This document shows positions 1-64,000 of a stretch of DNA of 64,000 bases, piece after piece (the stretch's first letter is position 1; the number at the start of each line of letters is the position of its first letter). Under the pieces are notes generated by a model. The model was not told the DNA's origin and searched no databases. It saw only the letters and a program-made list of their open reading frames with translations. Made by a program: the position numbers and the translations under genes. Source of the stretch: Tachypleus tridentatus. Lineage: Eukaryota; Arthropoda; Merostomata; Xiphosura; Limulidae. Location: the NCBI RefSeq assembly GCF_004210375.1, contig NC_134830.1, positions 1,550,001 through 1,614,000 of the forward strand, in the 5' to 3' direction.

Positions 1-108
1 NNNNNNNNNNNNNNNNNNNNNNNNNNNNNNNNNNNNNNNNNNNNNNNNNNNNNNNNNNNNNNNNNNNNNNNNNNNNNNNNNNNNNNNNNNNNNNNNNNNN
101 NNNNNNNN
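1..108. other. Assembly gap (N run)
   Basis: All bases are N. The gap directly abuts the 37-bp tandem array, so the array's left edge and the preceding UGDH intron are not resolved. Confidence 0.99.
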
Positions 109-592
109 AAACCTAATGAAAGTTTTAATACCGATTATCATGTTTAAACCTAATGAAAGTTTTAACACTGATTATCATGTTTAAACCTAATGAAAGTTTT
201 AACACTGATTATCATGTTTAAACGTAATGAAAGTTTTAATACTGATTAACATGTTTAAACCTAATGAAAGCTTTAACACTGATTATCATGTTTAAACGTA
301 GTGAAAGTTTTAACACTGATTATCATGTTTAAACGTAATGAAAGTTTTAATACCGATTAACATGTTTAAACCTAATGAAAGCTTTAACACTGATTATCAT
401 GTTTAAACGTAATGAAAGTTTTAACACTGATTATCATGTTTAAACGTAATGAAAGTTTTAATACTGATTAACATATTTAAACGTAATGAAAGTTTTAATA
501 CTGATTAACATGTTTAAACCTAATGAAAGCTTTAACACTGATTAACATGTTTAAACCTAATGAAAGTTTTAATACCGATTAACATGTTTAAA
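109..592. repeat. 37-bp minisatellite, about 13 copies
   Basis: Direct repeats with a period of about 37 bp; each unit holds AAACCTAATGAAAG followed by GATTATCATGTTT. Variants are point changes (cctaat/cgtaat, gattatc/gattaac). It lies 5' of the first visible UGDH exon, so presumably inside a UGDH intron. The left end is cut by the N gap. Confidence 0.95.
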
Positions 593-878
593 TGTATGTT
601 TCTACTAAAAATGAAGCACATGTGAATTTTTGCGATGACTATAAATCCACTCGAAGTAAAAATATATCTCAAGAGGGATGTTATGATTATTAAAACTTTT
701 ATTACAATAAAGTAGTGAACAACATTTCAACCTGAAGATGACCTAGAAGGTTGAAATGTTGGTGTCCACTTTATTTTAACAAAAGTTTTAATAACAATAC
801 TAGCTGTATTCATATACATGTGAATTTTATAACAGTTATCATGATTCAAGCTACTTCTTAATTTCTGTGTATTAGCAG
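593..878. other. Intronic sequence with a long hairpin
   Basis: AT-rich DNA between the 37-bp array and the first visible UGDH exon. Positions 687-794 form an inverted repeat (separate entry). The end carries the splice acceptor ATTAGCAG at 871-878, a tandem NAGNAG acceptor that could splice at 876 or 879. No other gene is seen. Confidence 0.6.
687..794. repeat. Imperfect inverted repeat (about 108 bp hairpin)
   Basis: The left arm starts TTATTAAAACTTTT and the right arm ends AAAAGTTTTAATAA. The centre is AACATTTCAACCT, a short loop around GAAGATGACCT, then AGGTTGAAATGTT. Arms of roughly 45 bp pair with a few mismatches. This resembles a small palindromic (MITE-like) insertion. I associate this kind of core hairpin (cct-GAAGATGACC-...-AGGT) with dispersed repeats in arthropods, but that is recollection, not a search result. 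Confidence 0.75.
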
Positions 879-1009
879 ATAATAGAAATGAACAGATATC
901 AGAGGACTCGATTCGTTCAAAGAATTGCTGAAAAGCTTTTCAACACACTTACTGGTAAAAAAATTACAGTTTTTGGATTCGCTTTCAAGAAGAGTACAGG
1001 GGATACAAG
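879..1009 (+). CDS. UGDH: UDP-glucose 6-dehydrogenase (UGDH), internal exon (first visible)
   Basis: UGDH oxidises UDP-glucose to UDP-glucuronate using two NAD+, in the cytosol. The product feeds glycosaminoglycan synthesis and glucuronidation. This exon reads [20 protein letters not shown] and continues to [12 protein letters not shown]. It matches animal UGDH at the start of the UDP-binding C-terminal domain (about residues 305-345 of the roughly 490-residue protein). The usual FKKDTGDTR motif here has Ser in place of Asp. The acceptor is TTAGCAG (876 or 879 possible) and the donor AG|GTACG follows 1009, leaving phase 2. The four downstream exons join in frame to a stop, giving 164 residues in the window. 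The catalytic-cysteine and Rossmann exons lie upstream, outside the window. Ordinary substitutions and clean splice sites argue for a live gene. Confidence 0.9.
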
Positions 1010-1039
1010 GTACGAAAAATGGAAAACTGTTAGATGTCT

Positions 1040-1425
1040 TCATATTCATTACTCTGTAGTCGGCACTTTCCTCAACATTATTTTGTTTCTTGTGTTTACA
1101 TATCCATTACTCTGTAGTCAGCATTTTCCTCTACATTATTTTGTATCTTGTGTTTACATATCCATTATTCTGTAGTCAGCATTTTCCTCTACATTATTTT
1201 GTATCTTGTGTTTACATATCCATTATTCTGTAGTCAGCATTTTCCTCTACATTATTTTGTATCTTATGTTTACATATCCATTACTCTGTAGCTGGTGTTT
1301 TTCCATACGTTATTTTGAACCTTGTGTTTACATATCCATTACTTTGTAGTTGGCGTTTTTCTATACATTATTTTGTATTTTGTGTTTGCATATCCATTTC
1401 TCTGTAGCTCATGTTATTTCATACA
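1040..1425. repeat. 58-bp minisatellite, about 6.6 copies
   Basis: Units contain CCATTACTCTGTAGTC and ATTATTTTGTATCTTGTG. Divergence rises to the right. It begins about 30 bp after the UGDH donor at 1010, so it lies at the very start of that intron. A 95-residue open frame over 888-1175 is only exon plus repeat read-through. Confidence 0.93.
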
Positions 1426-1439
1426 TTACTTCCTAGTTA

Positions 1440-2160
1440 CTTTTGTCTGAATCACTTTATCAAAATGGTGTTTTCTGGTGACTGTTGTTGTTTCTGAGCA
1501 AGTTGTGTCTGAATCATATTTTGAAGATGTGGTTTCTCTGGTGACTGTTGTTGTTTCCAAGTTAGTTTTATCTGAATCACTTTATCAAAATGTAGTTTCT
1601 CTGGTGACTGTTGTTGTTTCCAAGTTAGTTTTATCTGAATCACATTATCAAGATGTAGTTTCTCCGGTGACTGTTGTTGATTTTGAGCTAGTTGTGTCTG
1701 AATCACATTATCAAGATGTAGTTTCTCTGGTGACTGTTGTTGTTTCCAAGTTAGTTTTATCTGAATCACATTATCAAGATGTAGTTTCTCCGGTGACTGT
1801 TGTTGATTCTGAGCTAGTTGTGTCTGAATCACATTATCAAGATGTAGTTTCTCTGGTGACTGTTGTTGTTTCCAAGTTAGTTTTATCTGAATCACTTTAT
1901 CAAGATGTAGTTTCTCTGGTGACTGTTGTTGTTTCCAAGTTAGTTTTATCTGAATCACTTTATCAAGATGTAGTTTCTCTGGTGACTGTTGTTGTTTCCA
2001 AGTTAGTTTTATCTGTATCACATTATAAAAATGTGGTTTCTCTGGCGGCTGTTGTTGTTTCCAAGTTAGTTTTATCTAAATCACTTTATCAAGATGTAGT
2101 TTCTCTAGTGACTGTCGTTGTTTCCAAGTTAGTTTTATCTGAATCATATTATCAAGAAGC
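1440..2160. repeat. 63-bp minisatellite, about 11 copies
   Basis: Units contain TTATCAAGATGTAGTTTCTC, GGTGACTGTTGTTG and TCCAAGTTAGTTTTATCTG. Because 63 is a multiple of three and the unit lacks stops in one frame on each strand, long repetitive open frames arise on both strands (248 and 189 codons). The two sub-variants GATTTTGAGCTAG and TTTCCAAGTTAG alternate in the middle. It lies in a UGDH intron and is not a gene. Confidence 0.95.
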
Positions 2161-2379
2161 CTTTTTTCTGTTTTTGTTACTTCTGATGGATTATACCAGT
2201 ACAGTGTCAAACTGTTTGGATTAAAATTCTTAAGTAACTATGAATCAATGTTGAAATTTGATATTGTTAAATTGAAGTTTAACATTATGAGAGAATGATC
2301 TGAATATTATCCGTGAGGATAGGATTGACAACATACGAACTGATATAGTTTCATCTGCTATATAATTTTATCATCATAA

Positions 2380-3165
2380 GGTATTGATTGTGTAATATAT
2401 ACTGCCATGATTATTGAAGTTGTACAGTTCTTGTATAATGTATTATACTTTATGTTTTGTGAAGTTGTACAGTTCTTGTATAATGTGTTATACTTTATGT
2501 TTTGTTGTTCATGTATGTATATTAAAGGTATTGATTGTGTAATATATACTGCCATGATTATTGAAGTTGTACAGTTCTTGTATAATGTATTATACTTTAT
2601 GTTTTGTGAAGTTGTACAGTTCTTGTATAATGTATTATACTTTATGTTTTGTGAAGTTGTACAGTTCTTGTATAATGTATTATACTTTATGTTTTGTGAA
2701 GTTGTACAGTTCTTGTATAATGTATTATACTTTATGTTTTGTGAAGTTGTACAGTTTTTGTATAATGTATTATACTTTATGTTTTGTGAAGTTGTACAGT
2801 TCTTGTATAATGTATTATACTTTATGTTTTGTGAAGTTGTACAGTTCTTGTATAATGTATTATACTTTATGTTTTGTGAGGTTGTACAGTTCTTGTATAA
2901 TGTATTATACTTTATGTTTTGTGAAGTTGTACAGTTCTTGTATAATGTATTATACTTTATGTTTTGTGAAGTTGTACAGTTCTTGTATAATGTATTATAC
3001 TTTATGTTTTGTGAAGTTGTACAGTTCTTGTATAATGTGTTATACTTTATGTTTTGTGAAGTTGTACAGTTCTTGTATAATGTGTTATACTTTATGTTTT
3101 GTGAAGTTGTACAGTTCTTGTATAATGTATTATACTTTATGTTTTGTTGTTCATGTATGTATAAG
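2380..3165. repeat. 45-bp minisatellite in two nested blocks
   Basis: The unit starts GAAGTTGTACAGTTCTTG and ends TATACTTTATGTTTTGT. A short block (2 copies, 2417-2506) and a long block (about 13 copies, 2562-3146) share the same left flank (GGTATTGATTGTGTAATA) and right flank (TTGTTCATGTATGTAT). The flank-array-flank structure was therefore itself duplicated before the second block expanded. Open frames here (255 and 214 codons) come from the 15-codon period. It lies in a UGDH intron. Confidence 0.95.
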
Positions 3166-3491
3166 TTACTTTAAAATGTCTAATGCCAATTTTTTTATTC
3201 TGTAAGGAGAAAGGTGTAACAGATTTACTATTATATATTCATTTTAATATTGGTGTTTCTTTTAGTTAAATATATATTTAGAAATGCATGTAACTTATAC
3301 TGTTAAATGTGTATTCCAAATTCTGAGCTATTAACTAAAGCTTTAGAAGATTCTTGAGTGTAAGAATCAACAGTGTACTATGTGTGTATGTAAACACTAG
3401 TTTTGAATATTGTTGTGCAGGATGAAATTTCTAGAAACTCTTTTCATGCCTATAAATCTAACCAGTGCTGCACTTTATGTTGTTGGTTTAC
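3166..3491. other. Unique intronic sequence, no gene seen
   Basis: AT-rich DNA between two minisatellites inside the first visible UGDH intron. No conserved peptide or RNA was recognised on either strand. Confidence 0.5.
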
Positions 3492-4218
3492 AACTTGAGA
3501 GGATGTAACTGTGATTAATGGAATTTAATCAGGAACTTCAGGTATGTTAACTATGAACCTGAGAGGATATAACTGTGATTAATGGGTTTTAATCAGGAAC
3601 TTCAGGTATGTTAGCTATGAACCTGAGAGGATATGTGTGATTAATGGGTTTTAATGAGGAACTTCAGGTATGTTAACTATGAACCTGAGAGGATATAAGT
3701 GTGATTAATGGGTTTTAATGAGGAACTTCAGGTATGTTAACTATGAACCTGAGAGGATATAAGTGTGATTAATGGGTTTTAATGAGGAACTTCAGGTATG
3801 TTAACTATGAACCTGAGAGGATATAAGTGTGATTAATGGGTTTTAATCAGGAACTACAGGTATGTTAACTATGAACCTGAGAGGATATAAGTGTGATTAA
3901 TGGGTTTTAATGAGGAACTTCAGGTATGTTAACTATGAACCTGAGAGGATATAAGTGTGATTAATGGGTTTTAATCAGGAACTTCAGGTATGTTAACTAT
4001 GAACCTGAGAGGATATAAGTGTGATTAATGGGTTTTAATCAGGAACTTCAGGTATGTTAACTATGAACCTGAGAGGATATAAGTGTGATTAATGGGTTTT
4101 AATCAGGAACTTCAGGTATGTTAACTATGAACCTGAGAGTATATAAGTGTGATTAATGGGTTTTAATCAGGAACTTCAGGTATGTTAACTATGAACCTGA
4201 GAGGATATAAGTGTGATT
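3492..4218. repeat. 64-bp minisatellite, about 11 copies
   Basis: Units contain AACCTGAGAGGATATAAGTG, ATTAATGGGTTTTAAT and GAACTTCAGGTATGTTAAC. Variants alternate between AATCAGG and AATGAGG. The last unit is truncated after GTGTGATTAATTAATCAGG. It lies in a UGDH intron. Confidence 0.95.
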
Positions 4219-4699
4219 AATTAATCAGGTATATAATAACTTTATTGATCAAAAAATCAATGTGTTACTGGCAAAAAAAATAGAAGTGATTCAGTGAAGT
4301 GTTGATAAAGTGAAATGTTGATAAATGTAGTTAAGTGAATTGTCAACTTATCATTAATTCACTAATCTTCAACTATGAGATATCAAGGAAGTTTCAGCTA
4401 TTTTTAATAACTATTATTATAAATTGTATTACTATTGGTGTGATGAAATATATTCATATTAAGAAAAAATATTTGTGAATCAGTTTTATTGGCAAATATC
4501 ATAAATGGAATACATATCAACATTTATTTAACTTCAGTTTCAGGCATATGGTGTTGTAATATATAACAAGTCATTGAAATTACAGTTTACTCCTTTAATT
4601 AGGAGACCTCATCCTACCCTGGTGTGAATGTCATTCCTCTGTGAGTTGATTTCGGATTAGAGTGAATCACTCACAATAAGTTCTCAAATGATTTCTGAT
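4219..4699. other. Intronic sequence, no gene seen
   Basis: AT-rich intron. From about 4600 the composition changes (ACCTCATCCTACCCTGG and onward) and merges into the 71-bp array, as if the array grew inside a dispersed repeat spanning about 4600-6773. I could not find ends for such an element. Confidence 0.4.
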
Positions 4700-5905
4700 T
4701 ATGGTGTCTGTGTTGTGGACCACAGCTGTGGTATATATGATTCTTATGGTTCTGTCCTTTACTACCCCTCGTTCGTGTCTGTGTTGTGGACCACAGCTGT
4801 GGTATATATGATTGATATGCTTCTTTCCTTTACTACCCCTCGTTCGTGTCTGTGTTGTGGACCACAGCTGTGGTATATATGATTGTTATGCTTCTTTCCT
4901 TTACTACCCCTCGTTCGTGTCTGTGTTGTGGACCACAGCTGTGGTATATATGATTGTTATGCTTCTTTCCTTTACTACCCCTCGTTCGTGTCTCTGTTGT
5001 GGACCACAGCTGTGGTATATATGATTGTTATGGTTCTGTCCTTTACTACCCCTCGTTCGTGTCTGTGTTGTGGACCACAGCTGTGGTATATATGATTGTT
5101 ATGCTTCTTTCCTTTACTACCCCTCGTTCGTGTCTGTGTTGTGGACCACAGCTGTACTATATATGACTTTTATGCTTCTTTCCATTACTACCCCTCGTTC
5201 GTGTCTGTGTTGTGGACCACAGCTGTGGTATATATGATTGTTATGCTTCTTTCCTTTACTACCCCTCGTTCGTGTCTGTGTTGTGGACCACAGCTGTGGT
5301 ATATATGATTGTTATGGTTCTGTCCTTTACTACCCCTTGTTCGTGTCTGTGTTGTGGACCACAGCTGTGGTATATATGATTGTTATGGTTCTGTCCTTTA
5401 ATACCCCTTGTTCGTGTCTGTGTTGTGGACCACAGCTGTGGTATATATGATTGTTATGCTTCTGTCCTTTACTACCCCTCGTTCGTGTCTGTGTTGTGGA
5501 CCACAGCTGTGGTATATATGATTGTTATGCTTCTGTCCTTTACTACCCCTCGTTCGTGTCTGTGTTGTGGACCACAGCTGTGGTATATATGATTGTTATG
5601 CTTCTGTCCTTTACTACCCCTTGTTCATGTCTGTGTTGTGGACCACAGCTGTGGTATATATGATTGTTATGCTTCTGTCCTTTACTACCCCTCGTTCGTG
5701 TCTGTGTTGTGGACCACAGCTGTGGTATATATGATTGTTATGGTTCTGTCCTTTAATACCCCTTGTTCGTGTCTGTGTTGTGGACCACAGCTGTGGTATA
5801 TATGATTGTTATGCTTCTGTCCTTTACTACCCCTTGTTCGTGTCTGTGTTGTGGACCACAGCTGTGGTATATATGATTGTTATGGTTCTGTCCTTTACTA
5901 CTACT
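4700..5905. repeat. 71-bp minisatellite, about 17 copies, with a 14-bp palindrome per unit
   Basis: Each unit contains GTGTTGTGG, the perfect palindrome ACCACAGCTGTGGT, then TATATATGATTGTTATG and CCTTTACTACCCCTCGTTCG. The palindrome combines two inverted RUNX-type cores (ACCACA/TGTGGT) around an E-box (CAGCTG). Open frames of about 70 codons restart every 71 bp and are artefacts. It lies in the UGDH intron between 1010 and 6880. Confidence 0.95.
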
Positions 5906-6455
5906 TCGTATGAGGATGTTATTACCTTTGGATTGTTGTAGCCTATGCACCACAGTTGGGGGAGTTGATTCTATGTGATAGGCATTCTTTTGATACTAGA
6001 TGTGAATTCCCAGATTGATAGTTCAGAGATAATCCTCTTATCATTCATGGGAATCAGTGCAGGTCTTAATTCTAGATTTTGGATTGGAGGATAAGACTGT
6101 GTGATCTTTATCCTACCTTTGAATTTATGTTGATACCCCGTGGAGGTTTTGTATGCAGGTGATACATTGATAGGTTTCACCATGCCATGATAACTCTACA
6201 TCCAGAGCATATCCATGTTTACCCACTTTTATCTTGTGGGGTTGACTTATCATTACTTCCTGTAGGAAGGGTCACTTTCCTACCACATTCTCTCAGATGT
6301 GCTTCTTTCAGTTTCTACCCTTATGTCTTACACACCTGGGTGAAGAATGGTGTTATTCTCATCTTCTGATCTATTTTCAATGGTATTCTTCAGATACTTC
6401 TGTGATTTCTTCTTACTGTGAGATTCTAGAGGAGGTAAGTGCCATATTGGAAGTT
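5906..6455. other. Intronic sequence, probably part of a dispersed repeat
   Basis: It has a higher GC content than its surroundings and is followed directly by the 6456-6773 inverted-repeat element. Open frames of 60-70 codons (5971-6183 on -, 6187-6369 on +) match no family I know. An old mobile element is likelier than a gene. Confidence 0.35.
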
Positions 6456-6773
6456 ATAATTTATCTATACTGAAAATGTACTTACCTCTGCCACACTTTC
6501 TAATTTATTGATGCTGACACCTTTTACCAATTTCAAAGTGATAGTGTCGTATAGGAAGTCACGTGTATCGTACTGCTGTTGGTCAAGAAGTGGTGCATCA
6601 GAGTTTACATGAGAGACATGTTGGAATATTGTATTTCCAATGGAAGGGGGAGTGGAAAGCTTGTGGCATACATAAATAGTTTGCTCACAGAGGGCAGCAC
6701 TGAACACAAATAAATGATGTAATAGGAAGGTAAGTATTTATTAGAAATACATTTTCAGTGTAGGAAAAATTAT
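6456..6773. mobile_element. MITE-like element with about 25-bp terminal inverted repeats
   Basis: The left end ATAATTTATCTATACTGAAA-ATGTA (6456-6480) matches the reverse complement of the right end TACATTTTCAGTG-TAGGAAAAATTAT (6748-6773) with about four differences. The interior of about 270 bp has no convincing coding frame; the 80-codon - strand frame at 6465-6707 matches nothing known. This is compatible with a non-autonomous DNA transposon in the UGDH intron, ending about 110 bp before the next exon. No clear target-site duplication was seen. Confidence 0.5.
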
Positions 6774-6880
6774 ATTTTTTATAATCCTTTTCATATGTAA
6801 TTAAAAATTTTGTTTTCTCATTTTTAAATACAATCAAACTTTTCTCATTTAATATTAACAACTGATTGTTAATATTGTAG

Positions 6881-6976
6881 AGAATCTCCTGCTATCTATG
6901 TCTGTAAACATCTGTTAGAAGAAGGAGCCCTCTTATCCATTTATGACCCCAAAGTAAATCAACAACAAATAATTGA
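6881..6976 (+). CDS. UGDH: UGDH exon (UDP-binding domain)
   Basis: The acceptor AATATTGTAG|A ends at 6880 and the donor GA|GTAAGT begins at 6977. The first base completes Arg of GDTR. The exon reads ESPAIYVCKHLLEEGALLSI and then YDPKVNQQQIIE. This corresponds to [20 protein letters not shown] and YDPKV in human UGDH, the beta-alpha-beta unit of the C-terminal UDP-sugar domain. It leaves phase 2. The intron before it (about 5.9 kb) holds five minisatellites and the MITE-like element. Confidence 0.93.
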
Positions 6977-7283
6977 GTAAGTCTGGACATTCATACAGCT
7001 TAGTGAAGGTATAATGAATATAATAATTTTGATATAAACATGTCATGCTTGATGTAGTGTATTTGGACCTTAGTAAATTAGGTTTTATTCACTTTCTGTT
7101 AAGACATTTTTAAAATCTTATTATAAGCAAACATGTCTGCTTCATAGTTTTAATACAACTCAAGATTATTCAAGTTAGAATAAAACATGAACTGACTGTT
7201 TATTACACAGAAAACTAACCTTATTCAAATTACAAAACAGTAAAGGTTTTTATTTATAATTTTGTCTTTTATCTTGTTTATAG
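6977..7283. other. UGDH intron, no other feature
   Basis: A short AT-rich intron of 307 bp with a GTAAGT donor and an acceptor ending TTTATAG. Nothing else was recognised. Confidence 0.8.
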
Positions 7284-7324
7284 AGATCTCACACACCCAG
7301 ATATTACAGATGAACCAGAAAAAG
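7284..7324 (+). CDS. UGDH: UGDH small exon (41 nt)
   Basis: The acceptor TTGTTTATAG ends at 7283. The exon encodes (E)DLTHPDITDEPEK plus the first base of Val and ends before GTCTTG. It matches the VDLSHPGVSEDD segment of vertebrate UGDH. The donor GTCTTG is weak, but the phase (2 in, 1 out) fits both neighbours exactly, which supports the call. It is followed by a 701-bp AT-rich intron. Confidence 0.85.
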
Positions 7325-8025
7325 GTCTTGTGTGTTTGTTTTTCTTATTGTGTTTCATGTTGTATCATATTGAAGTACATACGTTTATAAGTGACTTATC
7401 TATAGTGTAGTTAAAAGGTTTTTATTTAATGATAAAACTATTATAATGCTTTCCTTCATGACGTTTTCCTCATAGTTTTAATGCCTACTGACCTATTTTC
7501 TTACAATATTAAATGATCTTTATATGACTTATCGTTTGAGTAATATTTTCAATGATATGGAAACAAAGAAATAATACTAGAATATAAATAATCTCATTTT
7601 TCCAACATTATGGTATTTGTAAGTTACTGATATTCCTGAGCATGAAATTTAAAAAATTTAAAAATACAACCATCAGATGACCAGTTGTTTTACTATTAAA
7701 TGACTAGTTGCTTTACTATTTAAAGGTAAGTCTTCTTCATAGACCTTTCCAGTGCTTGATTTATCATAACTTTTACTGATATGCCATGTATTTTATCTAT
7801 ATAAAAATATTCTACTCATAAGTGATAAAACTATTCATTTGAGAATTTTTTAACCTTACATGGCCATAGCATCTGTCTTCTTTACCAATTTCACTAAAAC
7901 GTATATCATTAGAATGAATTAGGTTCAAGCTACTCATGTTTTTCTGCTGCCATTTTATTGTTCTTAATCACTGAACCTTCCTTAAAACTGTCCAATATAT
8001 TATGTACAAGGCCTTTTATCTGCAG
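7325..8025. other. UGDH intron, no other feature
   Basis: AT-rich DNA of 701 bp ending in TTTTATCTGCAG. No repeat array, mobile element or coding signal was recognised. Confidence 0.7.
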
Positions 8026-8117
8026 TTCTAGAGTTGCTGTCATTTCATACAAATCCATATTCAGCCTCAGAAGGAGCCCATGCAGTGGTCATCTGTACAG
8101 AGTGGAGTGAGTTCTTG
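8026..8117 (+). CDS. UGDH: UGDH exon (GAHAVVICTEW motif)
   Basis: The acceptor TTATCTGCAG ends at 8025 and the donor TTG|GTATGT begins at 8118, leaving phase 0. The peptide is (V)LELLSFHTNPYSASEGAH followed by AVVICTEWSEFL. The GAHAVVICTEW block is nearly invariant in animal UGDH and is the clearest family signature in the window. It is followed by an intron of about 11.5 kb packed with LINE, Tc1 and SINE insertions. Confidence 0.95.
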
Positions 8118-8560
8118 GTATGTTTAGGCTTTGAAAATAATATAAACATAAGACATGAGAGTTGTTACAGGGAAAGAGGGACTTGTGAAAAGAGTAATGG
8201 GGAATATAGTTTAAGATTCTAACTCTATGGTTACAAGTTGTATGTCATGTAACCATGAGATTAGTTACTACAAGTTTTTCACAGACTGTTATAAACAATA
8301 AAAATTTAAATTTTTTTATTAAGTATTTAACTAAAGAATTGTTTATCATTTTTATTATGACATTTTGCACTCATAATGCTAACTATATGATACAAAGTGG
8401 TTTTGAATATGTGATTAAAAATATTTGTTTTGTGTAAAAACTTTAAAATCGCATTTGTGTAATATCTCAAACCTAATAGATATATATTAAACATTTTTAT
8501 TCAGTAAAATTTTAAATGTTATCATATGTTTGCTCTAATGTACTTGATTATCTGTACTTT
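8118..8560. other. Start of last UGDH intron, no gene seen
   Basis: AT-rich unique intron between the UGDH donor and the first LINE-derived bases. Short open frames here (8034-8222 includes the exon; 8255-8437) are not supported as genes. Confidence 0.6.
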
Positions 8561-8603
8561 AGAACTCAGCACTAAAAATGTTGGATCCTGTCCATCACCA
8601 GGG
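8561..8603 (+). mobile_element. Older LINE copy, left part of the interrupted host
   Basis: The segment AAAAATGTTGGATCCTGTCC up to CCATCACCAGGG matches the younger LINE's own sequence at 12752-12783 (AAAGATGCTGGACCCCATTC, CATCACCAAGG). The matching text resumes at 14947. This is therefore a 5'-truncated older copy split by the LINE at 8604-14946. CCATCACCAGGG (8592-8603) is the target site. Confidence 0.8.
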
Positions 8604-9044
8604 CCCCTCGGTGTGGATTCCTGTACTTGGTGAGGGGACCTCCCAGGGAAGGTTCTGTTCTATCTGGTTACCTTCTCTAGGATCTAAACATCCACCCACG
8701 TGTTTGCCGTGCGTGGCGACCCGTGAAGGGGATGAGAGAATCCTGGTTGGTGAGGGGTCCAACCCTAACACACCACTTTGGCCTCGAATTCCTGTAGACG
8801 GGCGGCCTTTGGGTGGCCCCCCTTGGGTCAATCGGCTGGTCCACTTGGACTAAATTCAACCAAGTGCCAATGCTGGATGTTCTCAACGGGTGTTGTGGAC
8901 ATTGTGCCTGATGCTGGTGTTTGGGTATAGTGCTCACGAAACCCTAGCGTTGCTGCATTGTCCTTGCGTGACTTTGTAGTGCGTCCCCTTGTATGGCTCC
9001 ATGGTGGGTGGGGTCAGTGGGTACCGAAATTTTTCCTTTTTCCT

Positions 9045-10223
9045 ATGGATCCTCTAAAAAATTTAAATAAAATTGTAAAAAAACAGTCAATGGGTAAGCG
9101 ACCACGTCTTGAATACTCAGAACAGCAATCTTCAACATCAGTAACACACGTACCTCATTTTCTTATATTACATTCTCTTTCGGAAAAACCTTTAGGGCAA
9201 ATGTTCCCTTTTTTTATTCAAAAGGGACTAGAGGGACTTGCTGGCTCTCCAATGTCAGTAAAGAAACTTCGATCTGGTGACATATTGGTTGAAACATCCA
9301 CATCCCAACACAGTGAACTCCTCTTGAATTCAAAGGCAATTGGGGATATACCTATTGAGGTTACACCCCATGCTACCTTGAATTCTTCACGACGAGTTAT
9401 TGTTGAAAGGGATTTCAAGAACGTTCCCGAGTCAGAGATTTTCGCTGGTCTCTCCACTCAAGGAGTTTCTGCAGTGAGGCGCATCTCCACTCGCAAAGAT
9501 GGAGTTACACTGCCAACAAATACCCTCGTTTTAACATTTACTTCACCACGTGCACCTGCTACCATCAAGGCAGGTTATCTCATTTGCAGGGTTCGGCCAT
9601 ACATACCAAACCCTCTTCGATGTTTCCAATGTCAGAGATTCGGCCACTCAAAGACATCTTGTCGTGGTTCCCTGACATGTGCTCGTTGTGGAGGCAAGGA
9701 CCACGATGCCTATGACTGTGACATGAACCCACATTGCGTAAACTGCAATAGTTTTCATCCCTCTTACTTTCATTCTTGCCCAAAATGGTTGGAGGAAAAG
9801 ATGTGCAGCGTTTGAAAACGACACATAACATTAGTTATCCTGAGGCTCGGAAATTGCTGTCCACAACTCCATCTCGGTCATATGCTCCTGCACTTCATTC
9901 CACAACTACAGTGGGAGTGCAGACAGATCTCTCTGTGCCTCCAAGAGAATCGTTTTCAAAACAAATGAAAAGCCTTTTGACCTCCATGGTTAAAAAGGTT
10001 GATGAATCGACTTCCACACTCATCTCTGTTCCTCCCATACCTTCCAACAAACCTCAAGATCCACGTCCTTCAGTTTCAAATACAGGCATTTCTTCTGATA
10101 CATCTTTTTCTCCCACCACAAGAGACAAAACAATTATTCATTCGCGTCCTCAGTCACTGGATTCCCTTCCAATAACAAAAAAATCTGCCCACCCGACCCA
10201 GAGCAGGATCCATGGAGGTTGAT
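9045..10223 (+). pseudogene. LINE ORF1 (Gag-like, CCHC zinc knuckles), one frameshift
   Basis: The start ATG at 9045 gives MDPLKNLNKIVKKQ; the same ATG context is conserved in the copy at 25682. Residues about 195-250 carry CFQCQRFGHSKTSC and CARCGGKDHDAYDC (both C-x2-C-x4-H-x4-C), then a third degenerate cluster starting CVNCNSFHP. These bind the element's RNA in the RNP. A frameshift near 9800 moves the frame after PKWLEEK to the segment ending at 10222 (RLKTTHNISYPEARKLL, then Ser/Thr/Pro-rich). Copies 2 and 3 read through this junction differently, so the shift is a private mutation of this copy. The stop is TGA at about 10220. Confidence 0.85.
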
Positions 10224-10310
10224 AGACCTCCTCCGACTAAAGACAGTAAAGAAAAAACGTGGTCGTAAACCGAAGGGTTCTCCAGCCACTTCACCTACCC
10301 ATTCTTAAAA

Positions 10311-13300
10311 ATGGCCACCTTGATACAATGGAACTGTCGAGGTTTACGTTCTAATCTGGATGATATCAAAACGCTGATTGCTTCCTACCATCCTGTTTGT
10401 CTTTCTTTACAAGAAACATTTCTCAAAACTGCTGATACTGTCTCCATTCGGCAGTTTCCTCTGTACAGAAATGACAGGTTGTGTGATGGTCGAGTACATG
10501 GAGGGGTGGCACTGTTGGTTGATCAACACGTGCCCACCCTGTCTTTGTCACTCAACACACCCTTGGAGGCTGTAGCCATCCGTGTTTCCTTGGGTCATAC
10601 CATCACTGTTTGTTCTCTGTACCTATCCCCTGGAGAGACATATGATCAATCAGATCTTGATGCTCTTGTTGAACAATTGCCATCTCCATTTCTAATCCTA
10701 GGGGATTTTACTGGACATCATCCCCTCTGGGGAAGTGCTATTATTGATGGGAGGAGCCGATCTGTAGAGCGGATGCTCTCTGATCACAATCTTTCTCTTT
10801 TCAATACTGGTTCTTCCACTTACTTTCATGCACCTAGTCAGTCCTTTACCGCTATTGATCTCTCAGTTTGCTCCTCTTCATTATTCTCCCATTTATCTTG
10901 GAGGGTTGACAGTAATCCACTAGGCAGTGATCATTTTCTGATCCTTTTGAGAGAGACTTGCCGTGGTCGATGCCACCCAACCCGTGTGCCCCGGTGGAAG
11001 CTGGATCAGGCAGACTGGTCCACTTTCACTGCTCTCGCAGAACTTGATCCTGCCATCGTAAATCAGCCATCAATAGACGACTGTGTAGCAGCGGTAACTG
11101 ACTGTATTACACATGCAGCTGCTCAGTGTATTCCTAAAACCTCGACACGTTTTCCACGATATCCTCGTCCGTGGTGGAATCCTGCTTGCCACTTAGCACG
11201 GAAGGCTCAAAAGCGGGCCTGGGATACTTTTCCTAGATATCCTACATTTTCAAACCGGGTTGCTTTCCAACGGGCCCGTGCACATGCTGGGTGGGTAAGA
11301 CGTCAAAGCCAGAAGGAATCTTGGATTAAGTTCACAACCAGCATATCTTCTACCACCAGTTCCAAGATCATATGGGACAGGATTCGAAAGGTCAATGGGC
11401 ACTACAATTCTGTCCCCCCTCTCGATCTTACTCTCTGATGGTCAGGAGGTGACTGATGTTCGGAACATTGCTAACACTCTAGGTGAAAGCTTTTGCCGGG
11501 TATCTAGCACTTCTGCTTGTTCCTCCACCTTCCTGGCCATCAAGACTCGGGCAGAGCGATCACCTCTTTCCTTTCGAACTGACTGTTTCTTTGACTATAA
11601 TTGTCCCTTTACCCTGGTGGAACTAAAAAATGGCCCTTCATCGGTCTGCCAGTACGTCTGTTGGACCTGATGATATTCATTATGACATGCTGCACTATCT
11701 ATCTCCTGCTTCTCTTGATGTCCTTCTGATTGTTTTCAACCGGATCTGGCAGGATAATGTTTTTCCTGATGCCTGGCGCCAGGCTATTATTTTACCTTTC
11801 TCTAGGCCAGGGAAAGATCCCAAGATTCCTTCAAACTACCGTCCAATTGCTTTGACGAGCTGTCTCTGTAAGACATTAGAAAGGATGGTTAATGCTCGTC
11901 TTGTTTGGTTCCTTGAATCAAACAACCTCCTCTCGCCCACCCAGTGTGGGTTCCGTCGACAGCACTCCACCACAGACCACCTAATTCGTCTTGAAACATC
12001 TATCAGAGAAGCCTTTCTCAACCGCCAACATCTTGTATCAATATTCATTGACATAGAGAAGGCTTACGACACAACATGGAGGTATGGCGTTTTGCGAGAC
12101 CTCCATACATATGGGTTACGTGGCCATGTACCCATGTTTATTAAAAAAATTTTAATGGACAGGAGATTCCAAGTTCGTGTGGGTTCGACACTTTCCCGTT
12201 CTTTTTGTACAGGAACTTGGAGTCCCTCAAGGCTGTGTATTGAGTGTTACACTCTTCAGTATAAAGATAAATGCAATCACTAAACAACTCCCTCTCACTG
12301 TTGCGAATGGGCTGTATGTCGACGACTTTCACATCTCATGTCAGTCGTCAAACATGAGATATATTGAGCGGCAACTACAAACCGACCTCAATTGTGTACG
12401 GAAGTGGACTCTGGCGAACGGCTTTAATTTCTCTCTCTCCAAAACTGTATGCATGCACTTTTGCCGTCGACGGGGTATTCACCCTGATCCTGAACTTCAT
12501 ATCGGTGAAGTTTTGCTGCCAGTGGTCCCGGAGACCAAGTTCTTGGGGCTTATCTTTGATCGTAAACTGACCTTTATACCACACTTAAAGCAGCTTCGGG
12601 TCAAATGCACAACAGCACTGAACATCCTCCGTGTTCTCTCTTCTACCAGTTGGGGGGCAGATCGCTGTTCAATGTTAAAGGTATATCGTGCTCTTATTAG
12701 ATCGAAACTCGATTATGGATCAATGGTCTATGGCTCTGCCAGACCCTCGGCCTTAAAGATGCTGGACCCCATTCATCACCAAGGACTTTGACTCTGCACT
12801 GGGGCTTTCCGTACCTCTCCAGTTCAAAGTATATACATTGAATCTCATGAACCTTCTCTACACCTTCGCCGTTTGCAACTATCTTTACACTATACTTCGA
12901 AACTTCATTCCTTACCAAAGCATCCCACCTGGAAATGTGTTTTCCTTCCTCGGTGGGCAGTACTTTTTCAGAACAGACGATTTGTCATTGCTCCGTTTGG
13001 CCTTCGCATCCGGGCGCAATTGGATAAATTGGGTCTGTCCTTGGATAACATTGCAGATTCCACAGGTTGGCTCATCCCACCATGGCTTATTACAGCCCTC
13101 AAATGTGACCTTTCTTTCAATCACCTGAAAAAAGGCAGATACTCCAGTTTGGAAGTACCGTCTTTTATTCAATGAATATCTTTCAAACAATCATTCAGTT
13201 TCCATTTATACAGATGGTTCCAAATCAGGTAATTCAGTGGGCTCTGCTATGGGTCAGTAGTTGCGCGCAGAATCCCTTCTACAGCTTCTGTGTTCACTGC

Positions 13301-13990
13301 TGAACTGTATGCCATATCTCTTGCCCTGGATTATATTGCAGCTGAGCAGTACTCCAACTGCACTATTTATACTGATTCGCTTAGTTCTATACTTGCCTTG
13401 GAATCGCTACACGTTAGCTCACATCCTATTCTCGCTGATATTCGAAACCGACTGGCCCATTTCTCATTAGCAGCTACTTCAATCCAGTTTTTCTGGATAC
13501 CAGGCCATGTTGGTATCGCGGGAACGAGCTTGCATACATGGCAGCTAAATATGTCTGCTTCAGCACCATCACTCCTATGCCTATTCCGTACATGGACTAT
13601 GGTGTTGTCTTCAAGGCTCGGCTCCGTGCCAGCTGGCAGTCCACTTGGAGTGAGCAACGTGACAACAAACTTTTTCAAATCAAACCCAAAATTGGACTTT
13701 GGCCATCTAGCTTCCGTAAAGTTCGGAAGGAGGAAGTTGTTCTCACTAGGCTACGCATTGGTCACAGTTTTTTAACTCATCATTTTCTTTTATCTGGAAC
13801 TGATGCACCAATGTGTAGTTTGTGTAACACTCAAATCACTATCAGCCACGTTTTACTTTCTTGCCATCGTTACAATTCTCAACGACGGCAATATTTTAAA
13901 CATATTTTTTCCCAGGGTCAGTCTGTAACATTGGACAGAGTTATTGGTGATGGTGACTCTGTCCACCTTGATAATGTTTTTAATTTTTAA
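10311..13990 (+). pseudogene. LINE ORF2 (AP endonuclease, reverse transcriptase, RNase H), broken
   Basis: The ATG at 10311 gives MATLIQWNCRGLRSN. The endonuclease domain shows WNCRG, SLQETF, GDFTGHHPLWGS (usually GDFNAHHPLWGS) and SDHFLI. After frameshifts near 11430 and 11640 the reverse transcriptase follows: NYRPIALTS, GFRRQHSTTDHL, DIEKAYDT, then after a shift near 12210 GVPQGCVLS and LYVDDF (YVDD rather than the usual YADD). A TGA at 12789 probably replaces an Arg codon (the copy at 28081 has CGG). RNase H residues appear as IYTDGSKS, AELYAI, IYTDSLSS and FFWIPGHVGIAG. A terminal CSLCNTQITISHVLLSC zinc cluster ends near 13990. At least five disruptions make it inactive. Confidence 0.88.
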
Positions 13991-14123
13991 TGGCCATTAA
14001 TCTTTTTAATCTCATTTAAGTGTTGCATATTTATTCATTACACCTTTTTAATTGTGGTTCCTTTTTTACAGTTTTAATCTCTCTCCTTCAATTTGACATT
14101 GGACAATGGCCAGAACATTAAAT

Positions 14124-14218
14124 AACTCGACACCAGGACTAGAAAGGCCAACTTCAGGTGACTAACGTTACTGTTTGAACTATCCGTTTGAACTACTCGT
14201 TAGTCGTCCTGGCGAGTT
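14124..14218 (+). ncRNA. LINE 3' UTR hairpin, copy a
   Basis: The outer stem is AACTCG-aca-CCAGGAC (14124-14139) with GTCCTGG-CGAGTT (ending 14218). The inner stem is GACTAACG with CGTTAGTC. All positions pair apart from the aca bulge. The element holds a conserved GGAAAGGCCAACTTCAGGTG-like strip. It is probably the 3' recognition structure for the reverse transcriptase, by analogy with other LINEs; the function is inferred. Confidence 0.7.
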
Positions 14219-14292
14219 GTTATTGTACTTTTGCTGCATATCATTTCACACTTTTACTACTTATCTTTTTAGTACTGGCCATATTGACTCAT

Positions 14293-14375
14293 AACCCGGA
14301 ACCAGGACTGGAAAGACCAGCTTCAGGTGACTGACGGTGGTTTTTATAGTTACCTGTTAGTCTTCCTGGCAGGTT
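14293..14375 (+). ncRNA. LINE 3' UTR hairpin, copy b
   Basis: AACCCG...CCAGGAC pairs with the CCTGG-CAGGTT side. The inner stem GACTGACGG pairs with CTGTTAGTC using two or three G-U wobbles where copy a uses A-U or G-C. The loop is shorter than in copy a. Confidence 0.65.
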
Positions 14376-14625
14376 ATGATCATTACCATTCTGCTACAGG
14401 TAGTTCTTTACAACTTTGTTGACTGGATGTCAACATTGGTTTTTTACGCCATTTTCTGTTTTAATTGCCGTTTTGCTTTTATCTTCAATTACTTTTACAA
14501 ATTTTACTCCATTTACTTGACTTTATCTTTTTACTGGACATTTGGCTACTCATTGTTACAATTTTGCTATGTATCTTTTAAAACTTCTATTCTTTTACAT
14601 TTTGATACTGGTTGCTATGACACAT

Positions 14626-14708
14626 AACCCAGAACCAGGACTGGAAAGACCAACTTCAAGTGACTGACGGTGGTTCTTGAACTTACCTGTTAGTCTTCCT
14701 GGCGGGTT
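14626..14708 (+). ncRNA. LINE 3' UTR hairpin, copy c
   Basis: AACCCA...CCAGGAC pairs with CCTGG-CGGGTT. The change from AACTCG/CGAGTT in copy a to AACCC/GGGTT here is a paired substitution at the fourth position of the stem. It lies 333 bp downstream of copy b. The related copies at 29367-29449 and 35922-35996 carry the element only once. Confidence 0.65.
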
Positions 14709-14946
14709 ATGATAATTACCTTTTTTGCTAGAGTAAATACCTTACAACTTCTTATACTCTGCCTTCTATCTTAACATTGTAGACTAGGTGTCAACATTGG
14801 TTTTATACTTTTTTGTTTTACCTTCATTTCCATTTATGTCTATTACTACATTTATTTTTTATTTTTTTTTACATTTTTACCGAATGTCTGGCGCAGATAG
14901 CCTCGCTGCTTTGTGCCTTAAAACACTAAATCAATCAATCAATCAA

Positions 14947-15180
14947 CCATCACCAGGGGCTTTGGCTTTGTATTGGAGCTTTTTGTACTTCTCCTATGCA
15001 AAGTCTGTATGTGGAATCTCATGAGCCCCCTCTGTATATTCGCCATTTGCAACTGTCTCTAATGTATGCTTCCAGACTTTGGTCCTTACCACAGCATCCT
15101 ACCTGGACTCGTGTTTTCCAACCACAATAAACCACACTTTTAACAACAGATAATCTGCCATTGTTCCTTTATTTGGGCGT
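14947..15180 (+). mobile_element. Older LINE copy, right part of the interrupted host
   Basis: It resumes with CCATCACCAGGGG-CTTTGG, continuing the sequence broken at 8603. The text matches the younger LINE at about 12771-13015 (the region after the reverse transcriptase: TGGAATCTCATGAGCC, CATTTGCAACTGTCTCTA, TGCCATTGTTCC). At about 15180 the homology jumps back to reverse transcriptase sequence, so another fragment starts there. Confidence 0.75.
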
Positions 15181-15322
15181 GGGAAGAATTCCTACTAATT
15201 ATCATCCAGTTAGTTGTCTCTGTAAGGATGGTTAATGTTTGGTTCCTTGAATGAAACTTCCTCCTTTTATCCACTTAACGAAGGTTCCGTCAACAGACTC
15301 CACCATGAACTACCTGCTTCGA

Positions 15323-15406
15323 CTTGAAATGTCAATCGGGCACATGTTCCTAAAGAGGAAACATCTTGAAATGTCAATCGGGGACATGTTCCTAAAGAGG
15401 AAACAT
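15323..15406. repeat. 42-bp tandem duplication in old LINE
   Basis: CTTGAAATGTCAATCGGG and the following CACATGTTCCTAAAGAGG occur twice head to tail with one base changed (gggcac/ggggac). It falls in the segment corresponding to LETSIREAFLNRQHL of the younger LINE. Confidence 0.9.
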
Positions 15407-16699
15407 CTTGTTTCCGTGTTTATTTGATCTTGAGAAGGTTTATGACATTGTGGAAGTAGGACATTTTGTAGGATCTCCACTGCTATAGGTTGCATGATTA
15501 TTTACCCTTTTTTATTCGGAACTTTCTACTGAACAAGTGGTTGGAAGTCCACGTAGATATAACACTTTCTTATTCTTTTCCACAGGAACTTGGAGTCTCT
15601 GAGAGTAGTGTATTAAGTATTTCACTTTTCAGTGTTAAGATTAATGTTGTCACTAAACAACTTCTTCCTGTTGTTGCAAATGGGCTCTATGCTGATTACT
15701 TCCGTATCTCATGTCCGTCGTCAAGCATGTGGTTTACTGAGCAGCAGCTTCAGGCTGCCTTCAATCATTTATTGAAGTAGACCACAGCAAACGGTTATAA
15801 TTTATCTTTCTCTAAAATCATGCGCATCCTGGTTCCAAGCTCTACCACAGTAATTTTGTTCTTCTTGTGGTCCCTGAGGGAAAGTTATTGGGGCTTATCT
15901 TTGACTGTAAGCTGACTTTCCTTTCTCACATCAAGTAGTTATGTGTCAAGTATACAAGGGCACTGAACATCCTATGCATCCTCTCTTCTACCTCTTGGAG
16001 AATGGATTGATGTACTGTGCTCAAGATCTATTGCATCCTCTTTTGCTCCAAAGTGGACTACGGCTCTCTTGTCTGAGGTTCTGCCACAACCTCGGCCTTG
16101 AAGATGCCGGATGCCATTCACCATTTGGGGATTTGGCTCTGCACAGGGTTTTCCATACTTATACAGCCCAAAGTTTGTACACTAATACCCACAAATCTCC
16201 TCTTAACCTCCACCATTTGCAACGTTTTTGCAGTATGCTTCTAAACTTTAATGCTTACCACAGCTTCCCATCTGGGATTATATCTTTCTTCCAAAGTGGA
16301 CTATACTCTTCCTCAATAGATGGTCTTCCATTCCTGCTTTTGGTCTTTGTATTCAGGTGCATCTAGCTGAATTGGGTCTGTCCTTGGATAATATTGCTAT
16401 CTCCACTGATCAGTCCATCTTACTATGGCTTTTTACCATCCCAATCTGTGACCTTTGGTTGAGTCACCTGAGGAAGGTAGATACTTTAGATGGAAGTACT
16501 GTCTTCTATTTCCTGAACATCTTTTAACCCATTCTTCTATTCCTGTTTACAGGTATGGTTTGAAATTAGGTGTCTCTGTGGGCTCAGACATAGTTTGTTG
16601 TGACTCTGTTGTTGTTAATAGGATCTCCTGTACAGTTTTCTGTGTTCACTACCAAGTTGTATCAAACTTCTTTTGCTCTGGGCCATGTAGAAGCTTTAC

Positions 16700-16888
16700 C
16701 CCATTTATACTGTAAACACTGACTCTACTAGTCCTCTACCAGTTATACTGTAAACACTGACTCTACTAGTCCTTTACCAGTTATACTGTAAACACTGACT
16801 CTACTAGTCCTCTACCAGTTATACTGTTAACACTGACTCTACTAGTCCTCTACCAGTTATACTGTAAACACTGACTCTACTAGTCTTT
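16700..16888. repeat. 38-bp minisatellite inside LINE RNase H region, about 5 copies
   Basis: The unit is CCAGTTATACTGTAAACAC then TGACTCTACTAGTCCTCTA. The unit itself resembles the TIYTDSLSS coding segment of RNase H, so this is a local expansion of LINE sequence. Confidence 0.9.
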
Positions 16889-17639
16889 TCCGTAGTCGTC
16901 TCAGTATTCTCAGGAATACATTTGCTGACATCTTAGCTAAATCCATCTAATCTGGTGCTGTTATAGCTGTGATTGCTTTATATATGGACCACAGTTTTTT
17001 CTTAAAGTTCCAGCTTTATGTCAGTTGGCAGTCTATTTGGAATGAGTAAACAAGCTTTTCTAGATTACATCTTTCGTTCTTTGGCCGTCTTGTTTCTGTA
17101 AGAATCAGAAGAAAATAATTGTCCTTGTCATAGTTTTTTCATTGCATAATGTTCTTTTATATGGGATTAATCCACCAATATGTGGTCTTTGTGACACCCA
17201 AGTTACAATGTCCCTTATTTTACTGTTGTTCATTTATTATGATTGCGAAAGGTGGCACCTTTTTAAAGATGTCTTTTTAATGGGTTTACCTCCGTTGTTT
17301 GACACTGTACAACTTGTTCGTGTTACTTCTTTTTACTGCAATTGACCTCTTAAATCCTATTGAAATCTTTTTTTTCGGAACTTCAGATATTGTTTTGTTG
17401 TACTTTGATTTATGTTTTATTACAGTTTCACTTGCATTATGTTTACTGGTTGTTTGGTACAGATAGCTTCGTTGCTTTATGCCAATAAATGCCAAACAAT
17501 CACCCAACTAACTAGTCTGTTTTAGTTTAATCAGTAAATGAAGTTTATATTTGTAGCTTTGGAAGAGCCCAGCTACAGACTGTTTCCATAATGTGTGTGT
17601 ATACGTATGTATATATATATATATTTATATATACACACA

Positions 17640-18873
17640 TGTATTGCTTAGCAGAAGTATTCATCCCTAATAGTAAGGTTACGTTTTGATGAAATTCAAA
17701 TAACGTAAACAATTTTTTATTGTTTTTATTCAGAACAATAATGATCAAACATGAGACTGTTGTGTTTAAGAAGTTAAATTGTAGCAAAACTTACAAAGAA
17801 AATATGTTACTTGAAATTTAATGACAGCATGTGTTCTCACCCCCTTCCCAAGTCCGTGTTTAGCAGAAACACCATTGGTAGCTGTTACTTTTGTGAGTGA
17901 TTTTAGATAGATAGAGCTTCCCACAAAAAATGGTACAATATTTATTCATTCGTTCTGACAAAATTGTTCCAATTTTGAAAAGTTCAGTGAGGATTGTTGA
18001 TGGACAGCAATCTTCAAATTTTGCCATAAATGTTTCAATGGATTCGACTCAGGACTTTGACTGGGCCACTCCAGGACATTCCCTTTTTGTATTCTTTTGA
18101 AATAATCCCATTGCAGCTTTGGCCCAATGAAATATGAATTTTTGACCTAGTTTTATATTCTTGGCTGAGTCAAGCAGGTTTGCCTCTAGGATTTGTCTAT
18201 ACTTTGCATCATCCATCTTTCCTCTCAATCCTGGCAAGTATCCTATAATATGATGCTGCCACCACTATGTTTGACAGTTGGGACTGATGTTTACTGGATG
18301 ATATGCTTGCCCAAGATGTAAGTCTTACAATTTAGAGAGGTAAGGTAACTATTTTGCTCATCTGACCACAAAATCTTCTGTCACATATTTGCAGTGTTAG
18401 TCACACTTTGTTATAACTCCGTACAAGATATAAGATGATTCTTTTGTTTTCCAGTAATAACTTTTTCTTATCACTCGCCCTTAAAGACCAGCTTTGTGTA
18501 GGAACCAGGATATTGTTGATGTATGAACATTGAAAAGTATCATGTCTGAAACTCAAGTGAAACATTTCAAAAATAGTGCAGATCTTTCAAAGTCACTGCT
18601 GGCCTCACAGTGGCATCCCTAACCAGTTTCCTGCCTGCCTGTTTGGACAGATGGCTTAATTTGGAGACCATTACAGTGATATTTTACACCTGAATTGATT
18701 TAGGGTTGCTGTAGTAAATAGGTTGAATACTAATGTGATATTTTAAACTGACTTACATAAAACATCAGTGTTTTCTAACTTCATCAGTCTGAGGCAGATT
18801 GTCTAGGTTCTCGGTATAAAGTTCCATTTGCAAGTTTCTGTTGTAAGGGTGTGAATATTTTAGCAAGGTGCAG
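17640..18873 (-). mobile_element. Tc1/mariner-like transposon relic
   Basis: The - strand carries Tc1 transposase blocks in the right order: KILWSDEQNS (about 18370-18340), PTVKHSGGSII (about 18283-18251), GKMDDAKYRQILEANLLDSA (18220-18160) and KNTKRECPGVAQSKS (to about 18049). Intervening frames are broken. The ends form terminal inverted repeats: GCTTAGCAGAAGTATTCATC at the left, and the reverse complement of the right end reads CTTGCTAAAATATTCACACC. Flanking TA-rich DNA fits insertion at TA. It is an inactive fossil in the last UGDH intron. Confidence 0.85.
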
Positions 18874-19099
18874 TATATATATTTTGTTTATTTCTGGTGA
18901 CCCTTTGGCTTTCTCTGTGACCTTTGGTCTGTCCATGGCAGCTGTTTGATTTCACCAGAAACTCTTGTATCTATTTTATTTTATTCGTTAGTTTTCATTT
19001 GAATCTGGTATATGTTTGGTTTTAGTTTTGGTTTGATTGTGGTAACTGTTAACCGTTCCTGACTTTAATGGTCACCGTGTGTAACTGGTGACTTGTAGC
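18874..19099. other. Intronic spacer, no gene seen
   Basis: Unique intron between the Tc1 relic and the SINE, with T/G-rich stretches. No feature recognised. Confidence 0.5.
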
Positions 19100-19110
19100 T
19101 CATTCATACA

Positions 19111-19390
19111 GGCCCGGCATGGCCAAGCGTGTTAAGGCGTGCGACTCGTAATCTGCAGGTCGCGGGTCCACATCTCCGTCGCGCCAAACATGCTCGCCCT
19201 TTCAGCCGTGGGGGCGTTATAATGTGACGGTCAGTTCTACTATTCGTTGGTAAAAGAGTAGCCCAAGAGTTGGCGGTGGGTGGTGATGACTAGCTGCCTT
19301 CCCTCTAATCTTACACTGCTAAATTAGGGACGACTAGAACAGATAGCCCTCGAGTAGCTTTGTGTGAAATTCAAAAACAAACAAACAAAA
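19111..19390 (+). mobile_element. tRNA-derived SINE, full length, with target-site duplication
   Basis: The head GGCCCGGCATGGCCAAGCGT carries a pol III A-box-like TGGCCAAGCGTG. GGTCGCGGGTCCACATC is the B-box region, degraded from GGTTCGAATCC type. The body runs through CCTTCCCTCTAATCTTACAC to an A-rich (CAAA)n tail. A perfect 11-bp target-site duplication TCATTCATACA flanks it (19100-19110 and 19391-19401). I recognise the family as common in horseshoe crabs, from memory. It sits 233 bp before the last UGDH exon. The other copies in the window lie on the - strand (37866-38140, 39702-39896). Confidence 0.9.
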
Positions 19391-19623
19391 TCATTCATAC
19401 AATTTTCCACGAATGTGAAGTATTTCTAAATATGTTATGAGGGGTAACAAATCAATGTTCCTAAGTTGTCTACACACACGCGCACATAAAATATATTAAA
19501 TTTAGATATTGAGAACTTAATGATCTATTAGAACTCATACAGATAAATTTAAAAGTATATATAAAGTTTACTTTCTGTCAGACAGAGTGAATGCATCAAG
19601 TTACAACATTTTTATTATTGTAG

Positions 19624-19758
19624 CATTTAGACTATAAGAAGATATATAACTCCATGCTGAAACCTGCATTTATATTTGATGGAAGAAAAATCCTAAATGT
19701 GGATGAGTTACTCGCTATTGGATTTCAAGTTGAAGCAGTAGGTCGAAGAACGACATGA
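19624..19758 (+). CDS. UGDH: UGDH terminal coding exon
   Basis: The acceptor TTATTATTGTAG ends at 19623, entering in phase 0. The peptide is [20 protein letters not shown], then [20 protein letters not shown], then RRTT and TGA. It matches [20 protein letters not shown] of vertebrate UGDH, where the Arg of FDGR belongs to the substrate-binding dimer interface. The protein stops just after the conserved IGF-x-V-x-x-(I/V)G strand and lacks the roughly 25-30 residue tail of human UGDH. The last six codons and the stop lie in the first unit of a 117-bp tandem duplication running to about 20035. The intron before the exon is about 11.5 kb. Confidence 0.94.
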   Translation, partial: [44 protein letters not shown]

Positions 19759-20035
19759 AGTAACATCCACAACAGTTGTTGACCATATCTTCTAACGGAC
19801 TTCTCCTGTAAGTATCTTAATATATTAGGAAACAAACAACTGCATATTATAATGGTAGGTCAAAAAACCACTTGAAGTAATATCCACAGTGGTTGCTGAC
19901 TGTATCTTGCAACTGACTTGTCCTGTAAGTATCTTAATATATCAAGAAACAAGCAACTGCATATTGTAATGGTAGGACAAAGAACCACTTGCAGCAATTA
20001 AAATCAACAGTTGTTGAACATGATGTGGTAATTTA
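19738..20035. repeat. 117-bp tandem repeat (about 2.6 copies) starting inside the UGDH stop-codon region
   Basis: Units start at GTAGGTCGAAGAAC (19738), GTAGGTCAAAAAACC (19855) and GTAGGACAAAGAACC (19972). Each full unit contains CCTGTAAGTATCTTAATATA. Unit 1 encodes VGRRTT-stop, unit 2 VGQKTT-stop and unit 3 VGQRTT without the stop. The period equals 39 codons. Units 2 and 3 presumably lie in the 3' UTR. Confidence 0.9.
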
Positions 20036-20089
20036 ATTTAGTCATGTTGTAGCGTTTGCTTTCAAATCCTTTTAAATAATTGTTTCTTT

Positions 20090-22242
20090 GTTTATGATGA
20101 AAGATTTTATAAGTTTGTTTGTACAGTAATGTTAGAGTCTAAACTACCAAGTTTGTACTTCTTCAGTTGTTTATGATGAAAGATTGTATAAGTTTGTTTG
20201 TACAGTAATGTTGGAGTTTAAGCTACCAAGTTTGTACTTCTTCAGTTGTTTAAGATGAAAGATTTTATAAGTTTGTTTGTACAGTAATGTTAGAGTCTAA
20301 GCTACCAAGTTTGTACTTCTTCAGTTGTTTATGATGAAAGATTTTATAAGTTTGTTTGTACAGTAATGTTAGAGTCTAAGCTACCAAGTTTGTACTTCTT
20401 CAGTTGTTTATGATGAAAGATTTTATAAGTTTGTTTGTACAGTAATGTTGGAGTCTAAGCTACCAAGTTTGTACTTCTTCAGTTGTTTATGATGAAAGAT
20501 TTTATAAGTTTGTTTGTACAGTAATGTTAGAGTCTAAGCTACCAAGTTTGTACTTCTTCAGTTGTTTATGATGAAAGATTTTATAAGTTTGTTTGTACAG
20601 TAATGTTGGAGTCTAAGCTATCAAGTTTGTACTTCTTCAGTTGTTTAAGATGAAAGATTTTATAAGTTTGTTTGTACAGTAATGTTAGAGTCTAAGCTAC
20701 CAAGTTTGTACTTCTTCAGTTGTTTATGATGAAATATTTTATAAGTTTGTTTGTACAGTAATGTTGGAGTCTAAGCTACCAAGTTTGTACTTCTTCAGTT
20801 GTTTAAGATGAAAGATTTTATAAGTTTGTTTGTACAGTAATGTTGGAGTCTGCCACCAAGTTTGTGCTTCTTCAGTTGTTTGTTTGTACAGTAATGTTGG
20901 AGTCTGCTACCAAGTTTGTACTTCTTCAGTTGTTTAAGATGAAAGATTTTATAAGTTTGTTTGTACAGTAATGTTGGAGTCTGCTACCAAGTTTGTACTT
21001 CTTCAGTTGTTTGTTTGTACAGTAATGTTGGAGTCTGCTACCAAGTTTGTACTTCTTCAGTTGTTTATGATGAAAGATTTTATAAGTTTGTTTGTACAGT
21101 AATGTTGGAGTCTAAGCTACCAAGTTTGTACTTCTTCAGTTGTTTAAGATGACAGATTTTATAAGTTTGTTTGTACAGTAATGTTGGAGTCTGCTCACCA
21201 AGTTTGTACTTCTTCAGTTGTTTGTTTGTACAGTAATGTTGGAGTCTAAGCTACCAAGTTTGTACTTCTTCAGTTGTTTATGATGAAAGATTTTATAAGT
21301 TTGTTTGTACAGTAATGTTGGAGTCTGCTACCAAGTTTGTACTTCTTCAGTTGTTTGTTTGTACAGTAATGTTGAGTCTAAGCTACCAAGTTTGTACTTC
21401 TTCAGTTGTTTATGATGAAAGATTTTATAAGTTTGTTTGTACAGTAATGTTGGAGTCTAAGCTACCAAGTTTGTACTTCTTCAGTTGTTTAAGATGAAAG
21501 ATTTTATAAGTTTGTTTGTACAGTAATGTTGGAGTCTAAGCTACCAAGTTTGTACTTCTTCAGTTGTTTGTTTGTACAGTAATGTTGGAGTCTAAGCTAC
21601 CAAGTTTGTACTTCTTCAGTTGTTTAAGATGAAAGATTTTATAAGTTTGTTTGTACAGTAATGTTGGAGTCTAAGCTACCAAGTTTGTACTTCTTCAGTT
21701 GTTTGTTTGTACAGTAATGTTGGAGTCTAAGCTACCAAGTTTGTACTTCTTCAGTTGTTTAAGATGAAAGATTTTATAAGTTTGTTTGTACAGTAATGTT
21801 GGAGTCTAAGCTACCAAGTTTGTACTTCTTCAGTTGTTTGTTTGTACAGTAATGTTGGAGTCTAAGCTACCAAGTTTGTACTTCTTCAGTTGTTTAAGAT
21901 GAAAGATTTTATAAGTTTGTTTGTACAGTAATGTTGGAGTCTAAGCTACCAAGTTTGTACTTCTTCAGTTGTTTGTTTGTACAGTAATGTTGGAGTCTAA
22001 GCTACCAAGTTTGTACTTCTTCAGTTGTTTATGATGAAAGATTTTATAAGTTTGTTTGTACAGTAATGTTGGAGTCTAAGCTACCAAGTTTGTACTTCTT
22101 CAGTTGTTTAAGATGAAAGATTTTATAAGTTTGTTTGTACAGTAATGTTGGAGTCTAAGCTACCAAGTTTGTACTTCTTCAGTTGTTTGTTTGTACAGTA
22201 ATGTTGGAGTCTGCTACCAAGTTTGTACTTCTTCAGTTGTTT
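20090..22242. repeat. 79-bp/54-56-bp alternating satellite, about 30 units
   Basis: The long unit runs TTTATGATGAAAGATTTTAT, AAGTTTGTTTGTACAGTAAT, GTTGGAGTCTAAGC, TACCAAGTTTGTACTTCTTC, AGTTG. From about 20870 a short unit lacking the GATGAAAGATTTTATAAG part alternates with the long one, forming a higher-order period. The left third (to about 20870) has only long units. It begins about 330 bp after the UGDH stop, so it may lie in the UGDH 3' UTR or just past it. Confidence 0.95.
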
Positions 22243-23390
22243 ATCAAGTTGTTATTCTATTTTTTTACTTTACTTTGTCAGCTCTGGACTGACCTTGTAA
22301 CCATTTTATGCTTATTACAGTTTTCATTCTATAACTTTAAAATTAGTAAACATAGGTTTACAAAATTTGGCATATTGTCAATAAACATTACAGTGCTTTC
22401 ATTCACAAAATATCAAATTGTTTTATTAAGCTTTAAGGTTTCTTATGCAACATTTCTCTCATGCCTGTTTATTCATTTTCCATGTTGCCTATTCAACAAG
22501 AAAAGTAATTTTCGTTTTAAGATTAAAAATACTTTTAGTATCAAACATTTTTTAAATTTCATGTGTGAAATATTTATAATGTGTGTGTGTATATAGTTAT
22601 AGTTAGAATGTAATATATAGTTATTTAATCAGTTATTTTCACTAAGATTGATGGTCATATTTCAGTCACATAAAGTATTTGTACAAGAATATCTTTATTC
22701 ATAAGGTTTTGTAACGCCCACCAATGGTACGTATTGATTACTTTATGTGTGAGAAATCTAACAGTTAGACGTTTTAACAAACAAAAACGTCAATTTAGTT
22801 CATAGAAGGTTTTTAATATTATTAATGTAATACCATTATAACTAAATATCTTACAGAAGAATGACAGATCCCTGTTTGTGACCAGAAGACAAAGATTCTC
22901 TTCTTTAAAGTGTGAGTTTTGTGTTGCACCAGGAGATAAGATTGATGCACATAAATAACATTTCCAGTTGAGGGTGGGAACTTTTTGTAGTTTATAGATT
23001 TGACATTATGAAATATTCTTCCTAATGTCTTGTGCTCTTTCATTCACTGTTTTTCTATCTTTTGACATCACATTGTAAAAAATATATTTTCATTAAAGTA
23101 AGTTTGTTTCTGTTGTGTTGGCAGTTTGTTTAAACGACTATGTGTTACAACTTCACAGAATTAAACTAACACTTTTTATTAAAAACACAATGTTTTTATC
23201 TACGGTGCATTTTCTGGTTCCACTCTAGAAACAACAGAGTAAACATGCCTCTGTTTAAGCTGACATTGTCCTCTGTCCTTCTTGCACATATGCCAAAGAG
23301 TTTCAAACATTTCACTTATTGTACATGTGTAAACTTTGTGACCAGACGTCTTCAAACCATAGAAACACTTTGTTTTAGGGTCAGCCAATT
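22243..23390. other. Intergenic or UGDH 3' flank, no gene seen
   Basis: AT-rich unique DNA. AATAAA occurs at 22380-22385 and could be a polyadenylation signal if the satellite is within the UGDH 3' UTR; this is weak. A 62-codon - strand frame at 23200-23388 has coding-like composition, but the family is unknown and an in-frame TAA directly follows the only nearby AG acceptor (see rejected items). Confidence 0.4.
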
Positions 23391-24582
23391 ACTAAAACCA
23401 TAAAGTTCACTAGAACTAGGTCAGTGAAATAATAAAACCATAGAAACACACTGAGTCACTGGGAAAACTATAAGTTAATCATAGGTAAAGTACACGTGAT
23501 GTTACAAGAACACTACATTTAACAATTAATAAAACCATAGAAACACACTGAGTCACTGGGAAAACTATAAGTTAATCATAGGTAAAGTACATGTGATGTT
23601 ACAAGAACACTACATTTAACAATTAATAAAACCATAAAGTGCACTAGAATCAAGTCAGTAAAATAATAAAACCATAGAAACACACTGAGTCACTGGGAAA
23701 ACTATAAGTTAATCATAGGTAAAGTACACGTGATGTTACAAGAACACTACATTTAACAATCAATAAAACCATAAAGTACACTAGAACCAGGTCAGTGAAA
23801 TAATAAAACCATAGAAACACACTGAGTCACTGGGAAAACTATAAGTTAATCATAGGTAAAGTACATGTGATGTTACAAGAACACTACATTTAACAATCAA
23901 TAAAACCATAAAGTACACTAGAACCAGGTCAGTGAAATAATAAAACCATAGAAACACACTGAGTCACTGGGAAAACTATAAGTTAATCATAGGTAAAGTA
24001 CATGTGATGTTATAAGAACACTACACTTAACAATTAATAAAACCATAAAGTACACTAGAACCAGGTCAGTGTAATAATAAAACCATAGAAACACACTGAG
24101 TCACTGGGAAAACTATAAGTTAATCATAGGTAAAGTACATGTGATGTTACAAGAACACTACATTTAACAATCAATAAAACCATAAAGTACACTAGAACCA
24201 GGTCAGTGAAATAATAAAACCATAGAAACACACTGAGTCACTGGGAAAACTATAAGTTAATCATAGGTAAAGTACATGTGATGTTATAAGAACACTACAC
24301 TTAACAATTAATAAAACCATAAAGTACACTAGAACCAGGTCAGTGTAATAATAAAACCATAGAAACACACTGAGTCACTGGGAAAACTATAAGTTAATCA
24401 TAGGTAAAGTACATGTGATGTTACAAGAACACTACATTTAACAATCAATAAAACCATAAAGTACACTAGAACCAGGTCAGTGAAATAATAAAACCATAGA
24501 AACACACTGAGTCACTGGGAAAACTATAAGTTAATCATAGGTAAAGTACATGCGATGTTACAAGAACACTACATCTAACAAC
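23391..24582. repeat. 137-bp satellite, about 9 units, AP-1-like site per unit
   Basis: The unit contains AAACCATAGAAACACACTGA, GTCACTGGGAAAACTATAAG, TTAATCATAGGTAAAGTAC, GATGTTACAAGAACACTAC and ACTAGAACCAGGTCAGTG. Each holds TGAGTCA, the AP-1/TRE consensus. Two neighbouring units with GATGTTATAAG and CAGTGTAATAAT recur 274 bp apart (about 24001 and 24280), so a dimer was duplicated. The first unit is shorter and lacks the ACTAGAA part. Confidence 0.95.
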
Positions 24583-25223
24583 CAATTTATAGTTATGAAA
24601 CCCTACAATCTGAGTGCTTTCAAAATGGGTACTTTTCATTTTCAGAGGCATGTGTAACATTAACACCTTTCTTCAGTGTAACAATACTCAGCTGTTTGTG
24701 CTATCGAAACTGCGGAAGTGGTCTTACTGTGTGTCTTAAAGAATGTACTTTATTTTAAACATTTGACAGTTAATAAAAGTGTATGTTTATCTGGTTAAAC
24801 AGTAGCCTAAAGCTTGGCTGTAGGCCCTGGTACATATCTGTCTAGCCTACCATTACTAAATTAAGAATGAGTAGCCCAGTTAACTCTCGTATAGTTTCGG
24901 AAAACAGATCTCGTATTTACTGTGTGTACGAGTTTGCTTTGATTAAATAAAACAAATATTTAAACTGGTATCGATGTTTGTAAGAATGTGGCAAAACAAT
25001 CACTACTAGGGATCTGGAGTTTATTTAATGAAAAGAGCTTAGTAGCTAAACCTATTTAATCATACGTTACGTTACGATGTGGATAAAACAAAATGCTTAT
25101 AATAACTTTTATGTTCGTGGAATTGGAAGTACACGAAAAGAAAAAAGTGTATTTAAACACACCAACATCAGGAGGTCTTTTGTGTCTACCGGGCGGAATC
25201 GAAGCCGTGATTATAGCATTTTT
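24583..25223. other. Intergenic sequence, no gene seen
   Basis: Unique DNA. TTTGTGTCTACCGGGCGGAA to GATTATAGCATTTT (about 25180-25223) resembles a decayed tRNA-derived SINE of the second family also seen at 29688. No coding signal. Confidence 0.45.
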
Positions 25224-25235
25224 CTTTATTAATCT

Positions 25236-28200
25236 CCCCTCGATATGAATTCCTGCACGTGATGAGGGGACCTTTCAGGGAAGGTTCTGTTCTTTCAGTT
25301 CACCTCCTCTTGGATGTAAACATCCACCCACGTGTGTGACATGCGTGGTGACCCGTGAAGGGGAGGAGAGGATCCTGGTGGTTGAGGGGTTCAACTTCAA
25401 CGCATCACTTTGGCCTTGAATTTCTACAGAAATTATGGCTTTATCAAGGGGTGGCCCCCATTGGGTCATTTGGCTGGTCCACTTAAGCTAGGTTCAACCA
25501 CGTACCAGTGGTGGGTCTTCTCAACAAGTGTTGTGGACATTGCATCTGATGCTGGTGTTTGGGTATAGTGCTCACGAAGCCATGGCGTTGCTACGGTGTT
25601 CCTGTTTGACATTGTAATGCGTCCCCTCGTAGGACTCCATGGTGGGTGGGGTCAGTGTGCACTGAAATATTCTTTTTTACTATGGATTCTCCAAATAAAA
25701 TCTTAAATTAAATAGTGAAAAAACAGTCCGTAGGTAAACGATCACGTCTTGAAGATTCTGAGCAGCAGTCTTCAACATCTGTAACATTTGTACCTCAATT
25801 TCTAATATTACATTTTACTTCAGACAAACCATTAGGGCAGATGTCTCTCTTTTTCATTCAGAACATACTAGAGGGACTTGCTGGCTCTCCAAAGTCAGTA
25901 AAGAAGCTTCGATCTGGAGACATATTGGTGGAAACATCTCAACACAGTGAACTTCTTTTCCATTCCAATTGGGGATATTCTTATTGAGGTTACACCTCAT
26001 TATACTTTGAATTCGTCAGGAGGAGTTATGGTTGAGAGAGATTTGGGGAACATACCTGATTAAAAGATTTTCGCTGGTTTCTCCAACCAAGAAGTTTTTG
26101 CAGTTAGGCGTACTTCCACCCACAAAGATGAAATTATGATGCCGACCAATGTCCTCATTCTGACATTTACATCACCGTGTCAACCTGCCATCATCAAGGT
26201 AGGTTATATTAATTGCAGAGTACGGCCATATATTCCAAACCGTCTCAAATGTTTTGAATGCCAGAGGTTCGGTCACTCAAAGACGTCATGTCGTGGTTCC
26301 TTGACATGTGCTCGTTGTGGTGGCAAGAACCATGATGCCTACGAGTGTGAAACAGACTCTCATTGTGTCAATTGCAATGGTTCTTACCCGTCCTACTTTC
26401 GTTCTTGCCCTCAATGGTTGGAAGAAAAAGAGGTTCAGCATTTGAAAATGATTCACAACATTACTTACTCTGAGACTCGAAAGTTGCTGTCCACCACTTC
26501 ATCTCGGACATATGCTGCTGTACTTCGTTCCACTACAACAGCAGGAGTGCCAACAGATCTCTCTGTGCCTCCAAAAGAATCGTTCTCAAGGCAAATGAAA
26601 AGCCTTTTGATTTCCATGATTAAAAAAGTTGATAAATCAATTTCAACACCCATCTCTGTCCCTTACATACATTCCAACAAACCCCAAGATCCACTTTCTT
26701 TGGTTCTGGGTACAGGCATTTCCTCGGATACGTCAAAGCCATAAGAAATCTTCATTACGTTCACAACCAGTACATATTCTAACACCAGCTCCAAAGTCGT
26801 ATGGAACAAGATTCAAAAGGTCAGTGGGCAATATCACTCTGTCCCCCTCTCGATCTTGCTCTCTGATAGCCAGGAAGTGGCTGATACCTGGAGCATCGCC
26901 GATACTCTAGGTAAAAGCTTTTGCTGGGTATCTAGCACATATGTTTCTTCTTACACTTTCTTAGCCATGAAGACTTGGGCAGAGTAATCACCTCTTTCCT
27001 TTCGAGCTGATTGTCTCTATGACTATAATCGTTCCTTTACACTGGTGGAACTGAAACTATCCCTTCATCAGTCTGGCAGTACATCGGTTGGACATCTGGC
27101 AGGAGAATGTTTTTCCTGATGCCAGGCTATTGTCCTATCTGTCTCCAAGCCTGGGAAGGATTCCAAGATTCCTTCAAACTACTATCCAGTTCCTTTGATG
27201 AGCTGTTTCTGTAAGACCTTAGAGGATGGTTAATGCTCGTCTTGTTTGGTTCCTCGAATCAAACAACCTCCTCTCGCCCACCCAGTGTGGGTTCCGACGA
27301 CAGCACTCCACCATGGACCACCTAATTCAACTTGAAACGTCAGTCAGAGAAACTTTTCTCAAACAACATTTTACATCAATATTTTTGACATTTAGATGGC
27401 TTATGACACAACATGGAGGTATGGCATTTTGCGAGACCTCCATATATATGGGTTACGTTGTCATTTGCCAATTTTATTAATTTTTAATGGACAGGCGATT
27501 CCGATTTCGTGTGGGTTCGACTCTTTCCTGTTCTTTTCTACAGGTACTTGGAGTCCTTCAGGGCTGTATTTTGAGTGCCACACTTTTCAGTATAAAGATT
27601 AGTGCCATCACTGAACAATTCCCTCTTACTGTTGCAAACGGGCTCTATATCGACAACTTTCACATCTCATGTCAGTTGTCAAACAAGAGGTATATTGAGC
27701 GGCAGCTACAGACTGCCCTCACTCGTTTACTGAAGTGGACCACAACAAACGGTTTTAACTCTATCTCTCTGAAACTGTTTGCATGTACCTTTGCTGCTAA
27801 CGGGGTATTCATCCTGATCCTGTACTCCGTATCAGTGAAGTTGTGCTGCCTGTGGTCCCAGAGACAAAGTTCTTGGGGCTTATCTTTGACCATAAGTTGC
27901 CCTTTATAACCACACATCAAGCAGCTGTGAGTCAAATGTACAAGAGCACTGAACATCTTCCATGTCCTCTCTTCCACCACTTTAGGAGTGGATTGATGTT
28001 CTATATATTGTGTTCGTATTCGATTGAAACTTAACTTTGGATCACAGGTCTATGGCTCTGTTAGGATCGTGGCCTTAAAAATACTGGACCTCATTCATCA
28101 TTAAGGACTTCGGCTCTTCACCGGGGCTTTCTGCACTTCCCCAGTTCAGAGTTAATACATAGTCTCGTGAATCTTCTTTACACCTCTACTGTTTGCAACT

Positions 28201-29664
28201 GTCTTTACTATATACTTCGAAACTTCGTTCCTTACCAAAGCATCCCACCTGGGGTTGTGTTTCCCTTCTTTGGTGGGCCATACGTTTTCAGAACAGACAA
28301 TATGCCATTGTTCCTTTTTGCCTTCGTATTCAGGTACAGTTAAATGAATTTGATCTGTCCTTGGATAACATTGCTATATCCACTGGCCAGCCCATCCCAC
28401 CATGGCTTCTTACAGTCCCCAGTTGTGACCTATCTTTAAGTCATTTGAGAAAAGTAGACACTCCTGATTAGAAATACTGTCTGTTATTTGCTGAACATCT
28501 TTCGAACCATCCTTATATTCCTATTTATACAGATGGTTCGAAGTCAGGTGACTGTGTGGGCTCTGTCATAGTTTGGTGGTTGCACGCATAATCCCTTTAC
28601 AACTGTTGAAGTGTACGTCATTTCTCTTGCCATGCATCACACAGAAGCTAAGCAGTACTCAAATTACACTATTTATACTGGCTCTGGAATCGTTTCACAT
28701 TAGTTCACACCCTGTTCTCGCCGATATTCAAAACCAACTGGCCCATTTCTCTTTAACATCTACTTTTATCTAGTTCTTCTGGATACCAGCCCACATTGGT
28801 ATTCGCGGTAATGGACTCGCCGACACCGTAGCTAAGTCTATCTGCTCTGACTCAATCACTACTGTGCCTATTACATACATGGACTATGGTCCTATATTCA
28901 AGGCTTGGCTCCACACAGTTGGCAATGGACTTGGACTGAGCGACGTGAAAACAAGCTTTTCCAAATAAAACCCTCTGTTGTACTATGGCAGTCCTAGGAA
29001 GTTGTTCTAACTAGACTACGCATTGGTCACAGTTTTTTACTCATTGTTTTCTGGTACTGATGCACCAGTGTAACACTCAGGTCACAATAAGCCACATTTT
29101 ACTGTCTTGCCGTCGTTACGACTCTCAACGACGGCACAATTTTAAACATGTTTTGTCCCAAGATTTGTGTGTAACATTAGAGAGTGTTAACTGTGACAGT
29201 GACACTGTCCACCTTAGACATGTTCGTAGTATTTTAAAAGCCATTAATCTTTTTAATGTTATTTAAGTGTTTTAATTTATACATTAGACATTTTAATGTG
29301 ATCCCCTTTAAGAATAAAAGTACATCTAGTTCGATATGAAATTAAAAAGTGGCCGTAACGTTAAATAACTCGAAACCAGTACTGGAAAGGCCAACTTCAG
29401 GTGACTAACGCTGATGTTTGAACTTATCCGCTAATAATCCTAGCGAGTTATGATAATTAGAATTATGCTACACAAAGTCCTTATACTCTGTAGTTATACT
29501 GAAGACTAGATCTGATTTAATGTTATTTATGTTTTTAATTCAAATATTCAACTTTGTTTTCTTTTACCTTAATTTCCTTTTAAGGATTTTACTTTAATTT
29601 TAACTTTTTACCGAATGTTCGACGCAGATAGTCTAGTTGCTAAAACAGCAAACCAAACAACCAA
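25236..29664 (+). mobile_element. I-type LINE, copy 2, internally deleted
   Basis: It starts CCCCTCGATATGAATTCCTG, matching the 5' end of the copy at 8604, and ends near AACAACCAA at 29664. The target-site duplication CTTTATTAATC lies at 25224-25234 and 29665-29675. ORF1 begins at ATG 25682 but is broken; the zinc-knuckle part is intact at 26136-26744 (CFECQRFGHSKTSC, CARCGGKNHDAYEC). At about 26730 the sequence jumps from late ORF1 to the linker before RT, deleting the entire endonuclease (about 1.2 kb relative to copy 1). RT (GFRRQHSTMDHL, LYIDNF in place of YVDDF), RNase H (WIPAHIGIRGNGLAD) and the C-terminal zinc segment follow with many shifts. A 3' hairpin lies at 29367-29449. Confidence 0.9.
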
Positions 29665-29687
29665 CTTTATTAATCCAACGTCATGGA

Positions 29688-29821
29688 GGATGTGTGTTTC
29701 TTATAACAAAGCCACAATGGTCTATCTGTTGAGTCCACCGAGAAGAATCGAACCACTGATTTTAGCGTTCTAAATTTTACCGTTAGTGTTGTAGACTTAC
29801 CGCTGTACCACCGAGGGACCC
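29688..29821 (-). mobile_element. tRNA-derived SINE, second family
   Basis: TTCTTATAACAAAGCCACAA, GGTCTATCTGTTGAGTCCAC, then GAATCGAACCACTGATTTTA (B-box-like on the - strand) and ACTTACCGCTGTACCACCGAG, the tRNA-like head in reverse. About 130 bp, decayed. It is adjacent to the LINE copy 2 target-site duplication. Confidence 0.65.
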
Positions 29822-29927
29822 TCATGGAGAGGATATAAACAGAAATTCATAATATGTCAAAACTTCTCACTGTATCTATCTGGATAATAAAGAAATATTA
29901 GTTAAAGGTAATTACTTGAGATAGCCT

Positions 29928-30218
29928 CCCGCTAGCACAGCGGTAAGTCTATGGATTTACAAGAGGTATTAAATAACCCTTGCATCTGACAGTCCTACCA
30001 ATTCAAGAGGTATTAAATAACCCTTGCATCTGACAGTCCTACCAATTCAAGAGGTATTAAATAACCCTTGCATCTGACAGTCCTACCAATTCAAGAGGTA
30101 TTAAATAACCCTTGCATCTGACAGTCCTACCAATTCAAGAGGTATTAAATAACCATTGCATCTGACAGTCCTACCAATTCAAGAGGCATTAAATAACCCT
30201 TGCATCTGACAATTCTAC
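29928..30218. repeat. SINE head fragment followed by 44-bp minisatellite (about 6 copies)
   Basis: CCTCCCGCTAGCACAGCGGT to TCTATGGATTTACAAG is a + strand head of the second SINE family. Directly after it, AAGAGGTATTAAATAACCC, TTGCATCTGACAGTCCTACC, AATTC repeats with a period of 44 bp. The array replaces the SINE body. Confidence 0.85.
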
Positions 30219-31348
30219 TGTTCAACAGGTCATTCTGTTGTACTAAGTTTTTTTATTTCATTATTTTATTACTCTGTCAACAATCAAAGTTCAGGTGCAC
30301 AATATTAGGTTATATACAATAATATAATGACAAGTCAGCAGACACAGTTTACATGAAACATTTATATATTTATGTTGAGGTAACATGATAAAAAGTTAGC
30401 AGAGATAGTTTGGATCACACAATTACATTTAACTAACTTAATGACGAGACAGTTTGGATCAAATGTTTGTATATTTATGTTTATGTAACATAATAACAAG
30501 TCAGGAGACACAGTATGGATGAAAAATTTATATATTTATGTTCAAGGAACCCAATGACAAGATTTGCCAATGTTTTCTCATAAGACAGTACAAAGGGAAT
30601 CATTTTGAATGTGTTCCATCAATAACATAAAGTCCCCACTTGTAGATGTATTTAACAATAACTTAAAGAAAGAAACAAGTTTCTTTATTTAACTGTAATC
30701 ATAAATCTACAGATAGACAGCATATAAATGACAATTATACACAATTCAGAAAATTATTTAGTACAAATGTTTTGGATTAATCAGTATGGTATAAAGTTTT
30801 CACACAAAATATTTACCAAACCTTCGATACTCTGGCACATTGTTCCTTTCATTTTATATCGAACATAATACACAAATTATTTGTATTAACAAGTTGTTGT
30901 TTTACATTTAGGACTCATGGAATTTATAGATGTGATTAAAAACAGTCTTTCATACAAATCCCAGGTAGTGTTGAAACAACAGGTACATAGTTGACTCACA
31001 AAACCTGGGAAAGGCAGGGTAACAAAGATGTGTGAAGGAAGGAATTATACTTGAGAGAAAAAATATCTGTTAACAGTTCTAGAGTAAAATGCTTTGAATG
31101 GCTGTCAGCAGTGGATCCTTATGGCCTCTTAATTAGCTGAAATAATTATTAAGACATAACTTGTGGTAAAAACAGACATCATTGTACACTATTTTAGTTG
31201 CTATAGAAATACCTCATTCTTCAGATATTCATTATTTTGCTGGACATCAGTAAACTGAGATAATAATGGCTTCTATCCATCATATGTAAACCTTGACAAC
31301 ACTGGGCTACAACAGGATAATGGAACAGGATATTCTGTAGATATATCT
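30219..31348. other. Putative 3' UTR and 3' flank of the FGF-like gene (- strand)
   Basis: AT-rich unique DNA downstream of the FGF-like stop on the - strand. The reverse complement of TTTATT at 30684-30689 gives AATAAA about 660 bp after the stop and is the best polyadenylation candidate I see; no transcript evidence is available. No other gene was recognised. Confidence 0.4.
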
Positions 31349-31531
31349 TCAACTGGGTGATTGCTTCAGCCACATGGTGGCTCTCTGCCTTGACCTTGTT
31401 TTGTGACCTTTTTTTGGTTTTCCGTTTTTCCTTATCCCAAGATACCACTTGTGGTATTTCTTAGACTCGTACTGGAAGTAATCAGACTCAAAGTTTTCAA
31501 TGAAAAGTACTTCATCGGAGTTAGGATTGTC
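31349..31531 (-). CDS. Fibroblast growth factor-like protein, terminal coding exon
   Basis: FGFs are secreted ligands that bind FGF receptors together with heparan sulphate. Reading the - strand, the acceptor TTTATCTCAG ends at 31532 and the exon enters in phase 0: DNPNSDEVLFIENFESDYFQ, YESKKYHKWYLGIRKNGKPK, KGHKTRSRQRATMWLKQSPS, stop. This matches the last third of the FGF beta-trefoil (F-x-E-x-x-E-x-x-Y-x-x-Y...KKY...WY-(V/L)-(G/A)-(L/I)-(K/R)-x-x-G-x-x-(K/R)-x-G-x-(K/R)-T). The basic run KNGKPKKGHKTRSRQR is the expected heparin-binding loop. The exon start at about the D/Q-T-P-N-E position in phase 0 is the classic FGF exon 2/3 boundary. The Cys usually found in the E-C-x-F strand is Val here. 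The subfamily is unresolved. Confidence 0.93.
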   Translation of the reverse strand, partial: DNPNSDEVLFIENFESDYFQYESKKYHKWYLGIRKNGKPKKGHKTRSRQRATMWLKQSPS

Positions 31532-32655
31532 CTGAGATAAATAAAAACACATAATGAAACGTTTGTAGGTATAGAGAGGGAAACAAAAATGGCTAAACCT
31601 TTCAGAATGTGCAATAGTTAAGATTATAGCTGTTTTACTAACTGAAAGTACAATTATTCTCCGAAATTATTTTCCAGAAACAAGGGTCAATCACACATGA
31701 CAAGCATTAAACACAAGTACAACACAGATCTGTTTCACAAACCATGACATTAACTCTACAATTTAACATTTATTTTCTAGCTTTAGTAGCACTAGTTTCA
31801 TTTGTTAATAAGAGTTTGATGAACTCATTACCTTTATCAAGGAAACATAAAACAAACATTCATAAAATGATATTTGAACAATGTTACACGTGCAGTATCA
31901 TGTTTAAAAATGATCCAACAGTCGACCTCAATTTGAAAACATTAGATGTTTCATCATAATAAAAATACAAACCACTAGAATGGTACCCTGGTGATGTTAA
32001 AAGGGTTGAATAATGAAATTCTAACAATATTCTAATACAATTCACATGATTTTCTAACTAGCATGGCCAAATTTTCCAAGAATTATAACCACAACCAAAG
32101 TTTTGTTTTCCTGTGGTTCTACTAAAACACTCATTACATGGAACATTCATGGTTATATAACTGATTTGTTGTACAAAACATGTTAAAAAAACTCAGATGA
32201 CCACTTATCTAGAATACAAACATATACAGCTGGAGTACATGTGGTAATGTTGACATGAAAGCCAAATGTTACTAACATGAAGTGAGTGAACCATGTGCCA
32301 GGTTAATATGACTCCTAAGTTACTGCCAGTTCATCAATATTACCAGAAGTAAAGCTGATTTCTTCCTAAAGCTTCCACTTCTTGCTGAACTGTACTCAAG
32401 TCCAGGCATCATCAGTTACTATGTTTCTTCTCACCAGTTGAATCCAGCAGACACATCTATCAGATGAACAATTTGACAATTCACAACTTCAGAAGTGTCA
32501 CAGAATTCAAGATACCATTCTCATACTGTATGACATTCATAGTACAGTGATATCTACTGCTGATGTGTTGTCCACTAGCTGCTCAACTGTTAAATATATT
32601 AGGAACCACATACTGTTAGAAGTTTCTTGAAAAGTTTACTGGATCCAGTATTCTT
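31532..32655. other. FGF-like intron, right part, no other feature
   Basis: AT-rich intron between the terminal FGF-like exon and the inserted LINE copy 3. The 71-codon + strand frame at 31744-31959 has no recognised family. The bases CCAGTATTCT at 32646-32655 probably form the LINE target site. Confidence 0.6.
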
Positions 32656-35600
32656 CCCTTGGTGTGAATTTTTGTATATGATGGTGGGATCTCCTAGAGA
32701 AGGTTCTGTTCTTTCAGTTTACCTCCTATGAGATCTAAACATTCACCTTGTGAAGGGGAGGAGAGGACCCTAGTGGTTGAGGAGTCTAACCTGAACATGC
32801 TACTTTGGCCTTAAATTCCTATAGACAGGAATCTTTGAGGTGGCCCCAAGGGTCAATCAGCTGGCCCACTTTGCCTAGTTCAACTGAGTACCAGTGTTGG
32901 ACGTTCTCAACAGGTGTTGTGGACATCGTATCTGATGCTGATGTTTGGGAATAGTGCTCACGAAACCCTGGCATTGCTGCAGTGTCCTTGTTTGGCACTG
33001 TTGTGTGTCCCCTCGTAAGGCTCCATGTTGGGTGGGGTCAATGGGCATCAAAATATTCTTTCTTTATGATGGATCCCCAATTAAAAATAAAAATAGATCA
33101 TAGGTAAAGTACCATGACTCAAAAATTCTGAGCAGCAATCTTCAACTTCTTCAACACCTGTACCTCGTATTCTGATATTACATTCTTCATCAGACAAACC
33201 TGAAGGCAAATGTCTCCCTTTTGTTTTTTATTCAGAAGGGACTAAAGGGGCTTGCTGGCTCTTCTAAGTCCGACAAAAAGTTACGTTCTGGGGACATTTT
33301 GGTGGAAACATTCACTCCTAAACACAGTGAACTCCTCTTGCATTTGAAGGCCATTGGGGATACACTCATTAAAGTTATTCCCCATGCTACTTTGAATTCG
33401 CCATGAGGACTTATTAATGAAAGAGATTTGAAGAACATCCTCGAGTTATAAATCCTTGTTGTCCAAAGGAGTTTCTCCAGTGAGGCATGTCTCCACTTGC
33501 AAAGATGGAATTATGATGCCAACCAATTTTCTAATTTTGACGTTTGCTTCACCATGGCCGCCTACCACCATAAAGACAGGTTATCTAAATTGCAAAGTAT
33601 GGCCATATATTCCAAACCCTCTGAAATTTTCCAATTTTAGCTGTTCAGTCACTCAAGGATATCATGTTGTGGTTCCTTGGTGTGTGCTTGTTGTGGTGGC
33701 AAGGACCATGTTGTTTATGAGTGTGAAATAGACTCTCATTGTGTTAACTGTAGTGGAACTCACCCATCTTACTTTTGTTTATACCCTAGATATTGGAATA
33801 AAAAGAGGTACAACGTTTGAAAATGGTTCACAACATTTCTTGCCCCAAAGCTCGAAAGTTACTGTCCACCACCCGTCTAAGACATATACTGCTGCACTCC
33901 AGTCCTCTGCTACAATGGAAGACCAGACAAATCTCTCTGTGCCTCCAAAAGAATCGTTTTCAAACCACATGAAAAGTCTGTTGCCCTCCATAGTTATGAA
34001 AGTTGATGAGTCGACATCAACACTCATCTCTGTCCCTACCATTCCTTCCAGTAGATCCCTAGATCCACTTCCTTTGGTTCCAGGTTTGGGTATTTCCTTG
34101 GGCCCACCTTCTTCTTTGATCCCAAGATGTAGAACAATTATTCGTTCATGCCTTCTGAAACCTACATATACAGTCACCTTTCAGCAGGTTTCTTTGTACA
34201 GAAATGACAAGTTGTATGATGAATGGGTGCATGGAGGGGTGACACTGCTGGTCGATTGGCATGTGATCACCCTGTCTTTGCCACTTAGCACACCCTTGGA
34301 GGTAGTAACCATCAGAGTTTCCTTGGGTCGTACCATCACTGTTTGTTCTTTCCATCTGTCTCCTGGAAACACCTATGATCAATCAGACTTTGTTGTTCTC
34401 GTTGAACAGTTGCTATCTCCCTTTTTAATCATTTTAACGGACATAATACTATTACTATTGATAGAAGGGAGTCGCACCATAGAGCATATGCTCTCGGACC
34501 ACAACTCTTCTCTTTTCAGTACTGGTATTTATACATACTTTTATGCACCTGGTCATTCTTGTAATGCTATTAATTTCTCAGTCTGCTCCCTCTTCACTTT
34601 TCCTGGAAGGCTGACAGTAACCCCTGGAGCAGTGATCATTATCCTGTCATTTTGAGAGAGACTGATCATGGCCAATGCCACTTGACCCAGGGGACCTGGT
34701 GGAAGTTGGACCAGGCTAATTGGCCCTCTTTCACTGGTCTCTTAGAAATTGATTCTGCCATTGTCTGTAAGTCATCGATAGACGACTGAGTGGCAGCAGT
34801 GACCGAGTGTACTATCCAGGCAGCTTATCAATGTATTCTTAAAACCTCAACACTTTTTCCACAGTATCCTCGTCCGTATGAAATCCTGCCCACCACATGG
34901 CACAGAAGGCTCAAAAACGGGTCTGGGATACCTTTCGTAGGTATCCCACACTTTCAAACCGTATCACTATTCAATGGGCCCGTGCAAATGCTCGGCAGGT
35001 ACAATGTCAAACCCAGAAGGAATCTTGGATTACATTCACAATTAGCATCTCTTCTACCACCAGTTCCATAAGGGACAAGATTTGGAAGGTTAGTGGGCAG
35101 TATACTTCTGTCCCCCCTTATGATTTTGCTCTCTGATGGCCAGGAAGTAGCTGATACTCAGAGCATCGCCAATACTCTAGGTGAAAGCTTTTGCTATTTA
35201 TCTAACACTTCTACTTTATCCTCCACCTTCTTAGCCATCAAGACTCGGGCAGAGCGATCACCTCTTTACTTTCGAGCTGATCCTCTCTCTGACTATAATT
35301 GCCACTGGTGAAATTCAAACTGGCCCTTCATCGGTCGGACCTCATGATACACACTACGAGAAGCTGCATCATCTCTTTCTTGCTTATTTTGCTATTCTTC
35401 TCGTTGTGTTTAACTGGATCTGGCAGGAGAATGCTTTCTCTAAGCCTGAGAAGGATCTCAAGATTCCTTCAAACTATAGTCCAATTGCTTTGACAAGCTG
35501 TCTCTAAGACCATAGAGAAGATGGTTAATGTTTGGTTCCTCAAATCAAATTATTCTCGCCAACCAAGTGTGTATCCTGACAACAGCACTCTACCATGAAC

Positions 35601-36799
35601 AGCCTGATTTAACTTGAAATGTCAGTCAGAGAAGCCTTTCTCAAACGACATTGTCTGTCAGTATTATTTCACCTTGATAAAATTTACGTCATAATATTCC
35701 ACATGTTACGGTCTTGCCGTCTCAACACAGGTTTACCCCTAACACTGGACAATGTCACTGGCAATGATGACATTGTCCCTTTACAAATTTGTTTTAGTTT
35801 TCTGAGGATCATTGATCTTTTAATGCTATTTAAGTTTTTAATTTATAAATTAAACCTTTTTTAAGGTGACTCCTTTTAGGAATTACAGCACAACGATAAG
35901 GAATTAGAAAACAGTCGTAACGTCAGAACTGGAAAGGTAAACTTCAGGTGTCTAACACTAATGTTTGTATTTACCTGTTAGTTATCCTGGTGAGATATGA
36001 TAATCACAATTATGCTACAGATAATCCTTTACAACTTTTATTACTGTATTCTTTGTTATTTAAGCAGAATATTCGTGATGAAACTGTAGGCAGAATATTC
36101 GTGATGAAACTGTAGACAGAATATTCGTGATGAAACTGTAGACAGAATATTCGTGATGAAACTGTAGACAGAGTATTCGTGATGAAACTGTAGACAGAAT
36201 ATTCGTGATGAAACTGTAGACAGAATATTCGTGATGAAACTGTAGACAGAATATTCGTGATGAAACTGTAGACAGAATATTCGTGATGAAACTGTAGACA
36301 GAATATTCGTGATGAAACTGTAGACAGAATATTCGTGATGAAACTGTAGGCAGAATATTCGTGATGAAGAATATTCGTGATGAAACTGTAGGCAGAATAT
36401 TCGTGATGAAACTGTAGACAGAATATTCGTGATGAAACTGTAGACAGAATATTCATGATGAAACTGTAGACAGAATATTCATGATGAAACTGAAGACGAA
36501 AAGCGGAAGACTTTCGAAACGTCATCCTCTACACTTGTGTCTCCACAACAGGAAGTTGTCGTCCATTCTACAAAGTTTCATCATTGTATTACTGTAGTTT
36601 TGTTTTCTTACCGCTGTAGACTAAATGTAAAAATTGGATTCAATGTTATTTATGTTTTCTACTCATAAATTAAACTATTTTGTTTTAACATGATTCTTTT
36701 TATGAATGTTGATAATTTTGCTTTAACGTTTTACCGGTTGTTTGGAGCACACAGCATAGTTGCTTTGCGTCATTAAACGCCAAACAGCCAACCAACAAA
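32656..36799 (+). mobile_element. I-type LINE, copy 3, internally deleted, with embedded minisatellite
   Basis: It starts CCCTTGGTGTGAATTTTTG, homologous to the other LINE 5' ends. It keeps decayed ORF1 (RSGDILVETFTPKHSELLLH; zinc knuckles damaged) and endonuclease text. It lacks about 0.3 kb at the ORF1/ORF2 junction (near 34165) and most of the RT and RNase H (jump near 35680). The 3' UTR has one hairpin remnant (35922-35996), is interrupted by a 26-bp array (36064-36492) and ends near CAAACAGCCAACCAACAAA. Imperfect target-site duplications are CCAGTATTCT (32646-32655) and CCAGGATTCT (36800-36809). It lies antisense within the FGF-like intron. Confidence 0.85.
36064..36492. repeat. 26-bp minisatellite, about 16 copies, inside LINE copy 3
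   Basis: The unit is GACAGAATATTCGTGATG then AAACTGTA. One unit (36361-36373) is shortened. It gives a 171-codon open frame on the - strand, which is an artefact. It is followed by CGGAAGACTTTCGAAACGTC, a hairpin-like text unlike LINE sequence, so array plus flank may be a separate small insertion. Confidence 0.93.
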
Positions 36800-36809
36800 C
36801 CAGGATTCT

Positions 36810-37258
36810 AGGCGATCAATTGTACTGATGGTCTGACAATGCGATGACCTCACTTGTAGCCACTGTATAACGGCGTATGTTTGACAAACTTGTCACATAA
36901 CTATTGCTTTCCACGTCACTGAAGTAAACAAATGTCTTATTTATGGTCATTACATTATGAACTTGAATTTCTTAAAACTCTGCTATTCTTAAAATTTCTA
37001 ACATTGGGTATCTTCAATTTTATATGAAGCTGAAATACATCATTAGGCCACACGAGTGGTGAAATAACATATGAAATGCACACATTAAACCACAGAAATG
37101 GTAAACAAACACATGACTGGACTCGGGAATATCACCGATACGTTTTAATGGAAACTATGAATTTCCCTATATTGTTTTGACTAATATAAAAATCACAATT
37201 TAAGAAACCAGTGTGGGTCATAGAGCATCACCAAAACACAGATATCGTGACCTGTTAC
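36810..37258. other. FGF-like intron, no other feature
   Basis: Unique AT-rich intron between LINE copy 3 and the middle FGF-like exon. Nothing recognised. Confidence 0.6.
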
Positions 37259-37365
37259 CTGTGCATATAGATTTCCATTTTCATTCATAGCCACATACTT
37301 TCCTGCTGTTGTTCCTCTAATTTTCACTCCTTCTCCGTTAGGCGTCAGAGAGACCGAAAAGGTTC
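37259..37365 (-). CDS. Fibroblast growth factor-like protein, middle exon
   Basis: On the - strand, the acceptor TATGGTAG ends at 37366 and the donor CAG|GTAACA begins at 37258. The two first bases complete Gly from the previous exon. The exon reads TFSVSLTPNGEGVKIRGTTA then GKYVAMNENGNLYAQ. It matches the FGF core segment with (V/I)-x-I-(R/K)-G-x-x-(A/T)-x-(R/K)-Y-(L/V)-A-M-(N/K)-x-x-G-x-L-Y. Length is 107 nt against the typical 104 nt for FGF exon 2, with the same phases (1 in, 0 out). The conserved Cys before A-N-R-Y-L-A-M is Thr here, so both hallmark core cysteines are absent. Confidence 0.95.
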
Positions 37366-37865
37366 CTACCATAGAAAAAAATTTGTCAGTAAGAAACATA
37401 AAACCGAATAAGCTAAGTTTATCCAGCTAATTACAAATAGTTGTTTGAAAATTGTATAGAATATTACCATTAACAGAGCTAATGACGTCACTGTTTGATA
37501 TAAAACATACCTCACTGATTCAGATGAATACAATGAATTAGGATGATAAACAGAAACAATAATATCGGATACAACATTTCACCCTTATGACACCGTTTGT
37601 AGTAAGTGTGTTAAACACTCAAAGTGAATAAACAGCAGTTCTTGATTTTAAATTACTAGCCAGAATAAATGGAAACAGCCAAAAGCACCTGCCGCCACAC
37701 AGGCTTTCTACAGCTCTTCCAACCGCACTATGGCACTAATAAAGTTATTACTCAACCACCGTGAAAATGCATTTTGTTTTCTGCAACACCACATCATGAA
37801 GCGTTTTGCTTTTGATTTACTGCTCCATAAGCTAACACTGATCACTTACAGCCGAACAAGTTTAG
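37366..37865. other. FGF-like intron, no other feature
   Basis: Unique intron sequence between the middle exon and the SINE. A 60-codon + strand frame (37730-37912) runs into the SINE and is not supported. Confidence 0.5.
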
Positions 37866-38140
37866 TTGGTTTTGAATTTCACGCAAAGCTACACGAGGGC
37901 TATCTGCGCTAGCCATTCCTAGTTTAGCAGTGTAAGACTAAATGGAAGGCAGCTAGTTATCACCATCCAACTCCAACTCTTGGGCTACTATTTTATCAGC
38001 AATAGTGGGATTAACCGTCACATATAATGCCTCCCAATGGCTGAAAGGGCAAGCATGTTTGGTGTGACCGGTATTCGAACCCGCAACCCTCAGATTGGGA
38101 GTCGAGTGCCCCAACAACTCTAGCCTAGTAAGAGGCAAAA
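37866..38140 (-). mobile_element. tRNA-derived SINE (same family as 19111), - strand
   Basis: It starts with the tail end GGTTTTGAATTTCACGCAAA, followed by the body GAGGGCTATCTGCGCTAGCC. The head TATTCGAACCCGCAACCCTC is the reverse complement of the B-box region. The A-box end (CAACAACTCTAGCCT) is decayed. It lies in the FGF-like intron in the same orientation as the gene. Confidence 0.85.
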
Positions 38141-38499
38141 TGAGCTACACGGAAAGTTAAAACGCTATATGAAAGACTGAATAGAATATTTCCCGGAGAT
38201 CATAACAACTCACTACAACTTTTGTACTACTTAGCTGTTGTACACTTAAACAGAGTTCATCATTTAATTATTATTGTTCTACCTAATAAATATGTCATCG
38301 AAAATATTATTTCATACACAAAATCAATCAACAGATGTTAACAAGGGCAATGACGTCATATTACTACTGCAATATTAACCCTACTAGTGTAAAACCACAC
38401 CAATTTGATCTAAGTATAGGCAACATGTCTGCAACACTGCGTAAAATCCTTTTATGATCATTCTTGGGTAGTGTGAGAAGAAAAGACATGTTTTCATTG
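38141..38499. other. FGF-like intron, no other feature
   Basis: AT-rich intron DNA with no recognised element. Confidence 0.5.
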
Positions 38500-38968
38500 A
38501 CCACAGCTTGTCGGGATACGATGTGGTTTTAGTTAAAGAATCTCTGGTCAACAGCTTGTCGGGATACGATATGGTTTTAGTTAAAGAATCTCTGGTCAAC
38601 AGCTTGTCGGGATACGATATGGTTTTAGTTAAAGAATCCCTGGTCAGCAGCTTGTCGGGATATGATATGGTTTTAGTTAAAGAATCTCTGGTCAACAGCT
38701 TGTCGGGATACGATATGGTTTTAGTTAAAGAATTCTTGGTCAACAGCTTGTCGGGATACGATGTAGTTTTAGTTAAAGAATCCCTGGTTAGCAGCTTGTC
38801 GGGATATGATATGATTTTAGTTAAAGAATCCTTGGTTAGCAGCTTGTCGGGATACGATATAGTTTTTGTTAAAGAATCCCTGGTTAGCAGCTTGTCGGGA
38901 TACGATATAGTTTTAGTTAAAGAATCCTTGGTTAGCAGCTTGTCGGGATATGATATGATTTTAAAGAG
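38500..38968. repeat. 48-bp minisatellite, about 9.6 copies
   Basis: The unit is CAGCTTGTCGGGATACGATA, TGGTTTTAGTTAAAGAATC, then CCTGGTCAA. A 16-codon period produces open frames on both strands (155 codons on +, 119 on -) with the peptide repeat SLSGYDMVLVKESLV, which I judge to be an artefact in an intron. Confidence 0.94.
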
Positions 38969-39465
38969 TTCCTAGTGAAATTTTTTTTTTCGTTCAAGCT
39001 AAACGAGTTAGTTTAGCTTCTTTCAAAACTCTAATTAATCGATACATAAATGTTGTTTCTGATAAAGTAATTTATATTAATGGTTAATTCATTGTAAGCG
39101 ATACTTGACATGTACGTAATCGTTCTCAACTTTAGAGACCTATTTTCTTGCTTTGTTTTAATAATCTGTAAAATTACTCTTCTGATGTTCTTGTCTTCCC
39201 TTTATCAAGTGTAAACATTCGCTTTTATTGTTAACATTTGATAAGGATTTTGGTTCTGTAGGACAATAACCCAACTGGCAGGCTAAAATAAATTAAAACA
39301 CATGCTTCACTCACATGTATCTTCGTTTGTTGTTCCATACCTGGTGTAGCGTCTCGACATTCAATTCGCTACGTGATATTTGGGACTAACTGATTTGTTT
39401 ACTATACAGTAATCTGTCATCGTGATAAAAAGATAAATAAATTGGTGTTAAATTCATTTAAAACA
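38969..39465. other. FGF-like intron, no other feature
   Basis: AT-rich unique DNA with no recognised element. Confidence 0.5.
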
Positions 39466-39678
39466 TTGCTTCACATGAACTCAGAATACGCTGGATGACT
39501 AGCAGGTGGAATGGTTCATTGCTTCACGTGAACTCAGAATACGCTGGACAATTAGCAGGTGGAATGGTTCATTGCTTCACGTGAACTCAGAATATGCTGG
39601 ACGATTAGCAGCTGGAATGGTTCATTGCTTCACGTGAACTCAGAATACGCTGGACGACTAGCAGGTGGAATGGTTCAG
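39466..39678. repeat. 53-bp minisatellite, 4 copies, with CACGTG
   Basis: The unit is CATTGCTTCACGTGAACTC, AGAATACGCTGGACGACTAG, CAGGTGGAATGGTT. Three of four units carry an E-box CACGTG (the first has CACATG). It directly precedes a SINE fragment. Confidence 0.92.
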
Positions 39679-39701
39679 AGATTAACGGGAAAGTAATGTT
39701 T

Positions 39702-39896
39702 TGTTTTTGAATTTCGCACAAAGCTACTCGAGGGCTATCTGTGCCAGCCGTCCCTATTTTAGCTGTGTAAGGCTAGAGGAAAGGCAACTAGTCATCACCA
39801 CCCACCGCCAGCTCTTGGGCTACTCTTTTACCAACGAATAGTGAGATTGACCATAACAATATAACGCCCCTAAGGCTGAAAGGACGAGCATGTGCT
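39702..39896 (-). mobile_element. tRNA-derived SINE, head-truncated, - strand
   Basis: TGTTTTTGAATTTCGCACAA, ACTCGAGGGCTATCTGTGCC and GGGCTACTCTTTTACCAACG match the SINE body. Homology ends at about GAGCATGTGCTTGGC, before the tRNA-like head, so this copy is 5'-truncated. Confidence 0.85.
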
Positions 39897-40436
39897 TGGC
39901 TCTTTATTTAATTATGAATTAATAATCTGGGACGGCTGTTCTCAATTAGTTGTGGTGAGAAAGTCAGAAACCAACAAAATAGCGTGTGGTACAAATCAGT
40001 AAGGCAATTATTTCTGACAAGTATCAAGTACTGTTGTTTTTTTCCTGTAATAATACACCGACGAGAATCCAACCAGGAACATTTCGTTCGTAAACCTACC
40101 ACTGATCTTTCAGTGGGTAGAAGATATGATATATTGTTAGTGTTTTCTTAGTGCAAATCTACACAACGAAGTATCCCTGGTCTGTTCACCACGGAGAATC
40201 GAACCTATGGAAGAGGGGGGTAGATAAGTATTACACTATATACAGAGTACAGTGACAGTAGGAACACACGTGGTTAAATTTTATCTCCAATGCGCATGCG
40301 TATATTTGAAAAGTAGAAAGAGTTTAAGTGAATAAACAGAGACTGGGCAGCACCCTCTGGCTATCAATCGCTGAGCCTCTGGGTCGCCATCTATGAAACA
40401 TTAAGTTAATTATAATCGGTCGGCTATATGTGGATT
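39897..40436. other. FGF-like intron with SINE-like relics
   Basis: Two decayed tRNA-like stretches, around 40020-40100 (ACCGACGAGAATCCAACC) and 40140-40215 (CACGGAGAATCGAACCTATG), look like - strand relics of the second SINE family. No gene. Confidence 0.45.
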
Positions 40437-41190
40437 GACAGTATGAACAACTTTTTACTCATGGAAACTTGACTAACAATAACAGTATGAACAACTTTTT
40501 ACTCATGGAAACTTGACTAACAATAACAGTATGAACAGCTTTTTACTCATGGAAACTTGACTAACAATAACAGTATGAACAACTTTTTACTCATGGAAAC
40601 TTGACTAACAATAACAGTATGAACAACTTTTTACTCATGGAAACTTGACTAACAATAACAGTATGAACAGCTTTTTACTCATGGAAACTTGACTAACAAT
40701 AACAGTATGAACAACTTTTTACTCATGGAAACTTGACTGACAATAACAGTATGAACAGCTTTTTACTCATGGAAACTTGACTAACAATAACAGTATGAAC
40801 AACTTTTTACTCATGGAAACTTGACTAACAATAACTGTATGAACAACTTTTTACTCATGGAAACTTGACTAACAATAACAGTATGAACAACTTTTTACTC
40901 ATGGAAACTTGACTAACAATAACAGTATGAACAACTTTTTACTCATGGAAACTTGACTAACAATAACAGTATGAACCACTTTTTACTCATGGAAACTTGA
41001 CTAACAATAACAGTATGAACAACTTTTTACTCATGGAAACTTGACTAAAAATAACAGTATGAACAACATTTTACTCATGGAAACTTGACTAACAATAACA
41101 GTATGAACAACTTTTTACTCATGGAAACTTGACTAACAATAACAGTATGAACAACTTTTTACTCATGGAAACTTGACTAACAATAACATG
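40437..41190. repeat. 44-bp minisatellite, about 17 copies
   Basis: The unit is AACAGTATGAACAACTTTTT, ACTCATGGAAACTTGACTAA, CAAT. Very uniform; variants are single bases (aacagc, aaccac, gactgac). It lies in the FGF-like intron. Confidence 0.95.
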
Positions 41191-42307
41191 AACAACTTAT
41201 CAACTTGTACACAAAGTTTAACGTTGTATCAACAACTCGCATCATTTGATATTTGTTAATTTAGTTTAAAGTTTTACTAAAGGATATAAACGTGAAGTAC
41301 ACGAGAGAACAAATGACCAATCAATGTTTTGTATTCTACTTTTAAAATTCACACATTTTCTATCCAACAATTTATTTATAACTTGAAGAACATAAACAGT
41401 TAAAAAGATACTTTAAATATTGGTAATCTATACCGAATGGTTCTTAACATTACCGAGAACTAATAAACAAATTTACTCTTTGTTATGTAATACTAATATA
41501 TAACAATATACATACTAAATATATTATAGAAACTTGTATAATGTACATATAAATGACTTAAGTCCGTGTAATAATACAATAAAATGTGCACATGTAAAAC
41601 AGAAAGCTGAGTGCTGATAACGTAGGTTTAGGAAACTGCTCTTTACCATTTTGTTTTTTAACTTTCAACGTAAAGAAATTATTGCATATTTTATGTCCAC
41701 CGTTGGGCGGCGCTCCATACAAAATGAAAACTTTCCATGATAAAATATGGGAAAATGTCCAGTATTACACGTGATGCGTCTTGTCTGTTGCATTGATGTC
41801 AGTTTCCGACAGCCAAAGAGAAGGTTCGTTGAAATTCTAATATCTGACCAAAGGTCGCACACCTGGGTCAGCTGGTACAAGTGTAATAAAGTGCAAGAGA
41901 AAAGAAATAAAAACCACCAAAAGAAACGAATCTGAGTAAAAGATGGTAAAATATAAAGAAGTCAGACATCTGATGTGATCTGGTTGGTCATCCAATCAAT
42001 ACTGATAAAAAAATTCACATCTTTACACTAATACAATGCCAGCAACATCGGTGAGGAATGAATTAGGTCGGGGGGCATTTTAGGGCCTGATTCACTTAAA
42101 TGGCAGGCTCCACTTACCCTCTCCCACTTTCTAGTAATCTATCAACCAGTTGAAAGGGATCATCCATTTAGTATGTGGCAGCTTTGTAGCATCAACCCTC
42201 CAACCTCTTCCCTACGTTCCTTTAAGAAAATGGATCTGAAGCCATTCTCTCTCCAAATGACCAAACGACTGTTATCTGGCTGTAAGGTGAAGTATAAAAA
42301 GAAGATT
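41191..42307. other. FGF-like intron, no gene recognised
   Basis: Unique DNA. Overlapping open frames at 41665-41935 (62 codons on +, 71 on -) and 42173-42415 (+) match no family I know and lack supporting splice or initiation context. Confidence 0.45.
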
Positions 42308-43640
42308 ATTCCACGTGTTGTTGACACCGTTAATATAAACAGCAGTTGTCTAAATCAGTGTCTGGTACCTCCACGTGTTAGTTCCCTGGCAGTATTGTTA
42401 ACACCGTTAATATAAACAGCAGTTGTCTAAATCAGTGTCTGGTACCTCCACGTGATAGTTCCCTGGCAGTATTGTTAACACCGTTAATATAAACGGCAGT
42501 TGTCTAAATCAGTGTCTGGTACCTCCACGTGTTAGTTCCATGGCAGTATTGTTAACACCGTTAATATAAACGGCAGTTGTCTAAATCAGTGTCTGGTACC
42601 TCCACGTGTTGGTTCCCTGGCAGTATTGTTAACACCGTTAATATAAACAGCAGTTGTCTAAATCAGTGTCTGGTACCTCCACGTGTTGGTTCCCTGGCAG
42701 TATTGTTAACACCGTTAATATAAACAGCAGCTGTCTAAATCAGTGTCTGGTACCTCCACGTGTTGGTTCCCTGGCAGTATTGTTAACACCGTTAATATAA
42801 ACAGCAGCTGTCTAAATCAGTGTCTGGTACCTCCACGTGTTGGTTCCCTGGCAGTATTGTTAACACCGTTAATATAAACAGCAGCTGTCTAAATCAGTGT
42901 CTGGTACCTCCACGTGTTGGTTCCCTGGCAGTATTGTTAACACCGTTAATATAAACAGCAGCTGTCTAAATCAGTGTCTGGTACCTCCACGTGTTGGTTC
43001 CCTGGCAGTATTGTTAACACCGTCAATATAAACAGCAGCTGTCTAAATCAGTGTCTGGTACCTCCACGTGTTGGTTCCCTGGCAGTATTGTTAACACCGT
43101 CAATATAAACAGCAGCTGTCTAAATCAGTGTCTGGTACCTCCACGTGTTGGTTCCCTGGCAGTATTGTTAACACCGTCAATATAAACAGCAGCTGTCTAA
43201 ATCAGTGTCTGGTATCTCCACGTGTTGGTTCCCTGGCAGTATTGTTAACACCGTTAATATAAACAGCAGCTGTCTAAATCAGTGTCTGGTACCTCCACGT
43301 GTTGGTTCCCTGGCAGTATTGTTAACACCGTTAATATAAACAGCAGCTGTCTAAATCAGTGTCTGGTACCTCCACGTGTTGGTTCCCTGGCAGTATTGTT
43401 AACACCGTTAATATAAACAGCAGCTGTCTAAATCAGTGTCTGGTATCTCCACGTGTTGGTTCCCTGGCAGTATTGTTAACACCAATATTATAAACAGCAG
43501 CTGTTTAAATCAGTGTCTGGTATCTCCACGTGTTGGTTCCCTGGCAGTATTGTTAACACTGTTAATATAAACAGCAGCTGTCTAAATCAGTGTCTCGTAT
43601 CTCCACGTGTTGGTTCCCTGGCAGTATTGTTAAAACCGTT
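42308..43640. repeat. 77-bp satellite, about 17 units, E-box per unit
   Basis: The unit is TGTTAACACCGTTAATATAA, ACAGCAGCTGTCTAAATCAG, TGTCTGGTACCTCCACGTGT, TGGTTCCCTGGCAGTAT. Nearly every unit carries CACGTG, and most also CAGCTG (the left units have CAGTTG). Homogeneity is high in the middle (42600-43400) with decay at the right end. It lies in the intron between the first visible and middle FGF-like exons, ending about 450 bp from the former. Confidence 0.95.
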
Positions 43641-44096
43641 AACATAAACAAAAAGGGTTTAAATCTGGCACTTTCACATGTTGTTAATACAGCTACTATA
43701 AACAGAAAACATCTGATGGTGTCTCGCACTAACTTATCGTTTTGCCGAATTTTACTTTTCTACATTGATGTAACATACACTTAAATCTGACATCTGTTCC
43801 AATCTCAACGAAATCAAATAGTGGTCATTTGTCTCAGTTATTATTGGGTCAAGTGGCTGTACCATTACTTTGGAAGCACTTCCACATTCTCCTAACATAC
43901 AAGATCTTGATACGACTGTCAGGTTTACAAACATCTGATGTTAAGATGAAAACACGGGTCACAGAAAATACAGAAATGAATTATTTGAAAGCGAGAAGTG
44001 AGACCCCTCCCCCAAGTTATGTTTTTATTTCAGATCACATGAACGATTAGATGGCTGATGGTTTGTTATTTACAGTAACATTTAATAAACACTCAC
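43641..44096. other. FGF-like intron next to the donor site, no other feature
   Basis: Unique DNA ending (in gene orientation, starting) with the GTGAGTG donor at 44096. Short frames are unsupported. Confidence 0.5.
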
Positions 44097-44211
44097 CATC
44101 ACCCTGTTTGTTCTTTCTACCGAATATGTTTCCTTCCTTGTCCATAGTCAGGAAGTATCCGTGCTTGTTGTAAAGACGGCTGCAGCTCACCCTACAAGAG
44201 CCTTCGTCATC
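44097..44211 (-). CDS. Fibroblast growth factor-like protein, first visible exon
   Basis: On the - strand, the acceptor TTTTGATTACAG ends at 44212 and the donor GATG|GTGAGT begins at 44096. The exon reads DDEGSCRVSCSRLYNKHGYF, then LTMDKEGNIFGRKNKQGD plus the first base of Gly. SRLYNKHGYFLTMDKEGNI corresponds to the first FGF core strands (K-R-L-Y-C-x-x-G-x-F-L-x-I-x-x-D-G-x-V), and the phase-1 donor is the standard FGF exon 1/2 boundary. The three exons join without a stop to 134 residues, the whole trefoil core. An upstream exon with the start codon and any signal peptide is implied by the acceptor but was not found up to 46262; beyond that lies satellite DNA. Two Cys (SC-x2-SC) precede the core. 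Confidence 0.92.
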
Positions 44212-44362
44212 CTGTAATCAAAAACACACGTTCAGAACCCAACACCATAAGTCTGAGATTTTGAAACAGAAACAAGAAGACATATCTTAAAAGGCTGGTA
44301 CAGTTATGTCACCGTGATTGACTGTTTACTGAAAGGGGGTGGATCATGTCTGCGACCTCTAG
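44212..44362. other. Sequence upstream of first visible FGF-like exon
   Basis: It carries the polypyrimidine/acceptor region of the exon on the - strand and no other recognisable feature. Confidence 0.5.
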
Positions 44363-44369
44363 TGACCGA

Positions 44370-45522
44370 ACGTTTTCTACAAACTCAGTTCCCCTCCACA
44401 GCATGGTTTCATCCACCTTTCCTTTACGTTTTCTACAAACTCAGTTCCCCTCCACCTTTCCCTTACGTTTTCTACAAACTCAGTACCCCTCCACAGCAGG
44501 GTTTCATCCACCTTTCCCTTACGTTTTCTACAAACTCAGTTCCCCTCCACTGCAGGGTTTCATCCACCTTTCCCTTACGTTTTCTACAAACTCAGTTCCC
44601 CCCACAGCAGGGTTTCATCCACCTTTCCCTTACGTTTTCTACAAACTCAGTTCCCCTCCACAGCAGGGTTTCATCCACCTTTCCCTTACGTTTTCTAGAA
44701 ACTCAGCTCCCCTCTACTGCAGGGTCTCATCCACATTTCCCTTACGTTTTCTACAAACTCAGTTACCCTCCACTACAGGGTTTCATCCACCTTTCCCTTA
44801 CGTTTTCTACAAACTCAGTTCCCCTCTACTGCGGGGTTTCATCCACCTTTCCCTTACGTTTTCTACAAACTCAGTTCCCCTGCACTGCCGGGTTTCATCC
44901 ACCTTTCCCTTACGTTTTCTACAAACTCAGTTCCCCTCCACAGCAGGGTTTCACCCACCTTTCCCTTACGTTTTCTAGAAACTCAGTTCCCCTCCACAGC
45001 AGGGTTTCATCCACCTTTCCCTTACGTTTTCTACAAACACAGTTCCCCTCCACAGCAGGGTTTCATCCACCTTTCCCTTACGTTTTCCACAAACTCAGTT
45101 ACCCTCCACTGCAGGGTTTCATCCACCTTTCCCTTACGTTTTCTACAAACTCAATTCCCTCCACAGCAGGGTTTCATCCACCTTTCCCTTACGTTTTCTA
45201 CAAACTCAGTTCCCCTCCACAGCAGGGTTTCACCCACCTTTCCTCCACGTTTTCTACAAACTCAGTTCCCTCCACAGCAGGGTTTCATCCACCTTTCCCT
45301 TACGTTTTCTACAAACTTAGTTCCCCTCTACTGCAGGGTTTCATCCACATTTCCCTTACGTTTTCTACAAACTCAGTTCCCCTCCACAGCAGGGTTTCAT
45401 CCACCTTTCCCTTACGTTTTCTACAAACTCAGTTCCCCTCCACAGCAGGGTTTCATCCACATTTCCCTTACGTTTTCTACAAACTCAGTTACCCTCCACT
45501 GCAGGTTTTCATTCACCTTTCA
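44370..45522. repeat. 56-bp minisatellite, about 21 copies
   Basis: The unit is GTTTTCTACAAACTCAG, TTCCCCTCCACAGCAGGGTT, TCATCCACCTTTCCCTTAC. Single-base length changes (e.g. near 44600, 45150, 45260) shift frame, yet a 409-codon + strand frame and a 210-codon one stay open because the unit lacks stops in several frames. It is not a gene. C/T-rich on +; it lies within 160 bp of the FGF-like exon. Confidence 0.95.
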
Positions 45523-46269
45523 CTTGCTATAGCCAAGTGCTAACAATATGTTCTCAGTATGTTTAGGCTTAAGAATTTTGCTATATATTTCGTTTTCGCA
45601 TTATACTTTGGATAACTTCTACTTTTCTTTAGAATATATTACCTACATAAAGAGAAGTATAAATATTATAAATATTTCACAAACACTTAAAACAATTACA
45701 GTTTCTAACAACTTCAGTATTAAGATCTGTCCTAAATAGATAGCCTATTTCACATAAGTATTTATGATTGAACAGTTAGACATTAGTAGAATCACTGTTT
45801 CTCATGACTGCTTTCCAGAATACATTATTACATTTAGTCATAAAACTTTATCCTCACCAAATACCCAGCGATAAGATGCGGGCTAGCGCTGCTAAAAATC
45901 GGGTTTTGATACCTTCAGCTAGCAGAGTAGAGTCCATTATGTATTGAATTTGTGCTTCACAAACAGCCAATCTATAAAAAACTGTGGACAGTTATAACAA
46001 AAAAATTAAGTTTTACAAACTGGAAATGGTTCCAAAACGCAGTTAATTTATTGAGCGAAAACTCGGCTCAAATTATATTTTTGTTTCAATGAAAGCTACG
46101 TAACAAAATATATTAATTATCCAGAGTAGGGTCCCCATTCTCGGACTTGAGTGTTGTAAGATCTATTAAAGCCGTACCAATGTGAACAGAGAAAATATCA
46201 TTTTAAATTTAACGTTATCTCCCATGATGTATCAACGGAAACTTTATCATCCGTTCAGTCGTGAATAGA
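45523..46269. other. Unique sequence between two arrays, SINE-like relic
   Basis: CTAGCGCTGCTAAAAATCGG to TTTGTGCTTCACAAACAG (about 45883-45968) resembles a decayed + strand SINE of the second family. The - strand was scanned for an FGF N-terminal exon without success. Confidence 0.4.
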
Positions 46270-49200
46270 ACAGCAAATACAACAGAGCTGTTGGAAATAA
46301 CAACCTATCGTAAACAGTTTTAATAACGTCATTATTTACTGACTGAGTATGGTAAGTAGAACAGAGCTGTTGGAAATAACAACCTATCGTCAACAGTTTT
46401 AATAACGTCATTATTTACTGACTGAGTACGGTAAGTAGAACAGAGCTGTTGGAAATAACAACCTATCGTAAACAGTTTTAATAACGTCATTATTTACACA
46501 CTCACTACGGTAAGTAGAACAGAGCTGTTGGAAATAAAAACCTATCGTAAACAGTTTTAATAACGTCATTATTTACTCACTCAGTACAGAAAGTAGAACA
46601 GAGCTGTTGGAAATAACAACCTATGGTCAACAGTTTTAATAACGTCATTATTTACTCAATCACTACGGTAAGTAGAACAGAGCTGTTGGATATAACAACC
46701 TATCGTAAACAATTTTAATAACGTCATTATTTACTCACTCAGTACGGTAAGTAGAACAAAGCTGTTGGAAATAACAACCTATCGTCAACAGTTTTAATAA
46801 CGTCATTATTTACTCACTCAGTACGGTAAGTAGAACAGAGCTGTTGGAAATAACAACCTATCGTCAACAGTTTTAATAACGTCATTATTTACTCACTCAC
46901 TACGGTTAGTAGAACAGAGCTGTTGGAAATAACAACCTATCGTCAACAGTTTTAATATCGTCATTATTTACTCACTCAGTACGCTAAGTAGAACAGAGCT
47001 GTTGGAAATAACAACCTATCGTCAATAGTTTTAATAACGTCATTATTTACTCACTCACTACGGTTAGTAGAACAGAGCTGTTGGAAATAACAACCTATCG
47101 TAAACTCATTTAATATCGTCATTATTTACTCACTCGGTACGGTAAGTATAACAGAGCTGTTGGAAATAACCTGTCGTCAACAGTTTTAATATCGTCATTA
47201 TTTACTCACTCACTACGGTAAGTAGAACAGAGCTGTTGGATATAACAACCTATCGTAAACAGTTTTAATAACGTCATTATTTACTCACTCAGTACGGTAA
47301 GTAGAACAAATCTGTGGGAAATAACAACCTATCGTAAACAGTTTTAATAACGTCATTATTTACTCACTCAGTACGGTAAGTATAACAGAGCTGTTGGAAA
47401 TAACAACCTATGATCAACAGTTTTAATAACGCCATTATTTACTCACTCACTACGGTAAGTAGAACAGAGCTTGGAAATAACAACCTATCGTCAACAGTTT
47501 TAATAACGTCATTATTTACTCACTCACTACGGTAAGTAGAACAGAGCTGTTGGAAAAAACAACCTATCGTAAACAGTTTTAATAACGTCATTATTTACTC
47601 ACTCAGTACGGTAAGTAGAACAAAGCTGTTGGAAATAACATCCTATCGTCAACAGTTTTAATAACGTCATTATTTACTGACTCGGTACGGTAAGTAGAAC
47701 AGAGCTGTTGGAAATAACAACCTATCGTCAACAGTTTTAATAACGTCATTATTTACTCACTCCGTACGGTAAGTAGAACAAAGCTGTTGGAAATAACAAC
47801 CTATCGTAAACAGTTTTAATAACGTCATTATTTACTCACTCAGTACGGTAAGTAGAACGGAGCTGTTGGAAATAACAACCTATGGTCAACAGTTTTAATA
47901 ACGTCATTATTTACTCACTCATTACGGTAAGTAGAACAGAGCTGTTGGAAATAACAACCTATCGTAAACAGTTTTAATAACGTCATTATTTACTCACTCA
48001 GTACGGTAAGTAGAACAAAGCTGTTGGAAATAACAACCTATCGTAAACGGTTTTAATAACGTCATTATTTACTCACTCAGTACGGTAAGTAGAACAGAGC
48101 TGTTCGAAATAACAACCTATTGTCAACAGTTTTAATAACGTCATTATTTACTCACTCACTACGGTAAGTAGAACAGAGCTTGGAAATAACAACCTATCGT
48201 CAACAATTTTAATGACGTCATTATTTACTCACTCACTACGGTAAGTAGAACAGAGCTTGGAAATAACAACCTATCGTCAACAGTTTTAATAACGTCATTA
48301 TTTACTCACTCACTACGGTAAGTAGAACAGAGCTTGGAAATAACAACCTATCGTCAACAGTTTTAATAACGTCATTATTTACTCACTCACTACGGTAAGT
48401 AGAACAGAGCTGTTGGAAATAACAACCTATCGTCAACAGTTTTAAAAACGTCATTATTTACTGACTCGGTATGGTAAGTACAACAAAGCTGTTGGAAATA
48501 ACAATCTATCGTCAACAGTTTTAATAACGTCATTATTTACTCACTCAGTACGGTAAGTAGAACAGAGCTGTTGGAAATAACAACCTATCGTTAACAGTTT
48601 TAATAACGTCATTATTTACTCACTCACTACGGTAAGTAGAACAGAGCTGTTGGAAATAACAACCTATCGTCAACAGTTTTAATAACGTCATTAATTACTT
48701 ACTCACTACGGTAAGTAGAACAGAGCTGTTGGAAATAACAACCTATCGTAAACAGTTTTAATAACGTCATTATTTACTGACTGAGTATGGTAAGTAGAAC
48801 AGAGCTGTTGGAAATAACAACCTATCGTCAACAGTTTTAATAACGTCATTATTTACTGACTGAGTACGGTAAATAGAACAGAGCTGTTGGAAATAACAAC
48901 CTATCGTAAACAGTTTTAATAACGTCATTATTTACTCACTCACTACGGTAAGTAGAAAAGAGCTGTTGGAAATAATAACCTATCGTCAACAGTTTTAATA
49001 ACGTCATTATTTACTGACGAAATACGGTAAGTAGAACAGAGCTGTTGGAAATAACAACCTATCGTAAACAGTTTTAATAACGTCATTATTTACTGACTCG
49101 GTATGGTAAGTACAACAAAGCTGTTGGAAATAACAACCTATCGTCAACAGTTTTAATAACGTCATTATTTACTCACTCACTACGGTAAGTAGAACAGAGC

Positions 49201-52200
49201 TGTTGGAAATAACAACCTATCGTCAACAGTTTTAATAACGTCATTATTTACTCACTCACTACGGTAAGTAGAAAAGAGCTGTTGGAAATAATAACCTATC
49301 GTCAATAGTTTTAATAACGTCATTATTTACTGACGAAATACGGTAAGTAGAACAGAGCTGTTGGAAATAACAACCTATCGTCAACAGTTTTAAAAACGTC
49401 ATTATTTACTGACTCGGTATGGTAAGTACAACAAAGCTGTTGGAAATAACAATCTATCGTCAACAGTTTTAATAACGTCATTATTTACTCACTCAGTACA
49501 GTAAGTAGAACAGAGCTGTTGGAAATAACAACCTATCGTCAACAGTTTTAATAACGTCATTATTTACTCACTCACTACGGTAAGTAGAACAGAGCTGTTG
49601 GAAATAACAACCTATCGTCAACAGTTTTAATAACGTCATTATTTACTCACTCACTACGGTAAGTAGAACAGAGCTTGGAAATAACAACCTATCGTCAACA
49701 GTTTTAATAACGTCATTATTTACTCACTCACTACGGTTAGTAGAACAGAGCTGTTGGAAATAACAACCTATCGTCAACAGTTTTAATAACGTCATTATTT
49801 ACTGACTCACTACGGTAAGTAGAACAGAGCTGTTGGAAATAACAACCTATCGTCAACAGTTTTAATAACGTCATTATTTACTCACTCACTACGGTAAGTA
49901 GAACAGAGCTTGGAAATAACAACCTATCGTCAACAGTTTTAATAACGTCATTATTTACTCACTCACTACGGTAAGTAGAACAGAGCTGTTAGAAATAACA
50001 ACCTATCGTCAACAGTTTTAATATCGTCATTATTTACTCACTCAGTACGCTAAGTAGAACAGAGCTGTTGGAAATAACTTATTGTCAACAGTTTTAATAA
50101 CGTCATTATTTACTCACTCACTACGGTAAGTAGAACAAAGCTTGGAAATAACAACCTTTCGTCAACAGTTTTAATATCGTCATTACTCACTCAGTACGCT
50201 AAGTAGAACAGAGCTGTTGGAAATAACAACCTATCGTCAACAGTTTTAATAACGTCATTATTTACTCACTCACTACGGTTAGTAGAAGAGAGCTGTTGGA
50301 AATAACAACCTATCGTCAACAGTTTTAATAACGTCATTATTTACTGACTCGGTACGGTAACTAGAACAAAGCTGTTGGAAATAACAACCTATCGTCAACA
50401 GTTTTAATAACGTCATTATTTACTGACTCGGTACGGTAAGTAGAACAGAGCTGTTAAAAATAACATCCTATCGTCAACAGTTTTAATAACGTCATTATTT
50501 ACTGACTCGGTATGGTAAGTACAACAAAGCTGTTGGAAATAACAATCTATCGTCAACAGTTTTAATAACGTCATTGTTTACTCACTCTGTACGGTAAGTA
50601 GAACAGAGCTGTTGGAAATAACAACCTATCGTCAACAGTTTTAATAACGTCATTATTTACTCACTCTGTACGGTAAGTGGAACAGAGCTGTTGGAAATAA
50701 CAACCTATCGTCAACAGTTTTAATAACGTCATTATTTACTCACTCACTACGGTAAGTAGAAAAGAGCTGTTGGAAATAATAACCTATCGTCAACAGTTTT
50801 AATAACGTCATTATTTACTGACGAAATACGGTAAGTAGAACAGAGCTGTTGGAAATAACAACCTATCGTCAACAGTTTTAAAAACGTCATTATTTACTGA
50901 CTCGGTATGGTAAGTACAACAAAGCTGTTGGAAATAACAATCTATCGTCAACAGTTTTAATAACGTCATTATTTACTCACTCAGTACAGTAAGTAGAACA
51001 GAGCTGTTGGAAATAACAACCTATCGTTAACAGTTTTAATAACGTCATTAATTACTTACTCACTACGGTAATTAGAACAGAGCTGTTGGAAATAACAACC
51101 TATCGTCAACAGTTTTAATAACGTCATTAATTACTTACTCACTACGGTAATTAGAACAGAGCTGTTGGAAATAACAACCTATCATAAACAGTTTTAATAA
51201 CGTCATTATTTACTGACTCGGTACGGTAACTAGAACAAAGCTGTTGGAAATAACAACCTATCGTCAACAGTTTTAATAACGTCATTAATTACTGACTCGG
51301 TACGGTAAGTAGAACAGAGCTGTTAAAAATAACATCCTATCGTCAACAGTTTTAATAACGTCATTATTTACTGACTCGGTATGGTAAGTACAACAAAGCT
51401 GTTGGAAATAACAATCTATCGTCAACAGTTTTAATAACGTCATTGTTTACTCACTCTGTACGGTAAGTGGAACAGAGCTGTTGGAAATAACAACCTATCG
51501 TCAACAGTTTTAATAACGTCAATATTTACTCACTCAGTACGGTAAGTAGAACAGAGTTGTTGGAAATAACAACCTATCGTCAACAGTTTTAATAACGTCA
51601 TTATGTACTCACTCACTACGCTAAGTAGAACAGAGCTGTTGGAAATAACAACCTATCGTCAACAGTTTTAATAACGTCATTATTTACTCACTCACTACGG
51701 TAAGTAGAAAAGAGCTGTTGGAAATAATAACCTATCGTCAACAGTTTTAATAACGTCATTATTTACTGACGAAATACGGTAAGTAGAACAGAGCTGTTGA
51801 AAATAACAACCTATCGTCAACAGTTTTAATAACGTCATTATTTACTGACTGAGTACGGTAAGTAGAACACAGCTGTTGGAAATATCAACCTATCGTAAAC
51901 AGTTTTAATAACGTCATTATTTACTGACTGAGTACGGTAAGTAGAACAGAGCTGTTGGAAATAACAACCTATCGTAAACAGTTTTAATAACGTCATTATT
52001 TACTGACTGAGTACGGTAAGTAAAACAGAGCTGTTGGAAATAACAACCTATCGTCAACAGTTTTAATAACGTCATTATTTACTCACTCACTACGGTAAGT
52101 AGAACAGAGCTGTTCGAAATAACAACCTATCGTCAACAGTTTTAATAACGTCATTATTTACTCACTCAGTACGGTAAGTAGAACAAAGCTGTTGGAAATA

Positions 52201-55200
52201 ACAACCTATCGTCAACAGTTTTAATAACGTCATTATTTACTCACTCACTACGGTAAGTAGAACAGAGCTGTTGGAAATAACAACCTATCGTCAACAGTTT
52301 TAATAACGTCATTATTTACTGACTGAGTACGGTAAGTAGAACAGAGCTGTTGGAAATAACAACCTATCGTCAACAGTTTTAATAACGTCATTATTTACTC
52401 ACTCAGTACGGTAAGTAGAACAGAGCTGTTGGAAATAACAACCTATCGTCAACAGTTTTAATAACGTCATTATTTACTCACTCACTACGGTAAGTAGAAC
52501 AGAGCTGTTGGAAATAACAACCTATCGTAAACAGTTTTAATAACGTCATTATTTACTCACTCAGTACGGTAAGTAGAACAAAGCTGTTGGAAATAACAAC
52601 CTATCGTCAACAGTTTTAATAACGTCATTATTTACTCACTAAGTACGGTAAGTAGAACAGAGCTGTTGGAAATAACAACCTATCGTCAACAGTTTTAATA
52701 TCGTCATTATTTACTCACTCAGTACGCTAAGTAGAACAGAGCTGTTGGAAATAACAACCTATCGTCAACAGTTTTAATAACGTCATTATTTACTCACTCA
52801 CTACGGTTAGTAGAAGAGAGCTGTTGGAAATAACAACCTATCGTGAACTGTTTTAATAACGTCATTATTTACTGACTCGGTACGGTAACTAGAACAAAGC
52901 TGTTGGAAATAACAACCTATCGTCAACAGTTTTAATAACGTCATTATTTACTGACTCGGTACGGTAAGTAGAACAGAGCTGTTAAAAATAACATCCTATC
53001 GTCAACAGTTTTAATAACGTCATTATTTACTGACTCGGTATGGTAAGTACAACAAAGCTGTTGGAAATAACAATCTATCGTCAACAGTTTTAATAACGTC
53101 ATTATTTACTCACTCAGTACGGTAAGTAGAACAGAGCTGTTGGAAATAACAACCTATCGTCAACAGTTTTAATAACGTCATTATTTACTCACTCAGTACG
53201 GTAAGTAGAACAGAGCTGTTGGAAATAACAACCTATCGTCAACAGTTTTAATAACGTCATTATTTACTCACTCACTACGGTAAGTAGAACAGAGCTGTTG
53301 GAAATAACAACCTATCGTCAACAGTTTTAATAACGTCATTATTTACTCACTCAACTACGGTAAGTAGAACAGAGCTGTTGGAAATAACAACCTATCGTCA
53401 ACAGTTTTAATAACGTCATTATTTACTGACTGAATACGGTAAGTAGAACAGAGCTGTTGGAAATAACAACCTATCGTCAACAGTTTTAATAACGTCATTA
53501 TTTACTGACTCAGTACGGTAAGTAGAACAGAGCTGTTGGAAATAACAACCTATCGTAAACAGTTTTAATAACGTCATTATTTACTCACTCAGTACGGTAA
53601 GTAGAACAGAGCTGTTCGAAATAACAACCTATCGTCAACAGTTTTAATAACGTCATTATTTACTCACTCAGTACGGTAAGTAGAACAGAGCTGTTGGAAA
53701 TAACAACCTATCGTCAACAGTTTTAATAACGTCATTATTTACTGACTCACTACGGTAAGTAGAACAGAGCTGTTGGAAATAACAACCTATCGTCAACAGT
53801 TTTAATAACGTCATTATTTACTCACTCAGTACGGTAAGTAGAACAAAGCTGTTGGAAATAACAACCTATCGTCAACAGTTTTAATAACGTCATTATTTAC
53901 TCACTCACTACGGTAAGTAGAACAGAGCTGTTGGAAATAACAACCTATCGTCAACAGTTTTAATAACGTCATTATTTACTGACTCAGTACGGTAAGTAGA
54001 ACAGAGCTGTTGGAAATAACAACCTATCGTCAACAGTTTTAATAACGTCATTATTTACTCACTCAGTACGGTAAGTAGAACAGAGCTGTTGGAAATAACA
54101 ACCTATCGTCAACAGTTTTAATAACGTCATTATTTACTCACTCACTACGGTAAGTAGAACAGAGCTGTTGGAAATAACAACCTATCGTCAACAGTTTTAA
54201 TAACGTCATTATTTACTCACTCAGTACGGTAAGTAGAACAGAGCTGTTGGAAATAACAACCTATCGTCAACAGTTTTAATAACGTCATTATTTACTCACT
54301 AAATACGGTAAGTAGAACAGAGCTGTTGGAAATAACAACCTATCGTCAACAGTTTTAATAACGTCATTATTTAATCACTCAGTACGGTAAGAAGAACAGA
54401 GCTGTTGGAAATAACAATCTATCGTCAACAGTTTTAATAACGTCATTATTTACTCACTCAGTACAGTAAGTAGAACAGAGCTGTTGGAAATAACAACCTA
54501 TCGTCAACAGTTTTAATAACGTCATTATTTACTCACTCACTACGGTAAGTAGAACAGAAGCTGTTGGAAATAACAACCTATCGTCAACAGTTTTAATAAC
54601 GTCATTATTTACTCACTCACTACGGTAAGTAGAACAGAGCTGTTGGAAATAACAACCAACATCGTCAACATCGTTTTAATAACGTCATTATTTACTCACT
54701 CTGTACGGTAAGTAGAACAGAGCTGTTGAAATAACAACCTATCGTCAACAGTTTTAATAACGTCATTATTTACTCACTCACTACGGTAAGTAGAACAGAG
54801 CTGTTGGAAATAACAACCTATCGTCAACAGTTTTAATAACGTCATTATTTACTCACTCAGTACGGTAAGTAGAACAGAGCTGTTGGAAATAACAACCTAT
54901 CGTCAACAGTTTTAATAACGTCATTATTTACTCACTCACTACGGTAAGTAGAACAGAGCTGTTGGAAATAACAACCTATCGTCAACAGTTTTAATAACGT
55001 CATTATTTACTCACTCAGTACGGTAAGTAGAACAGAGCTGTTGGAAATAACAACCTATCGTCAACAGTTTTAATAACGTCATTATTTACTCACTCAGTAC
55101 GGTAAGTAGAACAGAGCTGTTGGAAATAACAACCTATCGTCAACAGTTTTAATAACGTCATTATTTACTCACTCACTACGGTAAGTAGAACAGAGCTGTT

Positions 55201-58200
55201 GGAAATAACAACCTATCGTCAACAGTTTTAATAACGTCATTATTTACTCACTGAGTACGGTAAGTAGAACAGAGCTGTTGGAAATAACAACCTATCGTCA
55301 ACAGTTTTAATAACGTCATTATTTACTCACTCAGTACGGTAAGTAGAACAGAGCTGTTGGAAATAACAACCTATCGTCAACAGTTTTAATAACGTCATTA
55401 TTTACTCACTCAGTACGGTAAGTAGAACAGAGCTGTTGGAAATAACAACCTATCGTCAACAGTTTTAATAACGTCATTATTTACTCACTCACTACGGTAA
55501 GTAGAACAGAGCTAAGTAGAACATTATTTAGCTGTTGGAAATAACAACCTATCGTCAACAGTTTTAATAACGTCATTATTTACTCACTCAGTACGGTAAG
55601 TAGAAACAGAGCTGTTGGAAATAACAACCTATCGTCAACAGTTTTAATAACGTCATTATTTACTCACTCAGTACGGTAAGTAGAACAGAGCTGTTGGAAA
55701 TAACAACCTATCGTCAACAGTTTTAATAACGTCATTATTTACTCACTCACGTACGGTAAGTAGAACAGAGCTGTTGGAAATAACAACCTATCGTCAACAG
55801 TTTTAATAACGTCATTATTTACTGACTCGGTACGGTAAGTAGAACAGAGCTGTTGGAAATAACAACCTATCGTCAACAGTTTTAATAACGTCATTATTTA
55901 CTCACTCAAATACGGTAAGTAGAACAGAGCTGTTGGAAATAACAACCTATCGTCAACAGTTTTAATAACGTCATTATTTACTCACTCACCACGGTAAGTA
56001 GAACAGAGCTGTTGGAAATAACAACCTATCGTCAACAGTTTTAATAACGTCATTATTTACTCACTCAGTACGGTAAGTAGAACAGAGCTGTTGGAAATAA
56101 CAACCTATCGTCAACAGTTTTAATAACGTCATTATTTACTCACTCACTACGGTAAGTAGAACAGAGCTGTTGGAAATAACAACCTATCGTCAACAGTTTT
56201 AATAACGTCATTATTTACTCACTCAGTACGGTAAGTAGAACAGAGCTGTTGGAAATAACAACCTATCGTCAACAGTTTTAATAACGTCATTATTTACTCA
56301 CTCGGTACGGTAAGTAGAACAGAGCTGTTGGAAATAACAACCTATCGTCAACAGTTTTAATAACGTCATTATTTACTCACTCAGTAATAACGGTAAGTAG
56401 AACAGAGCTGTTGGAAATAACAACCTATCGTCAACAGTTTTAATAACGTCATTATTTACTCACTCAGAGCTGTTGGAGTACGGTAAGTAGAACAGAGCTG
56501 TTGGAAATAACAACCTATCGTCAACAGTTTTAATAACGTCATTATTTACTCACTAAGTACGGTAAGTAGAACAGAGCTGTTCGAAATAACAACCTATCGT
56601 TAACAGTTTTAATAACGTCATTATTTACTCACTCACTACGGTAATTAGAACAGAGCTGTTGGAAATAACAACCTATCGTCAACAGTTTTAATAACGTCAT
56701 TAATTACTTACTCACTACGGTAATTAGAACAGAGCTGTTGAAAATAACAACCTATCATAAACAGTTTTAATAACGTCATTATTTACTGACTGAGTATGGT
56801 AAGTAGAACAGAGCTGTTGGAAATAACAACCTATCGTCAACAGTTTTAATAACGTCATTATTTACTGACTGAGTACGGTAAGTAGAACAGAGCTGTTGGA
56901 AATAACAACCTATCGTAAACAGTTTTAATAACGTCATTATTTACCTACCTCACTACGGTAAGTAGAACAGTTCTCAAGGTTTTAATAAATATCACAACGA
57001 ACATTATCTATCAACATTTTATAATCATTATTTTGTTGATTGTAAGCAATACCTATTGGTAAACAGTTTTAATAACGTCATTGTATACTCACTCTGTACG
57101 ATAAGTGGAACAGAGCTGTTGGAAATAACAACCTATCGTCAACAGTTTTAATAACGTCAATATTTACTCACTCAGTACGGTAAGTAGAACAGATTTGTTG
57201 GAAATAACAACCTATCGTCAACAATTTTAATAACGTCATTATGTACTCACTCACTACGCTCAGTAGAACAGAGCTGTTGGAAATAACAACCTATCGTCAA
57301 CAGTTTTAATAACGTCATTATTTACTCACTCACTACGGTAAGTAGAAAAGAGCTGTTGGAAATAATAACCTATCGTCAACAGTTTTAATAACGTCATTAT
57401 TTACTGACGAAATACGGTAAGTAGAACAGAGCTGTTGGAAATAACAACCTATCGTCAACAGTTTTAAAAACGTCATTATTTACTGACTCGGTATGGTAAG
57501 TAGAACAAAGCTGTTGGAAATAACAATCTATCGTCAACAGTTTTAATAACGTCATTATTTACTCACTCAGTACAGTAAGTAGAACAGAGCTGTTGGAAAT
57601 AACAACCTATCGTTAACAGTTTTAATAACGTCATTAATTACTTACTCACTACGGTAATTAGAACAGAGCTGTTGGAAATAACAACCTATCGTCAACAGTT
57701 TTAATAACGTCATTAATTACTTACTCACTACGGTAATTAGAACAAAGCTGTTGGAAATAACAACCTATCGTCAACAGTTTTAATAACGTCATTATTTACT
57801 CACTAAGTACGGTAAGTAGAACAGAGCTGTTCGAAATAACAACCTATCGTTAACAGTTTTAATAACGTCATTAATTACTTACTCACTACGGTAATTAGAA
57901 CAGAGCTGTTGGAAATAACAACCTATCGTCAACAGTTTTAATAACGTCATTAATTACTTACTCACTACGGTAATTAGAACAGAGCTGTTGAAAATAACAA
58001 CCTATCATAAACAGTTTTAATAACGTCATTATTTACTGACTGAGTATGGTAAGTAGAACAGAGCTGTTGGAAATAACAACCTATCGTCAACAGTTTTAAT
58101 AACGTCATTATTTACTGACTGAGTACGGTAAGTAGAACAGAGCTGTTGGAAATATCAACCTATCGTAAACAGTTTTAATAACGTCATTATTTACTGACTG

Positions 58201-58750
58201 AGTAATGGTAGAACAGAGCTGTTGGAAATAACAACCTATCGTAAACAGTTTTAATAACGTCATTATTTACTCACTCACTACGGTAAGTAGAACAGAGCTG
58301 TTCGAAATAACAACCTATTGTCAACAGTTTTAATAACGTCATTATTTACTCACTCAGTACGGTAAGTAGAACAAAGCTGTTGGAAATAACAACCTATCGT
58401 CAACAGTTTTAATAACGTCATTATTTACTCACTAAGTACGGTAAGTAGAACAGAGCTGTTCGAAATAACAACCTATCGTCAAAAGTTTTAATAACGTCAT
58501 TATTTACTCACTCAGTACGGTAAGTAGAAAAAAGCTGTTGGAAATAACAACCCATCGTAAACAGTTTTAATAACCTCATTATTTACTCACTCAGTACGGT
58601 AAGTAGAACAAAGCTGTTAGAAATAACATCCTATCGTCAACAGTTTTAATAACGTCATTATTTACTGACTCGGTACGGTAAATAGAACAGAGCTGTTGAA
58701 AATAACAACCTATCGTAAACAGTTTTAATAACGTCATTATTTACTCACTC
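46270..58750. repeat. 79-bp satellite, about 12.5 kb, roughly 158 units
   Basis: The unit is GGTAAGTAGAACAGAGCTG, TTGGAAATAACAACCTATCG, TCAACAGTTTTAATAACGTC, ATTATTTACTCACTCAGTAC. A frequent shorter unit lacks TGT in GAGCTGTTGG (reads GAGCTTGG). Recurrent variants (GAAATACGG, GGTATGGTAAGTACAAC, ATAATAACC) recur in the same order at about 48950, 49270, 50760 and 57340, showing multi-unit higher-order duplication. The most homogeneous part is about 53100-56400. A divergent island sits at 56970-57060. It ends at an N gap. Confidence 0.97.
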
Positions 58751-59250
58751 NNNNNNNNNNNNNNNNNNNNNNNNNNNNNNNNNNNNNNNNNNNNNNNNNN
58801 NNNNNNNNNNNNNNNNNNNNNNNNNNNNNNNNNNNNNNNNNNNNNNNNNNNNNNNNNNNNNNNNNNNNNNNNNNNNNNNNNNNNNNNNNNNNNNNNNNNN
58901 NNNNNNNNNNNNNNNNNNNNNNNNNNNNNNNNNNNNNNNNNNNNNNNNNNNNNNNNNNNNNNNNNNNNNNNNNNNNNNNNNNNNNNNNNNNNNNNNNNNN
59001 NNNNNNNNNNNNNNNNNNNNNNNNNNNNNNNNNNNNNNNNNNNNNNNNNNNNNNNNNNNNNNNNNNNNNNNNNNNNNNNNNNNNNNNNNNNNNNNNNNNN
59101 NNNNNNNNNNNNNNNNNNNNNNNNNNNNNNNNNNNNNNNNNNNNNNNNNNNNNNNNNNNNNNNNNNNNNNNNNNNNNNNNNNNNNNNNNNNNNNNNNNNN
59201 NNNNNNNNNNNNNNNNNNNNNNNNNNNNNNNNNNNNNNNNNNNNNNNNNN
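58751..59250. other. Assembly gap of 500 N
   Basis: Exactly 500 N between two unrelated satellites. The round size suggests a placeholder rather than a measured length. Open frames reported across it are meaningless. Confidence 0.99.
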
Positions 59251-62200
59251 GAACATCCATTAAACTCTTATATACAGTGTTGATTCTGTTGTTAGACACA
59301 GAACATCCATTAAACTCTTATATACAGTGTTGATTCTGTTGTTAGACACAGAACATCCATTAAACTCTTATATACAGTGTTGATTCTGTTGTTAGACACA
59401 GAACATCCATTAAACTCTTATATACAGTGTTGATTCTGTTGTTAGACACAGAACATCCATTAAACTCTTATATACAGTGTTGATTCTGTTGTTAGACACA
59501 GAACATCCATTAAACTCTTATATACAGTGTTGATTCTGTTGTTAGACACAGAACATCCATTAAACTCTTATATACAGTGTTGATTCTGTTGTTAGACACA
59601 GAACATCCATTAAACTCTTATATACAGTGTTGATTCTGTTGTTAGACACAGAACATCCATTAAACTCTTATATACAGTGTTGATTCTGTTGTTAGACACA
59701 GAACATCCATTAAACTCTTATATACAGTGTTGATTCTGTTGTTAGACACAGAACATCCATTAAACTCTTATATACAGTGTTGATTCTGTTGTTAGACACA
59801 GAACATCCATTAAACTCTTATATACAGTGTTGATTCTGTTGTTAGACACAGAACATCCATTAAACTCTTATATACAGTGTTGATTCTGTTGTTAGACACA
59901 GAACATCCATTAAACTCTTATATACAGTGTTGATTCTGTTGTTAGACACAGAACATCCATTAAACTCTTATATACAGTGTTGATTCTGTTGTTAGACACA
60001 GAACATCCATTAAACTCTTATATACAGTGTTGATTCTGTTGTTAGACACAGAACATCCATTAAACTCTTATATACAGTGTTGATTCTGTTGTTAGACACA
60101 GAACATCCATTAAACTCTTATATACAGTGTTGATTCTGTTGTTAGACACAGAACATCCATTAAACTCTTATATACAGTGTTGATTCTGTTGTTAGACACA
60201 GAACATCCATTAAACTCTTATATACAGTGTTGATTCTGTTGTTAGACACAGAACATCCATTAAACTCTTATATACAGTGTTGATTCTGTTGTTAGACACA
60301 GAACATCCATTAAACTCTTATATACAGTGTTGATTCTGTTGTTAGACACAGAACATCCATTAAACTCTTATATACAGTGTTGATTCTGTTGTTAGACACA
60401 GAACATCCATTAAACTCTTATATACAGTGTTGATTCTGTTGTTAGACACAGAACATCCATTAAACTCTTATATACAGTGTTGATTCTGTTGTTAGACACA
60501 GAACATCCATTAAACTCTTATATACAGTGTTGATTCTGTTGTTAGACACAGAACATCCATTAAACTCTTATATACAGTGTTGATTCTGTTGTTAGACACA
60601 GAACATCCATTAAACTCTTATATACAGTGTTGATTCTGTTGTTAGACACAGAACATCCATTAAACTCTTATATACAGTGTTGATTCTGTTGTTAGACACA
60701 GAACATCCATTAAACTCTTATATACAGTGTTGATTCTGTTGTTAGACACAGAACATCCATTAAACTCTTATATACAGTGTTGATTCTGTTGTTAGACACA
60801 GAACATCCATTAAACTCTTATATACAGTGTTGATTCTGTTGTTAGACACAGAACATCCATTAAACTCTTATATACAGTGTTGATTCTGTTGTTAGACACA
60901 GAACATCCATTAAACTCTTATATACAGTGTTGATTCTGTTGTTAGACACAGAACATCCATTAAACTCTTATATACAGTGTTGATTCTGTTGTTAGACACA
61001 GAACATCCATTAAACTCTTATATACAGTGTTGATTCTGTTGTTAGACACAGAACATCCATTAAACTCTTATATACAGTGTTGATTCTGTTGTTAGACACA
61101 GAACATCCATTAAACTCTTATATACAGTGTTGATTCTGTTGTTAGACACAGAACATCCATTAAACTCTTATATACAGTGTTGATTCTGTTGTTAGACACA
61201 GAACATCCATTAAACTCTTATATACAGTGTTGATTCTGTTGTTAGACACAGAACATCCATTAAACTCTTATATACAGTGTTGATTCTGTTGTTAGACACA
61301 GAACATCCATTAAACTCTTATATACAGTGTTGATTCTGTTGTTAGACACAGAACATCCATTAAACTCTTATATACAGTGTTGATTCTGTTGTTAGACACA
61401 GAACATCCATTAAACTCTTATAACAGTGTTGATTCTGTTGTTAGACACAGAACATCCATTAAACTCTTATATACAGTGTTGATTCTGTTGTTAGACACAG
61501 AACATCCATTAAACTCTTATATACAGTGTTGATTCTGTTGTTAGACACAGAACATCCATTAAACTCTTATATACAGTGTTGATTCTGTTGTTAGACACAG
61601 AACATCCATTAAACTCTTATATACAGTGTTGATTCTGTTGTTAGACACAGAACATCCATTAAACTCTTATATACAGTGTTGATTCTGTTGTTAGACACAG
61701 AACATCCATTAAACTCTTATATACAGTGTTGATTCTGTTGTTAGACACAGAACATCCATTAAACTCTTATATACAGTGTTGATTCTGTTGTTAGACACAG
61801 AACATCCATTAAACTCTTATATACAGTATACAGTTGATTCTGTTGTTAGACACAGAACATCCATTAAACTCTTATATACAGTGTTGATTCTGTTGTTAGA
61901 CACAGAACATCCATTAAACTCTTATATACAGTGTTGATTCTGTTGTTAGACACAGAACATCCATTAAACTCTTATATACAGTGTTGATTCTGTTGTTAGA
62001 CACAGAACATCCATTAAACTCTTATATACAGTGTTGATTCTGTTGTTAGACACAGAACATCCATTAAACTCTTATATACAGTGTTGATTCTGTTGTTAGA
62101 CACAGAACATCCATTAAACTCTTATATACAGTGTTGATTCTGTTGTTAGACACAGAACATCCATTAAACTCTTATATACAGTGTTGATTCTGTTGTTAGA

Positions 62201-64000
62201 CACAGAACATCCATTAAACTCTTATATACAGTGTTGATTCTGTTGTTAGACACAGAACATCCATTAAACTCTTATATACAGTGTTGATTCTGTTGTTAGA
62301 CACAGAACATCCATTAAACTCTTATATACAGTGTTGATTCTGTTGTTAGACACAGAACATCCATTAAACTCTTATATACAGTGTTGATTCTGTTGTTAGA
62401 CACAGAACATCCATTAAACTCTTATATACAGTGTTGATTCTGTTGTTAGACACAGAACATCCATTAAACTCTTATATACAGTGTTGATTCTGTTGTTAGA
62501 CACAGAACATCCATTAAACTCTTATATACAGTGTTGATTCTGTTGTTAGACACAGAACATCCATTAAACTCTTATATACAGTGTTGATTCTGTTGTTAGA
62601 CACAGAACATCCATTAAACTCTTATATACAGTGTTGATTCTGTTGTTAGACACAGAACATCCATTAAACTCTTATATACAGTGTTGATTCTGTTGTTAGA
62701 CACAGAACATCCATTAAACTCTTATATACAGTGTTGATTCTGTTGTTAGACACAGAACATCCATTAAACTCTTATATACAGTGTTGATTCTGTTGTTAGA
62801 CACAGAACATCCATTAAACTCTTATATACAGTGTTGATTCTGTTGTTAGACACAGAACATCCATTAAACTCTTATATACAGTGTTGATTCTGTTGTTAGA
62901 CACAGAACATCCATTAAACTCTTATATACAGTGTTGATTCTGTTGTTAGACACAGAACATCCATTAAACTCTTATATACAGTGTTGATTCTGTTGTTAGA
63001 CACAGAACATCCATTAAACTCTTATATACAGTGTTGATTCTGTTGTTAGACACAGAACATCCATTAAACTCTTATATACAGTGTTGATTCTGTTGTTAGA
63101 CACAGAACATCCATTAAACTCTTATATACAGTGTTGATTCTGTTGTTAGACACAGAACATCCATTAAACTCTTATATACAGTGTTGATTCTGTTGTTAGA
63201 CACAGAACATCCATTAAACTCTTATATACAGTGTTGATTCTGTTGTTAGACACAGAACATCCATTAAACTCTTATATACAGTGTTGATTCTGTTGTTAGA
63301 CACAGAACATCCATTAAACTCTTATATACAGTGTTGATTCTGTTGTTAGACACAGAACATCCATTAAACTCTTATATACAGTGTTGATTCTGTTGTTAGA
63401 CACAGAACATCCATTAAACTCTTATATACAGTGTTGATTCTGTTGTTAGACACAGAACATCCATTAAACTCTTATATACAGTGTTGATTCTGTTGTTAGA
63501 CACAGAACATCCATTAAACTCTTATATACAGTGTTGATTCTGTTGTTAGACACAGAACATCCATTAAACTCTTATATACAGTGTTGATTCTGTTGTTAGA
63601 CACAGAACATCCATTAAACTCTTATATACAGTGTTGATTCTGTTGTTAGACACAGAACATCCATTAAACTCTTATATACAGTGTTGATTCTGTTGTTAGA
63701 CACAGAACATCCATTAAACTCTTATATACAGTGTTGATTCTGTTGTTAGACACAGAACATCCATTAAACTCTTATATACAGTGTTGATTCTGTTGTTAGA
63801 CACAGAACATCCATTAAACTCTTATATACAGTGTTGATTCTGTTGTTAGACACAGAACATCCATTAAACTCTTATATACAGTGTTGATTCTGTTGTTAGA
63901 CACAGAACATCCATTAAACTCTTATATACAGTGTTGATTCTGTTGTTAGACACAGAACATCCATTAAACTCTTATATACAGTGTTGATTCTGTTGTTAGA
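59251..64000. repeat. 50-bp satellite, about 95 copies, nearly identical, continues past window
   Basis: The unit is GAACATCCATTAAACTCTTA, TATACAGTGTTGATTCTGTT, GTTAGACACA. I see only two exceptions: a 1-bp deletion near 61424 and a 5-bp insertion near 61829 (CAGTATACAGTTG). No point-variant subfamilies are visible, unlike every other array here. Both ends are open (N gap on the left, window end on the right). Confidence 0.98.

Follow-up and report, generated by a model that had tools for sequence, protein, structure and literature searches.

The window, a 64,000-nucleotide stretch of the Tachypleus tridentatus genome (C6:1550001-1614000, 1.55 Mb into a 169.7-Mb sequence), very probably carries the 3' part, which encodes the core, of a genuine gene of the FGF1/2 type, and the inverted copy of this gene at the same locus is most likely the other allele. 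The genome that we searched comprises 2,167,478,450 bases in 205 contigs. The gene occupies the following positions of the window:

44097..44211, minus strand: FGF core exon 1, 115 bp, acceptor phase 0 and donor phase 1; DDEGSCRVSCSRLYNKHGYFLTMDKEGNIFGRKNKQGDG
37366..44096, minus strand: intron 1, 6.7 kb, with two SINE-type repeats and four minisatellites
37259..37365, minus strand: FGF core exon 2, 107 bp, phase 1 in and phase 0 out
31532..37258, minus strand: intron 2, 5.7 kb, with a LINE fragment and a 26-bp minisatellite at 36065-36497
31349..31531, minus strand: FGF core exon 3 and stop codon TGA, 183 bp, carrying the basic stretch RKNGKPKKGHKTRSRQR

We rechecked the gene model proposed in the earlier note against the sequence. 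Its three exons, their coordinates, the AG/GT splice sites, the phases 1 and 0 and the 134 residues without a stop were all correct. Exon 1 is flanked by TTACAG and GTGAGT, exon 2 by GGTAG and GTAACA, and exon 3 is preceded by CTCAG. Joined, the exons measure 405 bp, which corresponds to 134 codons plus TGA with no internal stops. Human FGF1/2 have two core introns in phases 1 and 0 and a middle exon of 104 bp. The C6 gene shows this FGF architecture, with the same phases and a middle exon of 107 bp, and so does its paralogue on C4 (below). As the C6 gene has introns, a processed copy is ruled out. AATAAA signals are located 659 bp and farther 3' of the stop codon.

The introns hold the kinds of repeats described before (a LINE, two SINEs and at least four minisatellites). 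Among the matches listed, we found a LINE fragment over 32656-36038, with related copies elsewhere in the window, and short dispersed repeats at 37853-38125 and about 39690-39900, whose size and copy number suggest that they are SINEs. The minisatellites number five. The exons themselves are uninterrupted by any repeat. A tRNA scan returned 0 genes and an Rfam scan 0 families.

The joined C6 protein matched the Pfam FGF profile (PF00167) at 101.9 bits (E 3.1e-29; gathering cut-off 24 bits) over profile positions 3-124 of 124. Taken singly, the exons gave E-values of 0.033 (exon 1), 8.8e-5 (exon 2; 22.9 bits, below the curated 24) and 3e-13 (exon 3). The closest solved structures in the PDB were FGF2 and then FGF1, with E-values from 7.6e-18 (best 60 of 135 matches). 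The profile, the structure matches and the tree described below thus support the presence of an FGF gene in a chelicerate. We conclude that the C6 exons are genuine coding sequence for the core of an ordinary FGF1/2-type growth factor.

A paralogue with the same structure was found on C4:

C4:73405430-73405316, 73401579-73401473 and 73401184-73401002, minus strand: the three exons of the paralogue, with coordinates worked out from matches

Its exon lengths are 115, 107 and 183 bp, its splice sites and phases match those of the C6 gene, and its product matched Pfam FGF at 107.1 bits (E 7.7e-31). The two proteins are identical at 84 of 134 residues. Exon 1 shows 64% identity over 39 residues with the acceptor at the same codon, and exon 3 shows 71% identity over 56 residues. 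C6 exon 1, which is weak alone, is therefore independently confirmed by a C4 exon with the same codon acceptor, length and phase. The genes differ in their span (4.4 kb on C4 versus 12.9 kb on C6) and in their surroundings, as there are few tandem repeats around the C4 gene. The divergence between them is 0.217 at non-synonymous (pN) and 0.772 at synonymous sites (pS); the synonymous sites are saturated, so we give no dN/dS ratio. The matching architecture of the paralogue and the low pN relative to pS argue that the C6 gene is real and that its protein is constrained.

To place the pair, we built a tree of 13 rows, consisting of 11 vertebrate FGF cores with the C6 and C4 proteins as the only arthropod rows. 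The two horseshoe crab proteins grouped with FGF1 and FGF2 with a support of 94/97, just below the tree program's star (95/80), and the order inside this group was not resolved. FGF23 formed a long branch. The branch lengths were 0.55 for C6 and 0 for C4, indicating that the C6 copy has changed more. The earlier note had left the subfamily open. The assignment can now be narrowed: by sequence comparison with vertebrate FGFs, the C6/C4 pair would belong to the FGF1/2 subfamily. In addition to its place in the tree and its closest structures, the C6 gene shares the basic C-terminal stretch with FGF1 and FGF2. It differs from them in having an extra intron immediately upstream of the core and in its core cysteines.

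Both core cysteines are replaced, as had been noted from the sequence. The second position is Val in the C6 copy, as described, and Thr in the C4 paralogue; the first was thought to be Thr, but it aligns as Asn in both copies. The first core cysteine is also absent from six of the 11 vertebrate rows (FGF8, 18, 10, 12, 13 and 23) and is therefore not defining for FGF. The second, as in DEC-x-F, is Cys in all 11 vertebrate rows and has been lost from both horseshoe crab copies. It is a typical feature of FGFs and not a definition of them, since the gene matches the profile and shows the FGF architecture in its absence.

Other identities for the protein were weighed against these results. It has practically no chance of being a non-FGF beta-trefoil (fascin or IL1-like) or of arising from a chance join of exons. 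We checked whether the best match was to such a protein, an outcome that the earlier note had named as decisive against it, and it was not: fascin, the sole other family listed for the joined C6 protein, matched weakly at 28 bits and was far outscored by FGF, and exon 3 alone scored 50.3 bits with FGF versus 12.3 bits with IL1. A chance join is ruled out by the C4 paralogue with its identical exon lengths and phases. Membership in another FGF subfamily (FGF8-like or FHF/FGF11-14-like) is a more serious possibility, which we nevertheless regard as improbable. The pairwise scores of the C6 copy fall off gradually, from 185 for FGF2 and 173 for FGF1 to 172 for FGF8, 165 for FGF18 and 164 for FGF12, so that FGF1 is hardly above FGF8, and several of these other FGFs likewise lack the first core cysteine. 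However, both copies score highest with FGF2 and FGF1, clearly so for C4 alone (209 and 193 versus 172), the tree groups the pair with them, and a separate second FGF group exists in the genome.

This second group comprises C10:53834034-53834342, C7, C8 and possibly C2. The C10 exon matched Pfam FGF at 27.6 bits, above the cut-off of 24. Compared with the C6 gene, members of this group retain a core cysteine (RCLFEE) and show 38% identity in the matching stretch (E 0.09-0.12). Genome searches with the C6 or C4 protein gave weak matches alone beyond these two loci (C10 at E 0.6 and C2 at E 9, among the best 15 and 17 candidates).

This genome also contains coagulin genes (19 matches with E-values up to 0.001). 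A query of 131 residues put together from parts of three coagulogen exons showed no difference from PDB 1aoc, which we take to be a T. tridentatus protein, outside the artificial query junction.

The C6 exons occur a second time, in inverted order, on the neighbouring contig, which is not apparent from the window alone:

C6:1550109-1608750 (window 109..58750): contig B, bounded by two 500-N gaps
C6:1493242-1549608: contig A, contained in the reverse complement of contig B
C6:1513168-1513282, 1519955-1520061 and 1525787-1525969, plus strand: second exon copy in contig A, identical to the window exons
C6:1492742-1493241, 1549609-1550108 and 1608751-1609250: the 500-N gaps

Of the 30,567 bases that tandem masking left in contig A, 30,456 were covered by matches of at least 97% identity and at least 200 bp to the reverse complement of contig B, at a mean identity of 99.50%. 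The two copies of the exons lie 55-81 kb apart and are 100% identical. At one end, contig B continues beyond A for about 6.6 kb (window 109 to about 6694), a stretch that is absent from A. One contig thus lies inside the other, both end at gaps, and their unique sequence agrees at about 99% or better, as expected of a retained haplotig. We therefore reject the inverted duplicate as new biology. Rather than a gene duplication, it most likely represents the second haplotype, which the assembly retained as a haplotig and placed next to the first. As the other allele, it leaves most likely one gene per haploid genome at the C6 locus. Two other T. tridentatus assemblies measure 1.72 and 1.94 Gb according to PMC7815833, compared with 2.17 Gb here, and this surplus agrees with a retained haplotig. 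No heterozygosity figure for T. tridentatus was found among the open-access literature matches listed.

The near-identity of the two copies in inverted order would also be expected if the gene had truly been duplicated as a palindrome and gene conversion had kept the two arms alike. We give this reading very little credence. Nearly all of contig A is found within contig B, and the homology stops short of the flanking contigs as far as these were fetched: no match of at least 97% over 200 bp linked A or B with them in 52.7 kb and 94.8 kb of sequence, of which 16.2 kb and 46.2 kb were unmasked. Moreover, array lengths differ as they do between alleles, for example with 17.1 versus 15.1 copies in a 44-bp array and 17.3 versus 18.3 copies in a 77-bp array. 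A different concern is that the C6 copy could be a decaying gene or pseudogene, with its core exons intact and its 5' exon or promoter lost amid the minisatellites, and with the C4 paralogue as the active gene. This is very improbable. It would fit the longer C6 branch and the setting of the gene, where tandem repeats and gaps make up 52% of 264 kb, compared with 6.6% of 42 kb at C4. It would also fit the failure to find a 5' exon at C6 (below), but the 5' exon was equally not found at C4. Furthermore, the reading frame is open, the splice sites are intact, pN is low relative to pS, and the exons are identical in both haplotypes.

The reading frame of exon 1 is closed on its upstream side. At least one 5' exon is therefore missing from the gene model, which bears out an earlier suspicion that a further exon lies upstream, and the start codon would be supplied by such an exon outside the three core exons. 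We searched for it by comparing 264 kb at C6 with stop-to-stop pieces of at least 18 residues from the minus strand at C4 (42 kb). Where C4 stretches had at least six matches, the pieces overlapping them were dropped as dispersed repeats, and the best 40 of the remaining matches were considered. The known exons ranked top among the matches listed, and neither a start codon nor a conserved 5' exon was found at either locus in this comparison. Weak matches at about C6:1644400-1645150 (E 0.003-0.08) were rejected as a 5' exon, as they represent a diverged repeat that is 67-79% alike at three places and has stops in every frame.

On the basis of known FGF family biology, the product is predicted to fold as an FGF beta-trefoil and to be secreted or exported. 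To our knowledge, vertebrate FGF1 and FGF2 have no classical signal peptide. The basic C-terminal stretch in exon 3 may bind heparan sulfate, and the protein would bind and activate an FGF receptor tyrosine kinase.

FGF1/2-type genes are already on record for a tick, for insects and for a centipede: PMC3420111 and PMC4244043 name Tribolium, Ixodes and Strigamia as arthropods with genes of this type. PMC3420111 reports arthropod FGF1/2 genes, that of Ixodes among them, and according to PMC4244043 a centipede FGF groups with FGF1. The C6 gene is a further ordinary example. No publication on horseshoe crab FGF ligands was found in the open-access literature among the matches listed. For the T. 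tridentatus assembly CNA0000821, which serves as the reference for this species in PMC12427568, Table 1 of PMC7815833 gives 34,966 annotated genes. The earlier note called the C6 gene previously hidden, but it may be among them.

Three rounds of genome duplication are described for horseshoe crabs in PMC7815833. It is conceivable, although we think it unlikely, that horseshoe crabs or chelicerates generally possess an FGF1/2-type ligand pair lacking both core cysteines that constitutes a ligand class of its own. Such ligands would differ in their redox stability or in how they are exported, and following genome duplication the C6 member would be on a faster course towards a role of its own.

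The locus also calls for caution, as seeming inverted duplications in this assembly can be alleles, and paralogue counts would then be inflated. With the C6 gene and its C4 paralogue, the horseshoe crab repertoire gains two FGF1/2-type genes, in addition to at least three further FGF-like loci. These added loci help to trace FGF duplication following the genome duplications of horseshoe crabs.

The minisatellite share of C6:1440001-1704000, near one end of C6, is about half, far above that in the surroundings of the C4 paralogue, the diverged FGF1/2-type relative of the gene in the same genome. Many differing units contribute to it, among the matches listed. Two long tandem arrays lie beyond the gene in the window:

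Window 46281-58750: array of 79-bp units, 12.5 kb, upstream of the FGF gene and extending to the assembly gap.
Window 59251-64000 plus the following 10 kb: 50-bp satellite, 99% matches.

The 79-bp-unit array also forms the beginning of contig A (C6:1493242-1549608), which most likely represents the other haplotype. The 50-bp satellite begins directly after the assembly gap and occupies the remainder of the window and the following 10 kb, so that its length is at least 14.7 kb in the sequence looked at. Related LINEs were detected in three stretches of the window among the matches listed (about 8605-14417, 25277-29486 and 32656-36038), and the one at about 8605-14417 has endonuclease and reverse transcriptase domains broken across several frames.

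Searches of the same genome revealed another FGF group, with the following exons:

C10:53834034-53834342: RCLFEE; Pfam FGF profile, 27.6 bits.
C7:181258253-181258558: RCLFEE; 70% identical to the C10 exon.
C8:146307351-146307647: RCLFEE; 59% identical to the C10 exon (C8 figure).
C8:146349570-146349866: RCLFEE; 59% identical to the C10 exon (C8 figure).
C2:98729341-98729538: possible member; 33% identical to the C10 exon (E 0.009).

The RCLFEE motif of the C10, C7 and C8 exons retains the core cysteine. The two C8 copies are on the same strand, separated by 42 kb, and share 99.8% identity across 421 bp. This pair is possibly a further retained haplotig, or else a recent tandem duplicate.
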